Source: a virus
Direction: 5' to 3' (one strand)
IMG/VR virus record: IMGVR_UViG_3300023296_000219
Span: 1-57,915 of that record
DNA: 57,915 nucleotides
Shown here: positions 1 to 57,915 of the stretch, piece by piece
Layout of the letters: every line of letters begins with the position of its first letter
How positions within the stretch are numbered: the first letter of the stretch is position 1
The notes under the pieces: generated by a model
Databases searched by the model: none
Told to the model about the DNA's origin: nothing
The model's input: the letters and a program-made list of their open reading frames with translations, nothing else
Program-made: the position numbers and the translations under genes

Positions 1-37
1 GACCTTGGTCGTATTCTGTGCTATAATAACAAATCCC

Positions 38-895
38 CTATCCATTCATAATCCCCACAAACAAGTCTTTGTTCATGACATGAAAGTCCATGTCATTGAT
101 TGTCATCCATTCTTTTCTAACTTTGCTGTTCTTCCAGTTATCGAACAACACCGTAAATTCTGCATTATAAGCAATTACTTCCTGGTCGAGTATCTTGCAG
201 TCAGGATAGCCTGGGTAAATACTTGTGTTCTTTCCTACATGTACAAGATTCCATGGTATGTAATCACTCGCTACTTCTGAATGTCCATTCACGATCTTAA
301 CTGCTAGAGTTAATGCATAGTCGTTGCGATATACGCCACCGACAAAACTGTGTATGTTTGCATAGTGATCGTAGTTATTTTGTACCATCTCCAATGCTTC
401 AAATATTTGTTTAGCACGGTGTGATTTCTTAAACATCATCACAGTTGCCCATAATGTGTTATAACTATACGAACTTAATGTTTCTTGTGCGGCGCCGCTG
501 TACATTAAAAATTCTGTGCTGTTGTGACAACAAAACGAATCAGACATATCGAATGTCTTTAAGAGTCTGTCTGAATTGATTACATAATCAACATCAAGTA
601 CAAGCGTTTCCTCATAGGGACTACTTTCATATGCTTGGTATCTACCTTTGTTGATCCATACTTGATTATCTTTGATGTTATCTTTATCTGGTGTAACACA
701 AATAGTCTTGTCAAAGACAGATGCGTCTATTGTGTTTAATGATTCTTCGTCGGTAATCAAAGTCGTTGGTAATGATAAAAAGAAATTGATTCTTTTTGCC
801 GCATAGACGGCCATTTCAGCATAATTATATTTGCTAGAATTAAATGCAAATAAGACTGCACCTTGGCTTACCGTTTGTTTTCTAATTGTTTCCAT
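38..895 (-). CDS. Glycosyltransferase-like protein (GT-A type, putative)
   Basis: 285 residues, last gene of the minus-strand operon inside the window. The N-terminal part reads like a GT-A nucleotide-sugar glycosyltransferase: an opening strand (GAVLFAFNSSKYNYAEMAVY, residues 12-31), then LVLDVDYVINSD around residues 98-109 containing a DVD triplet, the usual metal/nucleotide-sugar DxD motif. The family would transfer a sugar from a nucleotide donor to an acceptor. The acceptor is unknown; phage DNA, a virion protein or a host surface are all possible. No signal peptide or membrane segment is seen. The start lies 28 bases inside the upstream gene (868-1179), so translation is probably coupled. 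The name rests on the DxD context only; the fold is likely, the activity is not shown. Confidence 0.55.
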   Translation of the reverse strand: METIRKQTVSQGAVLFAFNSSKYNYAEMAVYAAKRINFFLSLPTTLITDEESLNTIDASVFDKTICVTPDKDNIKDNQVWINKGRYQAYESSPYEETLVLDVDYVINSDRLLKTFDMSDSFCCHNSTEFLMYSGAAQETLSSYSYNTLWATVMMFKKSHRAKQIFEALEMVQNNYDHYANIHSFVGGVYRNDYALTLAVKIVNGHSEVASDYIPWNLVHVGKNTSIYPGYPDCKILDQEVIAYNAEFTVLFDNWKNSKVRKEWMTINDMDFHVMNKDLFVGIMNG

Positions 896-1179
896 TCAGC
901 ATTCCATTCAGTCATAACATTATTATATAAGGTCGTTAAAGATTCTAAGAGAGAAGCAATTTCTACTTCCACTGGATTATCAAAAGTGTCAATTAGAACT
1001 GTCGTGTCCTGAAAGTGATTAAAGGCATGCAATAAGGCAATGGTGTGAGCATCTGCTTTCCACAATCCACCTTGTTCGGCAATGATGAGTTTGCTGTTAT
1101 ATTTTTCTTTTAAGTAAGCCTTAGCAGAGTTGTGACTAAACCGTGCTTTGGCATCCTTGATTAATGTTTTTGTATCCAT
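868..1179 (-). CDS. Conserved-looking small protein of unknown function
   Basis: 103 residues, not recognised as a named family. It is soluble, with an N-terminal amphipathic segment rich in Lys and Ala (DTKTLIKDAKARFSHNSAKAYLKEKY) and a central stretch ending in LLHAFNHF. No membrane segment or metal motif is visible. A late-type box (complement 1201-1208) lies upstream, and a GGGAG ribosome-binding sequence stands about 12 bases before the ATG. The gene overlaps the following glycosyltransferase-like gene by 28 bases, so the two may act together. This pair has its own promoter at the end of the long tail operon and so may be expressed more strongly than the read-through from upstream would allow. 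Confidence 0.7.
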   Translation of the reverse strand: MDTKTLIKDAKARFSHNSAKAYLKEKYNSKLIIAEQGGLWKADAHTIALLHAFNHFQDTTVLIDTFDNPVEVEIASLLESLTTLYNNVMTEWNAEWKQLENKR

Positions 1180-1200
1180 ATATAATCTATACTCCCACGA

Positions 1201-1208
1201 GTATTTAG
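1201..1208 (-). promoter_or_regulatory. Late-type promoter box CTAAATAC
   Basis: The minus strand reads CTAAATAC, followed by TCGTGG. By T4 spacing the transcript would start near 1196, leaving a leader of about 17 bases that contains GGGAG before the ATG at 1179. It lies in the 75-base gap between two genes, not inside coding sequence. Confidence 0.6.
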
Positions 1209-1254
1209 ACGATTATATAGGGGTAAAAATAAAAGATTGACTGGGTGTTCTTAA

Positions 1255-1494
1255 TTACCAGTCTTTTTTGCCGCCGGATAGTTCATTTCTTTTGTAACCG
1301 GCAAGATATGCCTTAATTTCAGCTTCTTTCATTTGAGGTGGTACAATTCTTGGGTCATTCCCAGTACCATTTGGATAGTAATGAGGTTGTTCACCTCTGT
1401 CATACCATGAATCTGCTCCTCCTCTGTCGAATGGAGAACCATGCCAATTTGGATAATGTATGCCTTCGAATTCTTCTGTCTCTTGTACTGCCAT
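1255..1494 (-). CDS. Small conserved Tyr/His/Pro-rich protein
   Basis: 79 residues. It contains the pattern GSPFDRGGADSWYDRG followed by PHYYPNGT, and ends with EAEIKAYLAGYKRNE. This pattern (F/WDRG-ADS-Y, then PHYYP-G, then an acidic helix) is a small domain I know from many hypothetical phage and bacterial proteins; no biochemical role is established that I can cite. The start is supported by AAGGAGAAC seven to eight bases before the ATG. It sits between a virion protein gene and the small-protein/glycosyltransferase pair. Function unknown. Confidence 0.75.
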   Translation of the reverse strand: MAVQETEEFEGIHYPNWHGSPFDRGGADSWYDRGEQPHYYPNGTGNDPRIVPPQMKEAEIKAYLAGYKRNELSGGKKDW

Positions 1495-1505
1495 TTTCGT
1501 TCTCC

Positions 1506-2459
1506 TTAAGTACCTGTCACTGAACTAGCTAACGTTGGTGTGCCCCATGACGCAGACAAGTTGGATGTTTCTGGTTTTTGCAAAGTCAATGTTACCGCAC
1601 TGCCACTACTTGCTACTAAATCATTAGGAATTTCGTCCCATACTGAGTAGATAGTGATCACTGAACCAGCATCTCCATTAGATCCTTGAGTACCGTTTGA
1701 CTTGGCAATATATCTAATGAATGAACTTAAGTAGGAAGCAGGTCCAGTTGATGCAAGTTGGGTAAACACAGTAGCGTTCCCAGTTGCCATTCCAAAATAT
1801 CCTTCATCTGCGGCTACTGTTGGTGCGTTTCCGCCGCCACCGACTTTAGTAATGCCGTTGTACGCAGTACCAGCAATAGTGACTGTACCTGAATTAGGGG
1901 CTGACTGTACCACTGTCCCAGTATTTGATGCTAGGTCAGAGAATAATAAATTAATACCAGAACCACCTGGATGTGAAGCAGTCATTTTGATCTGTCCACC
2001 TGCATTAAAGAAATACCTTGCCGCGTCACCAGATGCGAATGTAACTGTATGAGTAAACGTCAAACTATTCTGCCATGAGGTACCACGTGTTGCAGTAGAT
2101 GTGCTAGTGCTTCCAACAGATGCCGCGTCGCGTCTATTGGAATAGATAGTTGCTAAGTTAGTTGGTATAGCACTTAAGTATGTAACAGTTCCACCTGCAG
2201 TGGGTGCTGTTACCGAAGTGATAGATGATCCACTATGAGCGGCCGCTGATGCTGTGCTAGTCACTAGTGAATTCCATTGTCCAGTTGCTACAACCGTGCT
2301 ACCAACTGAAGTTTGTGATACAGCAGTTTGTCCATAACCAGCAGTTGTGCCGCCAATTGCCCAAACAGTGTTTAATGTGTTCGACGTAGTTGTAGGATTA
2401 CCACCTACGAGAGTGTTAAAATCTGTTGCGGAGATTAGTCCAAATTGTGCGTAACTCAT
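1506..2459 (-). CDS. Virion structural protein, Thr/Ser/Gly/Ala-rich (putative)
   Basis: 317 residues, strongly enriched in Thr, Ser, Gly and Ala with few charged residues, as in extracellular phage fibre or baseplate-attached proteins. The segment around residues 135-165 (FTHTVTFASGDAARYFFNAG followed by GQIKMTASHPGG) is a pattern seen in hypothetical virion proteins of marine phages. No protease, lectin or hydrolase motif is visible. It follows the 405-residue fibre-like protein by 14 bases and is probably co-translated; AGGA precedes the start. Being late in the tail operon, it may be a tail-fibre or baseplate appendage. The structural role is an inference from composition and position. 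Confidence 0.65.
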   Translation of the reverse strand: MSYAQFGLISATDFNTLVGGNPTTTSNTLNTVWAIGGTTAGYGQTAVSQTSVGSTVVATGQWNSLVTSTASAAAHSGSSITSVTAPTAGGTVTYLSAIPTNLATIYSNRRDAASVGSTSTSTATRGTSWQNSLTFTHTVTFASGDAARYFFNAGGQIKMTASHPGGSGINLLFSDLASNTGTVVQSAPNSGTVTIAGTAYNGITKVGGGGNAPTVAADEGYFGMATGNATVFTQLASTGPASYLSSFIRYIAKSNGTQGSNGDAGSVITIYSVWDEIPNDLVASSGSAVTLTLQKPETSNLSASWGTPTLASSVTGT

Positions 2460-2473
2460 GTCTTAAATTCCTG

Positions 2474-3691
2474 TTATTTAATTGTAACAATGGCTTCTAC
2501 GTCACCAATGCTTTCTGTTGTTTTGTCTGCTAAAGAGCGACCAATAACATTAAATGCTGTTGCTTCTCCTTCAGATGCGGCCCTTGCATAACCCGCCCCT
2601 GCACTGACTAATCGTTGTCCTTTTCTTATTACGCCGATAGCCTTAACACGTACCCGACCGGTCATCGCAACGGCTGGGTGAGTATTGTTATCGCCTGCTC
2701 CGTTGTTCATCAAGAACGCCATGTTATCAGAAATAACTCCAAATACATCGTCACTTAATTCATATTTTACCGCAGTAATTTCATACTCACCGCCTAATTC
2801 AACAACTGTTCCAGGAGTATAGACATCATCTGCTGAGAATCGTTCCGCCAAATCCGCATATGTTGCAGTGAGTCGTGATCCAGATGACAATGACCAATTA
2901 CCGGTCAATGTTCCTGCTGTTGTGTTAGCACCTGTTGTTACCGTAGTTGCTTGCGTTTGTACTGTTAATATGTTACCATTGTATGTTGGTAGATATGCCG
3001 CTACGTTAGAGTTGGCGTAAGTACCTGCGAACGAGATTGGATCTCCGTTTGCATACATGTATTTGTCTGTTCTGATACCATATAAGTTACCAGAGTTGTT
3101 AATATAAACACCACCTGTATTGAGTAGCAATGCTGAAGCGTTTGTGCCAGTATTTCCTGACATTGTCCATACGCCTGTCATTGTACCAGGTGTTGTTACG
3201 CTACCTGTTGTTAACGCAGTAGTAGTTAATGTGCCGATGGTGCTTTGTGTAATGTTTGCTGTCGCAATATTTGCATTAGCAGTTACAGTTAAGTATCCTG
3301 ATGTGAATGCATTGGCAACTACTTCATTAGTTGCTGTAAAATTGTTTGCTGATGCGTTTCCAGTAATAGTGACTGCACCGAATGTAGTGTTTCCACCAGA
3401 ACTGGTTGAAGTCAATGATAACCATGCTAATGCATTCGATTCACCGTCTGTCGGGCATACTTTTAGAGTAGATGCACCAGTATCATACCATATTTGACCT
3501 CTGAGAGGGTTTGTTGGTGGTGTACTAAATGCAAAATTTTCAATTACATGTACAAAGTTTGTATCTAATGATTGACCGTAGCCAGCATAGTTTCGACCCG
3601 GCAGGCCTAGCGAGGTACTTGTTGTGTTAATCGTACCGTCAGCAATGGTCGTTAGGACTGTTCCATCACTTTTTACAATTGTATATGCCAT
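2474..3691 (-). CDS. Fibre-like virion protein with C-terminal YADLAE domain
   Basis: 405 residues in three parts. Residues 1-90 hold a conserved head (KNYAGYGQ-type segment, here RNYAGYGQSLDTNFVHVIENF, then NPLRGQIWYDT) that I associate with marine phage virion proteins. Residues 95-275 are repetitive beta-rich sequence (ITGN, TTAGTLTGNWSLSSG), as in trimeric fibre shafts. From about residue 280, TATYADLAERFSAD begins a C-terminal domain ending in IVTIK; this type of domain caps several phage fibre proteins and may help trimerisation. A late-type box (complement 3715-3722) and a CGGAGAT ribosome-binding site precede it. Probably part of the tail-fibre set; the receptor is unknown. Confidence 0.7.
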   Translation of the reverse strand: MAYTIVKSDGTVLTTIADGTINTTSTSLGLPGRNYAGYGQSLDTNFVHVIENFAFSTPPTNPLRGQIWYDTGASTLKVCPTDGESNALAWLSLTSTSSGGNTTFGAVTITGNASANNFTATNEVVANAFTSGYLTVTANANIATANITQSTIGTLTTTALTTGSVTTPGTMTGVWTMSGNTGTNASALLLNTGGVYINNSGNLYGIRTDKYMYANGDPISFAGTYANSNVAAYLPTYNGNILTVQTQATTVTTGANTTAGTLTGNWSLSSGSRLTATYADLAERFSADDVYTPGTVVELGGEYEITAVKYELSDDVFGVISDNMAFLMNNGAGDNNTHPAVAMTGRVRVKAIGVIRKGQRLVSAGAGYARAASEGEATAFNVIGRSLADKTTESIGDVEAIVTIK

Positions 3692-3714
3692 TTTCTAATT
3701 ATCTCCGTTATTAT

Positions 3715-3722
3715 TATTTATC
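3715..3722 (-). promoter_or_regulatory. Late-type promoter box GATAAATA
   Basis: On the minus strand GATAAATA is followed by an 18-base predicted leader with CGGAGAT and then ATG at 3691. It is in the 31-base gap between genes. Confidence 0.6.
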
Positions 3723-4343
3723 TTAAATGGTAACTAAGTTAGTTAGAGCCTGTATTCTAACTGTATAATCTATTTGTATTTGTCTGTTCAAAGCTTTTTG
3801 TACTGGATGAAAAATAACATGGGTGAGCAATCTTGTAATCACGTTGCCATTTGCATCAGTACCATAGTTTGCCAGTAGACCCAACTCATCGAATATGTAG
3901 CTAGAATCTGTTTGAGTACTGTTATCAAATGCCGCCTGGCCGGCAGGCTCGCCGTAATCTAAAAGACATTGTACCAATATATCTGTGTACACTCTACCAG
4001 TCGTGTGAAAAACAGTCATTTTATTTCTTGTTGGGTCCAAGTTGAAAACACTAGTGTCATCAACGATTTTTGCGTATGTTTGATTATATAAGGCCGCGTT
4101 TTGACCTGTAGAGTTGGGTGGTAGATAGGTAATTACACCAGTTTCATCAACAGATGCTCCACCGTTACCGAAAGCCATTTGATATATCTCACCGTAACCT
4201 CTACTAGATAATGTATCAGCTATTGCTTCAGACATATTCTCATAGTTAATAGCATTATGTGTTTCTTGCAATACTTCGCCGGTGTTATAGTCTCTGATAG
4301 TCAGAAATCCTTCCATTTTTAATATTGTTTGGTCAGCCGACAT
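3723..4343 (-). CDS. Virion structural protein of unknown role
   Basis: 206 residues; not assigned to a T4 gene. It starts MSADQTILKMEGFLTIRDYNTGEVLQETHN, a strand-rich opening, and has the segment SEAIADTLSSRGYGEIYQMAFGNGG around residues 37-61. The end (HVIFHPVQKALNRQIQIDYTVRIQ) is again beta-rich. This layout is typical of conserved hypothetical virion proteins of T4-like marine phages. Its ATG overlaps the stop of the upstream 49-residue gene (TAATG), and AGGAGAT in that gene provides the ribosome-binding site, so the two are coupled. Likely a baseplate or tail-fibre connector, by context only. Confidence 0.7.
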   Translation of the reverse strand: MSADQTILKMEGFLTIRDYNTGEVLQETHNAINYENMSEAIADTLSSRGYGEIYQMAFGNGGASVDETGVITYLPPNSTGQNAALYNQTYAKIVDDTSVFNLDPTRNKMTVFHTTGRVYTDILVQCLLDYGEPAGQAAFDNSTQTDSSYIFDELGLLANYGTDANGNVITRLLTHVIFHPVQKALNRQIQIDYTVRIQALTNLVTI

Positions 4344-4492
4344 TAACTATCTCCTCTTACTTGCACTAATACTTCTTTGGTATTAGGATCAGTAATTTTA
4401 ATGCTGGACGAAAAATAAAAGCCACCTATTTCGTTAGGTTTACTGTTGTCTTCCGTAGGTTTCTTGTTGGTTTCTGATTTATTATCATTCAT
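4343..4492 (-). CDS. Small conserved virion-type protein, 49 residues
   Basis: A short gene between the giant protein and the 206-residue protein. Translation gives 49 residues: a polar Asn/Lys/Glu-rich N-terminus, then GGFYFSSSIKITDPNTKEVL near the end. The (I)KI-DPNT-EV pattern is one I know from small proteins of cyanophage-like genomes next to baseplate genes. The stop TAA overlaps the next start (TAATG). Two in-frame starts exist: 4507, abutting the giant gene's stop, and 4492. I prefer 4492 because a late box GATAAATA ends exactly five bases before it. The AAAGAG before this ATG touches it directly and is too close to act as a normal ribosome-binding site. The role is unknown; a small baseplate part is possible. 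Confidence 0.65.
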   Translation of the reverse strand: MNDNKSETNKKPTEDNSKPNEIGGFYFSSSIKITDPNTKEVLVQVRGDS

Positions 4493-4497
4493 CTCTT

Positions 4498-4505
4498 TAT
4501 TTATC
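4498..4505 (-). promoter_or_regulatory. Late-type promoter box GATAAATA, five bases before ATG
   Basis: The minus strand reads GATAAATA-AAGAG-ATG. By T4 spacing the A of the start codon would be transcript position +1. The box lies in the junction after the giant gene and would give the downstream small genes their own late transcript. Confidence 0.5.
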
Positions 4506-4507
4506 AT

Positions 4508-7500
4508 TTAAGTAATGTCAGTCTGTAGAAATTGTGCAGATACCGTATTGCTGATCTGCAATGGATCTCCTTGAATAGTATTAAATTCATAGGAGTTCCA
4601 TGTCTGATTATAATATACACTAGATAGCTTGTTTGCTGACAATAAACTAAACACCTCTGTGTATTTTGGTATTACCGTTTGCATTGCTGTTCCATTTGCA
4701 CCTCTTTGTAAGCCACCGACAGAGTTGTTATCAAAATCTACACTAGCAAAGTTAATTTGCTCTCCATTGATGTACATTGTGGCACCTTCTATCGATGTAA
4801 TAGTCAACGAATCATTTACAGAGATATACGCTCCATCCGTGATCTTAAGGATCGGAGCTAAATTCTCGATTTCAACGCTGTACGTAGAAGAACTCAGGGT
4901 TACTCCAGTAGTAGTATTTAGAACAACAACGCTACTCAAAATAGTTTTCTCGGACGTTAAACCGATAGAGTAAATGCTATCAACCGGTGTTGGAGCTAAT
5001 ACATTTTGTATTATGCTGTTTGTTACTCTGGTCACATCTCCTACGAAGACATTTTGTGCTAGTACCTCAATCGACGCTGATAACCAAGTGCGTGTTTGTA
5101 CATTCGCTCTGTAAATTGATGCTTCCTGTGATGCGTTTACCAAGTTTAAGTAGATTTCTTCATTTGGAGTTGAATATGGAATCATGTTTGTCATGATAAC
5201 AACATCTCCAGGTGCAATATCAGTTAACAGACTCACTTCGTTGTCTGAACTAATTTTTAGTTTATTATTTGGCAAACGATAACCATTTACAGTGACCCAA
5301 AGCCTATCAACATTTGTTTGTTCCCACTGCGTCACATTCATTGTGCCAGTTTCATTTGTCAATGTTATTGTGGTCGTTGCTGATCTGGTCGCTCCAACAG
5401 AAAAGTCCACGCCGTTAACATCAATTGATTTTACATAATACGTTGTGCCCTGAATTAATCCACCTAAAACAGTCGCTCCTGCTTGCTGTCCTTGCTGAGT
5501 GAAGATCACCGGAGTATTCACTACCAAGTCCGCAGTTGAAGCAACTGTAATCAAATCATTAGTAACAGATGTTTCACTTGCTACAGTGGTAGTTAAGAAG
5601 AATGTCCCTTGTCTCCAAACATAGCCACCGCTTACGTATGTACTAATGCCAGTAACTGGGTAATTTACAGCATCGAGTCCAGGATTGTAAACTTGTGTGT
5701 AGATATCAAATCTAGTTGCATCTATTATTTTAACATAATAACTGTTGCCGTTCAGTCCCACAGATCCCAATGTACCATCAATTGTGCATAAGATGTCGTT
5801 TGCTAATGCATGTGGTATGCCTGTTGTAATTCGTGTTGTTGGAGATCCACCAACTTCTACTAGCATATTGCCCGAGCCGGGTGCTAATACAACTTGTGTG
5901 CCACCTGAGTCTTTAATAGTCGCAGTGGTTCCATCTAAGCTCACTGTATCAACAAAGTATATTGTACCTTGTTCCAAGTTACCAAAGTTAGTTCCTGTGA
6001 AGAAGATAGTCTGATCCACAACAAAGCCTACCGTACTAGTGAATGTTATGACGTTAGTAGTTACCGCTGTAGCAGTAGCATTTGTATTAGCTAATGGCGC
6101 GCTGACAGCAGTGTCTATATTGCTAATGTTAGCGACTGTGATAGCGTTTGAAGTACCGACCATTGATCCCGAATCAGTAGTCACAGTGACTTGGATTCCA
6201 CCAATTGACAGCGATACAGTAAATGTAGTTGCATCAATAATTTCTAATATGTAATACGTGATGCCTGCGGTAATTCCGCCAATGGTTGGATTACTAAACA
6301 CAATCGGCTCATCTACTGTTAATACGGAAGTGTCTGTACATGTTAAGGTGTCAAGTAATTCATCGTATGTAACAGTTATAGTAGCTGTACCTGTTCCTGT
6401 TCCAATACCTATACCAGTTGCGACAAAGACTGTCCCTGGATTACTATCTGCGGCACCAATGAGTGTAAAGTCAGTTGTACCTGTACTTACAATTATATAA
6501 GTAACACCTATATTAAAATCTCCAGCTACTGTAGTAGACGTTGCCGTACCTGTACCAGCGCCAATGCCAGTTGCCTCAAAGACTGTCCCTGGTGTGCTAT
6601 TTGCGGCTCCAATTAATGTGAAGTCTGTTGTACCTGTACTTACAATTGTATAAGTTACGCCTGCAACAAAGTTTCCTGCAGTTGAGGATAGGTCACCTTG
6701 ATTGTATGCTTGCAAAGTGGCTCTTGCCGTGCCTGTACCTGTACCTGCGCCAGTTGCCTCAAAGACTGTCCCTGGTGTGCTATTTGCGGCTCCAATTAAT
6801 GTGAAGTCTGTTGTACCTGTACTTACAATTGTATACTCAGTGCCTATATTAAAATCTCCAGCGAGTGTGGCCACACCTTGATCAAATGTACCTTCTGTGT
6901 GCGTGGTAGCAGTAACAGTTATTGTTGTGAATGCACTGCCTGCGATGCCCGAGATGCCATACTGAGATGTTAGATACTGTCTCATAGTATCATTGTAGGT
7001 TAGTACCGAAATACTTGCTCCAATAGCTGGAGGGGAGTTAAACAATATTGTGTTTAGGCCCGAGCTGATCGTGTACTGGGATCTAGTTTGTCTTAAGCCA
7101 GCAACTTCAACAATTGCATTCGTAATGTTGTTATCTCCAACATAGTTAGTTAACGCAAATGATGCACTTGAACCATTACCTGTAAATTCTTGTATTTCAG
7201 GAACTGAGTATCCGTATTGTGTTGCCGTAGCTGACTCACCGAACAATGAATACACGATGTAGTCGGTCTCGTTTGTATACGAATTAGGAGGACCGAAGAC
7301 AAGTTTTGCTTGTATACCATTTGGTTGTTGTGCTATAGCATAATCATTTGATACGTAAGCTGATACACCTGATGCGTCTATAAGTGTTGCTTCAGGGCCG
7401 CCTATAGTTTCAGAAATTGTAAATTCATCACCGTCAATGATAGCTTTAACATAATATTCTGTGTTCGGTGTAACATCTCCAAACATTGTCGCGGCAAAGT

Positions 7501-10500
7501 AGATTCTGCTACCTACAACCAAGCCAACAGTTGTACCTGTCGTGATTGCATTGTTACTTGCCTTAGTTCTACTGACTGAGTTAGTTCTACCAAGTACAAG
7601 TTTGTTACCGTTATGATAAACGATTGGATCAGTCCAGACAGTACCAGTACCAGTGTCAATATTAACTATCATTGAACCTGTTGCATCGACTAATATAAAT
7701 GTTGGACCAGCCTGTCCACTAACGATTGATTCTGATATAGTAATAGAACTGGTCGCAGTTGAAATTGATTTAACATAATAAGTGGTATCACCAACAATAT
7801 TTCCAAATACAACTCCTTGGAATGATATATCATCATTTATCGTGAAGTCAGTAACACTATCACACACTATTATATCACCGTCTGCTACGGTCTGTGTCGC
7901 TAGTGTTTCGATTGCATGTGAGCCTGTTCTTATAAGACCTGAACCTTGAAAGAAAGTTGAACTGTAATTACAGTTTACATAGATGTCATCAAATCCAGTT
8001 TCATCAACTGTTCTGATAGCGTCAGTGTCAGTTGATCCCTTGACCAGTTGATTACCATTGCCTACTTCATAAACATCAATACGCAAGGTTTGCATCGGCA
8101 AGAATGTCAGCGCAGTGTCTAGTGTTATTACTTTAGTCAACCAGTTAATAGTGTAATTGCTTTTTGCCAGGGTTGTTCCTAGTCCAGTAGTAGCATCGAT
8201 TATTTGCAGACTAAGATTTATTGGATATTGAACCATTTGATCGAAACTATAATCAACTTGGAATTCAGTTGTTGGTCCCATTATATTAGATACTACATTG
8301 TATCCTACGTGAGAGTATTCTGTAACGTCCCAAACTGTTCCAGGACGTGAAGCAACTGTCATTGTGAGATTATCTTTGATTAATCCAGGAACTAATTCTT
8401 CTGGACCGTAGCCGTATGAGAAATCTGCGCCCTTGACATCATAGATAGGTTCTGCTACAGTAAAGACACTGGTTGATATCCAGGTTACACCAGCATCAGT
8501 TGATTGTATGATTGTGTTATCATCACCAACTACAATAAATGCGTCAGTATCTGAATTATAGTTAATTCCGTTTAAGTCACTAGTTGTACCTGATGTTTGA
8601 GTTGTCCAAATCAATCCATCAGCCGATGTTTGTATTCGGCCGTTGTCTCCAACTGTCATCCAAATGCTATCAGCATAGATAACATCTCTTAATGTTTGAG
8701 CAGTAGAATCATACAGAGACATTCTGCACTGTAAAGGTATCACATCATCTATCAATGTGATTTGAGTTGACAATCCTACATTTGAGTATATCTCAACTTG
8801 AGTACTGCTTATTACTTTTACATAATACACTACGCCAGCAGTCAAAGAACTGAATGAATCCGAAAATACTATTTGGTCACTGTTCAGAAAACCTGCTGTG
8901 CTTGTAGAGTTGATTTGATCTGTCACTGAGTTAACAGAGACAACGCTAACCTCATTGACGCCTGTCCAAGATCCACCGTTGTTGGTTTGATAGACTACGT
9001 TATTTTCACCAACGACTAAGGCAATCGTTCCATCACTATCAACAGCGTTGAATCCGTTTGGAGTTAATGATGGGCCATCCTGCCAGAATTCACCAGTTGC
9101 TTCGTAACTGTAAACAATAATATTTGTGTCTATAAGTTCAGTCAGGCCGGTTGAATAATCCTTTTTCTTTCCCTTACCTACTGCAATGAATCCAGCAAAG
9201 CCACTCGTGTCAACTGATTGTACTCCGTATAGAGTAACTGCTAATTCAGTGTCATATGTTTTGCGTGAAAGCCAAGCATAACTATCATCGCTTTGTACGA
9301 TTTCATCACCAACTGCAACAAAATAATTATTTCTATATGCTACACTGTTTAATTGTACAGCGGGTATAGTTAATGCTGATGAGTTAGTTGTCCATATTAT
9401 GCCGTCACTGCTTCTATATATTGGTGTCGCTGTGTTTGTAGAAGACATGACATAAATGCCGGCGCCCAGTACAATATCAGTTATACCAACAACAGAACTG
9501 GCGATTTGTTTAATTGTCCAATTAGTACCTGCACCTGATGTTAGCAGTCCTGAGTAAGTGCTTAAATTAGACGATGCGAGATAATTCGTGCCGTCCCAAA
9601 GTACAGATGTAATTGAAACACCTGTTGGATAGAAGTCTTGGCCTTTTAATTCTGTATCTATGCTGTATTGATCTTCAGGTGCAAATGCATTACCTAAGTA
9701 AACCGCATTTGGATACGTCACGCCACTAAACAATTGAGTAAGGTCAAGGCCAGGCATGTTAACAGTCGGTCGATAATATCCTTCTACTCTATCCAGTGCA
9801 TTTAGGACACGATCATCTGATCGCAGTTCTTCCCATTTACCAATAACGAATTCGGTGTCATTGTTTGAGATAGTGCATCTGTAAACTCTGTTTAGGTATT
9901 TTACAATTGACTGATTGAAGTAGAAAGGTTCTGGTAAGAACGCATAGCTACCTGCTTTGGCAATAGTTAACCCAGTCACTGGTGTCACTGATGAGACTGC
10001 GACATTAATAACACTTCCACCTGGGTCTAATGATATTTGAATAGTATCATCAGCCGTATCTATTGTTTTAATATAATATGAAGTCGATGTAGTCGAGGCA
10101 AAGTATGGGTTACCACCACCGTCCACTGGGATAGTTCCCATGAATACTATTTCATCATTGACTGTAAATCCAGAAATGTCTGTCAGTTCTATCTTGTTTG
10201 ATGGTTCAAATGTTTCTACTACATCTGTGGATGTAAATCCTACAAAGTCAAATCCAATACCACTAACTGGAACAGTCATTCTTGCATCTGAGTAAACTTC
10301 AAGTTGGTTCGCAGTAGTGATCTTTAAGAAATACTTAGTAACTTTGTCTGCTGGGTCTCCGGCAACAATTAGACTTGTAATTGCACCAGTTGAACTAACA
10401 GTGTTGACTTCTAAAGTAGCATCATTCGCAGGAGTTGTTCCGCCTATTTCTGCACCTGATATTGTGATCTTGTTAGTAATTGCATAGCCTACGCCAGCAT

Positions 10501-13500
10501 TGCTTAGTATTGCTCTGTACCCACCTAACTTGAAAGCCATATCAACTATAGCACTTGTAGTTGGTGTTTGTGTTAAACTAAACTCCGTATTTGTGTCTGC
10601 GCTAATCGGTATGATTGCATCAGAGATGTCGTTTAATCGTACCCAAGGACTACCAGTACCTGTCATCACACCATTGTCTGTTAGTAAGTCATAAGCACTG
10701 CCACCTGGTGTTGTTGCAATAGTAAAGTGTGTTGCGTCTACTATTGCTTTGATGTAATACTGATCGCCAATGATAATGTTTCCTAAGCCAATGCCAGAGA
10801 ATATGATCGGCATATTAACCCACAACGATGAAGTATCTAAACAAGTGATTTCATTTGTTGATGACGAGGTAGTTGAGCATGAGACTGAGATGTAGGTAGT
10901 TTTATCATCTGGGTCTGAAAAATCTCTAACATAGTAAGTTGTACCAGTTGCTAGTCCTGAACCAACTGGAACAGTATTGAATTCTAATGGCATACCAACG
11001 TAAAAATTAATTGTTCCGTTATCTAAATTGCTTAACGCAATTCTATCGTTTGTACCTTCCCCAACATCACCCTCGAGAGTAGCATAACACGCTCTATCGA
11101 TTGTGTTTGATAATACACCAGTCGTAATATCAGAATAGAACGAAGAGGTATTATAAAGTGTAAACTGCTGACCAGTAACTTGTCCAGGTGCTATTGGCAA
11201 TGACACATTCATTGTCATTGCGCCGGTTGCTGTTGTTAGGTCCAACGTATCTTTTTGATTTCCTAGTAAAGCAGTAGTAGAAGTTGCTACGCCAGTGCCT
11301 GCGCCCACTCCGGTTGCAATGAACACTGTACCTACAGTATTATTGATTGCGCCTATGTCTGTGAAGATCGTTGTTCCTACAGTGACAATTTGGTATGTGT
11401 TACCAATCGTGAATGATCCCGCGTCAATAAGAAATGCATCAGATAATGCTAATACGCCAGCATTTATCTGTGTTGCTATTTTTAATTCAGTATCTGACAC
11501 AACTTCATTGACGTAGTATAAAGTACCCGATACAATTCCGCCATACGATAATGCCACTAAATTCGTAGATAAATTACGCATGTTGTTAAAGATAACTGCA
11601 TCGTTAACTGCGAAGCCTGTTGTACTAGACACCGTGACTACATTCGTGGATGTAGTTGTTCCTAAAACAGTAGTACTAACTGATGTCGCTGATGCACCGA
11701 GAGTGATAGTTTCATTATCAACCACTGTAGTTACATAGTAAACATCATCTTCTAAAATGCCACCGAAAGTCGTTCCGGTAAAGAATAATGGAATGCCTGG
11801 ATAGAAGCCATCAGTACCACCTGTACCTATAATACTTTGTGGGATTGTGATTTTATTTGATGTCGATGCTGTAGCTGTGACTATTAACATACCTGGATAG
11901 TTTAATGTCAAAACGGCCGTGTCTGTTACTTCACCTGCAAATGCATCTATACCAGATAACGGTGCCGTTGCATCGGTTACTACAAATGTTGTTCCACCAT
12001 TAGTGGCGCTGATTGTAAACTCAGTTATGCTATCAACAGACTTGACATAGTAGACTGTACCTGCTATAATATTACCTATAGTAGCACCAGAGAACTTAAT
12101 CGGCATACCGACAGTGAAGCCAATTGTTGAACCAGATGAGTTTACTGCACCTGTACCCTCATCATATGGATTCAATGTAATCTTGTTTCCGGTTGCGGTG
12201 GTGTTTGTAACTCTACGGGCAAAGGTAGTGTACAATATGTCTTGGTTATTACTAATATCTGCTATTTCAAATATTGCGCCTTCAGCCGAGGCCGCAATCG
12301 AAGTAATTGGAGGTTGCGATGCTTGCAATGATATAGAAGAAGACGATACATTCTCGCTATTAAAGTAGCCTCCTGCGAAGAATGATCCGTAATATACATT
12401 TGTTTCCCAATCGGTGATTTGACTTTTGTAAGTAGTTCTATCGAATCGCATCGCGAGTTGATTTTGTCTCACCGGTGATGAACTGGTAATTGCTGATGCT
12501 TTCGCGCCTATATTCAATGCGAAGTCCCCATCGACTGTACCAGCGACAAGTTTAACTCTGCTTGTTTCTGTTACTGCATCATTGTAATTTGTGTACAATG
12601 CAACAATCGTAGTCGGGTTTGTTTCAAGTACATTGATATAATACCATTGGTCGTTTACTAGCTTGCCAACTGCCGCGCCAGCGATTGCATCTTTGTATTG
12701 TATTAAATCACCTGTCATTATATTAGGAGCAAACAGTTTAATCGTATGTAATGTAGAGTTGATATCTGCGTTTGCAAAAAACAACTGGTCTGCGGGAGCA
12801 ATTCTGATTTCTGGTAAAACAGCGTACCCTTCGCCAGGGTTTATAACGTTCACGCTGATCACTGAACCAACGCTCATCACTGCTTCGAGTTGTGCTAATA
12901 CCCTAGGTTCTGGGTAGTTTGTTGTATCTATGTATGCTGTAATTTCTGGAGGTTCGATATAATTCTTGCCACCATCTAAAACTATTACTGCAGGAAGATC
13001 CATGAAAACTTTTGCGCCTGGTATGTGTGCAACTGCTGTAGTTCCGTTAATGCCGCGTTGTAGTCCACTCAGTAAATTTAATGCACGATCAACAGACGAG
13101 TAACCGATAATTTCTGTACCAATTTGAATTATTCCGTTAATCGGGAAGCCCTGTGCGTTGTCAACAAACAAGAATGTTGAACCAAGTGTCATGTATTCTC
13201 CCAATACAGTTAGTTGGTAATCTGGAATACCCGTGATTGACACGCCGTAATTATTATACCAGCTAGTATATTGAGGACTAGACCAAATCGGATCAATTGG
13301 TAAAAACTGTGCGTTCGAATTTGCATTTTGATAAACTAATTGAGGAGAAACATACGACAATGAACTAGTCTGATATTCGGCAGGTAGATCAAAATCAGTA
13401 ACATTGCCTTGCCAGGTATCTAACCCTGTGTACTTAAACAAGAAGTCTTTAATAACTACGTGATAAGGTTTTGCTTCGTTAATATAACCTGCTAAGAAGT

Positions 13501-16500
13501 CTTGGTTATCACCTTGATAGTTTTGAATTGGTTCTAAGTCTCTGATCACATGTGATACATCAACCAGAGATGTTTTGGTCAACCAAGGTAAGTAATTCTG
13601 TGATTCATCTGTTTCACTTTGAATGTATTCAAACAAAATAATCAACGACTTGTTTCTAAATGATACAAGTTCATCAATATAAATTTGTTCGTTCAACGCA
13701 CGAATAATCCAACGTGTTTCTTCACTCGGATAATCATCATATGTGTCTGTATCAAAGAAATTCTCTCCGAAGCCTGTTTTGCCTGCGGCGTAATCCCATA
13801 AATATATTTTGAATTTAATCGTGCCATTTTCTAACCCGATGCGAGTCCACACACCATTACCATCAAACCGATATACTTCCCACTTGCCATTTCCGTTTGT
13901 TTCAACAGTCACAATAGTACCTGCATCAACCACAAGTGCGGCCAAGTCTGCATAGATTGCTACTGATGCTGTTGACTTAGTGTTATTATTGTACTGTCCA
14001 ACTGGGTTGGTAGTAGGCAGCCACCAGTTAACATATTCCCAGTAAGTTGTCGTGTCATAATATGTACCTGTCTTGGACAGGTATGTCGCGTCTTGTCGTG
14101 TTTCAGCTATTGGAAATTGTGCAAGTACTGTGTTTGCATAATTTAAGTAATTTTCTAAGCCTAGGAATCTACTAAAGAAGAAACTCTGTCTTGGTCGAGA
14201 CAATACACCTGACTGAACTGCTTTCGGTAAATATGGATTCGGTACTACTTCTCCAATTTCATCCACCCCTGACAGCGAATCTAATAAACGATCATATAGT
14301 CCACGTGGGCTGTTTGAAGGTGTTTGTACGCCAAACTTTGGTAGACCTGGTAAGAAGTCATCAGAGAAGTTTGCTCTAATTAAATTAAATTCTTGATGAG
14401 AAGGATCATCGTTGTTTCCTGTTGCAAAGCCTATATGGAAAACACTGTCAGTATTATTAACATATTCGCCTGTGTTATATAGAGCAAATGTGTTCTGCAA
14501 TAGTGGAACAAAGTATGCGATACCAGACAGTCTTGGATTTCTAATATAGTTTTCTAATGTAGTATCACTGAGCGTTTTGCCTTCGGCCGACATTACTGTG
14601 TCAGTATTGAGGACCCAGAAATAGTAAGTAGGGATAACGGTGTTTGATGCATTCAATGATGCTTCAACACTATATTGTGTTAGACTCCTAGGTGTTCCAG
14701 GACCTGTGTATCTGTCAGGAGAAACATTACTTCTAACCCACGTGCAAACAGAAACTCGCGAACCAGGGAAGACTCTTCCCCAATGTCTAGCATTGTACTC
14801 TACATCATTTTGGTGATAGTTTAACCATCTCACATTAGTTGTATCAAACCAAAGATTTCCTACTTGTCGAATCCCCCAAATAAGTCCTGCATTAACGCCA
14901 CCAAGTTCTGCATTGTAGTATGCTGGATCGACGTTGTTAACAAAGTCTAAGTTTTCTCTGACTGCTCCTAGCAATTTACCTTGCATAGGATCGATGTAAT
15001 CTAAATTGATTAACGTGTCATTTGTTTCTGCACTATAAATTTGTGCGTTTTGTATTTTATTAATATCAACCACCGCTGATGATTGTCTATGCAATGCCCA
15101 ATCCTTAAGGCCGCTTGCATTTTCATATACTGTGATTTGACCTTCTAAATCTCCGTAACTTAAGTTTGGTGTACCGATAACAACTTTGTTGTCAGAAAAA
15201 TCTAATGATGTGCCGTATAATGGTTGGAAGCCATAGTTTTGATCTGTGTTGTTTATGTTTTGTGCATAGACAAATTTACCAGAATTAGCGACTGAGCCAT
15301 TGTAGTTAGCAAGATAATCATACATGTATACTGCACCAGCGTTGTCCCACGTATCGACAAAGCGTGTTGCGTTGTTATCAAATAATGTATCATTGTCTAA
15401 ATTCGAGTCATCTATAAAGTCGAATGTCGTTCCTAAATAGCGAGTTGATGCTGGAGCTGAAATAACAACTGAGTCACTTTCATTAAACTCAATTGTATTA
15501 CCAAATAATGTTCTGCTCTCATTGTGAGGGGCAGTAATAACTTGAGTGTTTGTGTAAACAGGGATGCCTAATTCACCGAATGTATCCGTGTTTGGCGCCT
15601 GTAACAGAAGTTTTTCGTTAATCAATGCTAAATTAGTATTAGTAACCGAGATGACAAGTTTGTTATCTACCGTTGCAGATGCGACTACGTTTGTTATAGA
15701 GTACTCGTTAATAAGGCTTGCAATTTCTGTTGCAGTTGAACCACTCACTAGTTGGACAAGATAACCGTTGATTAATAATTTTCTGTCAGCGGTTAGAGTG
15801 CAATCACCAGTGCCGATTACTGTGCCATACTTGCCACCGCCATTTGTATATCTGTAGACTGATCCATCAGTCTGTACTTCACCTGCAATTCGAATTTCTC
15901 CAGGTGCTCCTACTAATATTTCGCTTCCGAACGATGTCATGGCATTATCATAGCCAAACTGTGTGCCTACTCTTTCGTCGAGTGAAGAGTTCATTGTTTG
16001 AACCCAAGTGAACACATTGCTACCAACAGTAACAATATCACCTGCTATAAGTGATCCGAAGTATCTAAAGATTGTTCCGATAGATGCATAATTGTTGTCA
16101 TCGACAAATGTGCCATTGACTGAAACGTGTAACGAATCTGCTTGATCATATAGTATAAAATCAGCGGTAGCGTCATCGACAAGTGTGATCACATCAATAG
16201 TTGATCTGGTTGTTTTAAGTGAGAACGATTGTGCTGAAATATATTGCATGTAGTATACTTGATTAGGGGATATACCCGAATCACCATAAGTTCCACCTAC
16301 ATTGAACACGACAGGTCTATTTGTAAAGTCTGCCGTTATCGCAGTGCCTACAAAGGTGATTACGTTGCTGGTTACATCGTTTGCTGTTCTAGCGACATGC
16401 AATGTGGTCCACGCCTGATTAAAATTATACGGTTGTGCTGGCTGAGCATTGTATTGTGTTTCAATGTTTTGAACCAAACGTGAATAGATATAGTTGCTAC

Positions 16501-19500
16501 CCCAATTTGATTTTGCAGTCGGTGATGCTTTGTTAGGAGCACTAACAGAAATTGTATCTCCGTTGTTGTCAGTTGATATGGCATAACCAAAGTTGTCGCC
16601 TGTAATAGCACTGACAGGTGCAGTTGAGCCTTCTATCGTAGTGGGTAAAGCCTGATATGTTATTTGATTTGCTGTTCCTGTACCGGAACCAACGCCAGTT
16701 GCAACAAAAACAATACCGACTTTGTTGTCTAATGCACCGATTGCTTTCCAATCTGTTGTGCCCACGCTTGTAATTTCATATGTTTCAGTTGTTTCAAAGA
16801 ATCCAGCAAGTAATGGTATGTGTTGTCTACGATATGCACGAATTCTACCACTGGTCGTTGTGTCACCAATATAGAGCCATTCTTTATCATCACTTAGGGC
16901 AATGCTATCAGCATAGTTACCAGCGAATGTAATTGTTTGTAGCAATGTAATGTCATCGCTTAAAACTGTATCATTTAATGTGTAGATTCTAACTTTTGAT
17001 TGCGCTAAGCCTGATGTACCGTTGTCTGGTTCAGTAATAACAAACAGATTACCTGAATATTCAATTTTACTACCGAATGACAGACTACCTGTTAGTGTGC
17101 TACCTACATCTAAATCAAATTCTTTAGTAGCAGTGTTGTATCCATAACGATAGACCTTGCCTGCTGTCGAATCACCTATTAAATAACCCATTCTAGCTGT
17201 ATATGCTACTGCACTACCAAATGTTTGTCCATCAGCACGATTTAAATTCTTTGTTAAATCATAATTAATAGACTTTCGATAAACGCCCCACTGACCATCT
17301 GTTGCTTCGTCTACCCAAACAGTGTTTTGCGTAAACTCTGCTTCGTTTAAATCCATTGTGTTGATATCAGCAGGTTTAGCTACTCTTTGATCAACAAATG
17401 TCAAGCCGATTCCGTTGCCAGCTAAGTTCTGTGGTTGCTCTGCTAGTGTTAGATTGATTGTTACTTCAGTTAGAGTATTAACACGTGTTATGATATGATA
17501 TCCATTGACCGTAGATGATACGTTAATGAATGACACTGGATCTAATTTTGACAAACCGTGAGGATTAGCAAATGTAATTGTAGTTGTATTATCTGTGTTG
17601 GGTGTCACTGCTGTTACTCTGCCCACTGGCTTCCATGCATAAACTCTCCAGTTTTCTTTGAAGTTTGCTAACCAAACAAAATCTCTTACATAAAAATCAT
17701 TGATTGGTACTGGAATAGCTTCTGCATTTCTTGCAGTTGGTAAATTTGCATAGTAGTATGATGCCATTTTAACATCATTGTAGTTGACAAACCCGGCTGT
17801 AGGATATAAACTAAGAGGAGATTCTACTCCAAGCGTCGATAAGATTTGCGGCGATGTAATAGGTCTTGAATAATTAAACAAGTTTCCAAGAGGCACTTCT
17901 TGTTGAGAGCCAATAGTCGGTGTACCAGTTGTCAGTGATACGATAGAAGGATTACCTGTTAGTTTTGTTTCATTCAATTTGAAATCAGCAAAGTTATTAT
18001 TTAATGTGCCACCGAATTCACCTGACAGGATTCCCCAGTTTTCGAAAACATCATAATCAATTCCGCCTGTTGCTAATTTAGCACCCTTAAAGGCAGAGAT
18101 TGAATTTGGCGTACCCTTTGTTTTAATTAAGTTTTTATAGACATTGACTTGTGTAATGTCAGTAAGATTAATTGTAGCCAGATAATCTCTTGGTCTAAAT
18201 CCAATTAGAGAGAAAGACAATTGGTCTGCATCTGATTCTAAATTTGCTTTAGTACTGTCATAGTACAACGTACTTTCGTAAGAACGAGTTGATGAGTTAG
18301 GTAATAAGCCTTTTTGTATCTGATCGTAATCTGTTTCAACCCAATCAAGTTCTGCAAATACTGCCGATGGTTCTATTGTTTTGATCGCTGTCCAATATTT
18401 GGCTTTGTAAGTTACGATTGTGCCCTTAGCATATTTCATAGCTGGTACCCATTCAACAACATTGTCTTGGTTGAGAATGAAGCCTGATGCGAACACTGTA
18501 CCGTTCCATTCAGCGGTCTTGCTTCCTCGAAGGTAAATGCGAGACTGTCGCAGACCAGTAATTAAGTTGTAAAGTACATCATTGAATACAGTTGTGTTGT
18601 CGAATACGATGCCGTGTTCCATGTTGCTTAGATTAAACTGTCCGTATGACATTGTATCACCAGAGTTCAAAGTTTTAACTTCGAATTTAGTATCTAATCT
18701 TTCAATCGCCAAGTCTTTGATTGCAATGGGATATGCATTTTGATTCAATAAGAAGTTGCTTTGTTCAATAGTTAATGGCTGAACAATCTCACTATCTTTT
18801 TCAATTTTTAAAGATTGTGCTGATGGGTTCACTGTGATCAACGATCCATTTTCCCAATTAAATTGCGTCCAGTAGAGATATTCTTTGATCATTATATCCC
18901 AGTTGATTTCTACTCCATTATCGATAGAGTCAAATACCATACCTTTGCGAGTTAACCAATTACCGTAACTTGCAAGAAATTGTGCGAGTTCTTGTATAGT
19001 ATAGAACTGTGTTCCATATGGAATAAGTTTTTCTTTTGTTTCGGTTTGTGTATATGCATTTGCCACTTTTACCGAAGCATTATCAACTGCAATCGTTCTA
19101 TTATTGCTGATTGTTATAGGTTGATCTATTGTAAAGTATGCTTGACTTTGCGAGTTACCGAATACTTTCCATCCATTGGATACTAATTGAATCACAACAC
19201 TTGAATATTTCAAGTCCCCACTAGGTTGGTTGTCATGCAATAGAACATTGTAACTTTCGTCGGGTAAAAGTAATGATGCATTGTCAGAATTTGGTGTTGC
19301 TTTCTCGACAAAGAATTTTAATAATGTTTTGTCACTGAAGCCTGCTAGTCTATAAATTAGACGAACATCTACGTTTCTTAACTGACTAGTGATCTCGGTG
19401 GTTGCATCAGTACCTTGTTGTTTTTCAAAATCCACAATCCAGTTGATGTAACTCGTTTTTGCTGTACCGTCGCCATAGATTGATATCGCACTAATATCTA

Positions 19501-22500
19501 AATGACTTCTATCATTTGCTAGATATTGATTGAATTCTGTGCTATACTTGTAATTATCTAGGTCTGCGCCCAAGTTAAAGAAGTCTGCTGGTTTGGTTAA
19601 TGCAAATATTCGCATCAAATCAAAAGGATAAGATGCACTTCTTCTGTATGAAAATTCTGCTGGTGCGTCATCGCCGACTTTCCAATTTTTCTGGAATGTG
19701 TTAGTATCGTAATTTCCCAACAGCGCATCAAACGGTGACAGCAATGTTCCATGCTCATCAACTGGTAAGATTTTAGATAAACCGGTGCGTTTCAATTCAG
19801 GTACGGTTACTGATAGTGCAGTACTACCGTTATAGATGAGACCAGCTTCGATGTCTGTCCACATAATACCGTTTTGATTGGTGTAAGGTGCGGGACCATA
19901 CTGTGCAGTCCACCATGATGGTATTTCGGAGAAGCCTAACATCTCCCAAGGGGCCGTATTTGGCTGTGATGTGCCGTAGAAGTATTCATAGACACCTCTC
20001 CAATAACCTTGAGTAATTGGGGTTTCTGTTAGTCTGTTCCCTTGTTCTGAATAGTTAAAACTAAACTGGTTTGTTTTTGTATAGCCTGTTTGAGTTTTGT
20101 AATCAATTCTATTTTGACCAGCCCAGTTTAAAAACTGCGAACTGTAAATTTTTAAATAGTCTTCGGTAGAGTATGTTGATGCTCTGAAAAAGCCCGGTAA
20201 CACTTCGTATGCTTGTATAGGAACGACAGTGCTTAATTTAATGTTGTTGTATATTCTAGTTTCAAATTCCAACAGTGCTTGATCTCTGAAGTCAGTCAGA
20301 CCTACTGCAGGTGTGTAGTCTAAAGAATACAATGAGGTATAAGAACCATCATGTCCTCTTAACATGTAAGTAGGTGTTTGATAGTTAGAATCTAATACAA
20401 CTTCAGGTTTCCATTTAGGATACATGCCTAACTTACTAGGCGTATTGGGTACAAACGATCCATATGTTTGTGTGTACTCATTGATCGTGATCTTGTCACC
20501 AGCAATTAAGTCTTCTGTAACTGTCAATGAAGGTGCAGATGTTGAAACTGTATAGTCTACATTTCGCACTAATTGAGTTGTCTTGGTTACGCCCGATACT
20601 GTTCTTATAAGATAAACTAAAACTCCGTTATAGTTTGCTTTAGTGAAGTCATATGTTTGCGACAATGGATAGATAGACTCTTGCAATGCATTGGCGAATG
20701 TATAGATGTTTGACTTATGTGGTGCTTGCGACGGAAGCATATCACTCCAGAAAAACGAACCAGTTTCAGATTTTGCTGAAGTAAGTTTTTCTAATGCCGT
20801 GTCTAATATATAACCTGGATCAAATCGTTGGTCCCAATCGATGTCATTGACTGTTTTAACCAATTGTTGTTTGTACTGAACATACTGATGTGCATTAAAT
20901 TGTAATGCATCGAACAAATTATGATTTGATCTGCGCAGGAACACACTTGGCAATACCACCGCCGCAGAGTTTTGAATAATTTTAGTGCCATATGGAGCTA
21001 GATTACCTAAATCTCTGTAATTGTTTGAGCCAAAGACTGCTCCTGCTGTGCCTGGAGCATTAACGAATATGTCTTGATATTGTGATCTAATGTCACCAAG
21101 GTCTGCTATCTCTAAATCAGCATTGAATGGGTTGTTGCTTAAATTTATAGGTATGCTATAATAAGCAGTTTCCGATGTTTGGTTGCTCAACAACAAGATT
21201 TGTATAGGGGTATCTGTTGTCGGAGCTGTGTTTAATGTCACTGTAGTTTCAGTTGCAGTTGATGTTATTGTGTATGCACTAGGTAACTGGTATACGTTAT
21301 TAATATATACTTGGGCAGATGGCCACTTCTCAGTAATAGTAACATCATCTGCTAATACTTGAACGTCACACGTGAAAGAGGCTGTGGACCCTGTATTATA
21401 TTCTAGTTCAAATATTTGATACTGAACTGAGGGGGCAATGGCAGTTTGCCAGCCCAATTCACGTGTTTTCGTTGTACGATCAGAGTAATTATATACATAA
21501 CCCGTATTGACTTTTGCCGTGACAGGTGTCGTTCCAGTCACATAAGAAAAGATGTCAACATTCAATGATATATCAAAGCTAATATCGCCTGCGTTACTAA
21601 TATCAGAATAACGAACTGGGAATCCTAATATTGGGTCATTAGTGCCAACACCAACACCATATGCAAACAATTTGTTACCCAAAAACGAAGTTCCTTGATA
21701 AATTGTTGCATCGCCAAACGAGATTCCATCCTTATCATAGATGTCGAAAAGAGGAGCCTGGTTAACAGTTGATTTTTGCTGTGCTTCTTGCCATGATAGA
21801 CCGTCAAACCAGAATGTAGAACCTTGATAGTTGAATCCTCTGAGGGCTACAGTTTGATTGTCTGCATTAATAGGAGAGTCTTCTGATTCTGTTAATGTAA
21901 TAACAGCTGGTGATCCAAACGAGATCACTGAAAAGCCCACGACCCATATTTTGTTTTTAACTTGTAAATTGGTGTCTGATGCGAAGACGATTCTCGCTCC
22001 ACTGAACAACGCATAGTTGTTAACTGTTGTGCCGCTACCAACAATAGATGCTACAGTAGTGCTTGCGAAAGTAGATGGTGAAGACCAACCGACAGTCAGA
22101 ATTGTATTATCTCCACTGACTACACTTGTCGTAATCGTAGTATTAATCGGCAACAAGTTTGTTGAATCAGTAATGTATTGCCCAACTTGTAACGGCGAAG
22201 TAATGTCCGTGGTTGCAATGGTAATAGTAGTGGAGGTTGCGCCGGAGCTTGCCGCAATGGTCGCAGTGTATAATGTATATGATTCTATGTCAGGATAATA
22301 TTGTGCTTGATTGGCTACTTTATCAAAGGCGTTGGTGGTTCTTGTGTCTACGAAGTCAACTGGTGCTTTTGCTTCCGACCCTGAATCGAATAGTTTTAAA
22401 TTTGGATAGAATTCAACAATCGGTCTTTTTGCTTTTGCGGCACCCGTAGCATATGTTGTAATAATTGTAGGGTCGTTATTATACGTAGCAGTAGCATTTA

Positions 22501-24397
22501 TAACATCAACATGGAACCATCTGTTAGAGCGTGACCATGCATTTCTATTAATTGCATCTCTGGCTATCGTGATATAATCTGGAGTTACTGGAATAAACAA
22601 CTCTGTGTCAAAGTTGCCGATTGAATAATTCAAACTATCATAAGGTATGTAGTTTGTTCCAGTAAAGTCTTCTGGTACTGTTAGGTCTGTGGTAGATACA
22701 AGTTCAATTGCTTCACCTACGCCGGCTACATAATATTCACCAGTGAGGTAACTTGTTGGGCTAACATCACCATCAAATTGTATTTTTAATCCATTGGTAA
22801 ATACTACACCATTGGTTGATGTAAATGTTTTTTGTCCTATTATATCAGTAGTAACATCTAATGTGTTCGTCAGGTTACTATCAATTAATTTTATCATACC
22901 AACTTTGTTTGCAAACGTGCCGTCTTGATAGTACAAAGTGTCTAGTAAAGCCGACAGATAAGGAACACGCAACAAAATACCAACAAGACTTCTGTAAAAA
23001 TCTAAACCGATGTATGCAGTTCCGAAGCTTACCGTAATCTTTTCGTCAGATGGGATTACTCCAGCTGGGATTAAACGAATTGTTGGATCAGATGAATCAC
23101 CAACATACGTAATTGTATAGTAGTTTTCACTAACGTTAGTATAGAAGCCTTCATCAAACAAGCCTTCATTAACGTTTCCAATCATCGTTCCTGTGTTAGC
23201 AGTAAGAGTTTGTGCGGGTCCATTAAGTGTTAACGAGACTGTAAATTCTGTTGCACTAACGATAGATTTTACATAGTAAATTGTGTCGAGGGATAGTCCA
23301 CCTAGCAACGGTGCGCCCGCTGATGATGAAAACGTAATTGTTTGATTGGGAACCAGATCAGTAGTAACACCTGATGTAATTAGTTTATTTGTTCCACCAG
23401 CGACTGTTTCTGTGATTTCCAATGTAACTGCAGGAACCAAATCAGGAGATGTTAAATTAACATCATAGTTTGCTCCGCTCTCATCAAAGAATGATGATAC
23501 GAAACCTACTTCATTTTCCTCTCCTGTATCATAGAACATCACAGATAGATTTTCAAGTGACGTTACGCCATCTATGCTTCCTAGTTCGCTAAGAGTCTTG
23601 CCGTTAACGTCAGCAAATAATGCAGTGCTTACTACGCCAACTAAGTTGTTGCCTGGAAACAAAAATTGATCTTGTGCATTTCTGGCGGGAACTGTAAATG
23701 AAACATAACCATCTGTAGCACCGTTGTTGTTAACACCTAGAACTTGTCTAGTATCCTGTGCACCTGATAACCCTGTAGTTCCAGGTACGCCCTGAATCCA
23801 AAATTGAGTTTCTTGATCAACTGCGAAACGATATGTACCGCCACGAAGTAAGGTAACAGTTGGATTAAGTGTCCCTGAAGATGCGCCTAACAATTTTACA
23901 TTGTAAGCACTTGCCGTATCAGTGACTTTATAGTCTGTTTCTGAGAAGACAATAGCAGACGCAACTGTGACCACTGGTGGTCCTGCAGGTATCCAGTAGT
24001 ACTGGTTAAAATTAATTAGTTTATCTAATGCCGTGAAAGAATCCCAAGAATAGAATTGGCTTTCGAACAATCGACTATTGTTAAGCGTGACTCCGCCCTT
24101 AAGTTTAATCGCATCAATCAACTCTGGGTAACTTAGAAAGTCTTTTGCAGATGCTTGATTGTTGTTTAAGAATGCGACACCGGGAGACAACTGGTAATCG
24201 GTTCTCGTTTTGTTTGGCTCAGTTACATAGTAATCTTTTGCGTTGACACCATAACCAAACTCGCTTCCCACATAACCTTGCAATCTTTCTGTCTTTGGAG
24301 GATTAACTAGTTGGTCAAGTGTTGCTCCCAAGAACTGTGTATTCGTGGAAGTTTTGAATATCTCTGGTAAAAAATCTACTGTTCTTATTCTTGACAT
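4508..24397 (-). CDS. Giant baseplate/tail-associated protein, 6,629 residues, two predicted beta-propellers and repeat modules
   Basis: One uninterrupted frame of almost 20 kb. Residues 1-150 form a conserved-looking head (FLPEIFKTSTNTQFLGATLDQL; YYWIPAGPPV). Residues about 2390-3080 carry seven FG-GAP-like blades (FGSAVAY, FGSKIEY, YADSIALSDD, FGYAISTDNNG, SFGSEILVGAPG, FGNTIEF, SLDFSDNKVVIGTP), as in a seven-bladed beta-propeller. Residues about 4920-5330 look like a second propeller of BNR/YCF48 type (YFVAVGDEI, SSDGIIWT, STDAGVTW). YYVK modules cluster at about 4110-6330, with five GTTDFTLIGA-type modules at about 2549, 4346, 5861, 5922 and 5976. A GLQRG-NGT motif occurs near 3782 and 6566. 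It follows gp6, the gp7 slot of T4, so a baseplate wedge/appendage role is likely. AAAGG lies 16 bases before the ATG. Function beyond structure is inferred. Confidence 0.8.
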   Translation of the reverse strand: MSRIRTVDFLPEIFKTSTNTQFLGATLDQLVNPPKTERLQGYVGSEFGYGVNAKDYYVTEPNKTRTDYQLSPGVAFLNNNQASAKDFLSYPELIDAIKLKGGVTLNNSRLFESQFYSWDSFTALDKLINFNQYYWIPAGPPVVTVASAIVFSETDYKVTDTASAYNVKLLGASSGTLNPTVTLLRGGTYRFAVDQETQFWIQGVPGTTGLSGAQDTRQVLGVNNNGATDGYVSFTVPARNAQDQFLFPGNNLVGVVSTALFADVNGKTLSELGSIDGVTSLENLSVMFYDTGEENEVGFVSSFFDESGANYDVNLTSPDLVPAVTLEITETVAGGTNKLITSGVTTDLVPNQTITFSSSAGAPLLGGLSLDTIYYVKSIVSATEFTVSLTLNGPAQTLTANTGTMIGNVNEGLFDEGFYTNVSENYYTITYVGDSSDPTIRLIPAGVIPSDEKITVSFGTAYIGLDFYRSLVGILLRVPYLSALLDTLYYQDGTFANKVGMIKLIDSNLTNTLDVTTDIIGQKTFTSTNGVVFTNGLKIQFDGDVSPTSYLTGEYYVAGVGEAIELVSTTDLTVPEDFTGTNYIPYDSLNYSIGNFDTELFIPVTPDYITIARDAINRNAWSRSNRWFHVDVINATATYNNDPTIITTYATGAAKAKRPIVEFYPNLKLFDSGSEAKAPVDFVDTRTTNAFDKVANQAQYYPDIESYTLYTATIAASSGATSTTITIATTDITSPLQVGQYITDSTNLLPINTTITTSVVSGDNTILTVGWSSPSTFASTTVASIVGSGTTVNNYALFSGARIVFASDTNLQVKNKIWVVGFSVISFGSPAVITLTESEDSPINADNQTVALRGFNYQGSTFWFDGLSWQEAQQKSTVNQAPLFDIYDKDGISFGDATIYQGTSFLGNKLFAYGVGVGTNDPILGFPVRYSDISNAGDISFDISLNVDIFSYVTGTTPVTAKVNTGYVYNYSDRTTKTRELGWQTAIAPSVQYQIFELEYNTGSTASFTCDVQVLADDVTITEKWPSAQVYINNVYQLPSAYTITSTATETTVTLNTAPTTDTPIQILLLSNQTSETAYYSIPINLSNNPFNADLEIADLGDIRSQYQDIFVNAPGTAGAVFGSNNYRDLGNLAPYGTKIIQNSAAVVLPSVFLRRSNHNLFDALQFNAHQYVQYKQQLVKTVNDIDWDQRFDPGYILDTALEKLTSAKSETGSFFWSDMLPSQAPHKSNIYTFANALQESIYPLSQTYDFTKANYNGVLVYLIRTVSGVTKTTQLVRNVDYTVSTSAPSLTVTEDLIAGDKITINEYTQTYGSFVPNTPSKLGMYPKWKPEVVLDSNYQTPTYMLRGHDGSYTSLYSLDYTPAVGLTDFRDQALLEFETRIYNNIKLSTVVPIQAYEVLPGFFRASTYSTEDYLKIYSSQFLNWAGQNRIDYKTQTGYTKTNQFSFNYSEQGNRLTETPITQGYWRGVYEYFYGTSQPNTAPWEMLGFSEIPSWWTAQYGPAPYTNQNGIMWTDIEAGLIYNGSTALSVTVPELKRTGLSKILPVDEHGTLLSPFDALLGNYDTNTFQKNWKVGDDAPAEFSYRRSASYPFDLMRIFALTKPADFFNLGADLDNYKYSTEFNQYLANDRSHLDISAISIYGDGTAKTSYINWIVDFEKQQGTDATTEITSQLRNVDVRLIYRLAGFSDKTLLKFFVEKATPNSDNASLLLPDESYNVLLHDNQPSGDLKYSSVVIQLVSNGWKVFGNSQSQAYFTIDQPITISNNRTIAVDNASVKVANAYTQTETKEKLIPYGTQFYTIQELAQFLASYGNWLTRKGMVFDSIDNGVEINWDIMIKEYLYWTQFNWENGSLITVNPSAQSLKIEKDSEIVQPLTIEQSNFLLNQNAYPIAIKDLAIERLDTKFEVKTLNSGDTMSYGQFNLSNMEHGIVFDNTTVFNDVLYNLITGLRQSRIYLRGSKTAEWNGTVFASGFILNQDNVVEWVPAMKYAKGTIVTYKAKYWTAIKTIEPSAVFAELDWVETDYDQIQKGLLPNSSTRSYESTLYYDSTKANLESDADQLSFSLIGFRPRDYLATINLTDITQVNVYKNLIKTKGTPNSISAFKGAKLATGGIDYDVFENWGILSGEFGGTLNNNFADFKLNETKLTGNPSIVSLTTGTPTIGSQQEVPLGNLFNYSRPITSPQILSTLGVESPLSLYPTAGFVNYNDVKMASYYYANLPTARNAEAIPVPINDFYVRDFVWLANFKENWRVYAWKPVGRVTAVTPNTDNTTTITFANPHGLSKLDPVSFINVSSTVNGYHIITRVNTLTEVTINLTLAEQPQNLAGNGIGLTFVDQRVAKPADINTMDLNEAEFTQNTVWVDEATDGQWGVYRKSINYDLTKNLNRADGQTFGSAVAYTARMGYLIGDSTAGKVYRYGYNTATKEFDLDVGSTLTGSLSFGSKIEYSGNLFVITEPDNGTSGLAQSKVRIYTLNDTVLSDDITLLQTITFAGNYADSIALSDDKEWLYIGDTTTSGRIRAYRRQHIPLLAGFFETTETYEITSVGTTDWKAIGALDNKVGIVFVATGVGSGTGTANQITYQALPTTIEGSTAPVSAITGDNFGYAISTDNNGDTISVSAPNKASPTAKSNWGSNYIYSRLVQNIETQYNAQPAQPYNFNQAWTTLHVARTANDVTSNVITFVGTAITADFTNRPVVFNVGGTYGDSGISPNQVYYMQYISAQSFSLKTTRSTIDVITLVDDATADFILYDQADSLHVSVNGTFVDDNNYASIGTIFRYFGSLIAGDIVTVGSNVFTWVQTMNSSLDERVGTQFGYDNAMTSFGSEILVGAPGEIRIAGEVQTDGSVYRYTNGGGKYGTVIGTGDCTLTADRKLLINGYLVQLVSGSTATEIASLINEYSITNVVASATVDNKLVISVTNTNLALINEKLLLQAPNTDTFGELGIPVYTNTQVITAPHNESRTLFGNTIEFNESDSVVISAPASTRYLGTTFDFIDDSNLDNDTLFDNNATRFVDTWDNAGAVYMYDYLANYNGSVANSGKFVYAQNINNTDQNYGFQPLYGTSLDFSDNKVVIGTPNLSYGDLEGQITVYENASGLKDWALHRQSSAVVDINKIQNAQIYSAETNDTLINLDYIDPMQGKLLGAVRENLDFVNNVDPAYYNAELGGVNAGLIWGIRQVGNLWFDTTNVRWLNYHQNDVEYNARHWGRVFPGSRVSVCTWVRSNVSPDRYTGPGTPRSLTQYSVEASLNASNTVIPTYYFWVLNTDTVMSAEGKTLSDTTLENYIRNPRLSGIAYFVPLLQNTFALYNTGEYVNNTDSVFHIGFATGNNDDPSHQEFNLIRANFSDDFLPGLPKFGVQTPSNSPRGLYDRLLDSLSGVDEIGEVVPNPYLPKAVQSGVLSRPRQSFFFSRFLGLENYLNYANTVLAQFPIAETRQDATYLSKTGTYYDTTTYWEYVNWWLPTTNPVGQYNNNTKSTASVAIYADLAALVVDAGTIVTVETNGNGKWEVYRFDGNGVWTRIGLENGTIKFKIYLWDYAAGKTGFGENFFDTDTYDDYPSEETRWIIRALNEQIYIDELVSFRNKSLIILFEYIQSETDESQNYLPWLTKTSLVDVSHVIRDLEPIQNYQGDNQDFLAGYINEAKPYHVVIKDFLFKYTGLDTWQGNVTDFDLPAEYQTSSLSYVSPQLVYQNANSNAQFLPIDPIWSSPQYTSWYNNYGVSITGIPDYQLTVLGEYMTLGSTFLFVDNAQGFPINGIIQIGTEIIGYSSVDRALNLLSGLQRGINGTTAVAHIPGAKVFMDLPAVIVLDGGKNYIEPPEITAYIDTTNYPEPRVLAQLEAVMSVGSVISVNVINPGEGYAVLPEIRIAPADQLFFANADINSTLHTIKLFAPNIMTGDLIQYKDAIAGAAVGKLVNDQWYYINVLETNPTTIVALYTNYNDAVTETSRVKLVAGTVDGDFALNIGAKASAITSSSPVRQNQLAMRFDRTTYKSQITDWETNVYYGSFFAGGYFNSENVSSSSISLQASQPPITSIAASAEGAIFEIADISNNQDILYTTFARRVTNTTATGNKITLNPYDEGTGAVNSSGSTIGFTVGMPIKFSGATIGNIIAGTVYYVKSVDSITEFTISATNGGTTFVVTDATAPLSGIDAFAGEVTDTAVLTLNYPGMLIVTATASTSNKITIPQSIIGTGGTDGFYPGIPLFFTGTTFGGILEDDVYYVTTVVDNETITLGASATSVSTTVLGTTTSTNVVTVSSTTGFAVNDAVIFNNMRNLSTNLVALSYGGIVSGTLYYVNEVVSDTELKIATQINAGVLALSDAFLIDAGSFTIGNTYQIVTVGTTIFTDIGAINNTVGTVFIATGVGAGTGVATSTTALLGNQKDTLDLTTATGAMTMNVSLPIAPGQVTGQQFTLYNTSSFYSDITTGVLSNTIDRACYATLEGDVGEGTNDRIALSNLDNGTINFYVGMPLEFNTVPVGSGLATGTTYYVRDFSDPDDKTTYISVSCSTTSSSTNEITCLDTSSLWVNMPIIFSGIGLGNIIIGDQYYIKAIVDATHFTIATTPGGSAYDLLTDNGVMTGTGSPWVRLNDISDAIIPISADTNTEFSLTQTPTTSAIVDMAFKLGGYRAILSNAGVGYAITNKITISGAEIGGTTPANDATLEVNTVSSTGAITSLIVAGDPADKVTKYFLKITTANQLEVYSDARMTVPVSGIGFDFVGFTSTDVVETFEPSNKIELTDISGFTVNDEIVFMGTIPVDGGGNPYFASTTSTSYYIKTIDTADDTIQISLDPGGSVINVAVSSVTPVTGLTIAKAGSYAFLPEPFYFNQSIVKYLNRVYRCTISNNDTEFVIGKWEELRSDDRVLNALDRVEGYYRPTVNMPGLDLTQLFSGVTYPNAVYLGNAFAPEDQYSIDTELKGQDFYPTGVSITSVLWDGTNYLASSNLSTYSGLLTSGAGTNWTIKQIASSVVGITDIVLGAGIYVMSSTNTATPIYRSSDGIIWTTNSSALTIPAVQLNSVAYRNNYFVAVGDEIVQSDDSYAWLSRKTYDTELAVTLYGVQSVDTSGFAGFIAVGKGKKKDYSTGLTELIDTNIIVYSYEATGEFWQDGPSLTPNGFNAVDSDGTIALVVGENNVVYQTNNGGSWTGVNEVSVVSVNSVTDQINSTSTAGFLNSDQIVFSDSFSSLTAGVVYYVKVISSTQVEIYSNVGLSTQITLIDDVIPLQCRMSLYDSTAQTLRDVIYADSIWMTVGDNGRIQTSADGLIWTTQTSGTTSDLNGINYNSDTDAFIVVGDDNTIIQSTDAGVTWISTSVFTVAEPIYDVKGADFSYGYGPEELVPGLIKDNLTMTVASRPGTVWDVTEYSHVGYNVVSNIMGPTTEFQVDYSFDQMVQYPINLSLQIIDATTGLGTTLAKSNYTINWLTKVITLDTALTFLPMQTLRIDVYEVGNGNQLVKGSTDTDAIRTVDETGFDDIYVNCNYSSTFFQGSGLIRTGSHAIETLATQTVADGDIIVCDSVTDFTINDDISFQGVVFGNIVGDTTYYVKSISTATSSITISESIVSGQAGPTFILVDATGSMIVNIDTGTGTVWTDPIVYHNGNKLVLGRTNSVSRTKASNNAITTGTTVGLVVGSRIYFAATMFGDVTPNTEYYVKAIIDGDEFTISETIGGPEATLIDASGVSAYVSNDYAIAQQPNGIQAKLVFGPPNSYTNETDYIVYSLFGESATATQYGYSVPEIQEFTGNGSSASFALTNYVGDNNITNAIVEVAGLRQTRSQYTISSGLNTILFNSPPAIGASISVLTYNDTMRQYLTSQYGISGIAGSAFTTITVTATTHTEGTFDQGVATLAGDFNIGTEYTIVSTGTTDFTLIGAANSTPGTVFEATGAGTGTGTARATLQAYNQGDLSSTAGNFVAGVTYTIVSTGTTDFTLIGAANSTPGTVFEATGIGAGTGTATSTTVAGDFNIGVTYIIVSTGTTDFTLIGAADSNPGTVFVATGIGIGTGTGTATITVTYDELLDTLTCTDTSVLTVDEPIVFSNPTIGGITAGITYYILEIIDATTFTVSLSIGGIQVTVTTDSGSMVGTSNAITVANISNIDTAVSAPLANTNATATAVTTNVITFTSTVGFVVDQTIFFTGTNFGNLEQGTIYFVDTVSLDGTTATIKDSGGTQVVLAPGSGNMLVEVGGSPTTRITTGIPHALANDILCTIDGTLGSVGLNGNSYYVKIIDATRFDIYTQVYNPGLDAVNYPVTGISTYVSGGYVWRQGTFFLTTTVASETSVTNDLITVASTADLVVNTPVIFTQQGQQAGATVLGGLIQGTTYYVKSIDVNGVDFSVGATRSATTTITLTNETGTMNVTQWEQTNVDRLWVTVNGYRLPNNKLKISSDNEVSLLTDIAPGDVVIMTNMIPYSTPNEEIYLNLVNASQEASIYRANVQTRTWLSASIEVLAQNVFVGDVTRVTNSIIQNVLAPTPVDSIYSIGLTSEKTILSSVVVLNTTTGVTLSSSTYSVEIENLAPILKITDGAYISVNDSLTITSIEGATMYINGEQINFASVDFDNNSVGGLQRGANGTAMQTVIPKYTEVFSLLSANKLSSVYYNQTWNSYEFNTIQGDPLQISNTVSAQFLQTDIT
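6395..6840 (-). repeat. Tandem GTTDFTLIGA modules inside the giant gene, with an 87-bp perfect direct repeat
   Basis: Three neighbouring modules of about 54-61 codons. Bases 6566-6652 and 6749-6835 are identical over 87 bp at an offset of 183 bp (61 codons); the third, near 6415-6500, is diverged. Two more remote copies lie near 11295-11400 and 16680-16770. Perfect identity at DNA level, including third codon positions, points to a recent duplication. Confidence 0.85.
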
Positions 24398-24415
24398 GTT
24401 ATATAATTAAAACCT

Positions 24416-27400
24416 TTAAGACTGCAATGTTGCAGGAGTTAATGCTGACACAATTACAATATTACTTGCACTGGCCGCGTTTACGAATATTTCATACGGT
24501 CTGGATTTAATTTCATATAAATCACCAAACAATTTTTCTGGGTCATTTGAAACAAGTACGACAGAACTTACCAGTCCTCCTATCATTTCGTGTACATACG
24601 CACTCAACTCAGAGAAAAAGAAAGTATCGCCGAAGGTCCAATTATTAATACTAAAGTACGTGTCCATTGTAGCTAACACCGAACTTCTAATTTCACTATC
24701 AGATGCATTTGTTGTCCTTGATTTGATCACTTTGATCGTCGCTTGCAATGCTGGGTCTGCATTAATACCAAATAATGGCTTGAATGTTACACTATTTAAT
24801 ATAACTGAATCCGACAACATTTTGTAATCTTGAATCAATGGATATGCTATCTGCAATTCATTCAAGGTTGGCATTTCTGGCTTTACTACAGTATCGGTTG
24901 TGTCTCTGATCCAATTTTGATATGCTGTGTAATATGCTTGCGTTACCAGATATAAATCAATAATGTTCGTTGTTGCTGGGTCAATGCGCGTAGTATTGTT
25001 GGCATTGTGTCTATATTGATAGTCTAGTCCCTGCCGCCCTGATTTGGTAGAGTAAGTAGTCTGTGCAGTTACAAGATAGAAGGGCGTTGTTACCGTTGCA
25101 TCTTGTACAGTCCTGAAGAATAATCCATCTGTGTATGCATAGAACAATTGCCCTACTGGGAATTCATATTTTACAATTTCAATTTGATTTTTAGTTCCGT
25201 ATGCATATACAACATCTGTATTAGGAACAATTAACTGACGAGTTAAGTTAACTGGATCAGTTACTGTATTAAAGAATACATAGACTCCAGTGTTTGCTCC
25301 GTTGTTGACATATCCAGTGATGTCACTAAAGAAATCTGGATTAAGAATCAGTTGTCCGTTATTAACATCAGTGGCCGCAACTTCGACTTGGAAATCGTTG
25401 ACGTATCCATCTGATTCCACTGTCTGACCTAGAATATTAACTTTAGTGTCTGCACCTAATGCGGTGCTTGCGCCAAACTTTGGGTTAATACCTAATATGT
25501 TAATGAAATCTTGTATGATTTTACCTGTGAACGGATCATACACTAATTCGTTCTGACTAAAGGTGAAACGAGTGTCTGCTACACTACCAAAGTAATATGT
25601 AAGCGATCTATAAGTTACCGTGTACCGATTATTACCTAAGCTTGTAAACTTAACAAAGTAGTTAGTTGCGCCCGCCGCGCCTATCGACCAACGTTCTTGA
25701 TTGATTAACAATGAATTATCAAAAACTAGTGTAAAATTTTGTTGCAATTCAATTTTGAGAATCGCTTCTTGTATAACAGTTGCTGATAATGAATTATCAA
25801 ACACCGGAATAACGTCTGATACTGTTACATTGTCAGGGATAAAGCCATTAACTGTCACTGGTCCAGTGCCATTTGCAAACGTGCCATTACCGTTGTTATT
25901 ACCATCACCAACCACATTTAATATTGTTGACCAGATGTAATTCTTTTGACCATTTAATGGGATGCCTGCAACTAGTCTATTGTTACTGTCAAAATAGTAG
26001 CCAGCCGAAGCATTAAGTTTTATAATGGCGCCACTTGTCATGTACTTTGCGTTAGTCGTAGTAAATGTACCAAGAGGGGTAGGATTTTCAATAGTTCCTG
26101 TTAACGTGTAGAAATAACCCGATTCACTTGAAGCATCTACTGAACTAGTTTTCCAAAACATTGTTGTTCCGCCACTAGTGCCTGGATATGCATAGCGTGT
26201 ATAATTTTGTATGTAATATTGATTTGATCTGTTTAATGCTAATACAGATGCAAGATCCTCAGTGAAGAAACGTATAATATCAGATGTATTGTCTACTTGC
26301 AATGTTAAAAAGCCGTCTGTGTCAGTCTGGTATAAAGCCCCATCGTCTCCGAAAGAGTTTGTGCTTGAGTACTTGCCAGTGGGGTCAAGTAAATCCAAGT
26401 TTTTAGAAACACCGATAGAACTTCTATTGACTGCTTTTGATTTAATGATGGAGTTATAAAGAGTATACGGGAAGTTAGTGTAGTCTTCTCCGTTAACCAT
26501 ACGATTTTGCGTATAGTACCTAGTAGGTGCTCGTTGTTTGATTGCAGTTAATGATTCTCTAGGTTGTGCATTGGTCACTGGCAGTGGTAACGTAAAGTTC
26601 ATTGATAATGTTTCGTTTCTGCCTGTTCTACCTACGTAGGTTATCGTTACTGCAATACCATTCATTTCAGAAGGATCAATTGTATATGCTAGTGCGTTAC
26701 TTGAGCGGACATACGCTCTGAAGTTGCCTACGGGCATCTCCGAGAACACTCCGTCACCAAAGACATATGTTACTTCATCATTCGCACGTGATCCAACTGA
26801 AAAGATTTTCTTATCACTTGACTCTGTTTGTAAATATGCATCAGAATATACATTTTCTACTTGTTTCCAAGTACCAAAAGTATTGTCTGCGTTAATTTGA
26901 TACAACCACGTGTCAGTTTGATTGACACCGTTAATATCAATGTTTATTGATTGGTTTGAAATTTGTTGCTGAAAAGTAAAGGCAGAGTTCTTCAAACTAC
27001 CTTGCTTAAAGTAGAACATGAAGCCAGTATTCGGTGATCCGAAGCCTAACTTATCATTTCTATACAACATGTTAATTTTACCAGTAGGAGCAGGCGGGAT
27101 TTCATACACATATGTTTTGTCTAGTGTAGTTCCGCTTACTAATTCAAAGTTCATTGCTTGGCCGTCAACCTGAGAGGTAAACGGGACAATAGGCAGTGTG
27201 TTGTTAGGAATGCGGATGCCATATTCGCTTGTGGTAACACCAAGAATCTCAGCCGTGTTGCCTGGTTTTCCGATGCGCTGGGTATCTACCATCGTAGCAT
27301 TAAAGATAGTGTTCATCTGCTCTAACCAATTAGCGTTAGATGGATCATTCCAATTAACTGGAACGTTGCTTAAATTAATGCCGTTGGCGTCAGTAATGTT

Positions 27401-27781
27401 TTCTGTTGTTCTGATAGTCGATATTTTTAAATATCCTGAGCCACATGAATTTCTTTTAGGAGTATAACTTACCAAGTCTGCGAGTTTAACAACTGAATCT
27501 CGGCGTTCAGCAGTATCAAGAAAGTTCTCTCTGGTGTTGAGATCGTTTCTGAATGCAAGACCTTGTCCCATAAACGCCATGACATCGAGTAGAGCGATAA
27601 ACTCTGAACTTTCGATATAATCATTGTATGTTTCAGGATAATAAAGTCGCAGGTAATCAATCATGCTCTTACGAAGAGTCTCGTAATCATAACTTCGGAA
27701 GTCAGCTTCTCGGAAGGTTTCGTAGATTGCTTTCCAATCATTTACCCCGAATAGACTCGATTGCCTTGAACTTGTTGCCAT
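24416..27781 (-). CDS. 6: Baseplate wedge protein gp6-like
   Basis: 1,121 residues, well above the roughly 660 of T4 gp6, as is usual for marine relatives. The N-terminal region is diagnostic: FREADFRSYDYETLRKSMIDYL, then SEFIALLDVMAFMGQGLAFRND and LNTRENFLDTAERRDSVVKLA within residues 25-100. In T4, gp6 dimers join six wedges into the baseplate ring and help trigger sheath contraction. The middle of the protein is Asn/Thr-rich insertion sequence. The C-terminus keeps a helical section (YFSINNWTFGDTFFFSELSAYVHEMIGG). The gene has its own late box and a CAGGAAAC ribosome-binding site, and lies between gp25 and the giant protein, matching the order 25-6-7 of a wedge module. Confidence 0.92.
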   Translation of the reverse strand: MATSSRQSSLFGVNDWKAIYETFREADFRSYDYETLRKSMIDYLRLYYPETYNDYIESSEFIALLDVMAFMGQGLAFRNDLNTRENFLDTAERRDSVVKLADLVSYTPKRNSCGSGYLKISTIRTTENITDANGINLSNVPVNWNDPSNANWLEQMNTIFNATMVDTQRIGKPGNTAEILGVTTSEYGIRIPNNTLPIVPFTSQVDGQAMNFELVSGTTLDKTYVYEIPPAPTGKINMLYRNDKLGFGSPNTGFMFYFKQGSLKNSAFTFQQQISNQSINIDINGVNQTDTWLYQINADNTFGTWKQVENVYSDAYLQTESSDKKIFSVGSRANDEVTYVFGDGVFSEMPVGNFRAYVRSSNALAYTIDPSEMNGIAVTITYVGRTGRNETLSMNFTLPLPVTNAQPRESLTAIKQRAPTRYYTQNRMVNGEDYTNFPYTLYNSIIKSKAVNRSSIGVSKNLDLLDPTGKYSSTNSFGDDGALYQTDTDGFLTLQVDNTSDIIRFFTEDLASVLALNRSNQYYIQNYTRYAYPGTSGGTTMFWKTSSVDASSESGYFYTLTGTIENPTPLGTFTTTNAKYMTSGAIIKLNASAGYYFDSNNRLVAGIPLNGQKNYIWSTILNVVGDGNNNGNGTFANGTGPVTVNGFIPDNVTVSDVIPVFDNSLSATVIQEAILKIELQQNFTLVFDNSLLINQERWSIGAAGATNYFVKFTSLGNNRYTVTYRSLTYYFGSVADTRFTFSQNELVYDPFTGKIIQDFINILGINPKFGASTALGADTKVNILGQTVESDGYVNDFQVEVAATDVNNGQLILNPDFFSDITGYVNNGANTGVYVFFNTVTDPVNLTRQLIVPNTDVVYAYGTKNQIEIVKYEFPVGQLFYAYTDGLFFRTVQDATVTTPFYLVTAQTTYSTKSGRQGLDYQYRHNANNTTRIDPATTNIIDLYLVTQAYYTAYQNWIRDTTDTVVKPEMPTLNELQIAYPLIQDYKMLSDSVILNSVTFKPLFGINADPALQATIKVIKSRTTNASDSEIRSSVLATMDTYFSINNWTFGDTFFFSELSAYVHEMIGGLVSSVVLVSNDPEKLFGDLYEIKSRPYEIFVNAASASNIVIVSALTPATLQS

Positions 27782-27800
27782 AGTAGTTTCCTGTTTATTA

Positions 27801-27808
27801 TATTTATC
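27801..27808 (-). promoter_or_regulatory. Late-type promoter box GATAAATA before gp6
   Basis: Minus strand GATAAATA, then TAATAAACAGGAAACTACT and ATG at 27781. The predicted leader is about 14 bases and includes the ribosome-binding site. Confidence 0.65.
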
Positions 27809-27829
27809 TTTCTGGAAAACCGACTATTT

Positions 27830-28279
27830 TTAAGCTAGAGCGGCAGTATTAGATTGTGAATCGAAGAATAATGCCAGATCGCCTGCGTTGTTAAAAGGAT
27901 TAATTGAGAGTTGAACTTCAACTAAAATGCCATTCTCTCGTGGAAATGCTCTGATCGTGTTGAGAGCTAATCTTGGGTCTAAATTTGCAACTCGTCTAAC
28001 TTCATTCTGTACCGCATTAACCACATCAGTTGTGTTAGGTTCAAAAATAAAGTCCCAAAGAGTAGTACCGTAATTAGGTTTGCCGACTTTTTCACCCTGT
28101 CTAATATTAAGTGCATTAACTAAATCTTGGATCACTAATTGTTCATCGACCAATCTAAACTTTTTACCGAATATGATAGGATTTGTGATGCCATTCGTCG
28201 GACCGTCAAGGCCTGGTACCTGATTGACAGTTCTGGCTTTGTTCGAGTTTATCGATGAGAATCCTACGTATTGTGGCAT
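27830..28279 (-). CDS. 25: Baseplate wedge protein gp25-like
   Basis: 149 residues, close to T4 gp25 (132). It shows the GPW/gp25 fold signature: a start with ITNPIIFGKKFRLVDEQLVIQDLVNALNIRQGEKVGKPNYGTTLWDFIFEP-type sequence (residues about 31-80), then VQNEVRRVANLDPRLALNTI and IRAFPRENGILVEVQLSI. In contractile tails this protein links the sheath to the baseplate wedge. It has no usable ribosome-binding site at normal distance: AAAGGA lies about 14 bases upstream, and the perfect late box TATAAATA stands exactly five bases before the ATG. The product is certain in family; the translation start mode is discussed as a finding. Confidence 0.93.
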   Translation of the reverse strand: MPQYVGFSSINSNKARTVNQVPGLDGPTNGITNPIIFGKKFRLVDEQLVIQDLVNALNIRQGEKVGKPNYGTTLWDFIFEPNTTDVVNAVQNEVRRVANLDPRLALNTIRAFPRENGILVEVQLSINPFNNAGDLALFFDSQSNTAALA

Positions 28280-28284
28280 AATAC

Positions 28285-28292
28285 TATTTATA
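28285..28292 (-). promoter_or_regulatory. Perfect T4-type late promoter TATAAATA, five bases before gp25 ATG
   Basis: The minus strand reads TATAAATA-GTATT-ATG. If T4 spacing holds (box at -13 to -6), the transcript begins at the A of the gp25 start codon. Confidence 0.65.
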
Positions 28293-28297
28293 TCCTT

Positions 28298-29458
28298 TTA
28301 TTTTAAATTCAAATAAGACAAGGTAGTCCATTTTAGTCTAATTCCGGGGCCGGTAGTTATCGCATCGATAGTGTTTTCAGACACATCAGCTCCACCGTCT
28401 TGATCACTTATTGGCTCCACACCAATCTCTCCGTATGTTCTTAAGCCTGAATCTTCTATTGCATTCCAGGGTAAAGATAGATCGGTTTGAGTAGGAGTTA
28501 CTATGAGGTTACCTGTGACTGCGTTACCAGAATCTGCTAGTATTTGATTTCCTTCATTCGTGGCCACAGTTTCTATCAACGCTTCTATTTCAGCGAACGG
28601 ATTAACATTTTCTTGACGTGGTGATGGTGTAGGTATCGACGAGCCTATAGTCTCATTAAGTTCTTTTACAGATGCTATTAATGCTTTGTATTCTGGTGCT
28701 CTGGCTGCCGATTCGTATTCGTTTCTGGCTTTTTCTATTTCGAGCGATCCTGCAGGCAATGTTGATCGCAACTCATTGAATTTGCTTTGTTTCTCCGCTA
28801 TTTTTCTGTCTGCGTCATTAAGTTTTTTAATTTTTTGTGAGAGAGCTCCTCGTAAGGCTAGTAGCTGTCCGAATGCACTGACTGCGCCCTCTGGAATTTC
28901 TCCCAATAAGTTTGGTCTAGGTATCTTTGGATTACCAAGCACATTGCTAATGAGACTAGTCAGTCCTGCTCTATTAAATGTGTTTATAGCGACTGTCGGT
29001 AATACTATAGTTGATCCGCCACCAGAAGTCAAGGATGATAGCGCAGATGCAAGTGCGGCTGATGCACCTGGACTTAACGAAGCAGATAATGAGCTGGTGA
29101 GGCCGCCTATTACACTGCCAGCGGCTCCTAATAGACCATCTTTAATTGCTTTGCTTGGGTCACCTCCGCTAAACGCTGATGCCGCTAAGCCGCCAAGTGT
29201 GCTTGTTACTGATCCGATACCATCAGCAAGTGCATTGACTGCTCCTGTTGCATTATTGACTACGTTTTCAGCGATTTTTTGTCCGCCAGGTAAATTGCTA
29301 ATACCAGATGCTGATACAGCCGCCGTCGTTGCATTGGTGCCACTCTGTACCAGAGTCGCGGCATTTTGCAAGGTTCCTTGCTGTGTTAATGTTGTCACTG
29401 ATGATGACAAACTACTGACATTGTTTACCGCATTATTAATTGTGTCGTTGGAAGCCAT
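28298..29458 (-). CDS. Ala/Ser/Gly-rich baseplate-associated protein with central coiled coil
   Basis: 386 residues, no T4 counterpart recognised. Residues about 1-150 are Ala/Ser/Thr/Gly-rich with weakly hydrophobic runs (AASAFSGG, GLLGAAGSVIGGL). Residues about 200-275 are charged and heptad-like (LSQKIKKLNDADRKIAEKQSKFNEL; IEKARNEYESAARAPEYKALI), fitting a coiled coil. The C-terminus (GPGIRLKWTTLSYLNLK) is strand-like. It sits between gp5 and gp25, overlapping nothing but only two bases from gp5's stop, with GGGA nine bases before the ATG. Its composition resembles the C-terminal part of the neighbouring gp5, suggesting that both occupy the hub or tail-tip environment. That role is inferred. 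Confidence 0.7.
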   Translation of the reverse strand: MASNDTINNAVNNVSSLSSSVTTLTQQGTLQNAATLVQSGTNATTAAVSASGISNLPGGQKIAENVVNNATGAVNALADGIGSVTSTLGGLAASAFSGGDPSKAIKDGLLGAAGSVIGGLTSSLSASLSPGASAALASALSSLTSGGGSTIVLPTVAINTFNRAGLTSLISNVLGNPKIPRPNLLGEIPEGAVSAFGQLLALRGALSQKIKKLNDADRKIAEKQSKFNELRSTLPAGSLEIEKARNEYESAARAPEYKALIASVKELNETIGSSIPTPSPRQENVNPFAEIEALIETVATNEGNQILADSGNAVTGNLIVTPTQTDLSLPWNAIEDSGLRTYGEIGVEPISDQDGGADVSENTIDAITTGPGIRLKWTTLSYLNLK

Positions 29459-29460
29459 TA

Positions 29461-31932
29461 TTATATTCCCAATTTAGTCGATGCTATATCTACAATGTCA
29501 GTAGATGATGGTAGCGATGGTAGCGATGGTAAATCTGCTGAAATCATTCCGCTTGATGCTTCTGCGACTGTGGTGGCCGCGGCAGAAGCCAATTCTGTTA
29601 AGTTCTGGGGGACATTTGCTAACATTGGTTTAAATGAAGCAGTAATAGCCTTGAAGGATGATGCTTGTGCGCCACGAGCGGCATCTAATACAGACCCAAT
29701 ACCTGGAATATTTGCACCGGATATCGTATCTAATGCTTTTGTGATTCCACCCAGACCGCCTGTCAGATTAGATGTCAACGCAGATACAGCACCTTGTCCC
29801 ATCGAATTTATGACAGCTTTTGTGCCGTCTCCAGCATTTAGTAATCCAGATGGATCACTTGTTGCTTTGGATAAAACACTCAGCGTACTTGATACTGTGG
29901 ATGTGAGAGCACCTGATTGTTGGCCGATTAACGAAGTAGCAGTACCAGCCACTGCACCAGAAATTGAACCAGATGATTCTTTGCCTGTTATTGCTCCTGC
30001 GGTCGTTAATAATGATTGACCTTTTTGTAAATTCGTAACCACTGACTTTGCTTGTGTTGCAGGGTTTGCTATTAGTTGATTTAATGAATTAGTTCCACTG
30101 TTTCCAGAGAATGCACTGTTTGGCATGGCGTTAGCGACAGATGCGCCACCTGCTACTAATGCATTCACCATAGTATCTGCTCCAGGTTTAAGAACTCCGC
30201 CCGCTGATAACTGTGACGGAGTCTGTGCAAATGACCCTACTGCCGCGGTTACTACGCCGGTGGCGTTCTTTATCAGTGCTGTTCCTGTCGATACTGCCCC
30301 ATTTGCAATTGAGGTAGCAGAAGTTGCTATTCCGCCTAGCATTGTGGTTGTTGTATTTTTGTCTAATGCTCCGCTAATAGCACCAACTTCTGGAATAGTT
30401 GCAGTGGTTGCCCCTGCTACACCGGCTACCGTTGCGGCACCTGCAACTAGAGCATTAGCACTTGACATTTCAGCCGAGGCTTCTTGTGGTAGTGCCGCAT
30501 CTGCGCTACTATCTACAGTAACATCAACTCCCTGATTAGCGTTCATCCACGGCATGTGAGCAGGTGCCCTGCTCGTAATACTATTCAGTTTTGCAAGAAC
30601 GGCCGCCCAGCCCTTAGTGTCATCAAATAATGTGTCTGGGTGGGCTACTATTTCTATTGGTTCAATTATGTCAGGTGTTAAACTTGCGGCACCATCGTTT
30701 AAGTGTATGATTGCTCCTTCAAGAAATGCATCTGCTTCTGTCTTCAATCCTAATTGTCCAGTAGACGCTACAGCTATTGCGGCATCTGCTTTTATTTTGA
30801 TATTTGCCAAAGAGTATAATGAATAGTCTTCACCAACACGCTGGGTAAATTGCTTATCTGCATTCATTGACATGTTTTCAGTAGCATTAATATTGACATT
30901 TCTTCCTGCATGTAAATTCAAATCATTGTCAGCATGAAAATTAAGATCACCTTGTGTACGAATATTGACAGAGTTTGTAGCAAAGACATCTACTGTTCCT
31001 TCTTTACCTAACTCTATATATGTTTGTCCGTTTGAATGTAAGATAGACAACATCTGCCCATCATCACTCATTAATATTTGATGACCCAATGCTGTCCGCA
31101 ATCTAATTAATTGGTCTCTACCAATGATGTCTCCATCATCCATGACAAGTGAGTGTCCACCACGTCTTGAGGTAACAGTATAATTTTGTGGATCTTTATC
31201 TAAGTTACTAGCAATATCTTCGTCAGTCAATCCACCATCGTAGATAGGACGTCCAGGAGTGCTTACGCCCCAACCTACTCTACTAGACGCTTCTCTTGAT
31301 GCACTTGAACTAATAGGGCCTCTATATGTGTCTCGAAGCACTCCTTGCTGTTGCATAATGGCGGCAGTATAACTATGTATAGGTTTTGGCTCAGTTAAAT
31401 AACTTGCCGTATCTGATATAGCTTTGTTGTTTGAGTTAATGCTAGTTGTAGGAAGTTTTAAGGCACCGCCATATGACTGTGCTTCACCTTCGTTTAAAAT
31501 AACGTTTTCAGAAGAACCAATTGCCGGCACCATAGATAACAGTTCTGGATCTGGGGCTGAGCCGATATAGAATCCGTAGTTAGGGTCGCCGTTAACAAAA
31601 ATACATATAACTTTTGTGCCTTTATCAGGTGGCGAGTTCCATTGTCCATATGCACTTGGGTTACCTACATATCCCCCGAAATCATCATCGGGTCCTTGAG
31701 GTTTAGTATTTCCGAAAAATCCTGAAAGTCTTCTTACAGTTATCCAATTAGTGTTGTCGAATGCACCTTTATCTAAGTTTTCTGAAGGGTAGACTTCTAA
31801 CTGTCCTTGACGAGTAGCATCGACTGAACTCATAACAGTACATATTATAGGTACATCAATGGTTGCGGCTACGCCAGCACCAGGCATACTTTTCTTTAAC
31901 TTGCCTCTTGGCTTATATACGTCTTTAGCCAT
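29461..31932 (-). CDS. 5: Baseplate hub/needle protein gp5-like, without visible lysozyme domain
   Basis: 823 residues. Residues about 20-140 look like the gp5 OB-fold (VPIICTVMSSVDATRQGQLEVYP; WITVRRLSGFFG; NGDPNYGFYIGSAPDP). Residues about 250-400 match the VgrG/gp5C beta-helix: GHSLVMDDGDI, LGHQILMSDDGQMLSILHSN, then repeats with DLNFHADNDLNLHAGRNVNI and NMSMNADK. In T4 this needle pierces the outer membrane; T4 gp5 carries a lysozyme domain, which I do not see here, as in some marine relatives. Residues about 460-823 are Ala/Ser/Gly-rich with PSQLSAGGVLKPGADTMVNA and SSGSISGAVAGTATSL segments, of unknown use. The start overlaps the previous stop (TAATG) and AAGGTGG precedes it. Confidence 0.88.
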   Translation of the reverse strand: MAKDVYKPRGKLKKSMPGAGVAATIDVPIICTVMSSVDATRQGQLEVYPSENLDKGAFDNTNWITVRRLSGFFGNTKPQGPDDDFGGYVGNPSAYGQWNSPPDKGTKVICIFVNGDPNYGFYIGSAPDPELLSMVPAIGSSENVILNEGEAQSYGGALKLPTTSINSNNKAISDTASYLTEPKPIHSYTAAIMQQQGVLRDTYRGPISSSASREASSRVGWGVSTPGRPIYDGGLTDEDIASNLDKDPQNYTVTSRRGGHSLVMDDGDIIGRDQLIRLRTALGHQILMSDDGQMLSILHSNGQTYIELGKEGTVDVFATNSVNIRTQGDLNFHADNDLNLHAGRNVNINATENMSMNADKQFTQRVGEDYSLYSLANIKIKADAAIAVASTGQLGLKTEADAFLEGAIIHLNDGAASLTPDIIEPIEIVAHPDTLFDDTKGWAAVLAKLNSITSRAPAHMPWMNANQGVDVTVDSSADAALPQEASAEMSSANALVAGAATVAGVAGATTATIPEVGAISGALDKNTTTTMLGGIATSATSIANGAVSTGTALIKNATGVVTAAVGSFAQTPSQLSAGGVLKPGADTMVNALVAGGASVANAMPNSAFSGNSGTNSLNQLIANPATQAKSVVTNLQKGQSLLTTAGAITGKESSGSISGAVAGTATSLIGQQSGALTSTVSSTLSVLSKATSDPSGLLNAGDGTKAVINSMGQGAVSALTSNLTGGLGGITKALDTISGANIPGIGSVLDAARGAQASSFKAITASFKPMLANVPQNLTELASAAATTVAEASSGMISADLPSLPSLPSSTDIVDIASTKLGI

Positions 31933-34100
31933 TAGGTGCCACCTTGATCATCGTTCGGAAAGGCGTATCCGCCTAGGCCGCTGTTGAAGGGACCAAACTG
32001 GCCTTCATTGATATTAGCAGGCAAGACTCCCATGTCTAAGTTATCTGTTCTTGCATCATTTCCGGATCCGGATCTTGGTAAGGCATCAATGTCTGCTCTT
32101 GGATCGCCATCTGGACTTGTGGCCGCATCTGTGAATGTATTAATTACGGCTTTTAATTCTTGTGTAAATTTGCCACCTTCAAATACACTTTTTACCTGAA
32201 TTACTGTGTAACTTACGCCTTTAATTTTTTCTGCGGCCCAGGCTGGGTATTTCCAAAACACAATCGAGTCATTAATATCCATAATTCCTGTTTCGCTATT
32301 ATAATCTACTGCTTCCTTAAAGTCGATTTCGATAAAGACTTGGCCACCGTTAGCATTGATACGAAAACCATCGTCACCGTAAAATCTTTGATATACAGCA
32401 TTGGGTCCGCCTCTTGAATTCGTAACTAGAAAATCTGGGTCGCCCATTAGTTTAATTTTTGCTTCTGCAAATGAATCAGGAGAATACAAACTAGTAATAT
32501 AATTGTTCTGTGCTTCCAAGCCACCTCCTAAACTGTTTAGTGTTGGCATCGCTGTTCTATTTGGCGTAGAAAGTGATGTTTGTGCGTCACCGCCTGTTCC
32601 CTGACCGTCTTTATCGATATCTGGTTTAGCAAGTACTTCATTGTAAAATAAATTATCTAGTAATTGTTCATATGACAAAATTTCTGAGTTCTGTCCAGTC
32701 CACCAGTATTCATATCTTTTGTGTGGACCGTAATAATCCATGCCTGGATTCGTTGTGGCAGAAATTACAACTGGAGTCTGATATGTTTCAAGTTTGTAAG
32801 TAGTTACATATGCCCAATCAGCTACTATTGGATCCCATTTAGCATTAGATATTTCTGGAGTAACATGATACCATGCCACACGTGTACCACCACCTGGGGA
32901 ACTTTCTTGTTTTCCTGTATCTAAATTAGGTGTAGGGTTGTTACTGTATACTACTAGCAATGCATCTCGCATGTAAGAACTATCTTTTAGGAGTTGATCA
33001 AAGACTTCTATCATGGGAGTATCTTCAGTAAACACTACCCGTCTTTGAGCATCATCAGGTACTGCTTTTGCGGCTTCAGCATCATTTGCTTGGTATGTAT
33101 TTTCTATTTCAGGTTGACACCATTTTGATTTGTCTGTGTCTAGTGGATTGATCAATCTTGCATTTTTTAAAGCATCTGCGTCATCACCTATAAATTCAAC
33201 TCTGAATTCATTTGCTATTGTGGCGGTGCCTTTCTCTACAAGAGCAGTTTGTATTTTGTTCAGTTGAGTGAGTAACCCCCTTTTACCAGTTAATGCGTCT
33301 TCGAGCGTTTTCCCACACACTGTCTTAGTTGATTTAAGCCTACCTCTTTTCGTACCGAACACCGAGCCAGGTGCGGCAGATACTCCGGATAACGTGTATC
33401 TAGTTGCAGGTCCATCAATTTTGAATTTTATGCTGTTGATAAGGATATCATAGAATGTTTCGAAGAGATTTGTACCAGACGCCGCAGGATCGATGGGACC
33501 ATCACCATCAGAAAACGTATCATCGCCATCGACGATATTGCCGGACTGATCATATCCCAAGAATTTAATCCCTAATACAAAAAATTGTCTACTTCCGTTC
33601 GATAATAAGCCAAGAGAATATCCGCTATCATTGAAGTATTGTTGTAACGCATCATTTGCTTGTTTTAATTTTGTGGTAAACGAGAAACCGTACGGCTCGA
33701 TAATCTCAAATTGTACTCTGTATGCATTAGATGATGATTGTGTTGCTTTAGCGTTGATTACTTGATCTATTTGCAATTTGTCAATGTAGTAATCCCACTC
33801 AAATCCTGGTATTCGTTGCGAAGTGTTATTGTTTATACCACCTGACTGTGCTACTAAATAGGCTCCGCCGCTTCCCTTTCCTTTTTCGCCACTAGCTTGA
33901 GCTAAGGCATCTATCGAAGTTCTGCCAGTTTGCACAAATGCATCGTATGCATCTGGTGTTATCATATACAATGACAGTTGATAGGTATATGATGCAAGAT
34001 TGGCTAGTGGATTGTGTAATCTTCTGCCCGGAGCATCGGTGCTTCCTGTATCAGCATTAGATTGCGCATTACTACCATTTACTGTTTGATCATCGGACAT
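31932..34100 (-). CDS. Large baseplate hub protein, gp27-like by position
   Basis: 722 residues. Beta-rich sections such as SYTYQLSLYMITPDAYDAF (residues about 37-55) and WDYYIDKLQIDQVINAKATQ (about 101-120) precede long insertions. The C-terminal GVSYTVIQVKSVFEGGKFTQELKAVINTF is typical of hub domains that sit on the tube (gp27, gpD, VgrG N-terminal part), where IV-V-F-GG-F-Q-L patterns close the barrel. Immediately downstream is gp5, whose partner in T4 is gp27, so a hub function is the best reading. It is nearly twice as long as T4 gp27 (391), and I cannot align it fully by eye. The ATG overlaps the previous stop; AGGA lies five bases upstream. Confidence 0.6.
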   Translation of the reverse strand: MSDDQTVNGSNAQSNADTGSTDAPGRRLHNPLANLASYTYQLSLYMITPDAYDAFVQTGRTSIDALAQASGEKGKGSGGAYLVAQSGGINNNTSQRIPGFEWDYYIDKLQIDQVINAKATQSSSNAYRVQFEIIEPYGFSFTTKLKQANDALQQYFNDSGYSLGLLSNGSRQFFVLGIKFLGYDQSGNIVDGDDTFSDGDGPIDPAASGTNLFETFYDILINSIKFKIDGPATRYTLSGVSAAPGSVFGTKRGRLKSTKTVCGKTLEDALTGKRGLLTQLNKIQTALVEKGTATIANEFRVEFIGDDADALKNARLINPLDTDKSKWCQPEIENTYQANDAEAAKAVPDDAQRRVVFTEDTPMIEVFDQLLKDSSYMRDALLVVYSNNPTPNLDTGKQESSPGGGTRVAWYHVTPEISNAKWDPIVADWAYVTTYKLETYQTPVVISATTNPGMDYYGPHKRYEYWWTGQNSEILSYEQLLDNLFYNEVLAKPDIDKDGQGTGGDAQTSLSTPNRTAMPTLNSLGGGLEAQNNYITSLYSPDSFAEAKIKLMGDPDFLVTNSRGGPNAVYQRFYGDDGFRINANGGQVFIEIDFKEAVDYNSETGIMDINDSIVFWKYPAWAAEKIKGVSYTVIQVKSVFEGGKFTQELKAVINTFTDAATSPDGDPRADIDALPRSGSGNDARTDNLDMGVLPANINEGQFGPFNSGLGGYAFPNDDQGGT

Positions 34101-34417
34101 TATATTCCTAATACTCTCTGGAGCGTGTCTAGTCTCGGTACATAGATTTGTAATCCAGCAACCATATTAAAGTAAGGGTCTGGACCTAGTGCGTTAGGAT
34201 TACGTGATGCAAATACCCACCAAAGTTTAGGATCATTATAAAGATGTTGTGCTAATAGATCAGGTCTAAACTCATATTGAGGCGTGATCGTAAACTCGGC
34301 ATCACTGGAGTCTCTTGGAATCGCAGTATACGGTTCCATTACGTCTAAGAATTTCTTATTAATAATCCCCGATCTATGATATGGACTCGTTTTTGGATAT
34401 ACGTTATTCACTGCCAT
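34100..34417 (-). CDS. 53: Baseplate wedge protein gp53-like (LysM-like)
   Basis: 105 residues from the preferred ATG. The core EFRPDLLAQHLYNDPKLWWVFASRNPN, then DPYFNMVAGLQIYVP, follows the gp53/LysM-like pattern: a helix pair around PKLWW followed by a strand ending in I-IP/VP. T4 gp53 (about 196 residues) closes the wedge and initiates binding to the hub; this copy is short, as in marine relatives. Start choice: a GTG at 34423 is possible, but the ATG at 34417 overlaps the upstream stop (TAATG) and has AGGAGG nine bases before it. It lies between the tube/baseplate protein and the hub gene. Confidence 0.8.
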   Translation of the reverse strand: MAVNNVYPKTSPYHRSGIINKKFLDVMEPYTAIPRDSSDAEFTITPQYEFRPDLLAQHLYNDPKLWWVFASRNPNALGPDPYFNMVAGLQIYVPRLDTLQRVLGI

Positions 34418-35193
34418 TACCACATGCCTCCTGTGTTACGCTGAGATCCACGCAACAGTTTTCCTGAGGCATATTCTTTAAGACTAAAGTTATTACTAAT
34501 TTCATTTCTGCTAACAATGGGTACACATGAGAGAGTTAATGTAATTTTAGTTGGAACATATGTAATTGCGTCATTTTCAGTGTTGGCAAAATCTGCCGGT
34601 GGTTTTGCTCCGCCTGGCTCAATTTGTCCTCCGACTAACCGCAGTTTAGATTCTGAGGTCGCTGTGTTTGTATTGGTTGCTCTAATATAATCTACATCTT
34701 TTGGTAGAGCATATGTAAAGTTAGTGATTGCTATCGGATGATTGTCTAATTGAAATGCACCTAGACCGAAGAAGAATCCCATTGGCGGTGGAGTACCGCT
34801 CTTTGGATTTTCATCTTGACCATAAAACATCTTTGTCATTGACTTAAAGAAATGAATACATGCCAAAAGATAATTTGCTTCAAATGTATCTTGACACGTA
34901 AAGTCAGCAGTGACCGAAATAGAGTCAACTGAACTGTTTATGTATTGTTGAATTAAATAATTTGTGTGTGTAGGTGCTGTAGCATCATAGTTTGCATTAT
35001 ACGAGATATTGATTGTGGGTGTATAGGGAAACACAACACCGTCGGTCGCAATAAGAGGCGATAATATTCCAGGATTCTTTGGATCTTTGTATAGATAGTT
35101 AGCCCCTTGAGCTAACGCCAGTCGGACTCGCCAATCTGCGGCTATTGCTCGTGATTCGGCATTTTGTTGTCCTTCTTGTGCTTCTGCGTCCAT
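34417..35193 (-). CDS. Tail-tube/baseplate junction protein (putative)
   Basis: 258 residues, first gene of the tail operon. It contains ADWRVRLALAQGANYLYKDP (residues about 19-38), FPYTPTINISYNANYDATAPTHTNY, then SVDSISVTADFTCQDTFEANYLLACIHFFKSMTKMFYG. The WRVRL...FPYTPTI layout is typical of proteins that sit at the tube-baseplate junction (compare gp48/gp54 of T4), but a confident assignment needs profile comparison. A CGGAGAAC ribosome-binding site precedes the ATG by eight bases, and a late box lies 60 bases upstream (complement 35254-35261). No membrane segments. Confidence 0.6.
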   Translation of the reverse strand: MDAEAQEGQQNAESRAIAADWRVRLALAQGANYLYKDPKNPGILSPLIATDGVVFPYTPTINISYNANYDATAPTHTNYLIQQYINSSVDSISVTADFTCQDTFEANYLLACIHFFKSMTKMFYGQDENPKSGTPPPMGFFFGLGAFQLDNHPIAITNFTYALPKDVDYIRATNTNTATSESKLRLVGGQIEPGGAKPPADFANTENDAITYVPTKITLTLSCVPIVSRNEISNNFSLKEYASGKLLRGSQRNTGGMW

Positions 35194-35233
35194 TTACTGT
35201 TCTCCGGTTATTATATGAGACATATATATCTTG

Positions 35234-35241
35234 TATAAATA
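35234..35241 (+). promoter_or_regulatory. Perfect T4-type late promoter TATAAATA toward gp55
   Basis: Reads TATAAATA-GTAGT with predicted start at 35247, in the gap between the tail operon and gp55. It faces a second late box (complement 35254-35261), so the two predicted starts are two bases apart. Its target, the late sigma factor, would thus control its own gene late in infection. Confidence 0.7.
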
Positions 35242-35253
35242 GTAGTCTTACAT

Positions 35254-35261
35254 GTATTTAG
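35254..35261 (-). promoter_or_regulatory. Late-type promoter box CTAAATAC toward the tail operon
   Basis: On the minus strand CTAAATAC gives a predicted start near 35249 and a leader of about 55 bases to the ATG at 35193. It faces the TATAAATA box at 35234-35241. Confidence 0.6.
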
Positions 35262-35333
35262 CAAAAGCGAAAACCACCTAAATTTACCCGTACCCATTGC
35301 AAATACGTATGCATTTATGTACAATCAACTATT

Positions 35334-35349
35334 AGACCTTGACAGGTCT
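35334..35349 (+). promoter_or_regulatory. Hairpin in the gp55 leader
   Basis: AGACCT-TGAC-AGGTCT is a perfect 6-bp stem with a four-base loop, ending 12 bases before the AAAGGA ribosome-binding site of gp55. It could be a protein-binding operator or an attenuation element; only the hairpin itself is seen. Confidence 0.4.
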
Positions 35350-35370
35350 TTAACCAATAAAGGAATATTA

Positions 35371-36309
35371 ATGCCAGCACCAAGAAAAACAGTCAATTAT
35401 TTAAATAACAAGGACATTTTAAAAGAGATTCACAAAAGTAAAACATCATATTGCTATTTTACCAAGAAAGAGTACAATGCATATGATTCCATCATTGATC
35501 TCCCAGACGATACCCTCGAAAAAGCCCTGACTTGGTGCATCAAACCTACCCAACTTAAAGAAGCAAAATTAATGAAGAGCCTTAGGCTTTCGGCAGAGCA
35601 AGGATTGGCTGGAAAAAACAAAATTGACCCAAAAACTATCGAAACTGATGGATTGATGTTTCGGGTAATGACTTGGGAACACATTCCCGTTGCCAAGAAG
35701 CAACCTAGAAAAGTTGTTAAGAAAAAGAAAGCGATTGATATCATCGATTTTGAAAATGATTTAGAACCGAACACAGATTTGTTTGCAGAGAACGAAGATA
35801 AAAAGTCAGATGTAGTTGTTGATGATTTCGTTCATGTTAAGGTCAATTTCCCACCATTTCAACATTATATGTTAGATGCCGAGACAATGACGTTATCCTT
35901 GGTTGGTAAATCTCATTGGACTGGTGGCCTCAAGACAGGTAATTTTACCGCAACAAACGGTAGCCTAACCGATAAACTTGCACGTATGTATATCATGTTA
36001 TGTGAAAAATATGCTATGAAGTTCAATTGGCGTGGCTACACCTACAATGATGAGATGAGACAGAGTGCTATTTTACAATTAACTTATGTAGGCTTACGAT
36101 TTAATGAATCCAAGTCTGCAAACCCCTTTGCATACTATACTGCGGCTATCACCAACAGTTTTTGTAGAGTACTAAACTCAGAAAAACGCAACCAAAACAT
36201 CAGAGATGATATCCTAGAAATGAATGGGTTGAATCCGTCATTCACGCGCCAAATGAAAGATTATAATGGCATGGGACATGAGACCAAACAAGAAACCTAT
36301 TCTGAATAA
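35371..36309 (+). CDS. 55: Late-transcription sigma factor gp55-like
   Basis: 312 residues. The C-terminal half carries sigma-region-2-like sequence: LARMYIMLCEKYAMKFNWRGYTYNDEMRQSA, then LRFNESKSANPFAYYTAAITNSFCRVLNSEKRNQ and NIRDDILEMNGLNPSF. T4 gp55 recognises TATAAATA late promoters with gp33 and the gp45 clamp. T4 gp55 has 185 residues; this one has an N-terminal extension (residues 1-150: NYLNNKDILKEIHKSK, MFRVMTWEHIP, a Lys-rich stretch and an acidic linker). I chose ATG 35371 because AAAGGA lies six bases upstream; an in-frame ATG at 35317 lacks such a site. It is divergent from the tail operon, and late boxes occur all through the window. Confidence 0.88.
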   Translation: MPAPRKTVNYLNNKDILKEIHKSKTSYCYFTKKEYNAYDSIIDLPDDTLEKALTWCIKPTQLKEAKLMKSLRLSAEQGLAGKNKIDPKTIETDGLMFRVMTWEHIPVAKKQPRKVVKKKKAIDIIDFENDLEPNTDLFAENEDKKSDVVVDDFVHVKVNFPPFQHYMLDAETMTLSLVGKSHWTGGLKTGNFTATNGSLTDKLARMYIMLCEKYAMKFNWRGYTYNDEMRQSAILQLTYVGLRFNESKSANPFAYYTAAITNSFCRVLNSEKRNQNIRDDILEMNGLNPSFTRQMKDYNGMGHETKQETYSE

Positions 36310-36325
36310 TTCAATTTGGGGAAAT

Positions 36326-36348
36326 AAAGCAACCTAATTAGTTGCTTT
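36326..36348 (+). terminator. Weak hairpin between gp55 and gp47
   Basis: AAAGCAAC and GTTGCTTT form a perfect 8-bp stem with loop CTAATTA just after gp55. Only TTTA follows, so it is a poor intrinsic terminator. Its right arm overlaps the -35 element of the promoter for gp47. Confidence 0.35.
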
Positions 36349-36370
36349 ACCTACCTGTAAACTGTATAAT
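36342..36370 (+). promoter_or_regulatory. Sigma70-like promoter before gp47
   Basis: TTGCTT, 17 bases, TATAAT (36365-36370). The -10 is perfect, the -35 keeps TTG. Predicted transcript start is about 36377, giving a short leader to the ATG at 36393. Host-polymerase transcription fits early or middle expression of recombination genes. Confidence 0.55.
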
Positions 36371-36392
36371 AGAAGACTGGAAAAAACTAACT

Positions 36393-37409
36393 ATGGAAAA
36401 TCTTTTTAAGAAAGCGGCAGTATTTACGGACATACATTTCGGATTAAAGAGCAATAGCATTCAGCACAATCGAGACTGTGCTGATTTTGTGGATTGGTTC
36501 ATCGAACAAGCTAAAGCAGAAGGGTGTGAAACCTGTCTCTTTTTGGGAGATTGGAATCATCACCGAGCCAATATCAACATGCATACTTTACAATTCGGAT
36601 TAAATGCATTAGAAAAACTCAACGATGCATTTGACACAGTGTACTTCATTACGGGCAACCACGATCTCTATTATAGAGACAAACGAGACATTCATTCAGT
36701 CGAATGGGCAAAACATCTCAAAAATGTTGTCATAGTCGATGATTTTTTAGAAAAAGGCAACTGCGTTATAGCACCTTGGTTATGCGGCGAAGACTACAAG
36801 CTACTTAGAAAGAAAACAGGCAAGTATTTGTTTGCCCATTTAGAACTTCCTTACTTCTACATGAATGCAATGGTTCAAATGCCTGATCATGGTGAAACAC
36901 ATGCTGATCACTTATCGCATTTTGGTACAGTGTTTTCAGGACATTTTCATAAACGACAATATGAAAAGAATGTTTGGTATATGGGCAACGCTTTCCCTCA
37001 CAACTACGCAGATGCAGGCGATGATGCTCGTGGCATGATGATATTAGGGTGGGACGAAGAGCCAATCTTTCGTTCGTGGCCCGGCCAGCCTGTATACAGA
37101 GTTTACAAGCTAAGTGAAATCTTAGAAAACCCTGAAGGATTGCTTGTTAAGAACGCACACATCAAAGTTCACTTAGACATTGATATATCGTATGAAGAGT
37201 CTAATTATATCCGAGAACAACTCATTCCTGAATATGGATTAAGAGAAATGTCACTGATTCCTATAATGAACGAAGAATATACGCAGGATTTATCTCCTGG
37301 CGATATTTCATTCGAGAGTGTTGACTCTATTATCATCGATCAAATAGAAAAAATAGAAAGCGATTTTTACGACAAAGGTATATTACTGGAGATTTATCAG
37401 GCACTATGA
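36393..37409 (+). CDS. 47: Recombination nuclease subunit gp47-like (Mre11/SbcD family)
   Basis: 338 residues, nearly identical in length to T4 gp47 (339). Metallophosphoesterase motifs are in order: FTDIHFG (residues 11-17), FLGDWNHHR (50-58), YFITGNHD (about 84-91) and VFSGHFHKRQ (about 186-195). Asp, His and Asn in these motifs bind two metal ions. With gp46 it forms the exonuclease complex that resects DNA ends for recombination-dependent replication. The start at 36393 is preferred over an upstream TTG at 36342, since the extra residues would run through the promoter and hairpin. The stop overlaps the gp46 start (ATGA), a mark of coupled translation of the two subunits. Confidence 0.93.
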   Translation: MENLFKKAAVFTDIHFGLKSNSIQHNRDCADFVDWFIEQAKAEGCETCLFLGDWNHHRANINMHTLQFGLNALEKLNDAFDTVYFITGNHDLYYRDKRDIHSVEWAKHLKNVVIVDDFLEKGNCVIAPWLCGEDYKLLRKKTGKYLFAHLELPYFYMNAMVQMPDHGETHADHLSHFGTVFSGHFHKRQYEKNVWYMGNAFPHNYADAGDDARGMMILGWDEEPIFRSWPGQPVYRVYKLSEILENPEGLLVKNAHIKVHLDIDISYEESNYIREQLIPEYGLREMSLIPIMNEEYTQDLSPGDISFESVDSIIIDQIEKIESDFYDKGILLEIYQAL

Positions 37410-39172
37410 TAAAATTAAAAAACATAACACTTAGAAACTTTTTAAGTGTTGGATCTGTGACACAGGGAGTTGATTTAGATAATAAAGAGTTGACCTTGAT
37501 CTTAGGTGATAATTTAGATTTAGGTGGTGATGGTGCTAGAAATGGTACTGGTAAGACTACGCTTATACAAGCGGTTAGTTATGCATTATATGGCACTGCT
37601 CTTAATAGCATCAAACAAAACAACCTCATTAACAGAACAAACGGCAAAGGCATGATGGTCACGTTAGAATTTGAATGTCATGGTATAGAGTATCGTATTG
37701 AACGTAGTCGGAAGCCAAATGATCTGAAATTCTATATTAATGGAACAGAAGAAACAGACAATGAAGCGCAAGGCGAAAACAGACAGACGCAAGAAACGAT
37801 AGATAGCATTCTTGGCATGTCTCCTACTATGTTTAGGAACATTATAGCACTTAATACATACACGTTGCCTTTCTTAAGCATGCCTGTTGGTCAACAAAGA
37901 GACATCATAGAGCAGTTATTAGGTATTACTCTGTTATCAGAGAAAGCCGAAAAAATAAAGATAGTTATAAAGAAAACTAAAGATGATATGCAACATGAAG
38001 AAGTAAGAATTCAAGCTGTTGAAGAGGCTAACAAAAGAATAGAAGAACAAATAAACAGTCTTAAGAGTAGAGAGCGACTATGGAATGCAAAACATTCAGA
38101 AGATATAACTAAACTAACAAACACTGTTGAAGAATTAAAGAAAATAGACATTGATGCAGAGTTACTTGGACACACCCAACTCAAAGTACACACTCAATTA
38201 ACAAAAGATCATGCAGACATTGATAGATCGTTGACCAGAACACAAAATGATCTCAATAAAGAAGGAAAAACTAGTGAAAAGCTAGGAAAAGAATTAGAGA
38301 TACTAGAAACAAACAAATGTCATACCTGTGGTCAAGACTTTCACGATGATGGACACGTTAAAGTCGTAGACAACAAGAAAGACTCATTAACAAGCATCAA
38401 TGCTCATTTAGAGGAGCTTGCCGAACTGTTTGTGGAACTAGAAAAAGAAAAAGAAAAATTGGGTGCTGTTGGTACGCGTCCAAACGTTCATTATAGTTCA
38501 GAAAGTGAGGCTATTGAACACCAAAGCCAAATTAAAAACATAGAATGGCAAGTAGAGCGCAAAACACAAGAAGAGAATCCGTATACAGACCAAATCGTCG
38601 ATATGGAAGCTAATGCATTACAAGAGTGTAATTTCGACAAAGTTAACGCATTATCACGTGTAGCTGATCATGAGAAGTTCTTGTTAGATTTACTAACAAA
38701 CAAAGATTCATTTGTGCGTAAGAAGATAATTGATCAAAACTTGTCATATTTAAACGCCAGACTGACTTCATACTTAGATAAGATGGGTTTACCACACCAA
38801 GTTGTGTTCCAAAATGATTTAACCGTTGAAATTACGGAATTGGGTAGAGAATTAGACTTTGATAATTTATCAAGGGGTGAGCGCAACAGATTGATCTTGG
38901 GCTTGTCTTTTGCGTTCAGAGATGTTTGGGAAAACTTATACTGTCCAATAAATGCGCTATTCATTGACGAGTTAATCGATTCGGGCCTAGATACAATCGG
39001 GGTTGAGAATGCAATGACTATACTTAAAGACATGACACGCAGACGCAACAAGTCTATCTGGCTAGTATCTCATAGAGAAGAGCTAGCTGGAAGAGTTCCT
39101 AGTGTGTTACAGGTCATCAAAGAGAACGGGTTCACTACATATAATACGACGAGAGAGATGGAAAATCTGTGA
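37406..39172 (+). CDS. 46: Recombination nuclease ATPase subunit gp46-like (Rad50/SbcC family)
   Basis: 588 residues (T4 gp46: 560). The P-loop NGTGKT is at residues 45-50. A long coiled coil follows, broken by the zinc-hook motif CHTCGQ near residue 308, through which two subunits join. The C-terminal part has the ABC signature LSRGERNRL and Walker B (ALFIDELID) near residues 490-525, then a switch histidine (VSHREEL). It is an SMC-type ATPase that opens and tethers DNA ends for the gp47 nuclease. The start overlaps gp47's stop by four bases. All key motifs are intact, so I expect an active protein. Confidence 0.94.
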   Translation: MIKLKNITLRNFLSVGSVTQGVDLDNKELTLILGDNLDLGGDGARNGTGKTTLIQAVSYALYGTALNSIKQNNLINRTNGKGMMVTLEFECHGIEYRIERSRKPNDLKFYINGTEETDNEAQGENRQTQETIDSILGMSPTMFRNIIALNTYTLPFLSMPVGQQRDIIEQLLGITLLSEKAEKIKIVIKKTKDDMQHEEVRIQAVEEANKRIEEQINSLKSRERLWNAKHSEDITKLTNTVEELKKIDIDAELLGHTQLKVHTQLTKDHADIDRSLTRTQNDLNKEGKTSEKLGKELEILETNKCHTCGQDFHDDGHVKVVDNKKDSLTSINAHLEELAELFVELEKEKEKLGAVGTRPNVHYSSESEAIEHQSQIKNIEWQVERKTQEENPYTDQIVDMEANALQECNFDKVNALSRVADHEKFLLDLLTNKDSFVRKKIIDQNLSYLNARLTSYLDKMGLPHQVVFQNDLTVEITELGRELDFDNLSRGERNRLILGLSFAFRDVWENLYCPINALFIDELIDSGLDTIGVENAMTILKDMTRRRNKSIWLVSHREELAGRVPSVLQVIKENGFTTYNTTREMENL

Positions 39173-39297
39173 AATTACCCAAAATTAATTTTAAGAGGCC
39201 TAGTTTATACACGGCTCTTACGAATACCAGACAAAATACAGTACTAAAATTGTGAATAAAAATTATACCACTCAATGGTAGGGAGATAATTAGTAAT

Positions 39298-39963
39298 ATG
39301 CCATCACCATCAAAAAACAAAGGTTCAGGATACGAACGAGACATCGCAAAATATCTAAGTGAACTATACAAAGAAAGTTTTATCAGAGCACCTGGCTCTG
39401 GTGCTTATGTTGGTGGCAAAAATCAATCTCGTACAGAGATACTACATGAAGGCCAGATTAGAAGTTTTAAAGGGGACATTGTTCCTGGACAAAGTTTTGT
39501 CATGCTTAATGTAGAATGTAAATTTTATGCAGACTTTCCGTTTCATCAGGTACTGGCAGGATCATGTAAACAACTTGATTCATGGTTAGACCAATTAATG
39601 GACGTAGCTGATGAAGGCGACTTAAATGTTCTTTTTATGAAATTTAATCGTAAAGGCAAATTTGTTTGCGTACCTAGCAGATATACATGGGTAAGTGATC
39701 AATTTATGTATTATACTTCCAAATATCATGCTGATTGGATTTTAGTAGAGCATGATCATTTTTTCAAACACAACAAAGATATATTTAAAGCATACTCAGG
39801 CAAACCAGAGACCAACTCAAACCCACCAGAGAACAACTCAAACCCACCAGAGAACAACTCAACCTCGTCAGAGAACAACTCAAACCCACCAGAGAACAAC
39901 TCAACCTCGTCAGAGAACAACTCAAGCCCAATAGAAACTAAAACTACAGCTATAAAGATTTAA
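39298..39963 (+). CDS. PD-(D/E)XK nuclease, Holliday-junction-resolvase-like, with repetitive tail
   Basis: 221 residues. Residues 7-75 follow the Hjc-type PD-(D/E)XK pattern: KGSGYERDIAKYLSELY (Glu13), FIRAPGSGAYVGG (Arg30, SG34-35), KGDIVP (Asp60) and NVECKF (Glu73, Lys75). Such enzymes cut branched DNA, for example recombination junctions, in keeping with gp46/gp47 just upstream. From about residue 169 the chain is an unstructured repeat of seven residues (NPPENNS/TSSENNS, five copies) encoded by 21-bp units at 39820-39924; the nuclease core does not need it. GGGAGA lies about 12 bases before the ATG. Substrate preference is inferred from the family. Confidence 0.75.
   Translation: MPSPSKNKGSGYERDIAKYLSELYKESFIRAPGSGAYVGGKNQSRTEILHEGQIRSFKGDIVPGQSFVMLNVECKFYADFPFHQVLAGSCKQLDSWLDQLMDVADEGDLNVLFMKFNRKGKFVCVPSRYTWVSDQFMYYTSKYHADWILVEHDHFFKHNKDIFKAYSGKPETNSNPPENNSNPPENNSTSSENNSNPPENNSTSSENNSSPIETKTTAIKI
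39820..39924 (+). repeat. Five 21-bp tandem repeats at the 3' end of the nuclease gene
   Basis: Two unit types alternate as NPPENNS, NPPENNS, TSSENNS, NPPENNS, TSSENNS, flanked by degenerate half units. All keep frame. The number of units could vary between related phages by slippage. Confidence 0.9.
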
Positions 39964-40464
39964 TATAACATACATTTAGTATGGTCGTGATTTATACTCG
40001 ACCCTCCTTGAGGAACCTGTGTCATGCAGGCGACGGAACTGGAGTAGTGTCTATTTATAGACACATAAACCGACAAGGCAATCGTTATGGTAGCGAACCT
40101 TGAATGAGTTCATATATATTTTGATTTGATGATATGAAACATGCGTTGCCGAGAGGTTACATTTATTAGTGTAATCGACTCAACTACAACCCAGCAAACT
40201 TTACAGGGCAACCGGTAGCAATTGATTATAGTAACGTAATCGATTGGGGATAATCAACATGGGACGACGGGAACAATAGTCCGCCGATCATTGGTAGTGT
40301 TTAGAAGCACTACCATGGCTCTCAAAAAATAATAATACAAAAACAAAATTATAATCATCCAGTATTTAAATTTATTACTTTGAAAGAAAAATTATGATTG
40401 AACGAAGTGAAAGAGTAATTAAGTTCTCGAAGAGAACTTCTAAACAAGACCAATATAAGGTTGT
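39964..40464. other. 501-base intergenic region
   Basis: Between the nuclease gene and the convergent minus-strand gene. It holds the hairpin chain described separately (39983-40315), an AT-rich stretch without clear signals (40325-40385), and two strong hairpins (40420-40472). A 24-codon frame (40394-40468, start MIERSERVIKF) with GAAAGA before it ends inside the last hairpin; I do not count it as a gene. Confidence 0.6.
39983..40315 (+). ncRNA. Candidate structured RNA: chain of eight hairpins
   Basis: In a gene-free stretch I find stems at 39983-40003 (GGTCG/CGACC), 40003-40013 (CCTC/GAGG), 40016-40030 (CCTG/CAGG), 40047-40064 (GTGTCTA/TAGACAC), 40074-40102 (CAAGG/CCTTG enclosing TCGTT/AGCGA), 40155-40176 (GGTTACA/TGTAATC), 40219-40246 (CAATTGATTA/TAATCGATTG, one GU) and 40292-40315 (TGGTAGTG/CACTACCA). 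The last three all have loops of exactly eight bases, and the sequence is less AT-rich than its flanks. I do not recognise a known family. Strand and ends are uncertain; the plus strand is assumed because GU pairs fit it. A 40-codon frame (39981-40103) lies inside but lacks a ribosome-binding site. Confidence 0.45.
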
Positions 40465-40472
40465 TTAGAAGA
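40420..40472. terminator. Pair of strong overlapping hairpins between convergent genes
   Basis: AAGTTCTC-GAA-GAGAACTT is directly followed by an 11-bp stem CTTCTAAACAA/TTGTTTAGAAG sharing three bases with it. The second stem covers the stop codon of the minus-strand gene. No T-run follows on either strand, so it may stall or protect RNA ends, or terminate inefficiently in both directions. Confidence 0.45.
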
Positions 40473-40662
40473 ATGGTATTTGTGTTTTCTTTGTAGTTTC
40501 CAGGTGTTCTTCTACTAAGGCACTGATAGTTTTTCTTTCTGATACCGACATATTGAGAATGTCTTCATAGGACGCACCACCTCGCATGTACCAAGACATG
40601 GTCAATGCATTTGACTTGATTCCCTGGGTGTAATTTTCGTAATCGTTGATCAACTCCCTCAC
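40465..40662 (-). CDS. Small protein in the gp51 position, possible hub assembly factor
   Basis: 65 residues from a GTG start. It contains SWYMRGGASYEDILNMSVSERKTISALVEEHLETTKKTQIPFF, a helical protein with a charged end. In T4 the gene after 26 is 51, a hub assembly catalyst of 249 residues, so position suggests a related job, but the length differs and I see no firm similarity. The gene is 26 bases after the gp26-like gene and presumably shares its transcript. No ATG is available in frame nearby; the GTG is preceded only by GATGGG. The real start could lie further upstream inside the gp26-like gene. Confidence 0.6.
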   Translation of the reverse strand: MRELINDYENYTQGIKSNALTMSWYMRGGASYEDILNMSVSERKTISALVEEHLETTKKTQIPFF

Positions 40663-40688
40663 CCCATCAGGGTCGAGTGAAAGGAGTC

Positions 40689-41531
40689 TTAGACGAAAAA
40701 ATCCGATGCGTTTAGTGTGAATGGTTGCGTATATACATGTTCACATTCAGTACAGGTAATTGTCAGTGGCTTGATAGTACTTTTTGATCTGAGTTCTACG
40801 TTATGATCACGAATTGCTTCGTATGTTGTAGTATCACAGTTCTGCAAGAAATCAAGTATGAATTCTGTTTCTGTCACCTCTGAATCGGGTGTTATTACCT
40901 TGGTGATTGTATCTGATAAAATTTCCATAGTTAATGATGTGATATCTATCAATGCATTTTTATTTGCTTCATTGCGTTCAGTAGTGTCTTCTATTTGGGG
41001 TGTATTTTTGTACTTGCCTTGAATGTCAAACTGTTTTAAAGCCGCTTTATTCATGGTTGAATACTGTATAGGACCAAAGCATATTTTTAAATCACCTATA
41101 GGTAAAGGAGTTTCATAATCACCCTTCGAAATAGATCGCAGTAATACTTGTAGGTTAATACCATAAGTACCTGGAATCGCGCACTCCTCATTTGTACACA
41201 CAGACTCGACATCAATTGTTTCTTGTCCACCTGCCGCTTTAATAGAGATGAGAACACTATCTAGGTCATTACTCAATAGATTCCATGGATTTTTGATTGC
41301 GGGAATACAACTCTTGATAAGTTCTACCATAGCAGAACCGTTAAACAATGCATCTGGTGTTTTTGTTGTTATCTCATCAATGGCTGTCATCGGATAAACA
41401 GGCAGTTCTCTTGTATCTGCCGGAAATTCAATATCGTCACTTGTGTATGCTTCACCACCAGAAGGTAGAGTTAAATGTACTGCGGGTCTACGAAAGAATT
41501 GACGTAGGGGATTACTGTTGTTGTTTTCCAT
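40689..41531 (-). CDS. 26: Baseplate hub assembly protein gp26-like
   Basis: 280 residues (T4 gp26: 208). The N-terminal part NPLRQFFRRPAVHLTLPSGG, ELPVYPMTAIDEITTKTPDALFNG and the section AMVELIKSCIPAIKNPW match the layout of gp26-like hub proteins of T4-like phages. Two Cys pairs, CTNEEC near residue 112 and CTECEH near the C-terminus, suggest a zinc-binding unit of zinc-ribbon type. GAGGAA lies about seven bases before the ATG. It is transcribed away from the tape-measure-like gene from a promoter that faces the latter's (complement 41588-41594). In T4 gp26 helps assemble the central hub that joins gp27 and gp29. Confidence 0.75.
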   Translation of the reverse strand: MENNNSNPLRQFFRRPAVHLTLPSGGEAYTSDDIEFPADTRELPVYPMTAIDEITTKTPDALFNGSAMVELIKSCIPAIKNPWNLLSNDLDSVLISIKAAGGQETIDVESVCTNEECAIPGTYGINLQVLLRSISKGDYETPLPIGDLKICFGPIQYSTMNKAALKQFDIQGKYKNTPQIEDTTERNEANKNALIDITSLTMEILSDTITKVITPDSEVTETEFILDFLQNCDTTTYEAIRDHNVELRSKSTIKPLTITCTECEHVYTQPFTLNASDFFV

Positions 41532-41569
41532 ATATGTTCCTCACATAAAAAATTGGGTATTTTAAAATA

Positions 41570-41577
41570 CTAAATAC
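41570..41577 (+). promoter_or_regulatory. Late-type promoter box CTAAATAC toward the tape-measure-like gene
   Basis: CTAAATAC-TAAT; predicted start 41582, leader about 56 bases. It faces the minus-strand box at 41588-41594, whose predicted start is the same base pair. Confidence 0.65.
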
Positions 41578-41587
41578 TAATAGAGTA

Positions 41588-41594
41588 TATTTAG
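41588..41594 (-). promoter_or_regulatory. Late-type promoter box CTAAATA toward the gp26-like gene
   Basis: With the box at 41570-41576 it forms an inverted repeat, CTAAATA and TATTTAG, separated by 11 bases. Predicted start 41582, leader about 50 bases. Confidence 0.6.
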
Positions 41595-41637
41595 TAGTAG
41601 GAAAACACCCAAATTTAAATCTTAGGTAAAAGAGTGT

Positions 41638-44600
41638 ATGGAAGATTTTGACCCAGAAGTAATAAGAGAACTGCAAGAACATATTATAGCCTTGAATAGA
41701 GTTATGGGCCCACTGGCCGCATCATTGGGCGCTGTAGCTGATTCGGCTAACACCAGTAATACCGCACAAAAGAAAGCAAACGAGTCAGTAAATGAATTTG
41801 CTAGGACAAGTACGTTAGCCGCGCACGGCCAAACTAAACGTGAAGAAGCAGAGGCACGAGCAGATCGTGAAATTGATCAGAGTAACAGGCTGCTCGCCGC
41901 ATCAGGATCACTCGCAATACAATCATTGGGTAAATTTTCTGAAGCCTTGCTTGACAGCACTCCAGGATTTGGCAAATATGGGAAAGCGTTATCGACAAGT
42001 GGAGAAGCTGTTGCAAATTTCGGTGAATCATTCGGTCCGATAGGTGAAGCCTTAGGAAAAATGGGTAAAGGCATCTTTAAAATCGGTGAGATCATGCTTA
42101 ATCAAGCCGATGCTCAAAATCAGTTTGTCAAAGAACTGAACAGTATGGGTGCAATAGCAGGAATTACGTCTGATAATATCACGGATATGGCACGAGATGC
42201 TGGTTATGCCTCTCAGGATTTAGAAAAACTTACTAAGATTATTACAAGCGCAGGTGCAAGCTTAAACACATTAGGCTCAGGTACCGCCGAAGGTGTCGAG
42301 AATTTAATAAGCATATTCAGTCTGAGTGACTCTCAAGAAATGGAAATGCGTAGATATGGTCGCACCCTAGAAGAAGCGAATGAATATCAGTTATATTACT
42401 TAGAATTACAAAAACGTTCAGGTATAAATTTACGAAATGAAGCGAGAGAGGGAGCGAGAGAGACGGTCAAGGATAGAAAGGCCCAAACAAAACTTCGAGA
42501 ACGCACACTTGAATATGTAAGAAGTCTAGCCCTACTTAGTGAAATAACCGGCAAAAATATTGACGGTGTTAAAAGAGATCAAGAGATAGCATTAACTGCA
42601 TATCAAAATCAAATTGCAAACGTAGCGATGACTTTAGAAATAGATGCGCTGAAGGCAAAAAGTTTGGCCGTAACGGCACAACTTGACAAAGACATTACTC
42701 AGGTGAAGAGGGATGAGTTAGAGGCGAGTAGGGAATCCCTCAATGACCGCATTAAAGAGATGACAGATCATAAAACGGCAATGGAAGATAGCATTGCAAA
42801 ACTCGCACCAACCTTAGGCGGAGAATTTACCGCAATACTCGCTGAAGTAATGCGAACAGGATCCTTTGCTACAAACAATACATCTGTCGCACAATTGGGT
42901 ATTAATGCCGCAGAGATGGAAAGACGATTTGCTAATGTTGATCCAAATGCGAACGAAGGCCAAGACTTGCTAGACTTGCAAACTTGGGTAGAGGAACAGT
43001 TCATGGGCGGCATCGCCCGCAATGTAGCCCGTCTCCAGCCTGCTATAGAGAGGATGTCGAGCGAAGGACAGGCATTGGGTGAAAGTATGGGTGTCGGTGC
43101 TGAAAATCTTCATCACTACATGACCATGTACAACACAGAAAACGACCGAGCAACAGTTAAAAAAGATGCCAAAGGAAATATAATAGAATCTACCGGGAAA
43201 GAGTATGACGCTCAAAAACAACTTGCGGCATTATTCCAATCTTTAGAACGAAACTTAAGAACAGACGTTGATAGATTGACAGATTCTATCAATCCATTAA
43301 CCACTGGGTTTAATGCAGGAACATGGGCAGTTGGTCTATTAACCGTAGCAGCCACTGCCGCATCAATATCACTTGGTAAAATGGCAGCTTTGGGCTTCCT
43401 GGGTGGTGGCATAGGTGGCAAAGCCGCAAACGCCGCAAAAGCCTTCGTCGGGCCAATACAGTCCACCGCGAGCAAGTTTGCTACCAAAATGGCTGGGCCA
43501 GCTGGTAAGGTTGTAAAAGGCAATGCCCTATTAGGAGTCGCGGCCGCAATTTGGGGTGGATGGGAACATGCCTCTGAGAAAAGAGAAAAAGCAGAAAAAG
43601 CATTTGCCGATAAAAAAATTACAGAGGACGAGCGGATAAGACGAGAGACAGTAGGAAAGGGTGAAGGCTATGGTACCGCTGTCGGCGGTGCTGGTGGCGT
43701 GGTGGCTATGGGATTGGCTGGCGCGGCCATTGGGTCAGTAGTACCTGTCGTAGGTACTGCTATTGGAGGAATAATTGGTTCAGCACTTGGTTTATGGATG
43801 GGTATGAAAGGCGGAGAATTAATTGGCGGGGAGATAGCCGAAGGAATAACCCTATCGATGGAAGACAAAAAATTGGACGCAACCAATCTGGAGATGGCTA
43901 AAAAGATAGACATATATGACAAAGATCACGTGGGTGATAGTCATATTGATTACGAAAAAATGGGAGAATTGGTAAGGTCCGCTGAGATTGATGTTAGTCA
44001 AGCGATCGGTATGATGACAGCTATGATCAGAGATAATGATTTAAATGACGATGCAAGTGAAGGGACACACACGGCAAATAATGGTAAAAGAATATCTGAC
44101 TTGCAATACGCAACAGATCAATTAAATTTATATTCAAATATACAAACGAAAACCGATCTATTAGGCAACGAGGCCATGATTACTAGAATACGGTTGAGAT
44201 TGGTCGAATTAAATTCGATGAAAGCCTGGGATGCGGCAGAGACCGAGTATACCGCCAAGGAGAAAGAAACTATTGGGGAAATGACAAAGAAAATATTTCA
44301 AGAGTTTAAAAAGAGCGGACTAACACTTGAACAGTTCGACACAGTAAAAGAAGCAAACGAATATGCTACCGAGGCTACCGAGGCAGGTCCAAGAACACAG
44401 AAACTAAAAAAGGAAATGGATGCTAACTGGGCAGAGATGATAGTAGAAGATACCACAACAGCAAATGATGTATCCTCGGGTAACACTCCTAAAGTTGATC
44501 TAGTTAACGAAATTAATGACGACAGTACGGCAATTACCGAAAAAAGGCAGATTGCCCAAACAACAATTGAATCTAATAATAATGATATGATGAAAAAACA

Positions 44601-44706
44601 ACTAGACTTTGCTGAGATCAATAATAAGCTACTAAAAACACTGATATCTAAGGTAGATGACAGTAATAATCAATTAGAGAAAATCGGCAACTACGCCGCA
44701 GTTTAA
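41638..44706 (+). CDS. Tape-measure-like / hub protein (gp29-like, putative)
   Basis: 1,022 residues. The N-terminal half is mostly helical and charged (AEARADREIDQSNRLLAA; REGARETVKDRKAQTKLRERTL), fitting long coiled coils. A hydrophobic section around residues 560-740 (WAVGLLTVAATAASISLGKMAALGF; GAGGVVAMGLAGAAIGSVVPVVG; GGIIGSALGLWMG) looks like membrane-active helices, as in tape measure proteins that reach the inner membrane. The C-terminus is helical and polar. Its position upstream of the head genes and beside gp26 fits gp29, which fixes tail length in T4 (590 residues). Length and sequence differ, so an internal or injected protein is possible. AAGAG lies close before the ATG. Confidence 0.6.
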   Translation: MEDFDPEVIRELQEHIIALNRVMGPLAASLGAVADSANTSNTAQKKANESVNEFARTSTLAAHGQTKREEAEARADREIDQSNRLLAASGSLAIQSLGKFSEALLDSTPGFGKYGKALSTSGEAVANFGESFGPIGEALGKMGKGIFKIGEIMLNQADAQNQFVKELNSMGAIAGITSDNITDMARDAGYASQDLEKLTKIITSAGASLNTLGSGTAEGVENLISIFSLSDSQEMEMRRYGRTLEEANEYQLYYLELQKRSGINLRNEAREGARETVKDRKAQTKLRERTLEYVRSLALLSEITGKNIDGVKRDQEIALTAYQNQIANVAMTLEIDALKAKSLAVTAQLDKDITQVKRDELEASRESLNDRIKEMTDHKTAMEDSIAKLAPTLGGEFTAILAEVMRTGSFATNNTSVAQLGINAAEMERRFANVDPNANEGQDLLDLQTWVEEQFMGGIARNVARLQPAIERMSSEGQALGESMGVGAENLHHYMTMYNTENDRATVKKDAKGNIIESTGKEYDAQKQLAALFQSLERNLRTDVDRLTDSINPLTTGFNAGTWAVGLLTVAATAASISLGKMAALGFLGGGIGGKAANAAKAFVGPIQSTASKFATKMAGPAGKVVKGNALLGVAAAIWGGWEHASEKREKAEKAFADKKITEDERIRRETVGKGEGYGTAVGGAGGVVAMGLAGAAIGSVVPVVGTAIGGIIGSALGLWMGMKGGELIGGEIAEGITLSMEDKKLDATNLEMAKKIDIYDKDHVGDSHIDYEKMGELVRSAEIDVSQAIGMMTAMIRDNDLNDDASEGTHTANNGKRISDLQYATDQLNLYSNIQTKTDLLGNEAMITRIRLRLVELNSMKAWDAAETEYTAKEKETIGEMTKKIFQEFKKSGLTLEQFDTVKEANEYATEATEAGPRTQKLKKEMDANWAEMIVEDTTTANDVSSGNTPKVDLVNEINDDSTAITEKRQIAQTTIESNNNDMMKKQLDFAEINNKLLKTLISKVDDSNNQLEKIGNYAAV

Positions 44707-44713
44707 CTAAATA
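44707..44713 (+). promoter_or_regulatory. Late-type promoter box CTAAATA, five bases before gp20 ATG
   Basis: CTAAATA-CTAAT-ATG directly after the upstream stop codon. No ribosome-binding site is present, so the portal would be translated from a leaderless mRNA if transcription follows T4 spacing. Confidence 0.6.
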
Positions 44714-44718
44714 CTAAT

Positions 44719-46506
44719 ATGGCATACACAAAGAATTTTTTAAATAAAAGCGGAGTATCTAGCCCGATATCAGGTAATAATAGCAACTCTGGTAATTGGA
44801 ATGGTGGTGCGTCCGAAGCAGGCTACTCTAGTACAGATTTCGGCTACAAAAACTACATGAGTAGACTCCCAGAAGTATATACGGGTCATCCAAACAGAAT
44901 AGAACGATACAATCAATATGAGATGATGGACGTTGATGCAGAGATCAACGCATGTTTGGATATCATTGCAGAATTTAGCACTCAGCGAAATGATCACAAC
45001 AAAACACCTTTTTCATTCGAATATAAAGATGAACCTACACCACATGAAGTTAGTCTATTATCTAAACAATTACAACAATGGTGCAAACTTAACGAGTTTG
45101 ATACACGTATGTTTAAAATCTTTCGAAACGTGGTCAAGTATGGAGACCAAGTATTCGTAAGGGATCCAGAGAACTTTAAACTCTACTGGGTTGACATGGT
45201 TAAAGTTATTAAAGTTATTGTTAATGAGAGCGAAGGTAAACTTCCTGAGCAATATGTCATCAAAGACCTAAACATTAACTTACAGAACTTAACGGTTGCA
45301 CAAAAAACAAACACAGACTTTGCCGCAAATCCAACGACAGGATTAGGTGGTACAGGCGGTGGCGGAGGAGGCGGAGGAGGCGGATACACAGCACCATCTA
45401 TGCCTTATAACACATCGGGCAGTAGATTTACATTAGGTCAATCAGAATCCTCAATCGACTCTAATCATGTTGTTCACTTGTCATTAACAGAAGGATTAGA
45501 TCGCTTCTGGCCTTTCGGACAGTCTATCTTAGAGAATATCTTCAAAGTATACAAGCAGAAAGAACTGTTAGAAGACGCGGTTCTGATCTATCGTGTACAA
45601 CGTGCACCAGAACGCAGAATGTTTAAGATTGACGTTGGTAACATGCCATCGCATTTAGCTATGGCGTTCGTGGACAGAATAAAAAATGAAATACATCAAA
45701 GACGTATACCTAGTATACATGGTGGCAACTCAGTAGTAGATGCTACATATAATCCCCTAAGTATGAATGAGGATTACTTCTTCCCTGTAACAGCAGAAGG
45801 CAGAGGCTCATCAGTTGAAGTTCTACCAGGTGGACAGAACTTAGGCGAGATTGACGATCTTAAGTACTTTAATAACAGATTAGCACGTGGTTTACGTGTA
45901 CCAAGTTCATACTTGCCTACAGGCCCAGATGATAATACCACGCCTTTGAATGATGGTCGTGTCGGTACAGCAATGATACAAGAGTTTAGATTCAATCAAT
46001 ATTGCGAACGATTACAGAATTATATATGTAGCAAACTTGACGAAGAATTTAAACTATTCTTGCGTTGGAGAGGATTTAACCTCGATGTAGGAATGTTCGA
46101 TCTACAATTCAATCCACCGCAAAACTTTGCCGCTTATCGTCAAAGTGAGTTAGATACTGCTAGAGTATCAACTTTCTCTGGTATGGAAGCATTCCCTTAT
46201 ATTTCAAAGCGTTTTGCACTAGAAAGATTCTTAGGATTGACTGAAGAAGAGATTCAGAAGAATGAAAAACTATGGGCAGAAGAGAATACAGAAGAAGCCA
46301 CTGATGATCCAGCTGGTTCTGATCTCAGAAACATTGGAGTATCTACCAGTGATTTTGATACAGACATAGAAACTGGTGAAGAAATCGACGATATGGAAGA
46401 ACTAGATGACTTGGGCGACTTAGACGTTGCTGGTCCAGTTGGCGGACAACCATCAACAGCTACAGGTTCAGTTCCAGGCGCAGGCGAAGTAGGACCGGTG
46501 TCGTAA
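44719..46506 (+). CDS. 20: Portal protein gp20-like
   Basis: 595 residues (T4: 524). The region YEMMDVDAEINACLDIIAEFSTQRN (about residues 74-98), FRNVVKYGDQVFVRDPENFKLYWVDMV, and the later DAVLIYRVQRAPERRMFKIDVGNMP, LPGGQNLGEIDDLKYFNNRLARGLRVPSSYL are hallmarks of T4-type portals. Twelve copies form the DNA entry ring at one prohead vertex and seed head assembly. A run of ten Gly (about residues 213-222, in GTGG...YTAPS) breaks the chain and probably forms a flexible loop. The C-terminus is acidic and Gly/Pro-rich. A late box stands five bases before the ATG and there is no ribosome-binding site. Confidence 0.95.
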   Translation: MAYTKNFLNKSGVSSPISGNNSNSGNWNGGASEAGYSSTDFGYKNYMSRLPEVYTGHPNRIERYNQYEMMDVDAEINACLDIIAEFSTQRNDHNKTPFSFEYKDEPTPHEVSLLSKQLQQWCKLNEFDTRMFKIFRNVVKYGDQVFVRDPENFKLYWVDMVKVIKVIVNESEGKLPEQYVIKDLNINLQNLTVAQKTNTDFAANPTTGLGGTGGGGGGGGGGYTAPSMPYNTSGSRFTLGQSESSIDSNHVVHLSLTEGLDRFWPFGQSILENIFKVYKQKELLEDAVLIYRVQRAPERRMFKIDVGNMPSHLAMAFVDRIKNEIHQRRIPSIHGGNSVVDATYNPLSMNEDYFFPVTAEGRGSSVEVLPGGQNLGEIDDLKYFNNRLARGLRVPSSYLPTGPDDNTTPLNDGRVGTAMIQEFRFNQYCERLQNYICSKLDEEFKLFLRWRGFNLDVGMFDLQFNPPQNFAAYRQSELDTARVSTFSGMEAFPYISKRFALERFLGLTEEEIQKNEKLWAEENTEEATDDPAGSDLRNIGVSTSDFDTDIETGEEIDDMEELDDLGDLDVAGPVGGQPSTATGSVPGAGEVGPVS

Positions 46507-46511
46507 CAAAA

Positions 46512-46519
46512 GATAAATA
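46512..46519 (+). promoter_or_regulatory. Late-type promoter box GATAAATA, five bases before ATG
   Basis: GATAAATA-CTCTT-ATG, in the 18-base gap after the portal gene. No ribosome-binding site is visible. Confidence 0.6.
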
Positions 46520-46524
46520 CTCTT

Positions 46525-46755
46525 ATGAAATTATTTGAAATGTTTGACGTTGCAATTCCCGGAATCCAAGATGTTGGAGATGACAACTCCAAGCCTATAT
46601 GGAGAACTTCTCGTAAAACTAAATTAACACTAAGTCAAATTAGAAAACTCCGCAAAATGCTAGATGTAAGAAATTACGAAAAGACTAAGCATTTGTCTAA
46701 AGTAAGAAAACAATACGGTGCAAAACCTGAAGAAGGGGCGGCACCCAGTTTTTAA
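46525..46755 (+). CDS. Small basic protein in the prohead core (gp67/gp68) position
   Basis: 76 residues, basic: KTKLTLSQIRKLRKMLDVRNYEKTKHLSKVRKQYG in the middle is a charged helix, with short acidic stretches at both ends. In T4 the genes between 20 and 21 encode small prohead core proteins, and I know similar small proteins between portal and protease genes in marine T4-like phages. Whether this one is a core component or a portal-binding factor is open. No ribosome-binding site: the ATG lies five bases after a late box, the same pattern as for gp20. Confidence 0.7.
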   Translation: MKLFEMFDVAIPGIQDVGDDNSKPIWRTSRKTKLTLSQIRKLRKMLDVRNYEKTKHLSKVRKQYGAKPEEGAAPSF

Positions 46756-46843
46756 TTATTCAATTAAATCCTCTCTATCTAATCGATAATACATCAAAAA
46801 CGCAAAAAAGTAGTACTTAAACAGTGCTTTTCCGTACCACTCA

Positions 46844-46851
46844 CTAAATAA
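46844..46851 (+). promoter_or_regulatory. Late-type promoter box CTAAATAA
   Basis: Predicted start about 46856 and leader of about 35 bases ending in AAGGAGAAC before the ATG at 46891. The other 88 bases of the gap show no clear signal. Confidence 0.55.
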
Positions 46852-46890
46852 CTTTACTAAGCCATTCTTATATCTAAGGAGAACAAAATA

Positions 46891-47685
46891 ATGGAAAACA
46901 AGAAATTTGAAAAATTAATTGACCTCATTATCAATGAGGACGAAGAACAAGCAAAAGACCTCTTTCACGACATCGTGGTAGAAAAATCCAGAGAAATTTA
47001 TGAATCCATTATGGAAGACGAACAAGCTGATGACCTTGAAGAAGGAATGGGCGGACAAGTCGGTGATCTAGCAGACGAAATTTCTGCTGAACACTCAGGA
47101 ATTGCAGAAGATGAAGAAGAAATCAATCTTGATTCTGAAGAAGTCTTTGATATAGAAGGCGACGAAGAAATGGATATGAGTGCTGAATTAGACATCGACT
47201 CAGGCGAACCTGTCGAAGTAGAAGATGCAGTAATTCGTATCGAAGATAAACTAGACCAACTAATGGCTGAGTTTGAAGAAATTATGGGCACAGAAGATGA
47301 CTTAGAAGGACGCGACGACGAAATAGACGCTGACTTACAAGACATTGAAGGTGCTGAAGGCGAAGTTAACATTGATATCGACGATGAAGAACTAGTTGCA
47401 GAAGCAATTACTCTAAACAAAGTAGCTACACCATCAGGTGGAGACAACGGAGACCAATCGAAAAGTCCAGTAGACGCTAATTCAGGTCAAAAGGGAATAG
47501 ATTCTAAGCCCGTAAACTTTGATAAAGGTGATGAGAAAGGTCGCCCAGCTCCAAAAGCAAAAGACGTTGATGGTGCATCTTCTTGGCAGAATCAGCCAGG
47601 CAAGAATGCAAAAGCACAAAGCGCCGCTCCTAAGCCAGTGACTGCACAGGCAAGTGGAACGAACACTAAATCTGTAATAGATTAA
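46891..47685 (+). CDS. Acidic prohead core protein (gp67/gp68-like by position)
   Basis: 264 residues, extremely acidic between about residues 45 and 180 (runs such as EDEEEINLDSEEVFDIEGDE). The first 45 residues are helical (KFEKLIDLIINEDEEQAKDLFHDIVVEKSREIYESIM), and the last 80 are disordered with Lys, Pro, Gly and Asn. Such proteins fill the inner prohead core in T4-like phages and are later cut by the protease; the acid-rich part would be released. I see no exact cleavage sites assigned with certainty, though (L/I)-x-E-like spots occur. It has its own late box and the ribosome-binding site AAGGAGAAC, and precedes the protease gene by 12 bases. Confidence 0.7.
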   Translation: MENKKFEKLIDLIINEDEEQAKDLFHDIVVEKSREIYESIMEDEQADDLEEGMGGQVGDLADEISAEHSGIAEDEEEINLDSEEVFDIEGDEEMDMSAELDIDSGEPVEVEDAVIRIEDKLDQLMAEFEEIMGTEDDLEGRDDEIDADLQDIEGAEGEVNIDIDDEELVAEAITLNKVATPSGGDNGDQSKSPVDANSGQKGIDSKPVNFDKGDEKGRPAPKAKDVDGASSWQNQPGKNAKAQSAAPKPVTAQASGTNTKSVID

Positions 47686-47697
47686 GGAACGATATAA

Positions 47698-48336
47698 ATG
47701 GCTTTATATCTTAAAGAACACCTTTCATTTGACCGTGCTGAAATCATGGTTGAATCCGTTAAGGAAGGAGAGACTGATTTAAAGACTCTTTTTATGAAAG
47801 GGATCTTTATTCAGGGAGGGGTTAAAAATGCAAATGAACGTGTTTACCCCGTTTCTGAAATAGAAGCCGCAGTCGAGACGCTGAATATCCAAATACAAGA
47901 AGGTAATTCTGTACTAGGAGAAGTTGATCATCCAGATGATTTAAAAATCAACTTAGATCGTGTGTCACATATGATTACTAAGATGTGGATGGACGGGCCA
48001 AACGGCTACGGCAAATTAAAGATTTTACCAACTCCAATGGGTCATTTAGTTCAGACTATGTTAGAGTCGGGGGTAAAACTCGGAGTATCTAGTAGAGGAA
48101 GCGGAAACGTTAACGATATAGATGGCCGAGTAAGTGATTTTGAAATAATCACTGTGGACATTGTTGCACAACCTAGTGCCCCGAATGCATATCCTAAAGC
48201 AATATACGAGGGTCTTATGAACATGAGACACGGATATAAAGTTTTAGAACTCGCCAAGGAAGCTAGAGGCAACAAGAAAGTAGAAAAGTATTTGAAGGAC
48301 GAGATTGTTCGTCTGATCAAAGACTTAAAAATCTAA
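47698..48336 (+). CDS. 21: Prohead protease gp21-like
   Basis: 212 residues, the size of T4 gp21 (212). The catalytic layout of the U9/S78-type prohead proteases is present: ERVYP (47-51), GEVDHPD (74-80, His78), GVSSRGSG (129-136, Ser131 or Ser132) and DIVAQPSAP near residue 160. The protease sits in the core and cleaves scaffold and shell proteins after an (L/I)-x-E motif, then itself. AAGGAACG stands before the ATG. The gene follows the core protein by 12 bases and is 22 bases before gp22, with gp22's late box overlapping its stop codon. Confidence 0.93.
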   Translation: MALYLKEHLSFDRAEIMVESVKEGETDLKTLFMKGIFIQGGVKNANERVYPVSEIEAAVETLNIQIQEGNSVLGEVDHPDDLKINLDRVSHMITKMWMDGPNGYGKLKILPTPMGHLVQTMLESGVKLGVSSRGSGNVNDIDGRVSDFEIITVDIVAQPSAPNAYPKAIYEGLMNMRHGYKVLELAKEARGNKKVEKYLKDEIVRLIKDLKI

Positions 48337-48339
48337 ATA
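48333..48339 (+). promoter_or_regulatory. Late-type promoter box CTAAATA before gp22
   Basis: The box overlaps the gp21 stop codon. Predicted start about 48345 and a short leader with GAGGGG before the ATG at 48359. Extra transcription of gp22/gp23 would fit the large amounts of scaffold and capsid needed. Confidence 0.55.
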
Positions 48340-48358
48340 ATATAGAGGGGAAAACAGC

Positions 48359-49462
48359 ATGTTAGATGCTATACAACCATTAATTGATTCGGGTCTGATC
48401 ACAGAAGATGTAGCTGGTGAGTTAAACACCACCTGGGTACAGAAGCTGGATGAAGCAAAGGATCAAGTTCGTGGGGAACTCAGAAACGAGTTTGCTAATA
48501 GATACGAACATGATAGAAGCGTGATGGTTGAAGCCCTTGATAAGATGGTAACTAATTCTCTATCAGAGGAAATTAAAGAATTCCATGATGAGAAGAAAGC
48601 AATCAGCGAAGATCGCGTTAAAGCAAAATTGAAACTTTCAGAAAGTGCAAAGAAATTTAATAACTTTATGGTAACTAAGTTAGCAGAAGAAATTAAAGAA
48701 CTACGCTCTGATCGTAAGATTCAGTTAGAAAACCAAGATAAACTTCAAAAATTTATCATACATGCATTGTCTAAAGAGATCAAAGAATTTGCTCAGGATA
48801 GACAAGCAGTGGTTGAACAACGTGTCAAGTTAGTTGCAGAAGGTCGTAACCAACTCGAAAGACTTAAGGCGAAATTTATTGTCGAAAGTTCTCGAAGAAT
48901 TGGAACTTCTGTTGCCTCACATCTCAAAGGTGAATTGTCACAACTTAAAGAAGATATTAAAACAGCTAGGGAGAATACCTTCGGCCGCAAGATATTTGAA
49001 ACATTCGCAGGTGAATTCAGCACTACTTATCTAAATGATAAGGCTGAAACACGTAACATCGTTTCTGTATTAAGTGGTAAAGAAAAAGAACTAGCAGAGT
49101 CAAAGGTCAAACTTGCGAATGCAAATAGGATCATTGAGTCAAAGGAACGTGAAGCAAACATTATTAAAGAATCTACTCAGCGTGAGAAGGCATTGGACCA
49201 ACTGGTCTCGTCTTTGAACAAAGAGAAGGCTGAAGTAATGCGATCTTTATTAGAAAGTGTTCAGACGCTAAAGCTGAAGAACACATTTGATAAGTATTTA
49301 CCAGCAGTATTGAACGAAGGAAGTGGAAAAGCGAAAAAGGCTTCTCTTACTGAATCTGTTTCAACTGTTCAAACCGGTAATAAATCTGCCAAGGAAAAAG
49401 AAATTGAAGTAGATGACAATAGAGATAATGTCATTGACCTAAAACGCCTGGCAGGGCTTTAA
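48359..49462 (+). CDS. 22: Prohead scaffold protein gp22-like
   Basis: 367 residues (T4: 269), almost entirely charged alpha-helix: LDEAKDQVRGELRNEFANRYEHDRSVMVEALDKM, repeated EEIKEF/EEIKEL helices at about residues 60-150, and a C-terminal Lys-rich part. This fits an elongated coiled-coil core protein on which the shell assembles. The motif KFNNFMVTKLAEEIKELRSDRK is typical of the marine gp22 relatives. It lies between protease and capsid, in the conserved order 20-21-22-23. GAGGGG precedes the ATG. Confidence 0.9.
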   Translation: MLDAIQPLIDSGLITEDVAGELNTTWVQKLDEAKDQVRGELRNEFANRYEHDRSVMVEALDKMVTNSLSEEIKEFHDEKKAISEDRVKAKLKLSESAKKFNNFMVTKLAEEIKELRSDRKIQLENQDKLQKFIIHALSKEIKEFAQDRQAVVEQRVKLVAEGRNQLERLKAKFIVESSRRIGTSVASHLKGELSQLKEDIKTARENTFGRKIFETFAGEFSTTYLNDKAETRNIVSVLSGKEKELAESKVKLANANRIIESKEREANIIKESTQREKALDQLVSSLNKEKAEVMRSLLESVQTLKLKNTFDKYLPAVLNEGSGKAKKASLTESVSTVQTGNKSAKEKEIEVDDNRDNVIDLKRLAGL

Positions 49463-49495
49463 TTTAAACTCGACATTGATTAGGAGAAATAAACC

Positions 49496-50695
49496 ATGTC
49501 AAAAGTACTCTTAGAAAGCCGTTGGGGTGAGACCAAAGACGCCCTGTTAGAAGGCTTAAAAGGAACTCGCCGTTCAACAATGGGTGTGATCCTCGAAAAC
49601 ACTCGCAAAGGTCTCTTAAATGAGAATGCTACCGCAGGTAGTACCGGAGCAGGAAATATAGCAACACTTAATCGTGTAATCTTACCAGTAATCAGACGGG
49701 TTATGCCGACTGTTATTGCTAACGAACTAGTCGGCGTTCAGCCAATGACTGGTCCTGTTGGACAGATTCACACCTTGCGTGTTCGTTACGCTCAGTCATT
49801 GACTGACAACTCAGCAGCCGCTACTTCGGTAACAGCTGGTGAAGAAGCACTATCACCGTTCAAAATTGCCCAGGCGTATTCGCGTACTGCTCAGGCGGCT
49901 GGAACTTCAGCATCTTACACAGGTGCAGATACAGCAATTTTAGAAGGTAACGGCGGTAAGCAAATCAGTGTGCAAATCTTAAGACAAGCTGTTGAAGCGA
50001 AGTCACGTAAGTTGCAAGCACGTTGGACATTCGAAGCCGCTCAGGACGCACAGTCTCAGCACGGCATCGACGTTGAAGCAGAAATTATGGCTGCTTTAGC
50101 ACAAGAAATCACTGCTGAAATCGATCAGGAGATTTTGTTATCTCTTAGAACGTTAGCGGCAACTGAATTCACTTTTAACCAGGCAGCTGTATCAGGTACT
50201 GCTACTTACGTTGGTGACGAACATGCCGCTTTGGCCGTTCTTATTAACAGAGTTGCAAACTTGATTGCTCAAAGAACACGTAGAGGCGCAGGTAACTGGG
50301 CTGTTGTGAGTTCTGCGGCCTTAACTGTGTTACAATCTGCTACTACATCAGCATTTGCTCGTACAACTGAAGGAACTTTTGAAGCTCCTACTAACACTAA
50401 GTTTGTTGGTACGTTGAACGGCGCTATGCGTGTTTTCGTTGACTCTTATGCACCTGATACTCAAGCAGTATTGGTTGGATACAAAGGTTCATCTGAGACA
50501 GATGCGGCGGCTTTCTATTGCCCATATATTCCATTAATGAGCAGTGGAGTTGTACTCGATCCACAAACATTCGAACCAGTCGTGTCGTTCATGACTCGTT
50601 ACGGATACGTGGAACTAACTAACACTGCATCATCTTTCGGTAATGCGGCTGACTATTTAGGCGAGATCGCAGTTCAAAACTTAACATTCTCGTAA
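49496..50695 (+). CDS. 23: Major capsid protein gp23-like
   Basis: 399 residues, shorter than T4 gp23 (521). The N-terminal pro-part is followed by LLNE|NATAG (Glu43), an (L/I)-x-E protease site, so mature protein would start at Asn44. Conserved parts are IATLNRVILPVIRRVMPTVIANELVGVQPMTGPVGQIHTLRVRYA, and the C-terminal MSSGVVLDPQTFEPVVSFMTRYGYVEL. It forms the HK97-like hexamers of the shell. TAGGAGAAA precedes the ATG. A strong terminator follows. The short length suggests loss or reduction of the inserted domain found in T4; this needs structural comparison. Confidence 0.95.
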   Translation: MSKVLLESRWGETKDALLEGLKGTRRSTMGVILENTRKGLLNENATAGSTGAGNIATLNRVILPVIRRVMPTVIANELVGVQPMTGPVGQIHTLRVRYAQSLTDNSAAATSVTAGEEALSPFKIAQAYSRTAQAAGTSASYTGADTAILEGNGGKQISVQILRQAVEAKSRKLQARWTFEAAQDAQSQHGIDVEAEIMAALAQEITAEIDQEILLSLRTLAATEFTFNQAAVSGTATYVGDEHAALAVLINRVANLIAQRTRRGAGNWAVVSSAALTVLQSATTSAFARTTEGTFEAPTNTKFVGTLNGAMRVFVDSYAPDTQAVLVGYKGSSETDAAAFYCPYIPLMSSGVVLDPQTFEPVVSFMTRYGYVELTNTASSFGNAADYLGEIAVQNLTFS

Positions 50696-50733
50696 GTCGA
50701 TTATCTGATAATCAACTTATAAGTTACAAGTTT

Positions 50734-50765
50734 AAGGAAGAGTCTTTTAGGCTCTTCCTTTTTTT
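50734..50765 (+). terminator. Strong intrinsic terminator after gp23
   Basis: AAGGAAGAG and CTCTTCCTT form a 9-bp stem with a nine-base loop, followed by an unbroken T-run (seven Ts counting the last two of the stem). A smaller hairpin GATTAT-CTG-ATAATC lies just upstream. It should end the head-gene transcript before the next gene. Confidence 0.9.
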
Positions 50766-50783
50766 GTGGTTGTCCAAAATAAC

Positions 50784-50812
50784 TTGACATATTATTCTTT
50801 TGTGTGTATAAT
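50784..50812 (+). promoter_or_regulatory. Perfect sigma70 promoter
   Basis: TTGACA (50784-50789), 17 bases, TATAAT (50807-50812): both hexamers match the E. coli consensus and the spacer is optimal. It follows the gp23 terminator and precedes the gene at 50847. A late-type box begins three bases after it. Confidence 0.85.
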
Positions 50813-50814
50813 CA

Positions 50815-50823
50815 CGTAAATAC
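50815..50823 (+). promoter_or_regulatory. Late-type promoter box GTAAATAC in tandem with a sigma70 promoter
   Basis: CGTAAATAC-TAC gives a predicted start about 50828 and a leader of 19 bases with TTAGGAGAG. The overlap with a sigma70 promoter would let the gene be read both early and late. Confidence 0.6.
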
Positions 50824-50846
50824 TACACATTTAGGAGAGAATTGTT

Positions 50847-51818
50847 ATGGCAAAAAGAAAATTTAGAATTGAAGGTGGTCACCGCGGAGGTGAATTAACT
50901 ATTGGCACAGTCACTAAAGAGTTTGTAGAATTCTTTCTTAATAATGACCAGACGGAAAACGATCTTATAACACATTTGCAAAGTTACGAGTTTGAAGACC
51001 CATCTATGCGGATTGAAGGCGCTCCTCATCCGACTGCTAATAAAGATTACCAACCAGCCTGGAATGATATTGATGACATCGAGCATCTTAATAACGCATG
51101 GATAGATGGTGGATTTACGGTAACTGAAGTAAAATACTCTAGTGATGATGACTCATTCGAAGAGAGTATTGGCGAAACCGTTGTGTTCGAACCTCATCAA
51201 TTGTATAGCAGAGAAGCATATCACCGCAGTGAGATGTATGAGGTAACCGACCATTTATCACAAGCAGACATTGATGAGCATGTAAAACCAGTATTAGTAT
51301 ACCACAGCGATGAGAAAGGTGGCTTTGCCGCATATTATGTTGAAACAGACGGCGAAGACTTTGACCCTGTTAAATTTTGTTATAGTGCAACTGAAACAAA
51401 TATCGGTGATATGTTAGAATGTGGATATTACGATAGAGTGCAAATCGAACCAGATTATAGTTGTAACGAGACCGATAACAAAGGCTTTTATGTCTCTGTT
51501 GGTTATCTCAATCTGAAATGGCATGACTTTCGTGAACTATATGTTGAAGGTGGACCTAGGATGGTGGAGAGCTGGGACAATTATGACGAGATGCTAGAAT
51601 ATGAAGAAGACCAGAGAAAGATAGAGAATGCGACTACCGTTCAACTCAATATATCCGCAAATGAAATCGTAGGAGAAGTTGGTACGATTGATAATCCAGG
51701 TGAGGTTGATTCTAATATAGAACCAATCAGTGAACCTCCTGTCGTTAACGATGAAGAAGCAGAACCGTACAAGGATTTCAATCAAAGCACAGGTGAGGAC
51801 GGAGAAGAAATAGTATAA
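50847..51818 (+). CDS. Acidic protein of unknown function with early and late promoters
   Basis: 323 residues; function not recognised. It starts KRKFRIEGGHRGGELTIGTVTKEFVEFF, a strand-rich part, continues with DDIEHLNNAWIDGGFTVTEV near residues 76-95, and ends in an acidic tail (VVNDEEAEPYKDFNQSTGEDGEEIV). I have seen similar hypothetical proteins after the capsid gene in marine T4-like phages. No signal peptide, membrane segment or enzyme motif is visible. The ribosome-binding site TTAGGAGAG is good. The best sigma70 promoter in the window drives it, implying high expression at the start of infection, perhaps to act on the host; this is inference. Confidence 0.75.
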   Translation: MAKRKFRIEGGHRGGELTIGTVTKEFVEFFLNNDQTENDLITHLQSYEFEDPSMRIEGAPHPTANKDYQPAWNDIDDIEHLNNAWIDGGFTVTEVKYSSDDDSFEESIGETVVFEPHQLYSREAYHRSEMYEVTDHLSQADIDEHVKPVLVYHSDEKGGFAAYYVETDGEDFDPVKFCYSATETNIGDMLECGYYDRVQIEPDYSCNETDNKGFYVSVGYLNLKWHDFRELYVEGGPRMVESWDNYDEMLEYEEDQRKIENATTVQLNISANEIVGEVGTIDNPGEVDSNIEPISEPPVVNDEEAEPYKDFNQSTGEDGEEIV

Positions 51819-51822
51819 CATT

Positions 51823-52536
51823 ATGCGTGTGCGAGTCAAACCCGAAGAATGCAATTTAGAAACAACTAACCTAACTATTATCTGGTTTCACAATTATTCA
51901 GGTGGCAAATTTATGGCTAACTGTTTAGGTCTATCTGACCATGGCTTTTTCGGTCACAAAGAATTGACAGAAGCACAACTCAGGGGCGAGTTTTCTCCAG
52001 ACGATAAACTAAATTATCTTTTAGAGCAATTATCTGACATAAAGAAAGGCGTCTTCTGGAATGATCTTGATATTACAGATAACAAATTTTTTGGGGTGGA
52101 TAAGAAAGAATACACTGATCCATGGCGCGGTATTTCATATAATTCATTTGTCAAAGACATATCATATGGAGATCATAAATTTTTTATAGCAACACATTTT
52201 AATCCAGAAGTTATCGAGATTAAAAAGATTTGGAAGAATGCAAATATTATATTGTTTATCAATCCACATGAATATGTAAAAAAACGAGCAAAGAATGACC
52301 CACAAATCAGAATCTTCTATGATCGATTAGCTGATCATGATGCAAATTTAGAAGAAATGAGATCACTTTCTAATGTTGTCTATGAATTCGATGTAAGAAA
52401 ATACGAATCAGAAGAAGAAACACTCGACGCTATTAAAGAAATGTATACTATACTAGGTATCGAAGGGTATGATAGAGAAAGACTTTCGACATATTATAAT
52501 CATTGGTATAATAAAATCGAAGAAATTAAATTCTAA
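51823..52536 (+). CDS. Sulfotransferase-like P-loop protein (putative)
   Basis: 237 residues. TIIWFHNYSGGKFMANCLGLS (residues 18-38) resembles the P-loop-like 5'-phosphosulfate-binding part of sulfotransferases (here SGGKF), and ATHFNPEVIEIKKIWKNANIILFINPHEYVKKR in the middle fits their second part. The family would move sulfate from PAPS to an acceptor. Typical catalytic His is not assigned by eye. It follows the 323-residue gene by four bases; the closest ribosome-binding-like sequence (GGAGAAG) lies about 20 bases upstream, so translational coupling is probable. Its end overlaps the minus-strand HNH gene by 11 bases. Role may be modifying a surface or phage component. Confidence 0.5.
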   Translation: MRVRVKPEECNLETTNLTIIWFHNYSGGKFMANCLGLSDHGFFGHKELTEAQLRGEFSPDDKLNYLLEQLSDIKKGVFWNDLDITDNKFFGVDKKEYTDPWRGISYNSFVKDISYGDHKFFIATHFNPEVIEIKKIWKNANIILFINPHEYVKKRAKNDPQIRIFYDRLADHDANLEEMRSLSNVVYEFDVRKYESEEETLDAIKEMYTILGIEGYDRERLSTYYNHWYNKIEEIKF

Positions 52537-52888
52537 TCTCCGAGTCAACCGATATATCTAATAGCTTTAGCGCCTCTCTTAATCTCTTCCTTCTTACTCT
52601 ATTACAGTTGGAACATATTGATAGTATGTTTCCGAGTTGTTTATTGGATGGATTTCCGTCTTTGAAAATAACATCTAATTGAATTAGGTCTTCTGGTATA
52701 AAACCACACTCGAAGCACATGTGAGTCTTGTGTTGCAAGTGTACAAATTTCTTGTTATACATAGCCTTAGCACATGCTACGCAATATTTGTGCCATTTCT
52801 GAAACCCACGTTTACTTATTCCGTTTGATTTAGCATATGAAAGAGTGCATTTACTGCATTTGGGCCGTATTGGCTGTTTTGTAAGCAT
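52526..52888 (-). CDS. HNH-like protein lacking the catalytic histidines
   Basis: 120 residues from the preferred ATG. Two Cys pairs in the N-terminal half (CSKC at 11-14, CVAC at 36-39) and two in the HNH half (CFEC at 58-61, CSNC at 92-95) suggest two zinc sites. The HNH-like core is LIQLDVIFKDGNPSNKQLGNILSICSNC; the usual D-H-x-D-G-N is replaced by I-F-K-D-G-N and the final H after CxxC by Asn. Homing endonucleases of this type cut DNA near their own gene. With both His missing it may be a dead copy or a DNA-binding protein. A start at 52954 is possible, but its extra 22 residues would run through a promoter; a late box lies five bases before 52888. Confidence 0.7.
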   Translation of the reverse strand: MLTKQPIRPKCSKCTLSYAKSNGISKRGFQKWHKYCVACAKAMYNKKFVHLQHKTHMCFECGFIPEDLIQLDVIFKDGNPSNKQLGNILSICSNCNRVRRKRLREALKLLDISVDSEIRI

Positions 52889-52893
52889 ACTAT

Positions 52894-52901
52894 TATTTAT
52901 T
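52894..52901 (-). promoter_or_regulatory. Late-type promoter box AATAAATA, five bases before ATG
   Basis: The minus strand reads AATAAATA-ATAGT-ATG (start 52888). No ribosome-binding site lies between box and start. Confidence 0.5.
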
Positions 52902-52951
52902 AAAAAGTTCTGCCGGGTTCTTTTTTTGGTCAAACTTTTTTTAGATAATAG

Positions 52952-52960
52952 CATAAATAC
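52952..52960 (+). promoter_or_regulatory. Late-type promoter box CATAAATAC
   Basis: Predicted start about 52965, leader 22 bases to the ATG at 52987. The ribosome-binding sequence is weak (TGGAAAT). Confidence 0.6.
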
Positions 52961-52986
52961 AAGATAAAACTAATGGAAATTCTTAC

Positions 52987-54516
52987 ATGGCCGCTGATAA
53001 ATTTAACTCGTTAACAGGATACTCAACCGGACTACCACCAGTTGATCTAACAAACGCATCTGGAGACGTAGTTACTAATGTTAACTACCCTGCAGGAAAC
53101 GTCACATCTAACAGTGTATACGCAAACAACTTTTTCTATGCGAATGGAGTACCATTCAGCAGTGATCCTGGTGGAGCAAACACACAAATACAATACAACG
53201 ACGGTGGTGATTTTGAAGGAGACTCTGCTCTCACATTCAATGATATTACAAAAACACTAACTGCGACTAACTTAGTTATTTCGAACAACACAGATTTAGG
53301 TCCAGTCACTGGTATCACTATAACAGGTGGAACAAATGGCTATGTTTTGCAAACAGACGGTGCAGGTGACTTGTCTTGGACAGCCCAATCAGGTGGTGGT
53401 GGCGGATCTGGTAATCCAGGTGGTGCAAACACTCAAGTACAGTTCAATAACGCAGGTGATTTTGGCGGAGATGCAGGCTTCACTTACGACAACACGACTG
53501 ATTTACTATCTGCTATTCATATTGCTGGAGAAGGCGGTAATATCTCTAATGTTACCTATGCTAACATTGTAGGCATCGGTAACATATCTGCTATTAATTT
53601 AAACGGTAGCACAACACAAATATTATACGGCAATGGAGTTTTTGCTCCCATTACAGCCGAATTAACAGCAAATTATGCTAACTTTGCAGGTAATGTAGTC
53701 ACTGCCGCACAACCTAACATTACATCAGTGGGTACGTTGACAACACTGCAAATAGGGGCTGGTGGACTGTCAGTAACAGGCAACATTGGCGCAAGCAATA
53801 TTGCAGTAACCGAAACTTCTACATTTACTGGACCAGTAATAATTAGTACTCTTGGCAATCTTACAATGTCAGGTAATGCAAACTTACAAAACTCTCCTAA
53901 CGTTCAATTGCCAATTGCTAATTTACACATTGACGGTGGATTAAACGGATATGTATTAGCAACAAACGGCTCGGGTAATCTTTCGTGGACTATACAAGGT
54001 GGCGGAGGTGGAGGTGGTACTCCTGGTGGAGCTAACACACAAATGCAGTTTAATGATGCTGGTTTGTTTGGTGGCACTGCAAACTTTGTTTATAATTCTG
54101 TAACGAATCAAGCAACAATGGCAGGAACATTCTCTGCTAACACGTTCGTAGTTGGCTCTGGTGCGTATGCATTTAGAACAACAAAAATAAAATCAGGCAC
54201 TACGGCAACGATAAGTGCGGTAGAAATAGGCGCGACTGAGGCATCAAGTGTTTCTGGGGTGGATTATACTATTATTGCGACAGACACTGGAACATCTAGT
54301 AGACAGACCTCTAAAATAACTTCTGCGATATTCGGAACGACGGTTCACTACACAGAATATGCTTCCATATCAGTAGGAAGTCTACTGGCTGACTTTGCGA
54401 TTACATATGTACCTGGAGATTCCTTTAGAAATGCACAAATTGTTGTGTATGCCACACCAGCTACAACAAACATTATTAATTACAAAATAGTGGTAGAAGA
54501 ATACGCAAGTTTTTAA
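52987..54516 (+). CDS. Fibre-like virion protein 1
   Basis: 509 residues, Gly/Asn/Thr-rich. Three copies of a module P-GGANTQ-QFN-AG-FGG occur near residues 61, 147 and 352 (DPGGANTQIQYNDGGDF, NPGGANTQVQFNNAGDF, TPGGANTQMQFNDAGLF), with Gly-rich links. This repeat is common in tail fibres of marine phages. A different C-terminal part (about residues 395-509: FRTTKIKSGTTATISAVEIG, VDYTIIATDT, IINYKIVVEEY) is a compact beta-rich domain, maybe the tip. A late box and weak ribosome-binding site precede it. A receptor-binding or decoration function is inferred; the host target is not known. Confidence 0.7.
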   Translation: MAADKFNSLTGYSTGLPPVDLTNASGDVVTNVNYPAGNVTSNSVYANNFFYANGVPFSSDPGGANTQIQYNDGGDFEGDSALTFNDITKTLTATNLVISNNTDLGPVTGITITGGTNGYVLQTDGAGDLSWTAQSGGGGGSGNPGGANTQVQFNNAGDFGGDAGFTYDNTTDLLSAIHIAGEGGNISNVTYANIVGIGNISAINLNGSTTQILYGNGVFAPITAELTANYANFAGNVVTAAQPNITSVGTLTTLQIGAGGLSVTGNIGASNIAVTETSTFTGPVIISTLGNLTMSGNANLQNSPNVQLPIANLHIDGGLNGYVLATNGSGNLSWTIQGGGGGGGTPGGANTQMQFNDAGLFGGTANFVYNSVTNQATMAGTFSANTFVVGSGAYAFRTTKIKSGTTATISAVEIGATEASSVSGVDYTIIATDTGTSSRQTSKITSAIFGTTVHYTEYASISVGSLLADFAITYVPGDSFRNAQIVVYATPATTNIINYKIVVEEYASF

Positions 54517-54583
54517 ACCTCTTCACATAACAATAAAAAATTGCAAGATTGGGTACTTTTAGGTCCATTTTTTTTGCCTATGT

Positions 54584-54592
54584 CATAAATAC
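54584..54592 (+). promoter_or_regulatory. Late-type promoter box CATAAATAC
   Basis: Predicted start about 54597 and leader of about 22 bases with CGGAGACC before the ATG at 54619. A T-run (54569-54576) lies upstream but no convincing hairpin precedes it. Confidence 0.65.
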
Positions 54593-54618
54593 AGATATAG
54601 TTTATTCGGAGACCTAAC

Positions 54619-56790
54619 ATGGCAATCAAAGCATTTAATTCAGTAGCAGGCTTCTCGGTCGGAGAAACGCCCGCAAATATTATACTTAGTAATGGATACA
54701 TTACTACAAATGGCGCGACATTTATAGCAAATATCGCGGCACTGGGTGTCCTAACAGACAACCTCTATTACGCAAACGGTGTTATTTGGGATTTATCAGA
54801 TCCAGGTGGTGCAAATACAAACATACAGTTTAATGATGCTGAGTCATTTGGCGGTGTTTCTACATTCACCATTAACAAAACTAATAGCAATGTAGATTTA
54901 ACTGGTAATCTGACTGCGACCGCATTCTTTGGAGACGGTGCTAACTTAACAGGCATCGATGCAACAGGCATACAAAACGGAACATCTAATGTTCGTATAG
55001 CAACATCAGGTGGCAACATTGAACTAAACTCTGGTGGTGTAGCTGTTGGTAATATTACATCTACTGGCGCAAATATTGTAGGAACACTTAATGTATCAGG
55101 AATCATTACAGTTCCTAGTTCTTCTGGGGCAATTGCGGTTTCCCTAGGTACTCCGACTCAGGGTTCCTTGACTTCAAATGCATTGACATTAACTACGTCA
55201 TCTTCGGTCTCTAATTCGATTGCGCAATTGAACCAAGTATTAGGAAAACTTGTTCCATCAAGTCCACCTGACTTCCCAGCTTCACAAACTTTATCAGTGC
55301 AAAGTCTGTCTACATATCGCATGACAGACTTCACTCAAACTGACAATACAGATACCGGTGGTAAATCTGTTGCAGGTGGATCATCAGTAAGCAAAGTACG
55401 AAGAACATCAACTTATACAACAAATGCAATTTCTAACTCGGGGCCTGGCGACTCAGGGCTTATCACGTTGTTATTGAACGGTGTATCAGCAGGATCAAGA
55501 ACACTAACAGGATCACTCGACGGTGATGGCACATATAGTAACTTAATTATTACAAACAACGTAGACTATAACGAAGTAGATTCAAATGTAGCGGTAGGTT
55601 TCTGGTCAGTCTTTACAGCAGATTCTGCTGGTTCAGGCATATCAGCTGGTTGGAACGAAGTACAAATCACAGACTCAGTAACAAGTGACACAAATACTCC
55701 TGATTGGTACTATGATTCAAGTAGTCCAGGAACGCCACAGTTTAGTTCTGTAGTATTCACCGCAGATGCATCACCAAGTTACACATATAGTTCAACTGTG
55801 CCTCACTACAACAACACTAACGTATTCCCAATATCTTTTGCTGTCAACAGACTGTCTGGTGACATGTACCCAACAAGTGATACATTCATTCAGGGTTCAA
55901 GTGGCGGTGCGTTTGGAAGCCCGACTAGCGTAACATATGCAACGGCAGGAGTTACAACTCCGTTAGCGCGGAACTTACTAGTAGCATCAGGAACTCAAGC
56001 AGTATCAACAACTGCTTCAGTTATTTCGGGATTCGGCTCAAGCGGTGCAGGACCATCAGTGCAGTGCTACAACTCTTATGCTTCAGGCTCACAGGCATTC
56101 ACGCCTAGCGACACTATTCTTTATAAAACAGGAACTGCTTCCTCTTCATCACGAATTGAAGAAGCAAACGTCTATATCGGATCGACTGTTGGTTCAGGAT
56201 CAGGATTAGCTTACCGAATTGTTAACCCTGGATCAGCCGATACTCCTTCTTACTCTGCTAGTGCATCAGCATTTGATAGTGAATCAGGAACATTACAAGT
56301 TTATGATTCTACGGTTGTCGCAGACGTATTAGCACACAATCAAGTAGACTACTCAGCTGGGTTCTTACCAGTAGGACCTGATCTATCAGCAGGAAGATCA
56401 GGAACACAGTACTTTACTTTTAAAGTAATCAGAACATCAGTTTCTAAATTTGATGTTAAATTTTCAGGAACATTGGCAGGTCTTTGGGTAGCAGTACCTG
56501 GATCATCAATTGACTCAGCATCTAATCTAAATGGCTGGGTAGATATGTCAATAGCATATGGAGGCTCAGGAATTCCAGGAGCAAATACGGGTGCAGGGGG
56601 CAACGGTTCAGACGGTTGTGCTTTAGGTGGTACAGTTACTACAGATAGTTCTGTCAGTAACGAATCAACAACTGCAACTTTCGGTACAGTATCTTCATCT
56701 AGTACAGCTACTAATGAAATATACATACGTGTCGCATTAACATCAGGCCAATCGATTTCTGCCTTATCACTAGAATCAGCGAGTAATTAA
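54619..56790 (+). CDS. Fibre-like virion protein 2
   Basis: 723 residues. The N-terminal part starts MAIKAFNSVAGFSVGETPAN, similar in plan to fibre 1 (AADKFNSLTGYSTGLPPVDL), and carries one module DPGGANTNIQFNDAESFGG (about residues 57-75). A Ser/Gly/Thr-rich middle leads to a C-terminal domain (YFTFKVIRTSVSKFDVKFSGT, GLWVAVPGSSIDSASNLNGWVDMSIAYGG, then GANTGAGGNGSDGCALGG) that resembles domains of large marine phage structural proteins. CGGAGACC precedes the ATG. A stretch at 54955-54993 is identical to one in the next gene. It probably forms a fibre together with its neighbours; its receptor is unknown. Confidence 0.7.
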   Translation: MAIKAFNSVAGFSVGETPANIILSNGYITTNGATFIANIAALGVLTDNLYYANGVIWDLSDPGGANTNIQFNDAESFGGVSTFTINKTNSNVDLTGNLTATAFFGDGANLTGIDATGIQNGTSNVRIATSGGNIELNSGGVAVGNITSTGANIVGTLNVSGIITVPSSSGAIAVSLGTPTQGSLTSNALTLTTSSSVSNSIAQLNQVLGKLVPSSPPDFPASQTLSVQSLSTYRMTDFTQTDNTDTGGKSVAGGSSVSKVRRTSTYTTNAISNSGPGDSGLITLLLNGVSAGSRTLTGSLDGDGTYSNLIITNNVDYNEVDSNVAVGFWSVFTADSAGSGISAGWNEVQITDSVTSDTNTPDWYYDSSSPGTPQFSSVVFTADASPSYTYSSTVPHYNNTNVFPISFAVNRLSGDMYPTSDTFIQGSSGGAFGSPTSVTYATAGVTTPLARNLLVASGTQAVSTTASVISGFGSSGAGPSVQCYNSYASGSQAFTPSDTILYKTGTASSSSRIEEANVYIGSTVGSGSGLAYRIVNPGSADTPSYSASASAFDSESGTLQVYDSTVVADVLAHNQVDYSAGFLPVGPDLSAGRSGTQYFTFKVIRTSVSKFDVKFSGTLAGLWVAVPGSSIDSASNLNGWVDMSIAYGGSGIPGANTGAGGNGSDGCALGGTVTTDSSVSNESTTATFGTVSSSSTATNEIYIRVALTSGQSISALSLESASN
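54955..54993 (+). repeat. 39-bp perfect repeat shared by adjacent fibre genes
   Basis: Identical to 57498-57536 in the next gene, in the same reading frame, encoding IDATGIQNGTSNV. Flanking codons differ. This suggests recent exchange or duplication between fibre genes. Confidence 0.85.
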
Positions 56791-56792
56791 AA

Positions 56793-57915
56793 ATGAGCAT
56801 ACCAATTTCACAAAAAGTAGATTTACTATATAAACAAGCATTCGGTGTTACTAAAACTGACACAGAATCTAATAAAAGTCCATCAAACGAAGCAATAGCA
56901 AGTCCGTTGCTGATACGTGGTGACACTTTATGGTCTGAAGCAGGTCAAATACCTGGTGTAGCAGCCGCGACTGCTGGTTTGGTTACAGCATATACCGGCA
57001 CAGGAGCACAAGAATGTACAGCAGATAATACAACTGTCCCTGTTGGCGGAGTTTATCCAACTTGGAAAACTGGGCTAACATATTGGATTCCAGCTGAATT
57101 CGGATCAACGTATTCAGTCGGCGTCTGGGTAGATGATACCGGCGCAGCCGATCCAACATCAACAGGTACTCAGATATTTGGTGCAGGATCAGGCGGAACT
57201 GGTGAATTCTTTTATAACTATCAATCAGGTGTTTTAAACTTTATTGGTGAGACTATCCCAACAGCACTGACAAGCTCTAAAGTTCTTTACATTGTTGGTT
57301 ACAGATACATCGGTTTAACTGGTGTTTCTGTTCTACCTGATACTCAAATTGGTAACATAGACATAACTAACCAAACACTTACCGGTCAAGTTACTGATGC
57401 TAACATTATTTTTGCTCCAGATGGTACTGGTCAAGTTGTTACTTCAGGTAACATAACAGCATCATACTTTTATGGTAATGGTGCTTACTTATCAGGTATC
57501 GATGCAACAGGCATACAAAACGGAACATCTAATGTTTCTATTCCAGCAGAAGACGGTAACATTCAATTAAATGTTGATGGAGATTTAACAGCAAATATAA
57601 CCAGTACTGGTATTAACGTAGCAGGATATGTGAACGCAACAGGCAATGGTACATTCGGTAACGTAGCTGGCGGTAACCTAGTCTCTGCAACATATTTTAC
57701 AGGTACATTAATTAACGGTACTTCAAATATTACGACAGTGAATAACGGTAATATTGATATTGTATCAGCGGGCAATACATCAGTTGTCGTTACTGGCACA
57801 GGCGCAAATGTAGCAGGGCATGTCACTGCAACAAGCAATGTGACAGGTGGTAATTTACTTACTGGCGGTCTTGTACTAGCAACAGGTAATGTTACTGGTG
57901 GCAATGTAACTACAG
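56793..57915 (+). CDS. Fibre-like virion protein 3, cut by the window edge
   Basis: Open from ATG 56793 to the end of the window, 374 codons without a stop. The N-terminus (MSIPISQKVDLLYKQAFGVTKTDTESNKSPSNEAIASPL) is an adaptor-like head. Then come TYWIPAEFGSTYSVGVWVDD and DTQIGNIDITNQTLTG-type sequence, and finally repeats such as NATGNGTFGNVAGGN and HVTATSNVTGGN, like shafts of tail fibres. The ATG lies two bases after the previous stop, so translation is coupled. It shares the 39-bp stretch with fibre 2. The full length cannot be judged. Confidence 0.75.
   Translation, partial: MSIPISQKVDLLYKQAFGVTKTDTESNKSPSNEAIASPLLIRGDTLWSEAGQIPGVAAATAGLVTAYTGTGAQECTADNTTVPVGGVYPTWKTGLTYWIPAEFGSTYSVGVWVDDTGAADPTSTGTQIFGAGSGGTGEFFYNYQSGVLNFIGETIPTALTSSKVLYIVGYRYIGLTGVSVLPDTQIGNIDITNQTLTGQVTDANIIFAPDGTGQVVTSGNITASYFYGNGAYLSGIDATGIQNGTSNVSIPAEDGNIQLNVDGDLTANITSTGINVAGYVNATGNGTFGNVAGGNLVSATYFTGTLINGTSNITTVNNGNIDIVSAGNTSVVVTGTGANVAGHVTATSNVTGGNLLTGGLVLATGNVTGGNVTT
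57498..57536 (+). repeat. 39-bp perfect repeat, second copy
   Basis: Partner of 54955-54993, 2,543 bases upstream. Confidence 0.85.

Follow-up and report, generated by a model that had tools for sequence, protein, structure and literature searches.

What kind of protein does a phage encode in a single open frame of almost 20 kb? The window, the whole 57,915-base stretch of DNA analysed here, is an entire IMG/VR virus record and is itself part of a larger genome. Its giant open reading frame occupies positions 4508–24397 on the minus strand, the strand to which the window coordinates of the protein's domains below also refer. The frame takes up 34% of the window, in line with the third originally estimated. 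It begins with ATG and runs through 6,629 codons without an internal stop, whereas base composition by itself predicts about 438 stops in frame. The product, which falls into family PHROG 10938, has a mass of 718 kDa, a pI of 4.3 and a cysteine content of 0.2%.

The extraordinary length of the frame, together with a C-terminal 2,900 aa almost without homologue in characterised phages, could point to an assembly artefact or to several fused genes. That reading can practically be dismissed, as the orthologues suffice to refute it. When IMG/VR was scanned with residues 3090–3779, 62 loci at 45–76% identity were returned, and 34 IMG/VR loci besides that of the window (21 when a 90% identity cut-off is applied) carry complete orthologous ORFs of 5,279–6,616 aa, on other contigs and with identical start, end and order. 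An 'xRTxxFLPxIF' N-terminus is common to nearly all 34, and a scan with an N-terminal alignment found at least 587 stretches encoding a relative. Artefact or fusion is also opposed by strong purifying selection on the gene: pairwise dN/dS over the full length is 0.04–0.13, of which the closer pairs (0.04–0.10) are the better guide, synonymous distance being near saturation in pairs that include the window. No DNA-level tandem repeats were found. One relative from the clade sits in a 333,115-base contig, which places these phages in the jumbo size class. The analysis thus confirms, as had been proposed, that the uninterrupted frame is one gene, a real and conserved gene of an aquatic jumbo phage clade.

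The gene lies within a cluster of T4-type baseplate genes, which bears out by gene position the proposed link of the protein to the baseplate. Directly upstream on the same strand, separated from the giant ORF by 18 bases, is the gene for the wedge subunit gp6 (24416–27781, 1,121 aa; PHROG 10646, E 1e-250). It is preceded by genes, also on the minus strand, for the wedge protein gp25 (27830–28279; Pfam GPW_gp25, 36.8 bits, cutoff 27.2), a gp5-type hub protein (29461–31932; PHROG 13211, E 5e-33) and a gp53-type wedge subunit (34100–34423; PHROG 7145, E 5e-20), the last matching in position the Vibrio phage 2.275.O gene annotated gp53. A gp47/gp46-type pair was assigned to 36342–39172 by synteny with RaK2 and Cassandra, and a gp55-type sigma factor is encoded nearby on the strand opposite to the giant gene. 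On the downstream side of the giant a gp8 homologue was not identified; the next gene (3723–4343, minus strand) is a conserved one belonging to PHROG 11259 (E 4e-64). The order gp53, gp5 hub, gp25, gp6, giant is common to the window, Cassandra, RaK2, Phosso, Vibrio 2.275.O and CBB, and the gp25–gp6–giant portion is also present in Atu_ph07. Of six jumbo relatives studied closely, five have the giant directly after gp6. The exception is SCTP-2, where the giant homologue does not adjoin gp6, which is found elsewhere in the genome. Two other genes of the window deserve mention. A 405-aa protein (2474–3691) has a sub-threshold match to Peptidase_G2, an autoproteolytic IMC domain, and may be a tail fibre or spike protein bearing a self-cleaving chaperone. 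A 221-aa protein (39298–39963) carries a C-terminal tail of repeated 'ENNS.PPENNSTSS' units.

The protein contains a conserved core composed of residues 1–145, 518–698, ~800–2160 and 3100–3717, with ~23–36% identity to giant proteins of jumbo phages. Its N-terminus (residues 1–145, 23963–24397) has the pattern 'IRTLxFLPEIF..N.QFL.ATLDQLV' and is 29–36% identical to homologues of the RaK2, PA5oct and Atu_ph07 types. The longest block, residues 1300–2160 (17918–20500), is recovered in all six jumbo-phage homologues at ~24–27% identity over 840–1,240 aligned columns, and a second block (residues 3100–3717, 13247–15100) follows at 24–30% identity to those homologues and 45–76% to the IMG/VR relatives. 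The PHROG 10938 profile matches the N-terminal segments with E-values from 2e-66 to 3e-123, the latter at residues 1300–2160, and residues ~3132–3425 with E 1.5e-47. Within the clade, identity is 50–73% over most of residues 1051–2150. Past residue 3717, BLAST gave no alignment to the jumbo homologues.

PHROG 10938, whose annotation is 'virion structural protein' of RaK2-like, PA5oct-like and Atu_ph07-like jumbo phages, includes RaK2 ORF070w (3,326 aa), Cassandra_0442 (3,857 aa), Atu_ph07 AUZ94962 (4,449 aa), a Phosso protein (4,555 aa) and CBB_236; in all, 60 phage records match the core family. These giants share with the protein of the window their core and their position after gp25–gp6. 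The protein of the window, however, is 1.5–2 times as long, has an FG-GAP propeller in place of other sequence at ~2160–3100, and ends in ~2,900 aa, including a BNR propeller, that are unrelated to the homologues by BLAST. Mass spectrometry places the family in virions. CBB_236, an orthologue of the giant, gave 21 unique peptides and adjoins the wedge protein CBB_237 (PMC5259590); phAPEC6 gp245 (381.88 kDa), taken as an orthologue from its size and its neighbour, the wedge protein gp244, gave 17 virion peptides (PMC7247149). That the giant is a phage protein, as first proposed, agrees with the presence of these core orthologues in virions.

Sequencing errors or gene-calling may have fragmented the family in annotated records: in Klebsiella phage K64-1 (NC_027399.1), the giant homologue is split into 12 and 8 'hypothetical protein' features under two matches. 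In SCTP-2, a second giant ORF (ORF 141, 3,096 aa; L003:4633–13923) stands immediately before the giant homologue, and its C-terminus resembles, by eye, a von Willebrand factor A domain.

Structural comparison of the N-terminal region was less informative. AlphaFold modeling of residues 1–700 gave pLDDT values of 30–45 across residues 1–128, which may therefore need a partner. Foldseek with this model, unreliable at 1–128, found no baseplate protein in the PDB; the laccase (low probability) and endosialidase (TM ~0.1) matches were set aside as uninformative. A search of solved structures with the N-terminal sequence yielded only kinases, matched by chance, and one with the profile yielded no match. 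Weak Pfam matches in the window's sequence, such as NrfD_2, HVO_0513_N and Flagellin_IN, were likewise judged to be chance or minor. Within the core, residues 1982–2005 (18383–18454) resemble the chitin-binding type 3 family CBM_5_12 (14.6 bits, cutoff 26.2), as do the core homologues of Cassandra (E 0.001) and Phosso (E 4e-5), both also below the cutoff. Sugar binding, as originally suggested, would be compatible with this stretch and with the predicted propellers.

Between the two large core blocks lies a predicted FG-GAP β-propeller (residues 2388–3098, 15104–17236). Seven blades were assigned by hand from strands and motifs, at ~2388–2435, 2438–2490, 2494–2530, 2598–2646, 2806–2855, 2960–3032 and 3054–3098, with insertions following blades 3, 4 and 5. 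The count equals that of the original prediction, which had also foreseen large insertions. Scanned alone, residues 2340–3110 match Pfam FG-GAP_2 with 28.0 bits (cutoff 23); within a 1000-aa segment the score is 22.3 bits, just under the cutoff. Among the family members, 28 of 33 match FG-GAP_2 (best E 2e-12). A family profile of the region found propellers as its best PDB matches (YbhE, E 1.7e-4; integrin alpha-4, E 0.02), and profile matches between blades are weak except for blades 4 and 5. The AlphaFold model of residues 2340–3110 is confident (pLDDT 82, pTM 0.86), and its Foldseek matches are mostly β-propellers, comprising in the PDB Elp2, integrins alpha-X, alpha-M and alpha-6, and WD40 proteins. 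In BFVD, FG-GAP proteins encoded by giant viruses and phages are among the hits, and the top one is a fragment of an uncharacterised Caudovirales protein (3e-23). Whole-length TM-scores to single structures are low, 0.1–0.45 when normalised by the query, as large insertions would cause. Taken together, profiles and modeling support a predicted seven-bladed FG-GAP propeller with large insertions. It shares the repeat motif, assigned blade number and predicted fold of FG-GAP_2/integrin-type propellers (PF14312), but differs from them in having its blades split by insertions of about 70–160 residues.

The site that holds this propeller is variable in the wider family. The spacer between the core blocks (~2160–3100) measures 940 aa in the window, ~100 in RaK2, 260 in Vibrio 2.275.O, 320 in Cassandra and 390 in SCTP-2; in Atu_ph07 and Phosso it reaches ~1,530 aa of what look like 'GxGY..P.V' repeats, not FG-GAP. 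Within the sampled clade (33 aligned members) the FG-GAP propeller is kept, and sequence conservation is lower in the propeller segments than in the flanking core. Because other lineages carry different or almost no sequence at this site, the propeller looks, from these comparisons, like an exchangeable surface module that would be dispensable for the role of the core.

The long tail past residue 3717 holds β-sandwich-like 'YYVK..' repeats. A small domain with the pattern 'G.I.I..E.I.Y....RG..GT' (residues 3728–3791, 13025–13216) has a second copy of its motif near residues 6533–6580. A second, BNR/Ycf48-type propeller is likely at residues ~4925–5313 (8459–9625), where it is supported by sequence profiles and has seven candidate blades and one insertion (~5150–5236). 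Here the original prediction is borne out as probable, on weaker evidence than for the first propeller. The family profile of the region finds Ycf48 structures (8am5, E 2.5e-4; 5ojp, E 4.7e-3) and 13 of 26 family members match PSII_BNR (best E 8e-7), but the window's own sequence scores 16.4 bits, below the cutoff of 27. In this score, and in having only one canonical Asp-box, at residue 5299, the region departs from the Ycf48/BNR propellers of PF14870, with which it shares the repeat pattern and the profile matches. Single-blade profiles cross-match other blades, chiefly 3, 5, 6 and 7. Limnohabitans phage DC31 also carries BNR-like repeats, as do tail fibre proteins of the Caulobacter phages KSC and Percy.

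Further towards the C-terminus, a motif scan revealed three near-identical 'VSTGTTDFTLIGAANSTPGTVFEATG' repeats (residues 5846–6003, 6389–6862). Relatives show 81–94% gaps at residues 5851–6000, that is, the repeats are mostly absent from them, and the triplet looks like a recent lineage-specific expansion. Diverged copies of the unit were noted at residues 2545 and 4340. The protein closes with a conserved C-terminus (residues 6533–6629, 4511–4801), ending 'DPLQIS.T..A.FL' and shared by most complete relatives.

In T4, the position after gp6 is that of gp7, the baseplate wedge initiator, which at 1,032 aa is about one sixth as long as the giant. Comparison by hhalign of a 22-sequence alignment of the giant family with seven gp7 sequences gave no homology to the T4-type core. 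The Pfam models Gp7_helical, Gp7_5th and Gp7_6th have no match in the giant, and in a control the Pfam Gp7 models do detect T4-like gp7s. Apart from a small domain at residues 3728–3791 of the giant, two gp7 HMMs run against all ORFs of the window gave no convincing match, leaving no other gp7 candidate among these ORFs. By position, then, the giant would be the gp7 of this phage; by sequence, a gp7 identity is without support.

A protein of such size in the gp7 position is not new, as precedents exist in the Kyanoviridae; neither these nor the known family of the core, PHROG 10938, figured in the original prediction. The gene after gp25–gp6 in these cyanophages encodes 3,007–6,619 aa and is mostly annotated as baseplate wedge initiator (Bellamy gp111, 4,067 aa; S-B05, 4,024; S-SSM7, 3,007; ACG-2014f, ~4,225; S-RSM4, 3,515, lying between g6 and g8; S-SZBM1, 6,619). 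The S-SZBM1 protein, S-SZBM1_208, is present in virions, with 71 peptides, 13.5% coverage and an emPAI of 0.41, compared with 0.23 for the adjacent gp6 (PMC9146016). The Kyanoviridae giants and that of the window share size class and position after gp25–gp6. The Kyanoviridae proteins, however, have an N-terminus homologous to T4 gp7 (hhalign P 94%, E 1e-7), which the protein of the window lacks, and no homology between it and the Kyanoviridae core was found beyond residues 3728–3791. This small domain, common to both groups as 'IDDE.I.Y...RG..G', is the only stretch that aligns with the cyanophage gp7 N-terminus (hmmsearch 3e-6 to 3e-7; hhalign P 69%), and its motif, which recurs elsewhere in these proteins, is no proof of orthology. 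The domain matches also differ: in the S-SZBM1 giant they are to YHYH, laminin-G-like and phycobilisome-like domains, and no propellers were detected. In the S-SZBM1 record (PP650_gp068; L166:3249–23108), these are YHYH at E 1e-29, Laminin_G_3 at 7e-17 and Phycobilisome at 9e-12, the last above the cutoff; a cyanophage baseplate protein thus appears, from its sequence, to carry a light-harvesting-type domain of the host. S-SSM7 (L162:3989–15749) has two near-adjacent giants of 3,007 and ~3,000 aa, both annotated gp7 baseplate wedge initiator, with a small gene in between, which suggests a duplication.

From its gene position, the conservation of its core, the detection of its homologues in virions and the parallel with Kyanoviridae we infer a role in the baseplate wedge, and we consider it probable that the giant is a gp7-position wedge scaffold that displays propellers and β-sandwich repeats for putative host adhesion. 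The lack of detected gp7 homology, the low-confidence model of residues 1–128, the failure of the 1–700 model to match a baseplate protein and the gene arrangement in SCTP-2 speak against it. The giant could instead act like a receptor-binding fibre, as a tail-fibre or adhesin protein with no more than a genetic link to the wedge genes and no part in the wedge scaffold. Propellers, a CBM-like stretch and β-sandwich repeats are what one typically sees in adhesins, the BNR repeats are similar to those of the Caulobacter phage fibres, and gp7 homology was not detected in the giant. Such a protein is nevertheless quite unlikely, since the conservation of the core greatly exceeds what a receptor-binding fibre would be expected to show, gp6 directly precedes it in all but one of the six relatives, and the ORFs of the window offer no other gp7.

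A separate question is whether the propellers bind anything on the host. They may be purely structural, making contacts within the protein or the baseplate, a possibility to be taken seriously if an unlikely one. β-Propellers often act as protein–protein scaffolds, no catalytic or ligand-binding residues were identified in these, and the FG-GAP propeller is retained in the sampled clade. The greater variability of the propeller segments relative to the flanking core, and the different contents of the insertion site among jumbo lineages, instead suit an exposed module. Domain type, variability and module exchange suggest ligand binding.

For the wedge scaffold that we prefer, the following arrangement is envisaged. 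A gp7-position wedge protein of a T4-related jumbo phage would have grown as modules were inserted into it and appended to it. Its conserved core, N-terminus included, would sit in the wedge with gp6, with about one copy in each wedge and six in the virion. Both propellers, FG-GAP and BNR/Ycf48, and the β-sandwich repeats would project from the baseplate and form its outer face, adhering to glycans or proteins of the host surface or to neighbouring tail proteins. The estimate of about six copies derives from the architecture of the T4 wedge and, weakly, from the S-SZBM1 emPAI value. Our best guess of about six copies would, if one is present per wedge, amount to 4.3 MDa, a considerable mass for a baseplate though a minor one beside that of the capsid. 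The original suggestion of a major virion mass component or long appendage is therefore not upheld, and nothing in the analysis shows an appendage.

Both jumbo phages and cyanophages repeatedly have proteins of 3,000–6,600 aa encoded next to gp6; these occur in virions and mostly still bear the label 'virion structural protein' or 'hypothetical'. Giant wedge-adjacent proteins were thus already known, and it is the propeller-bearing variant that is new. In the present clade the length can be traced to a conserved core, a single insertion site of variable content and a long tail rich in repeats. The defined domains at residues 2340–3110 and 4880–5345 can now be expressed for binding assays, and the baseplate wedge as an adhesion platform becomes a testable idea. 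A fuller picture, tentative and doubtful when taken whole, is that the wedge protein of this clade is a modular adhesion platform, in which about six 718-kDa copies present a ring of FG-GAP and BNR propellers around the baseplate and lineages swap a module at a fixed site to change host recognition. If true, such protein length would have arisen in parallel in Kyanoviridae and RaK2-related phages on unrelated cores, and baseplates, besides tail fibres, would evolve as exchangeable receptor-binding arrays.
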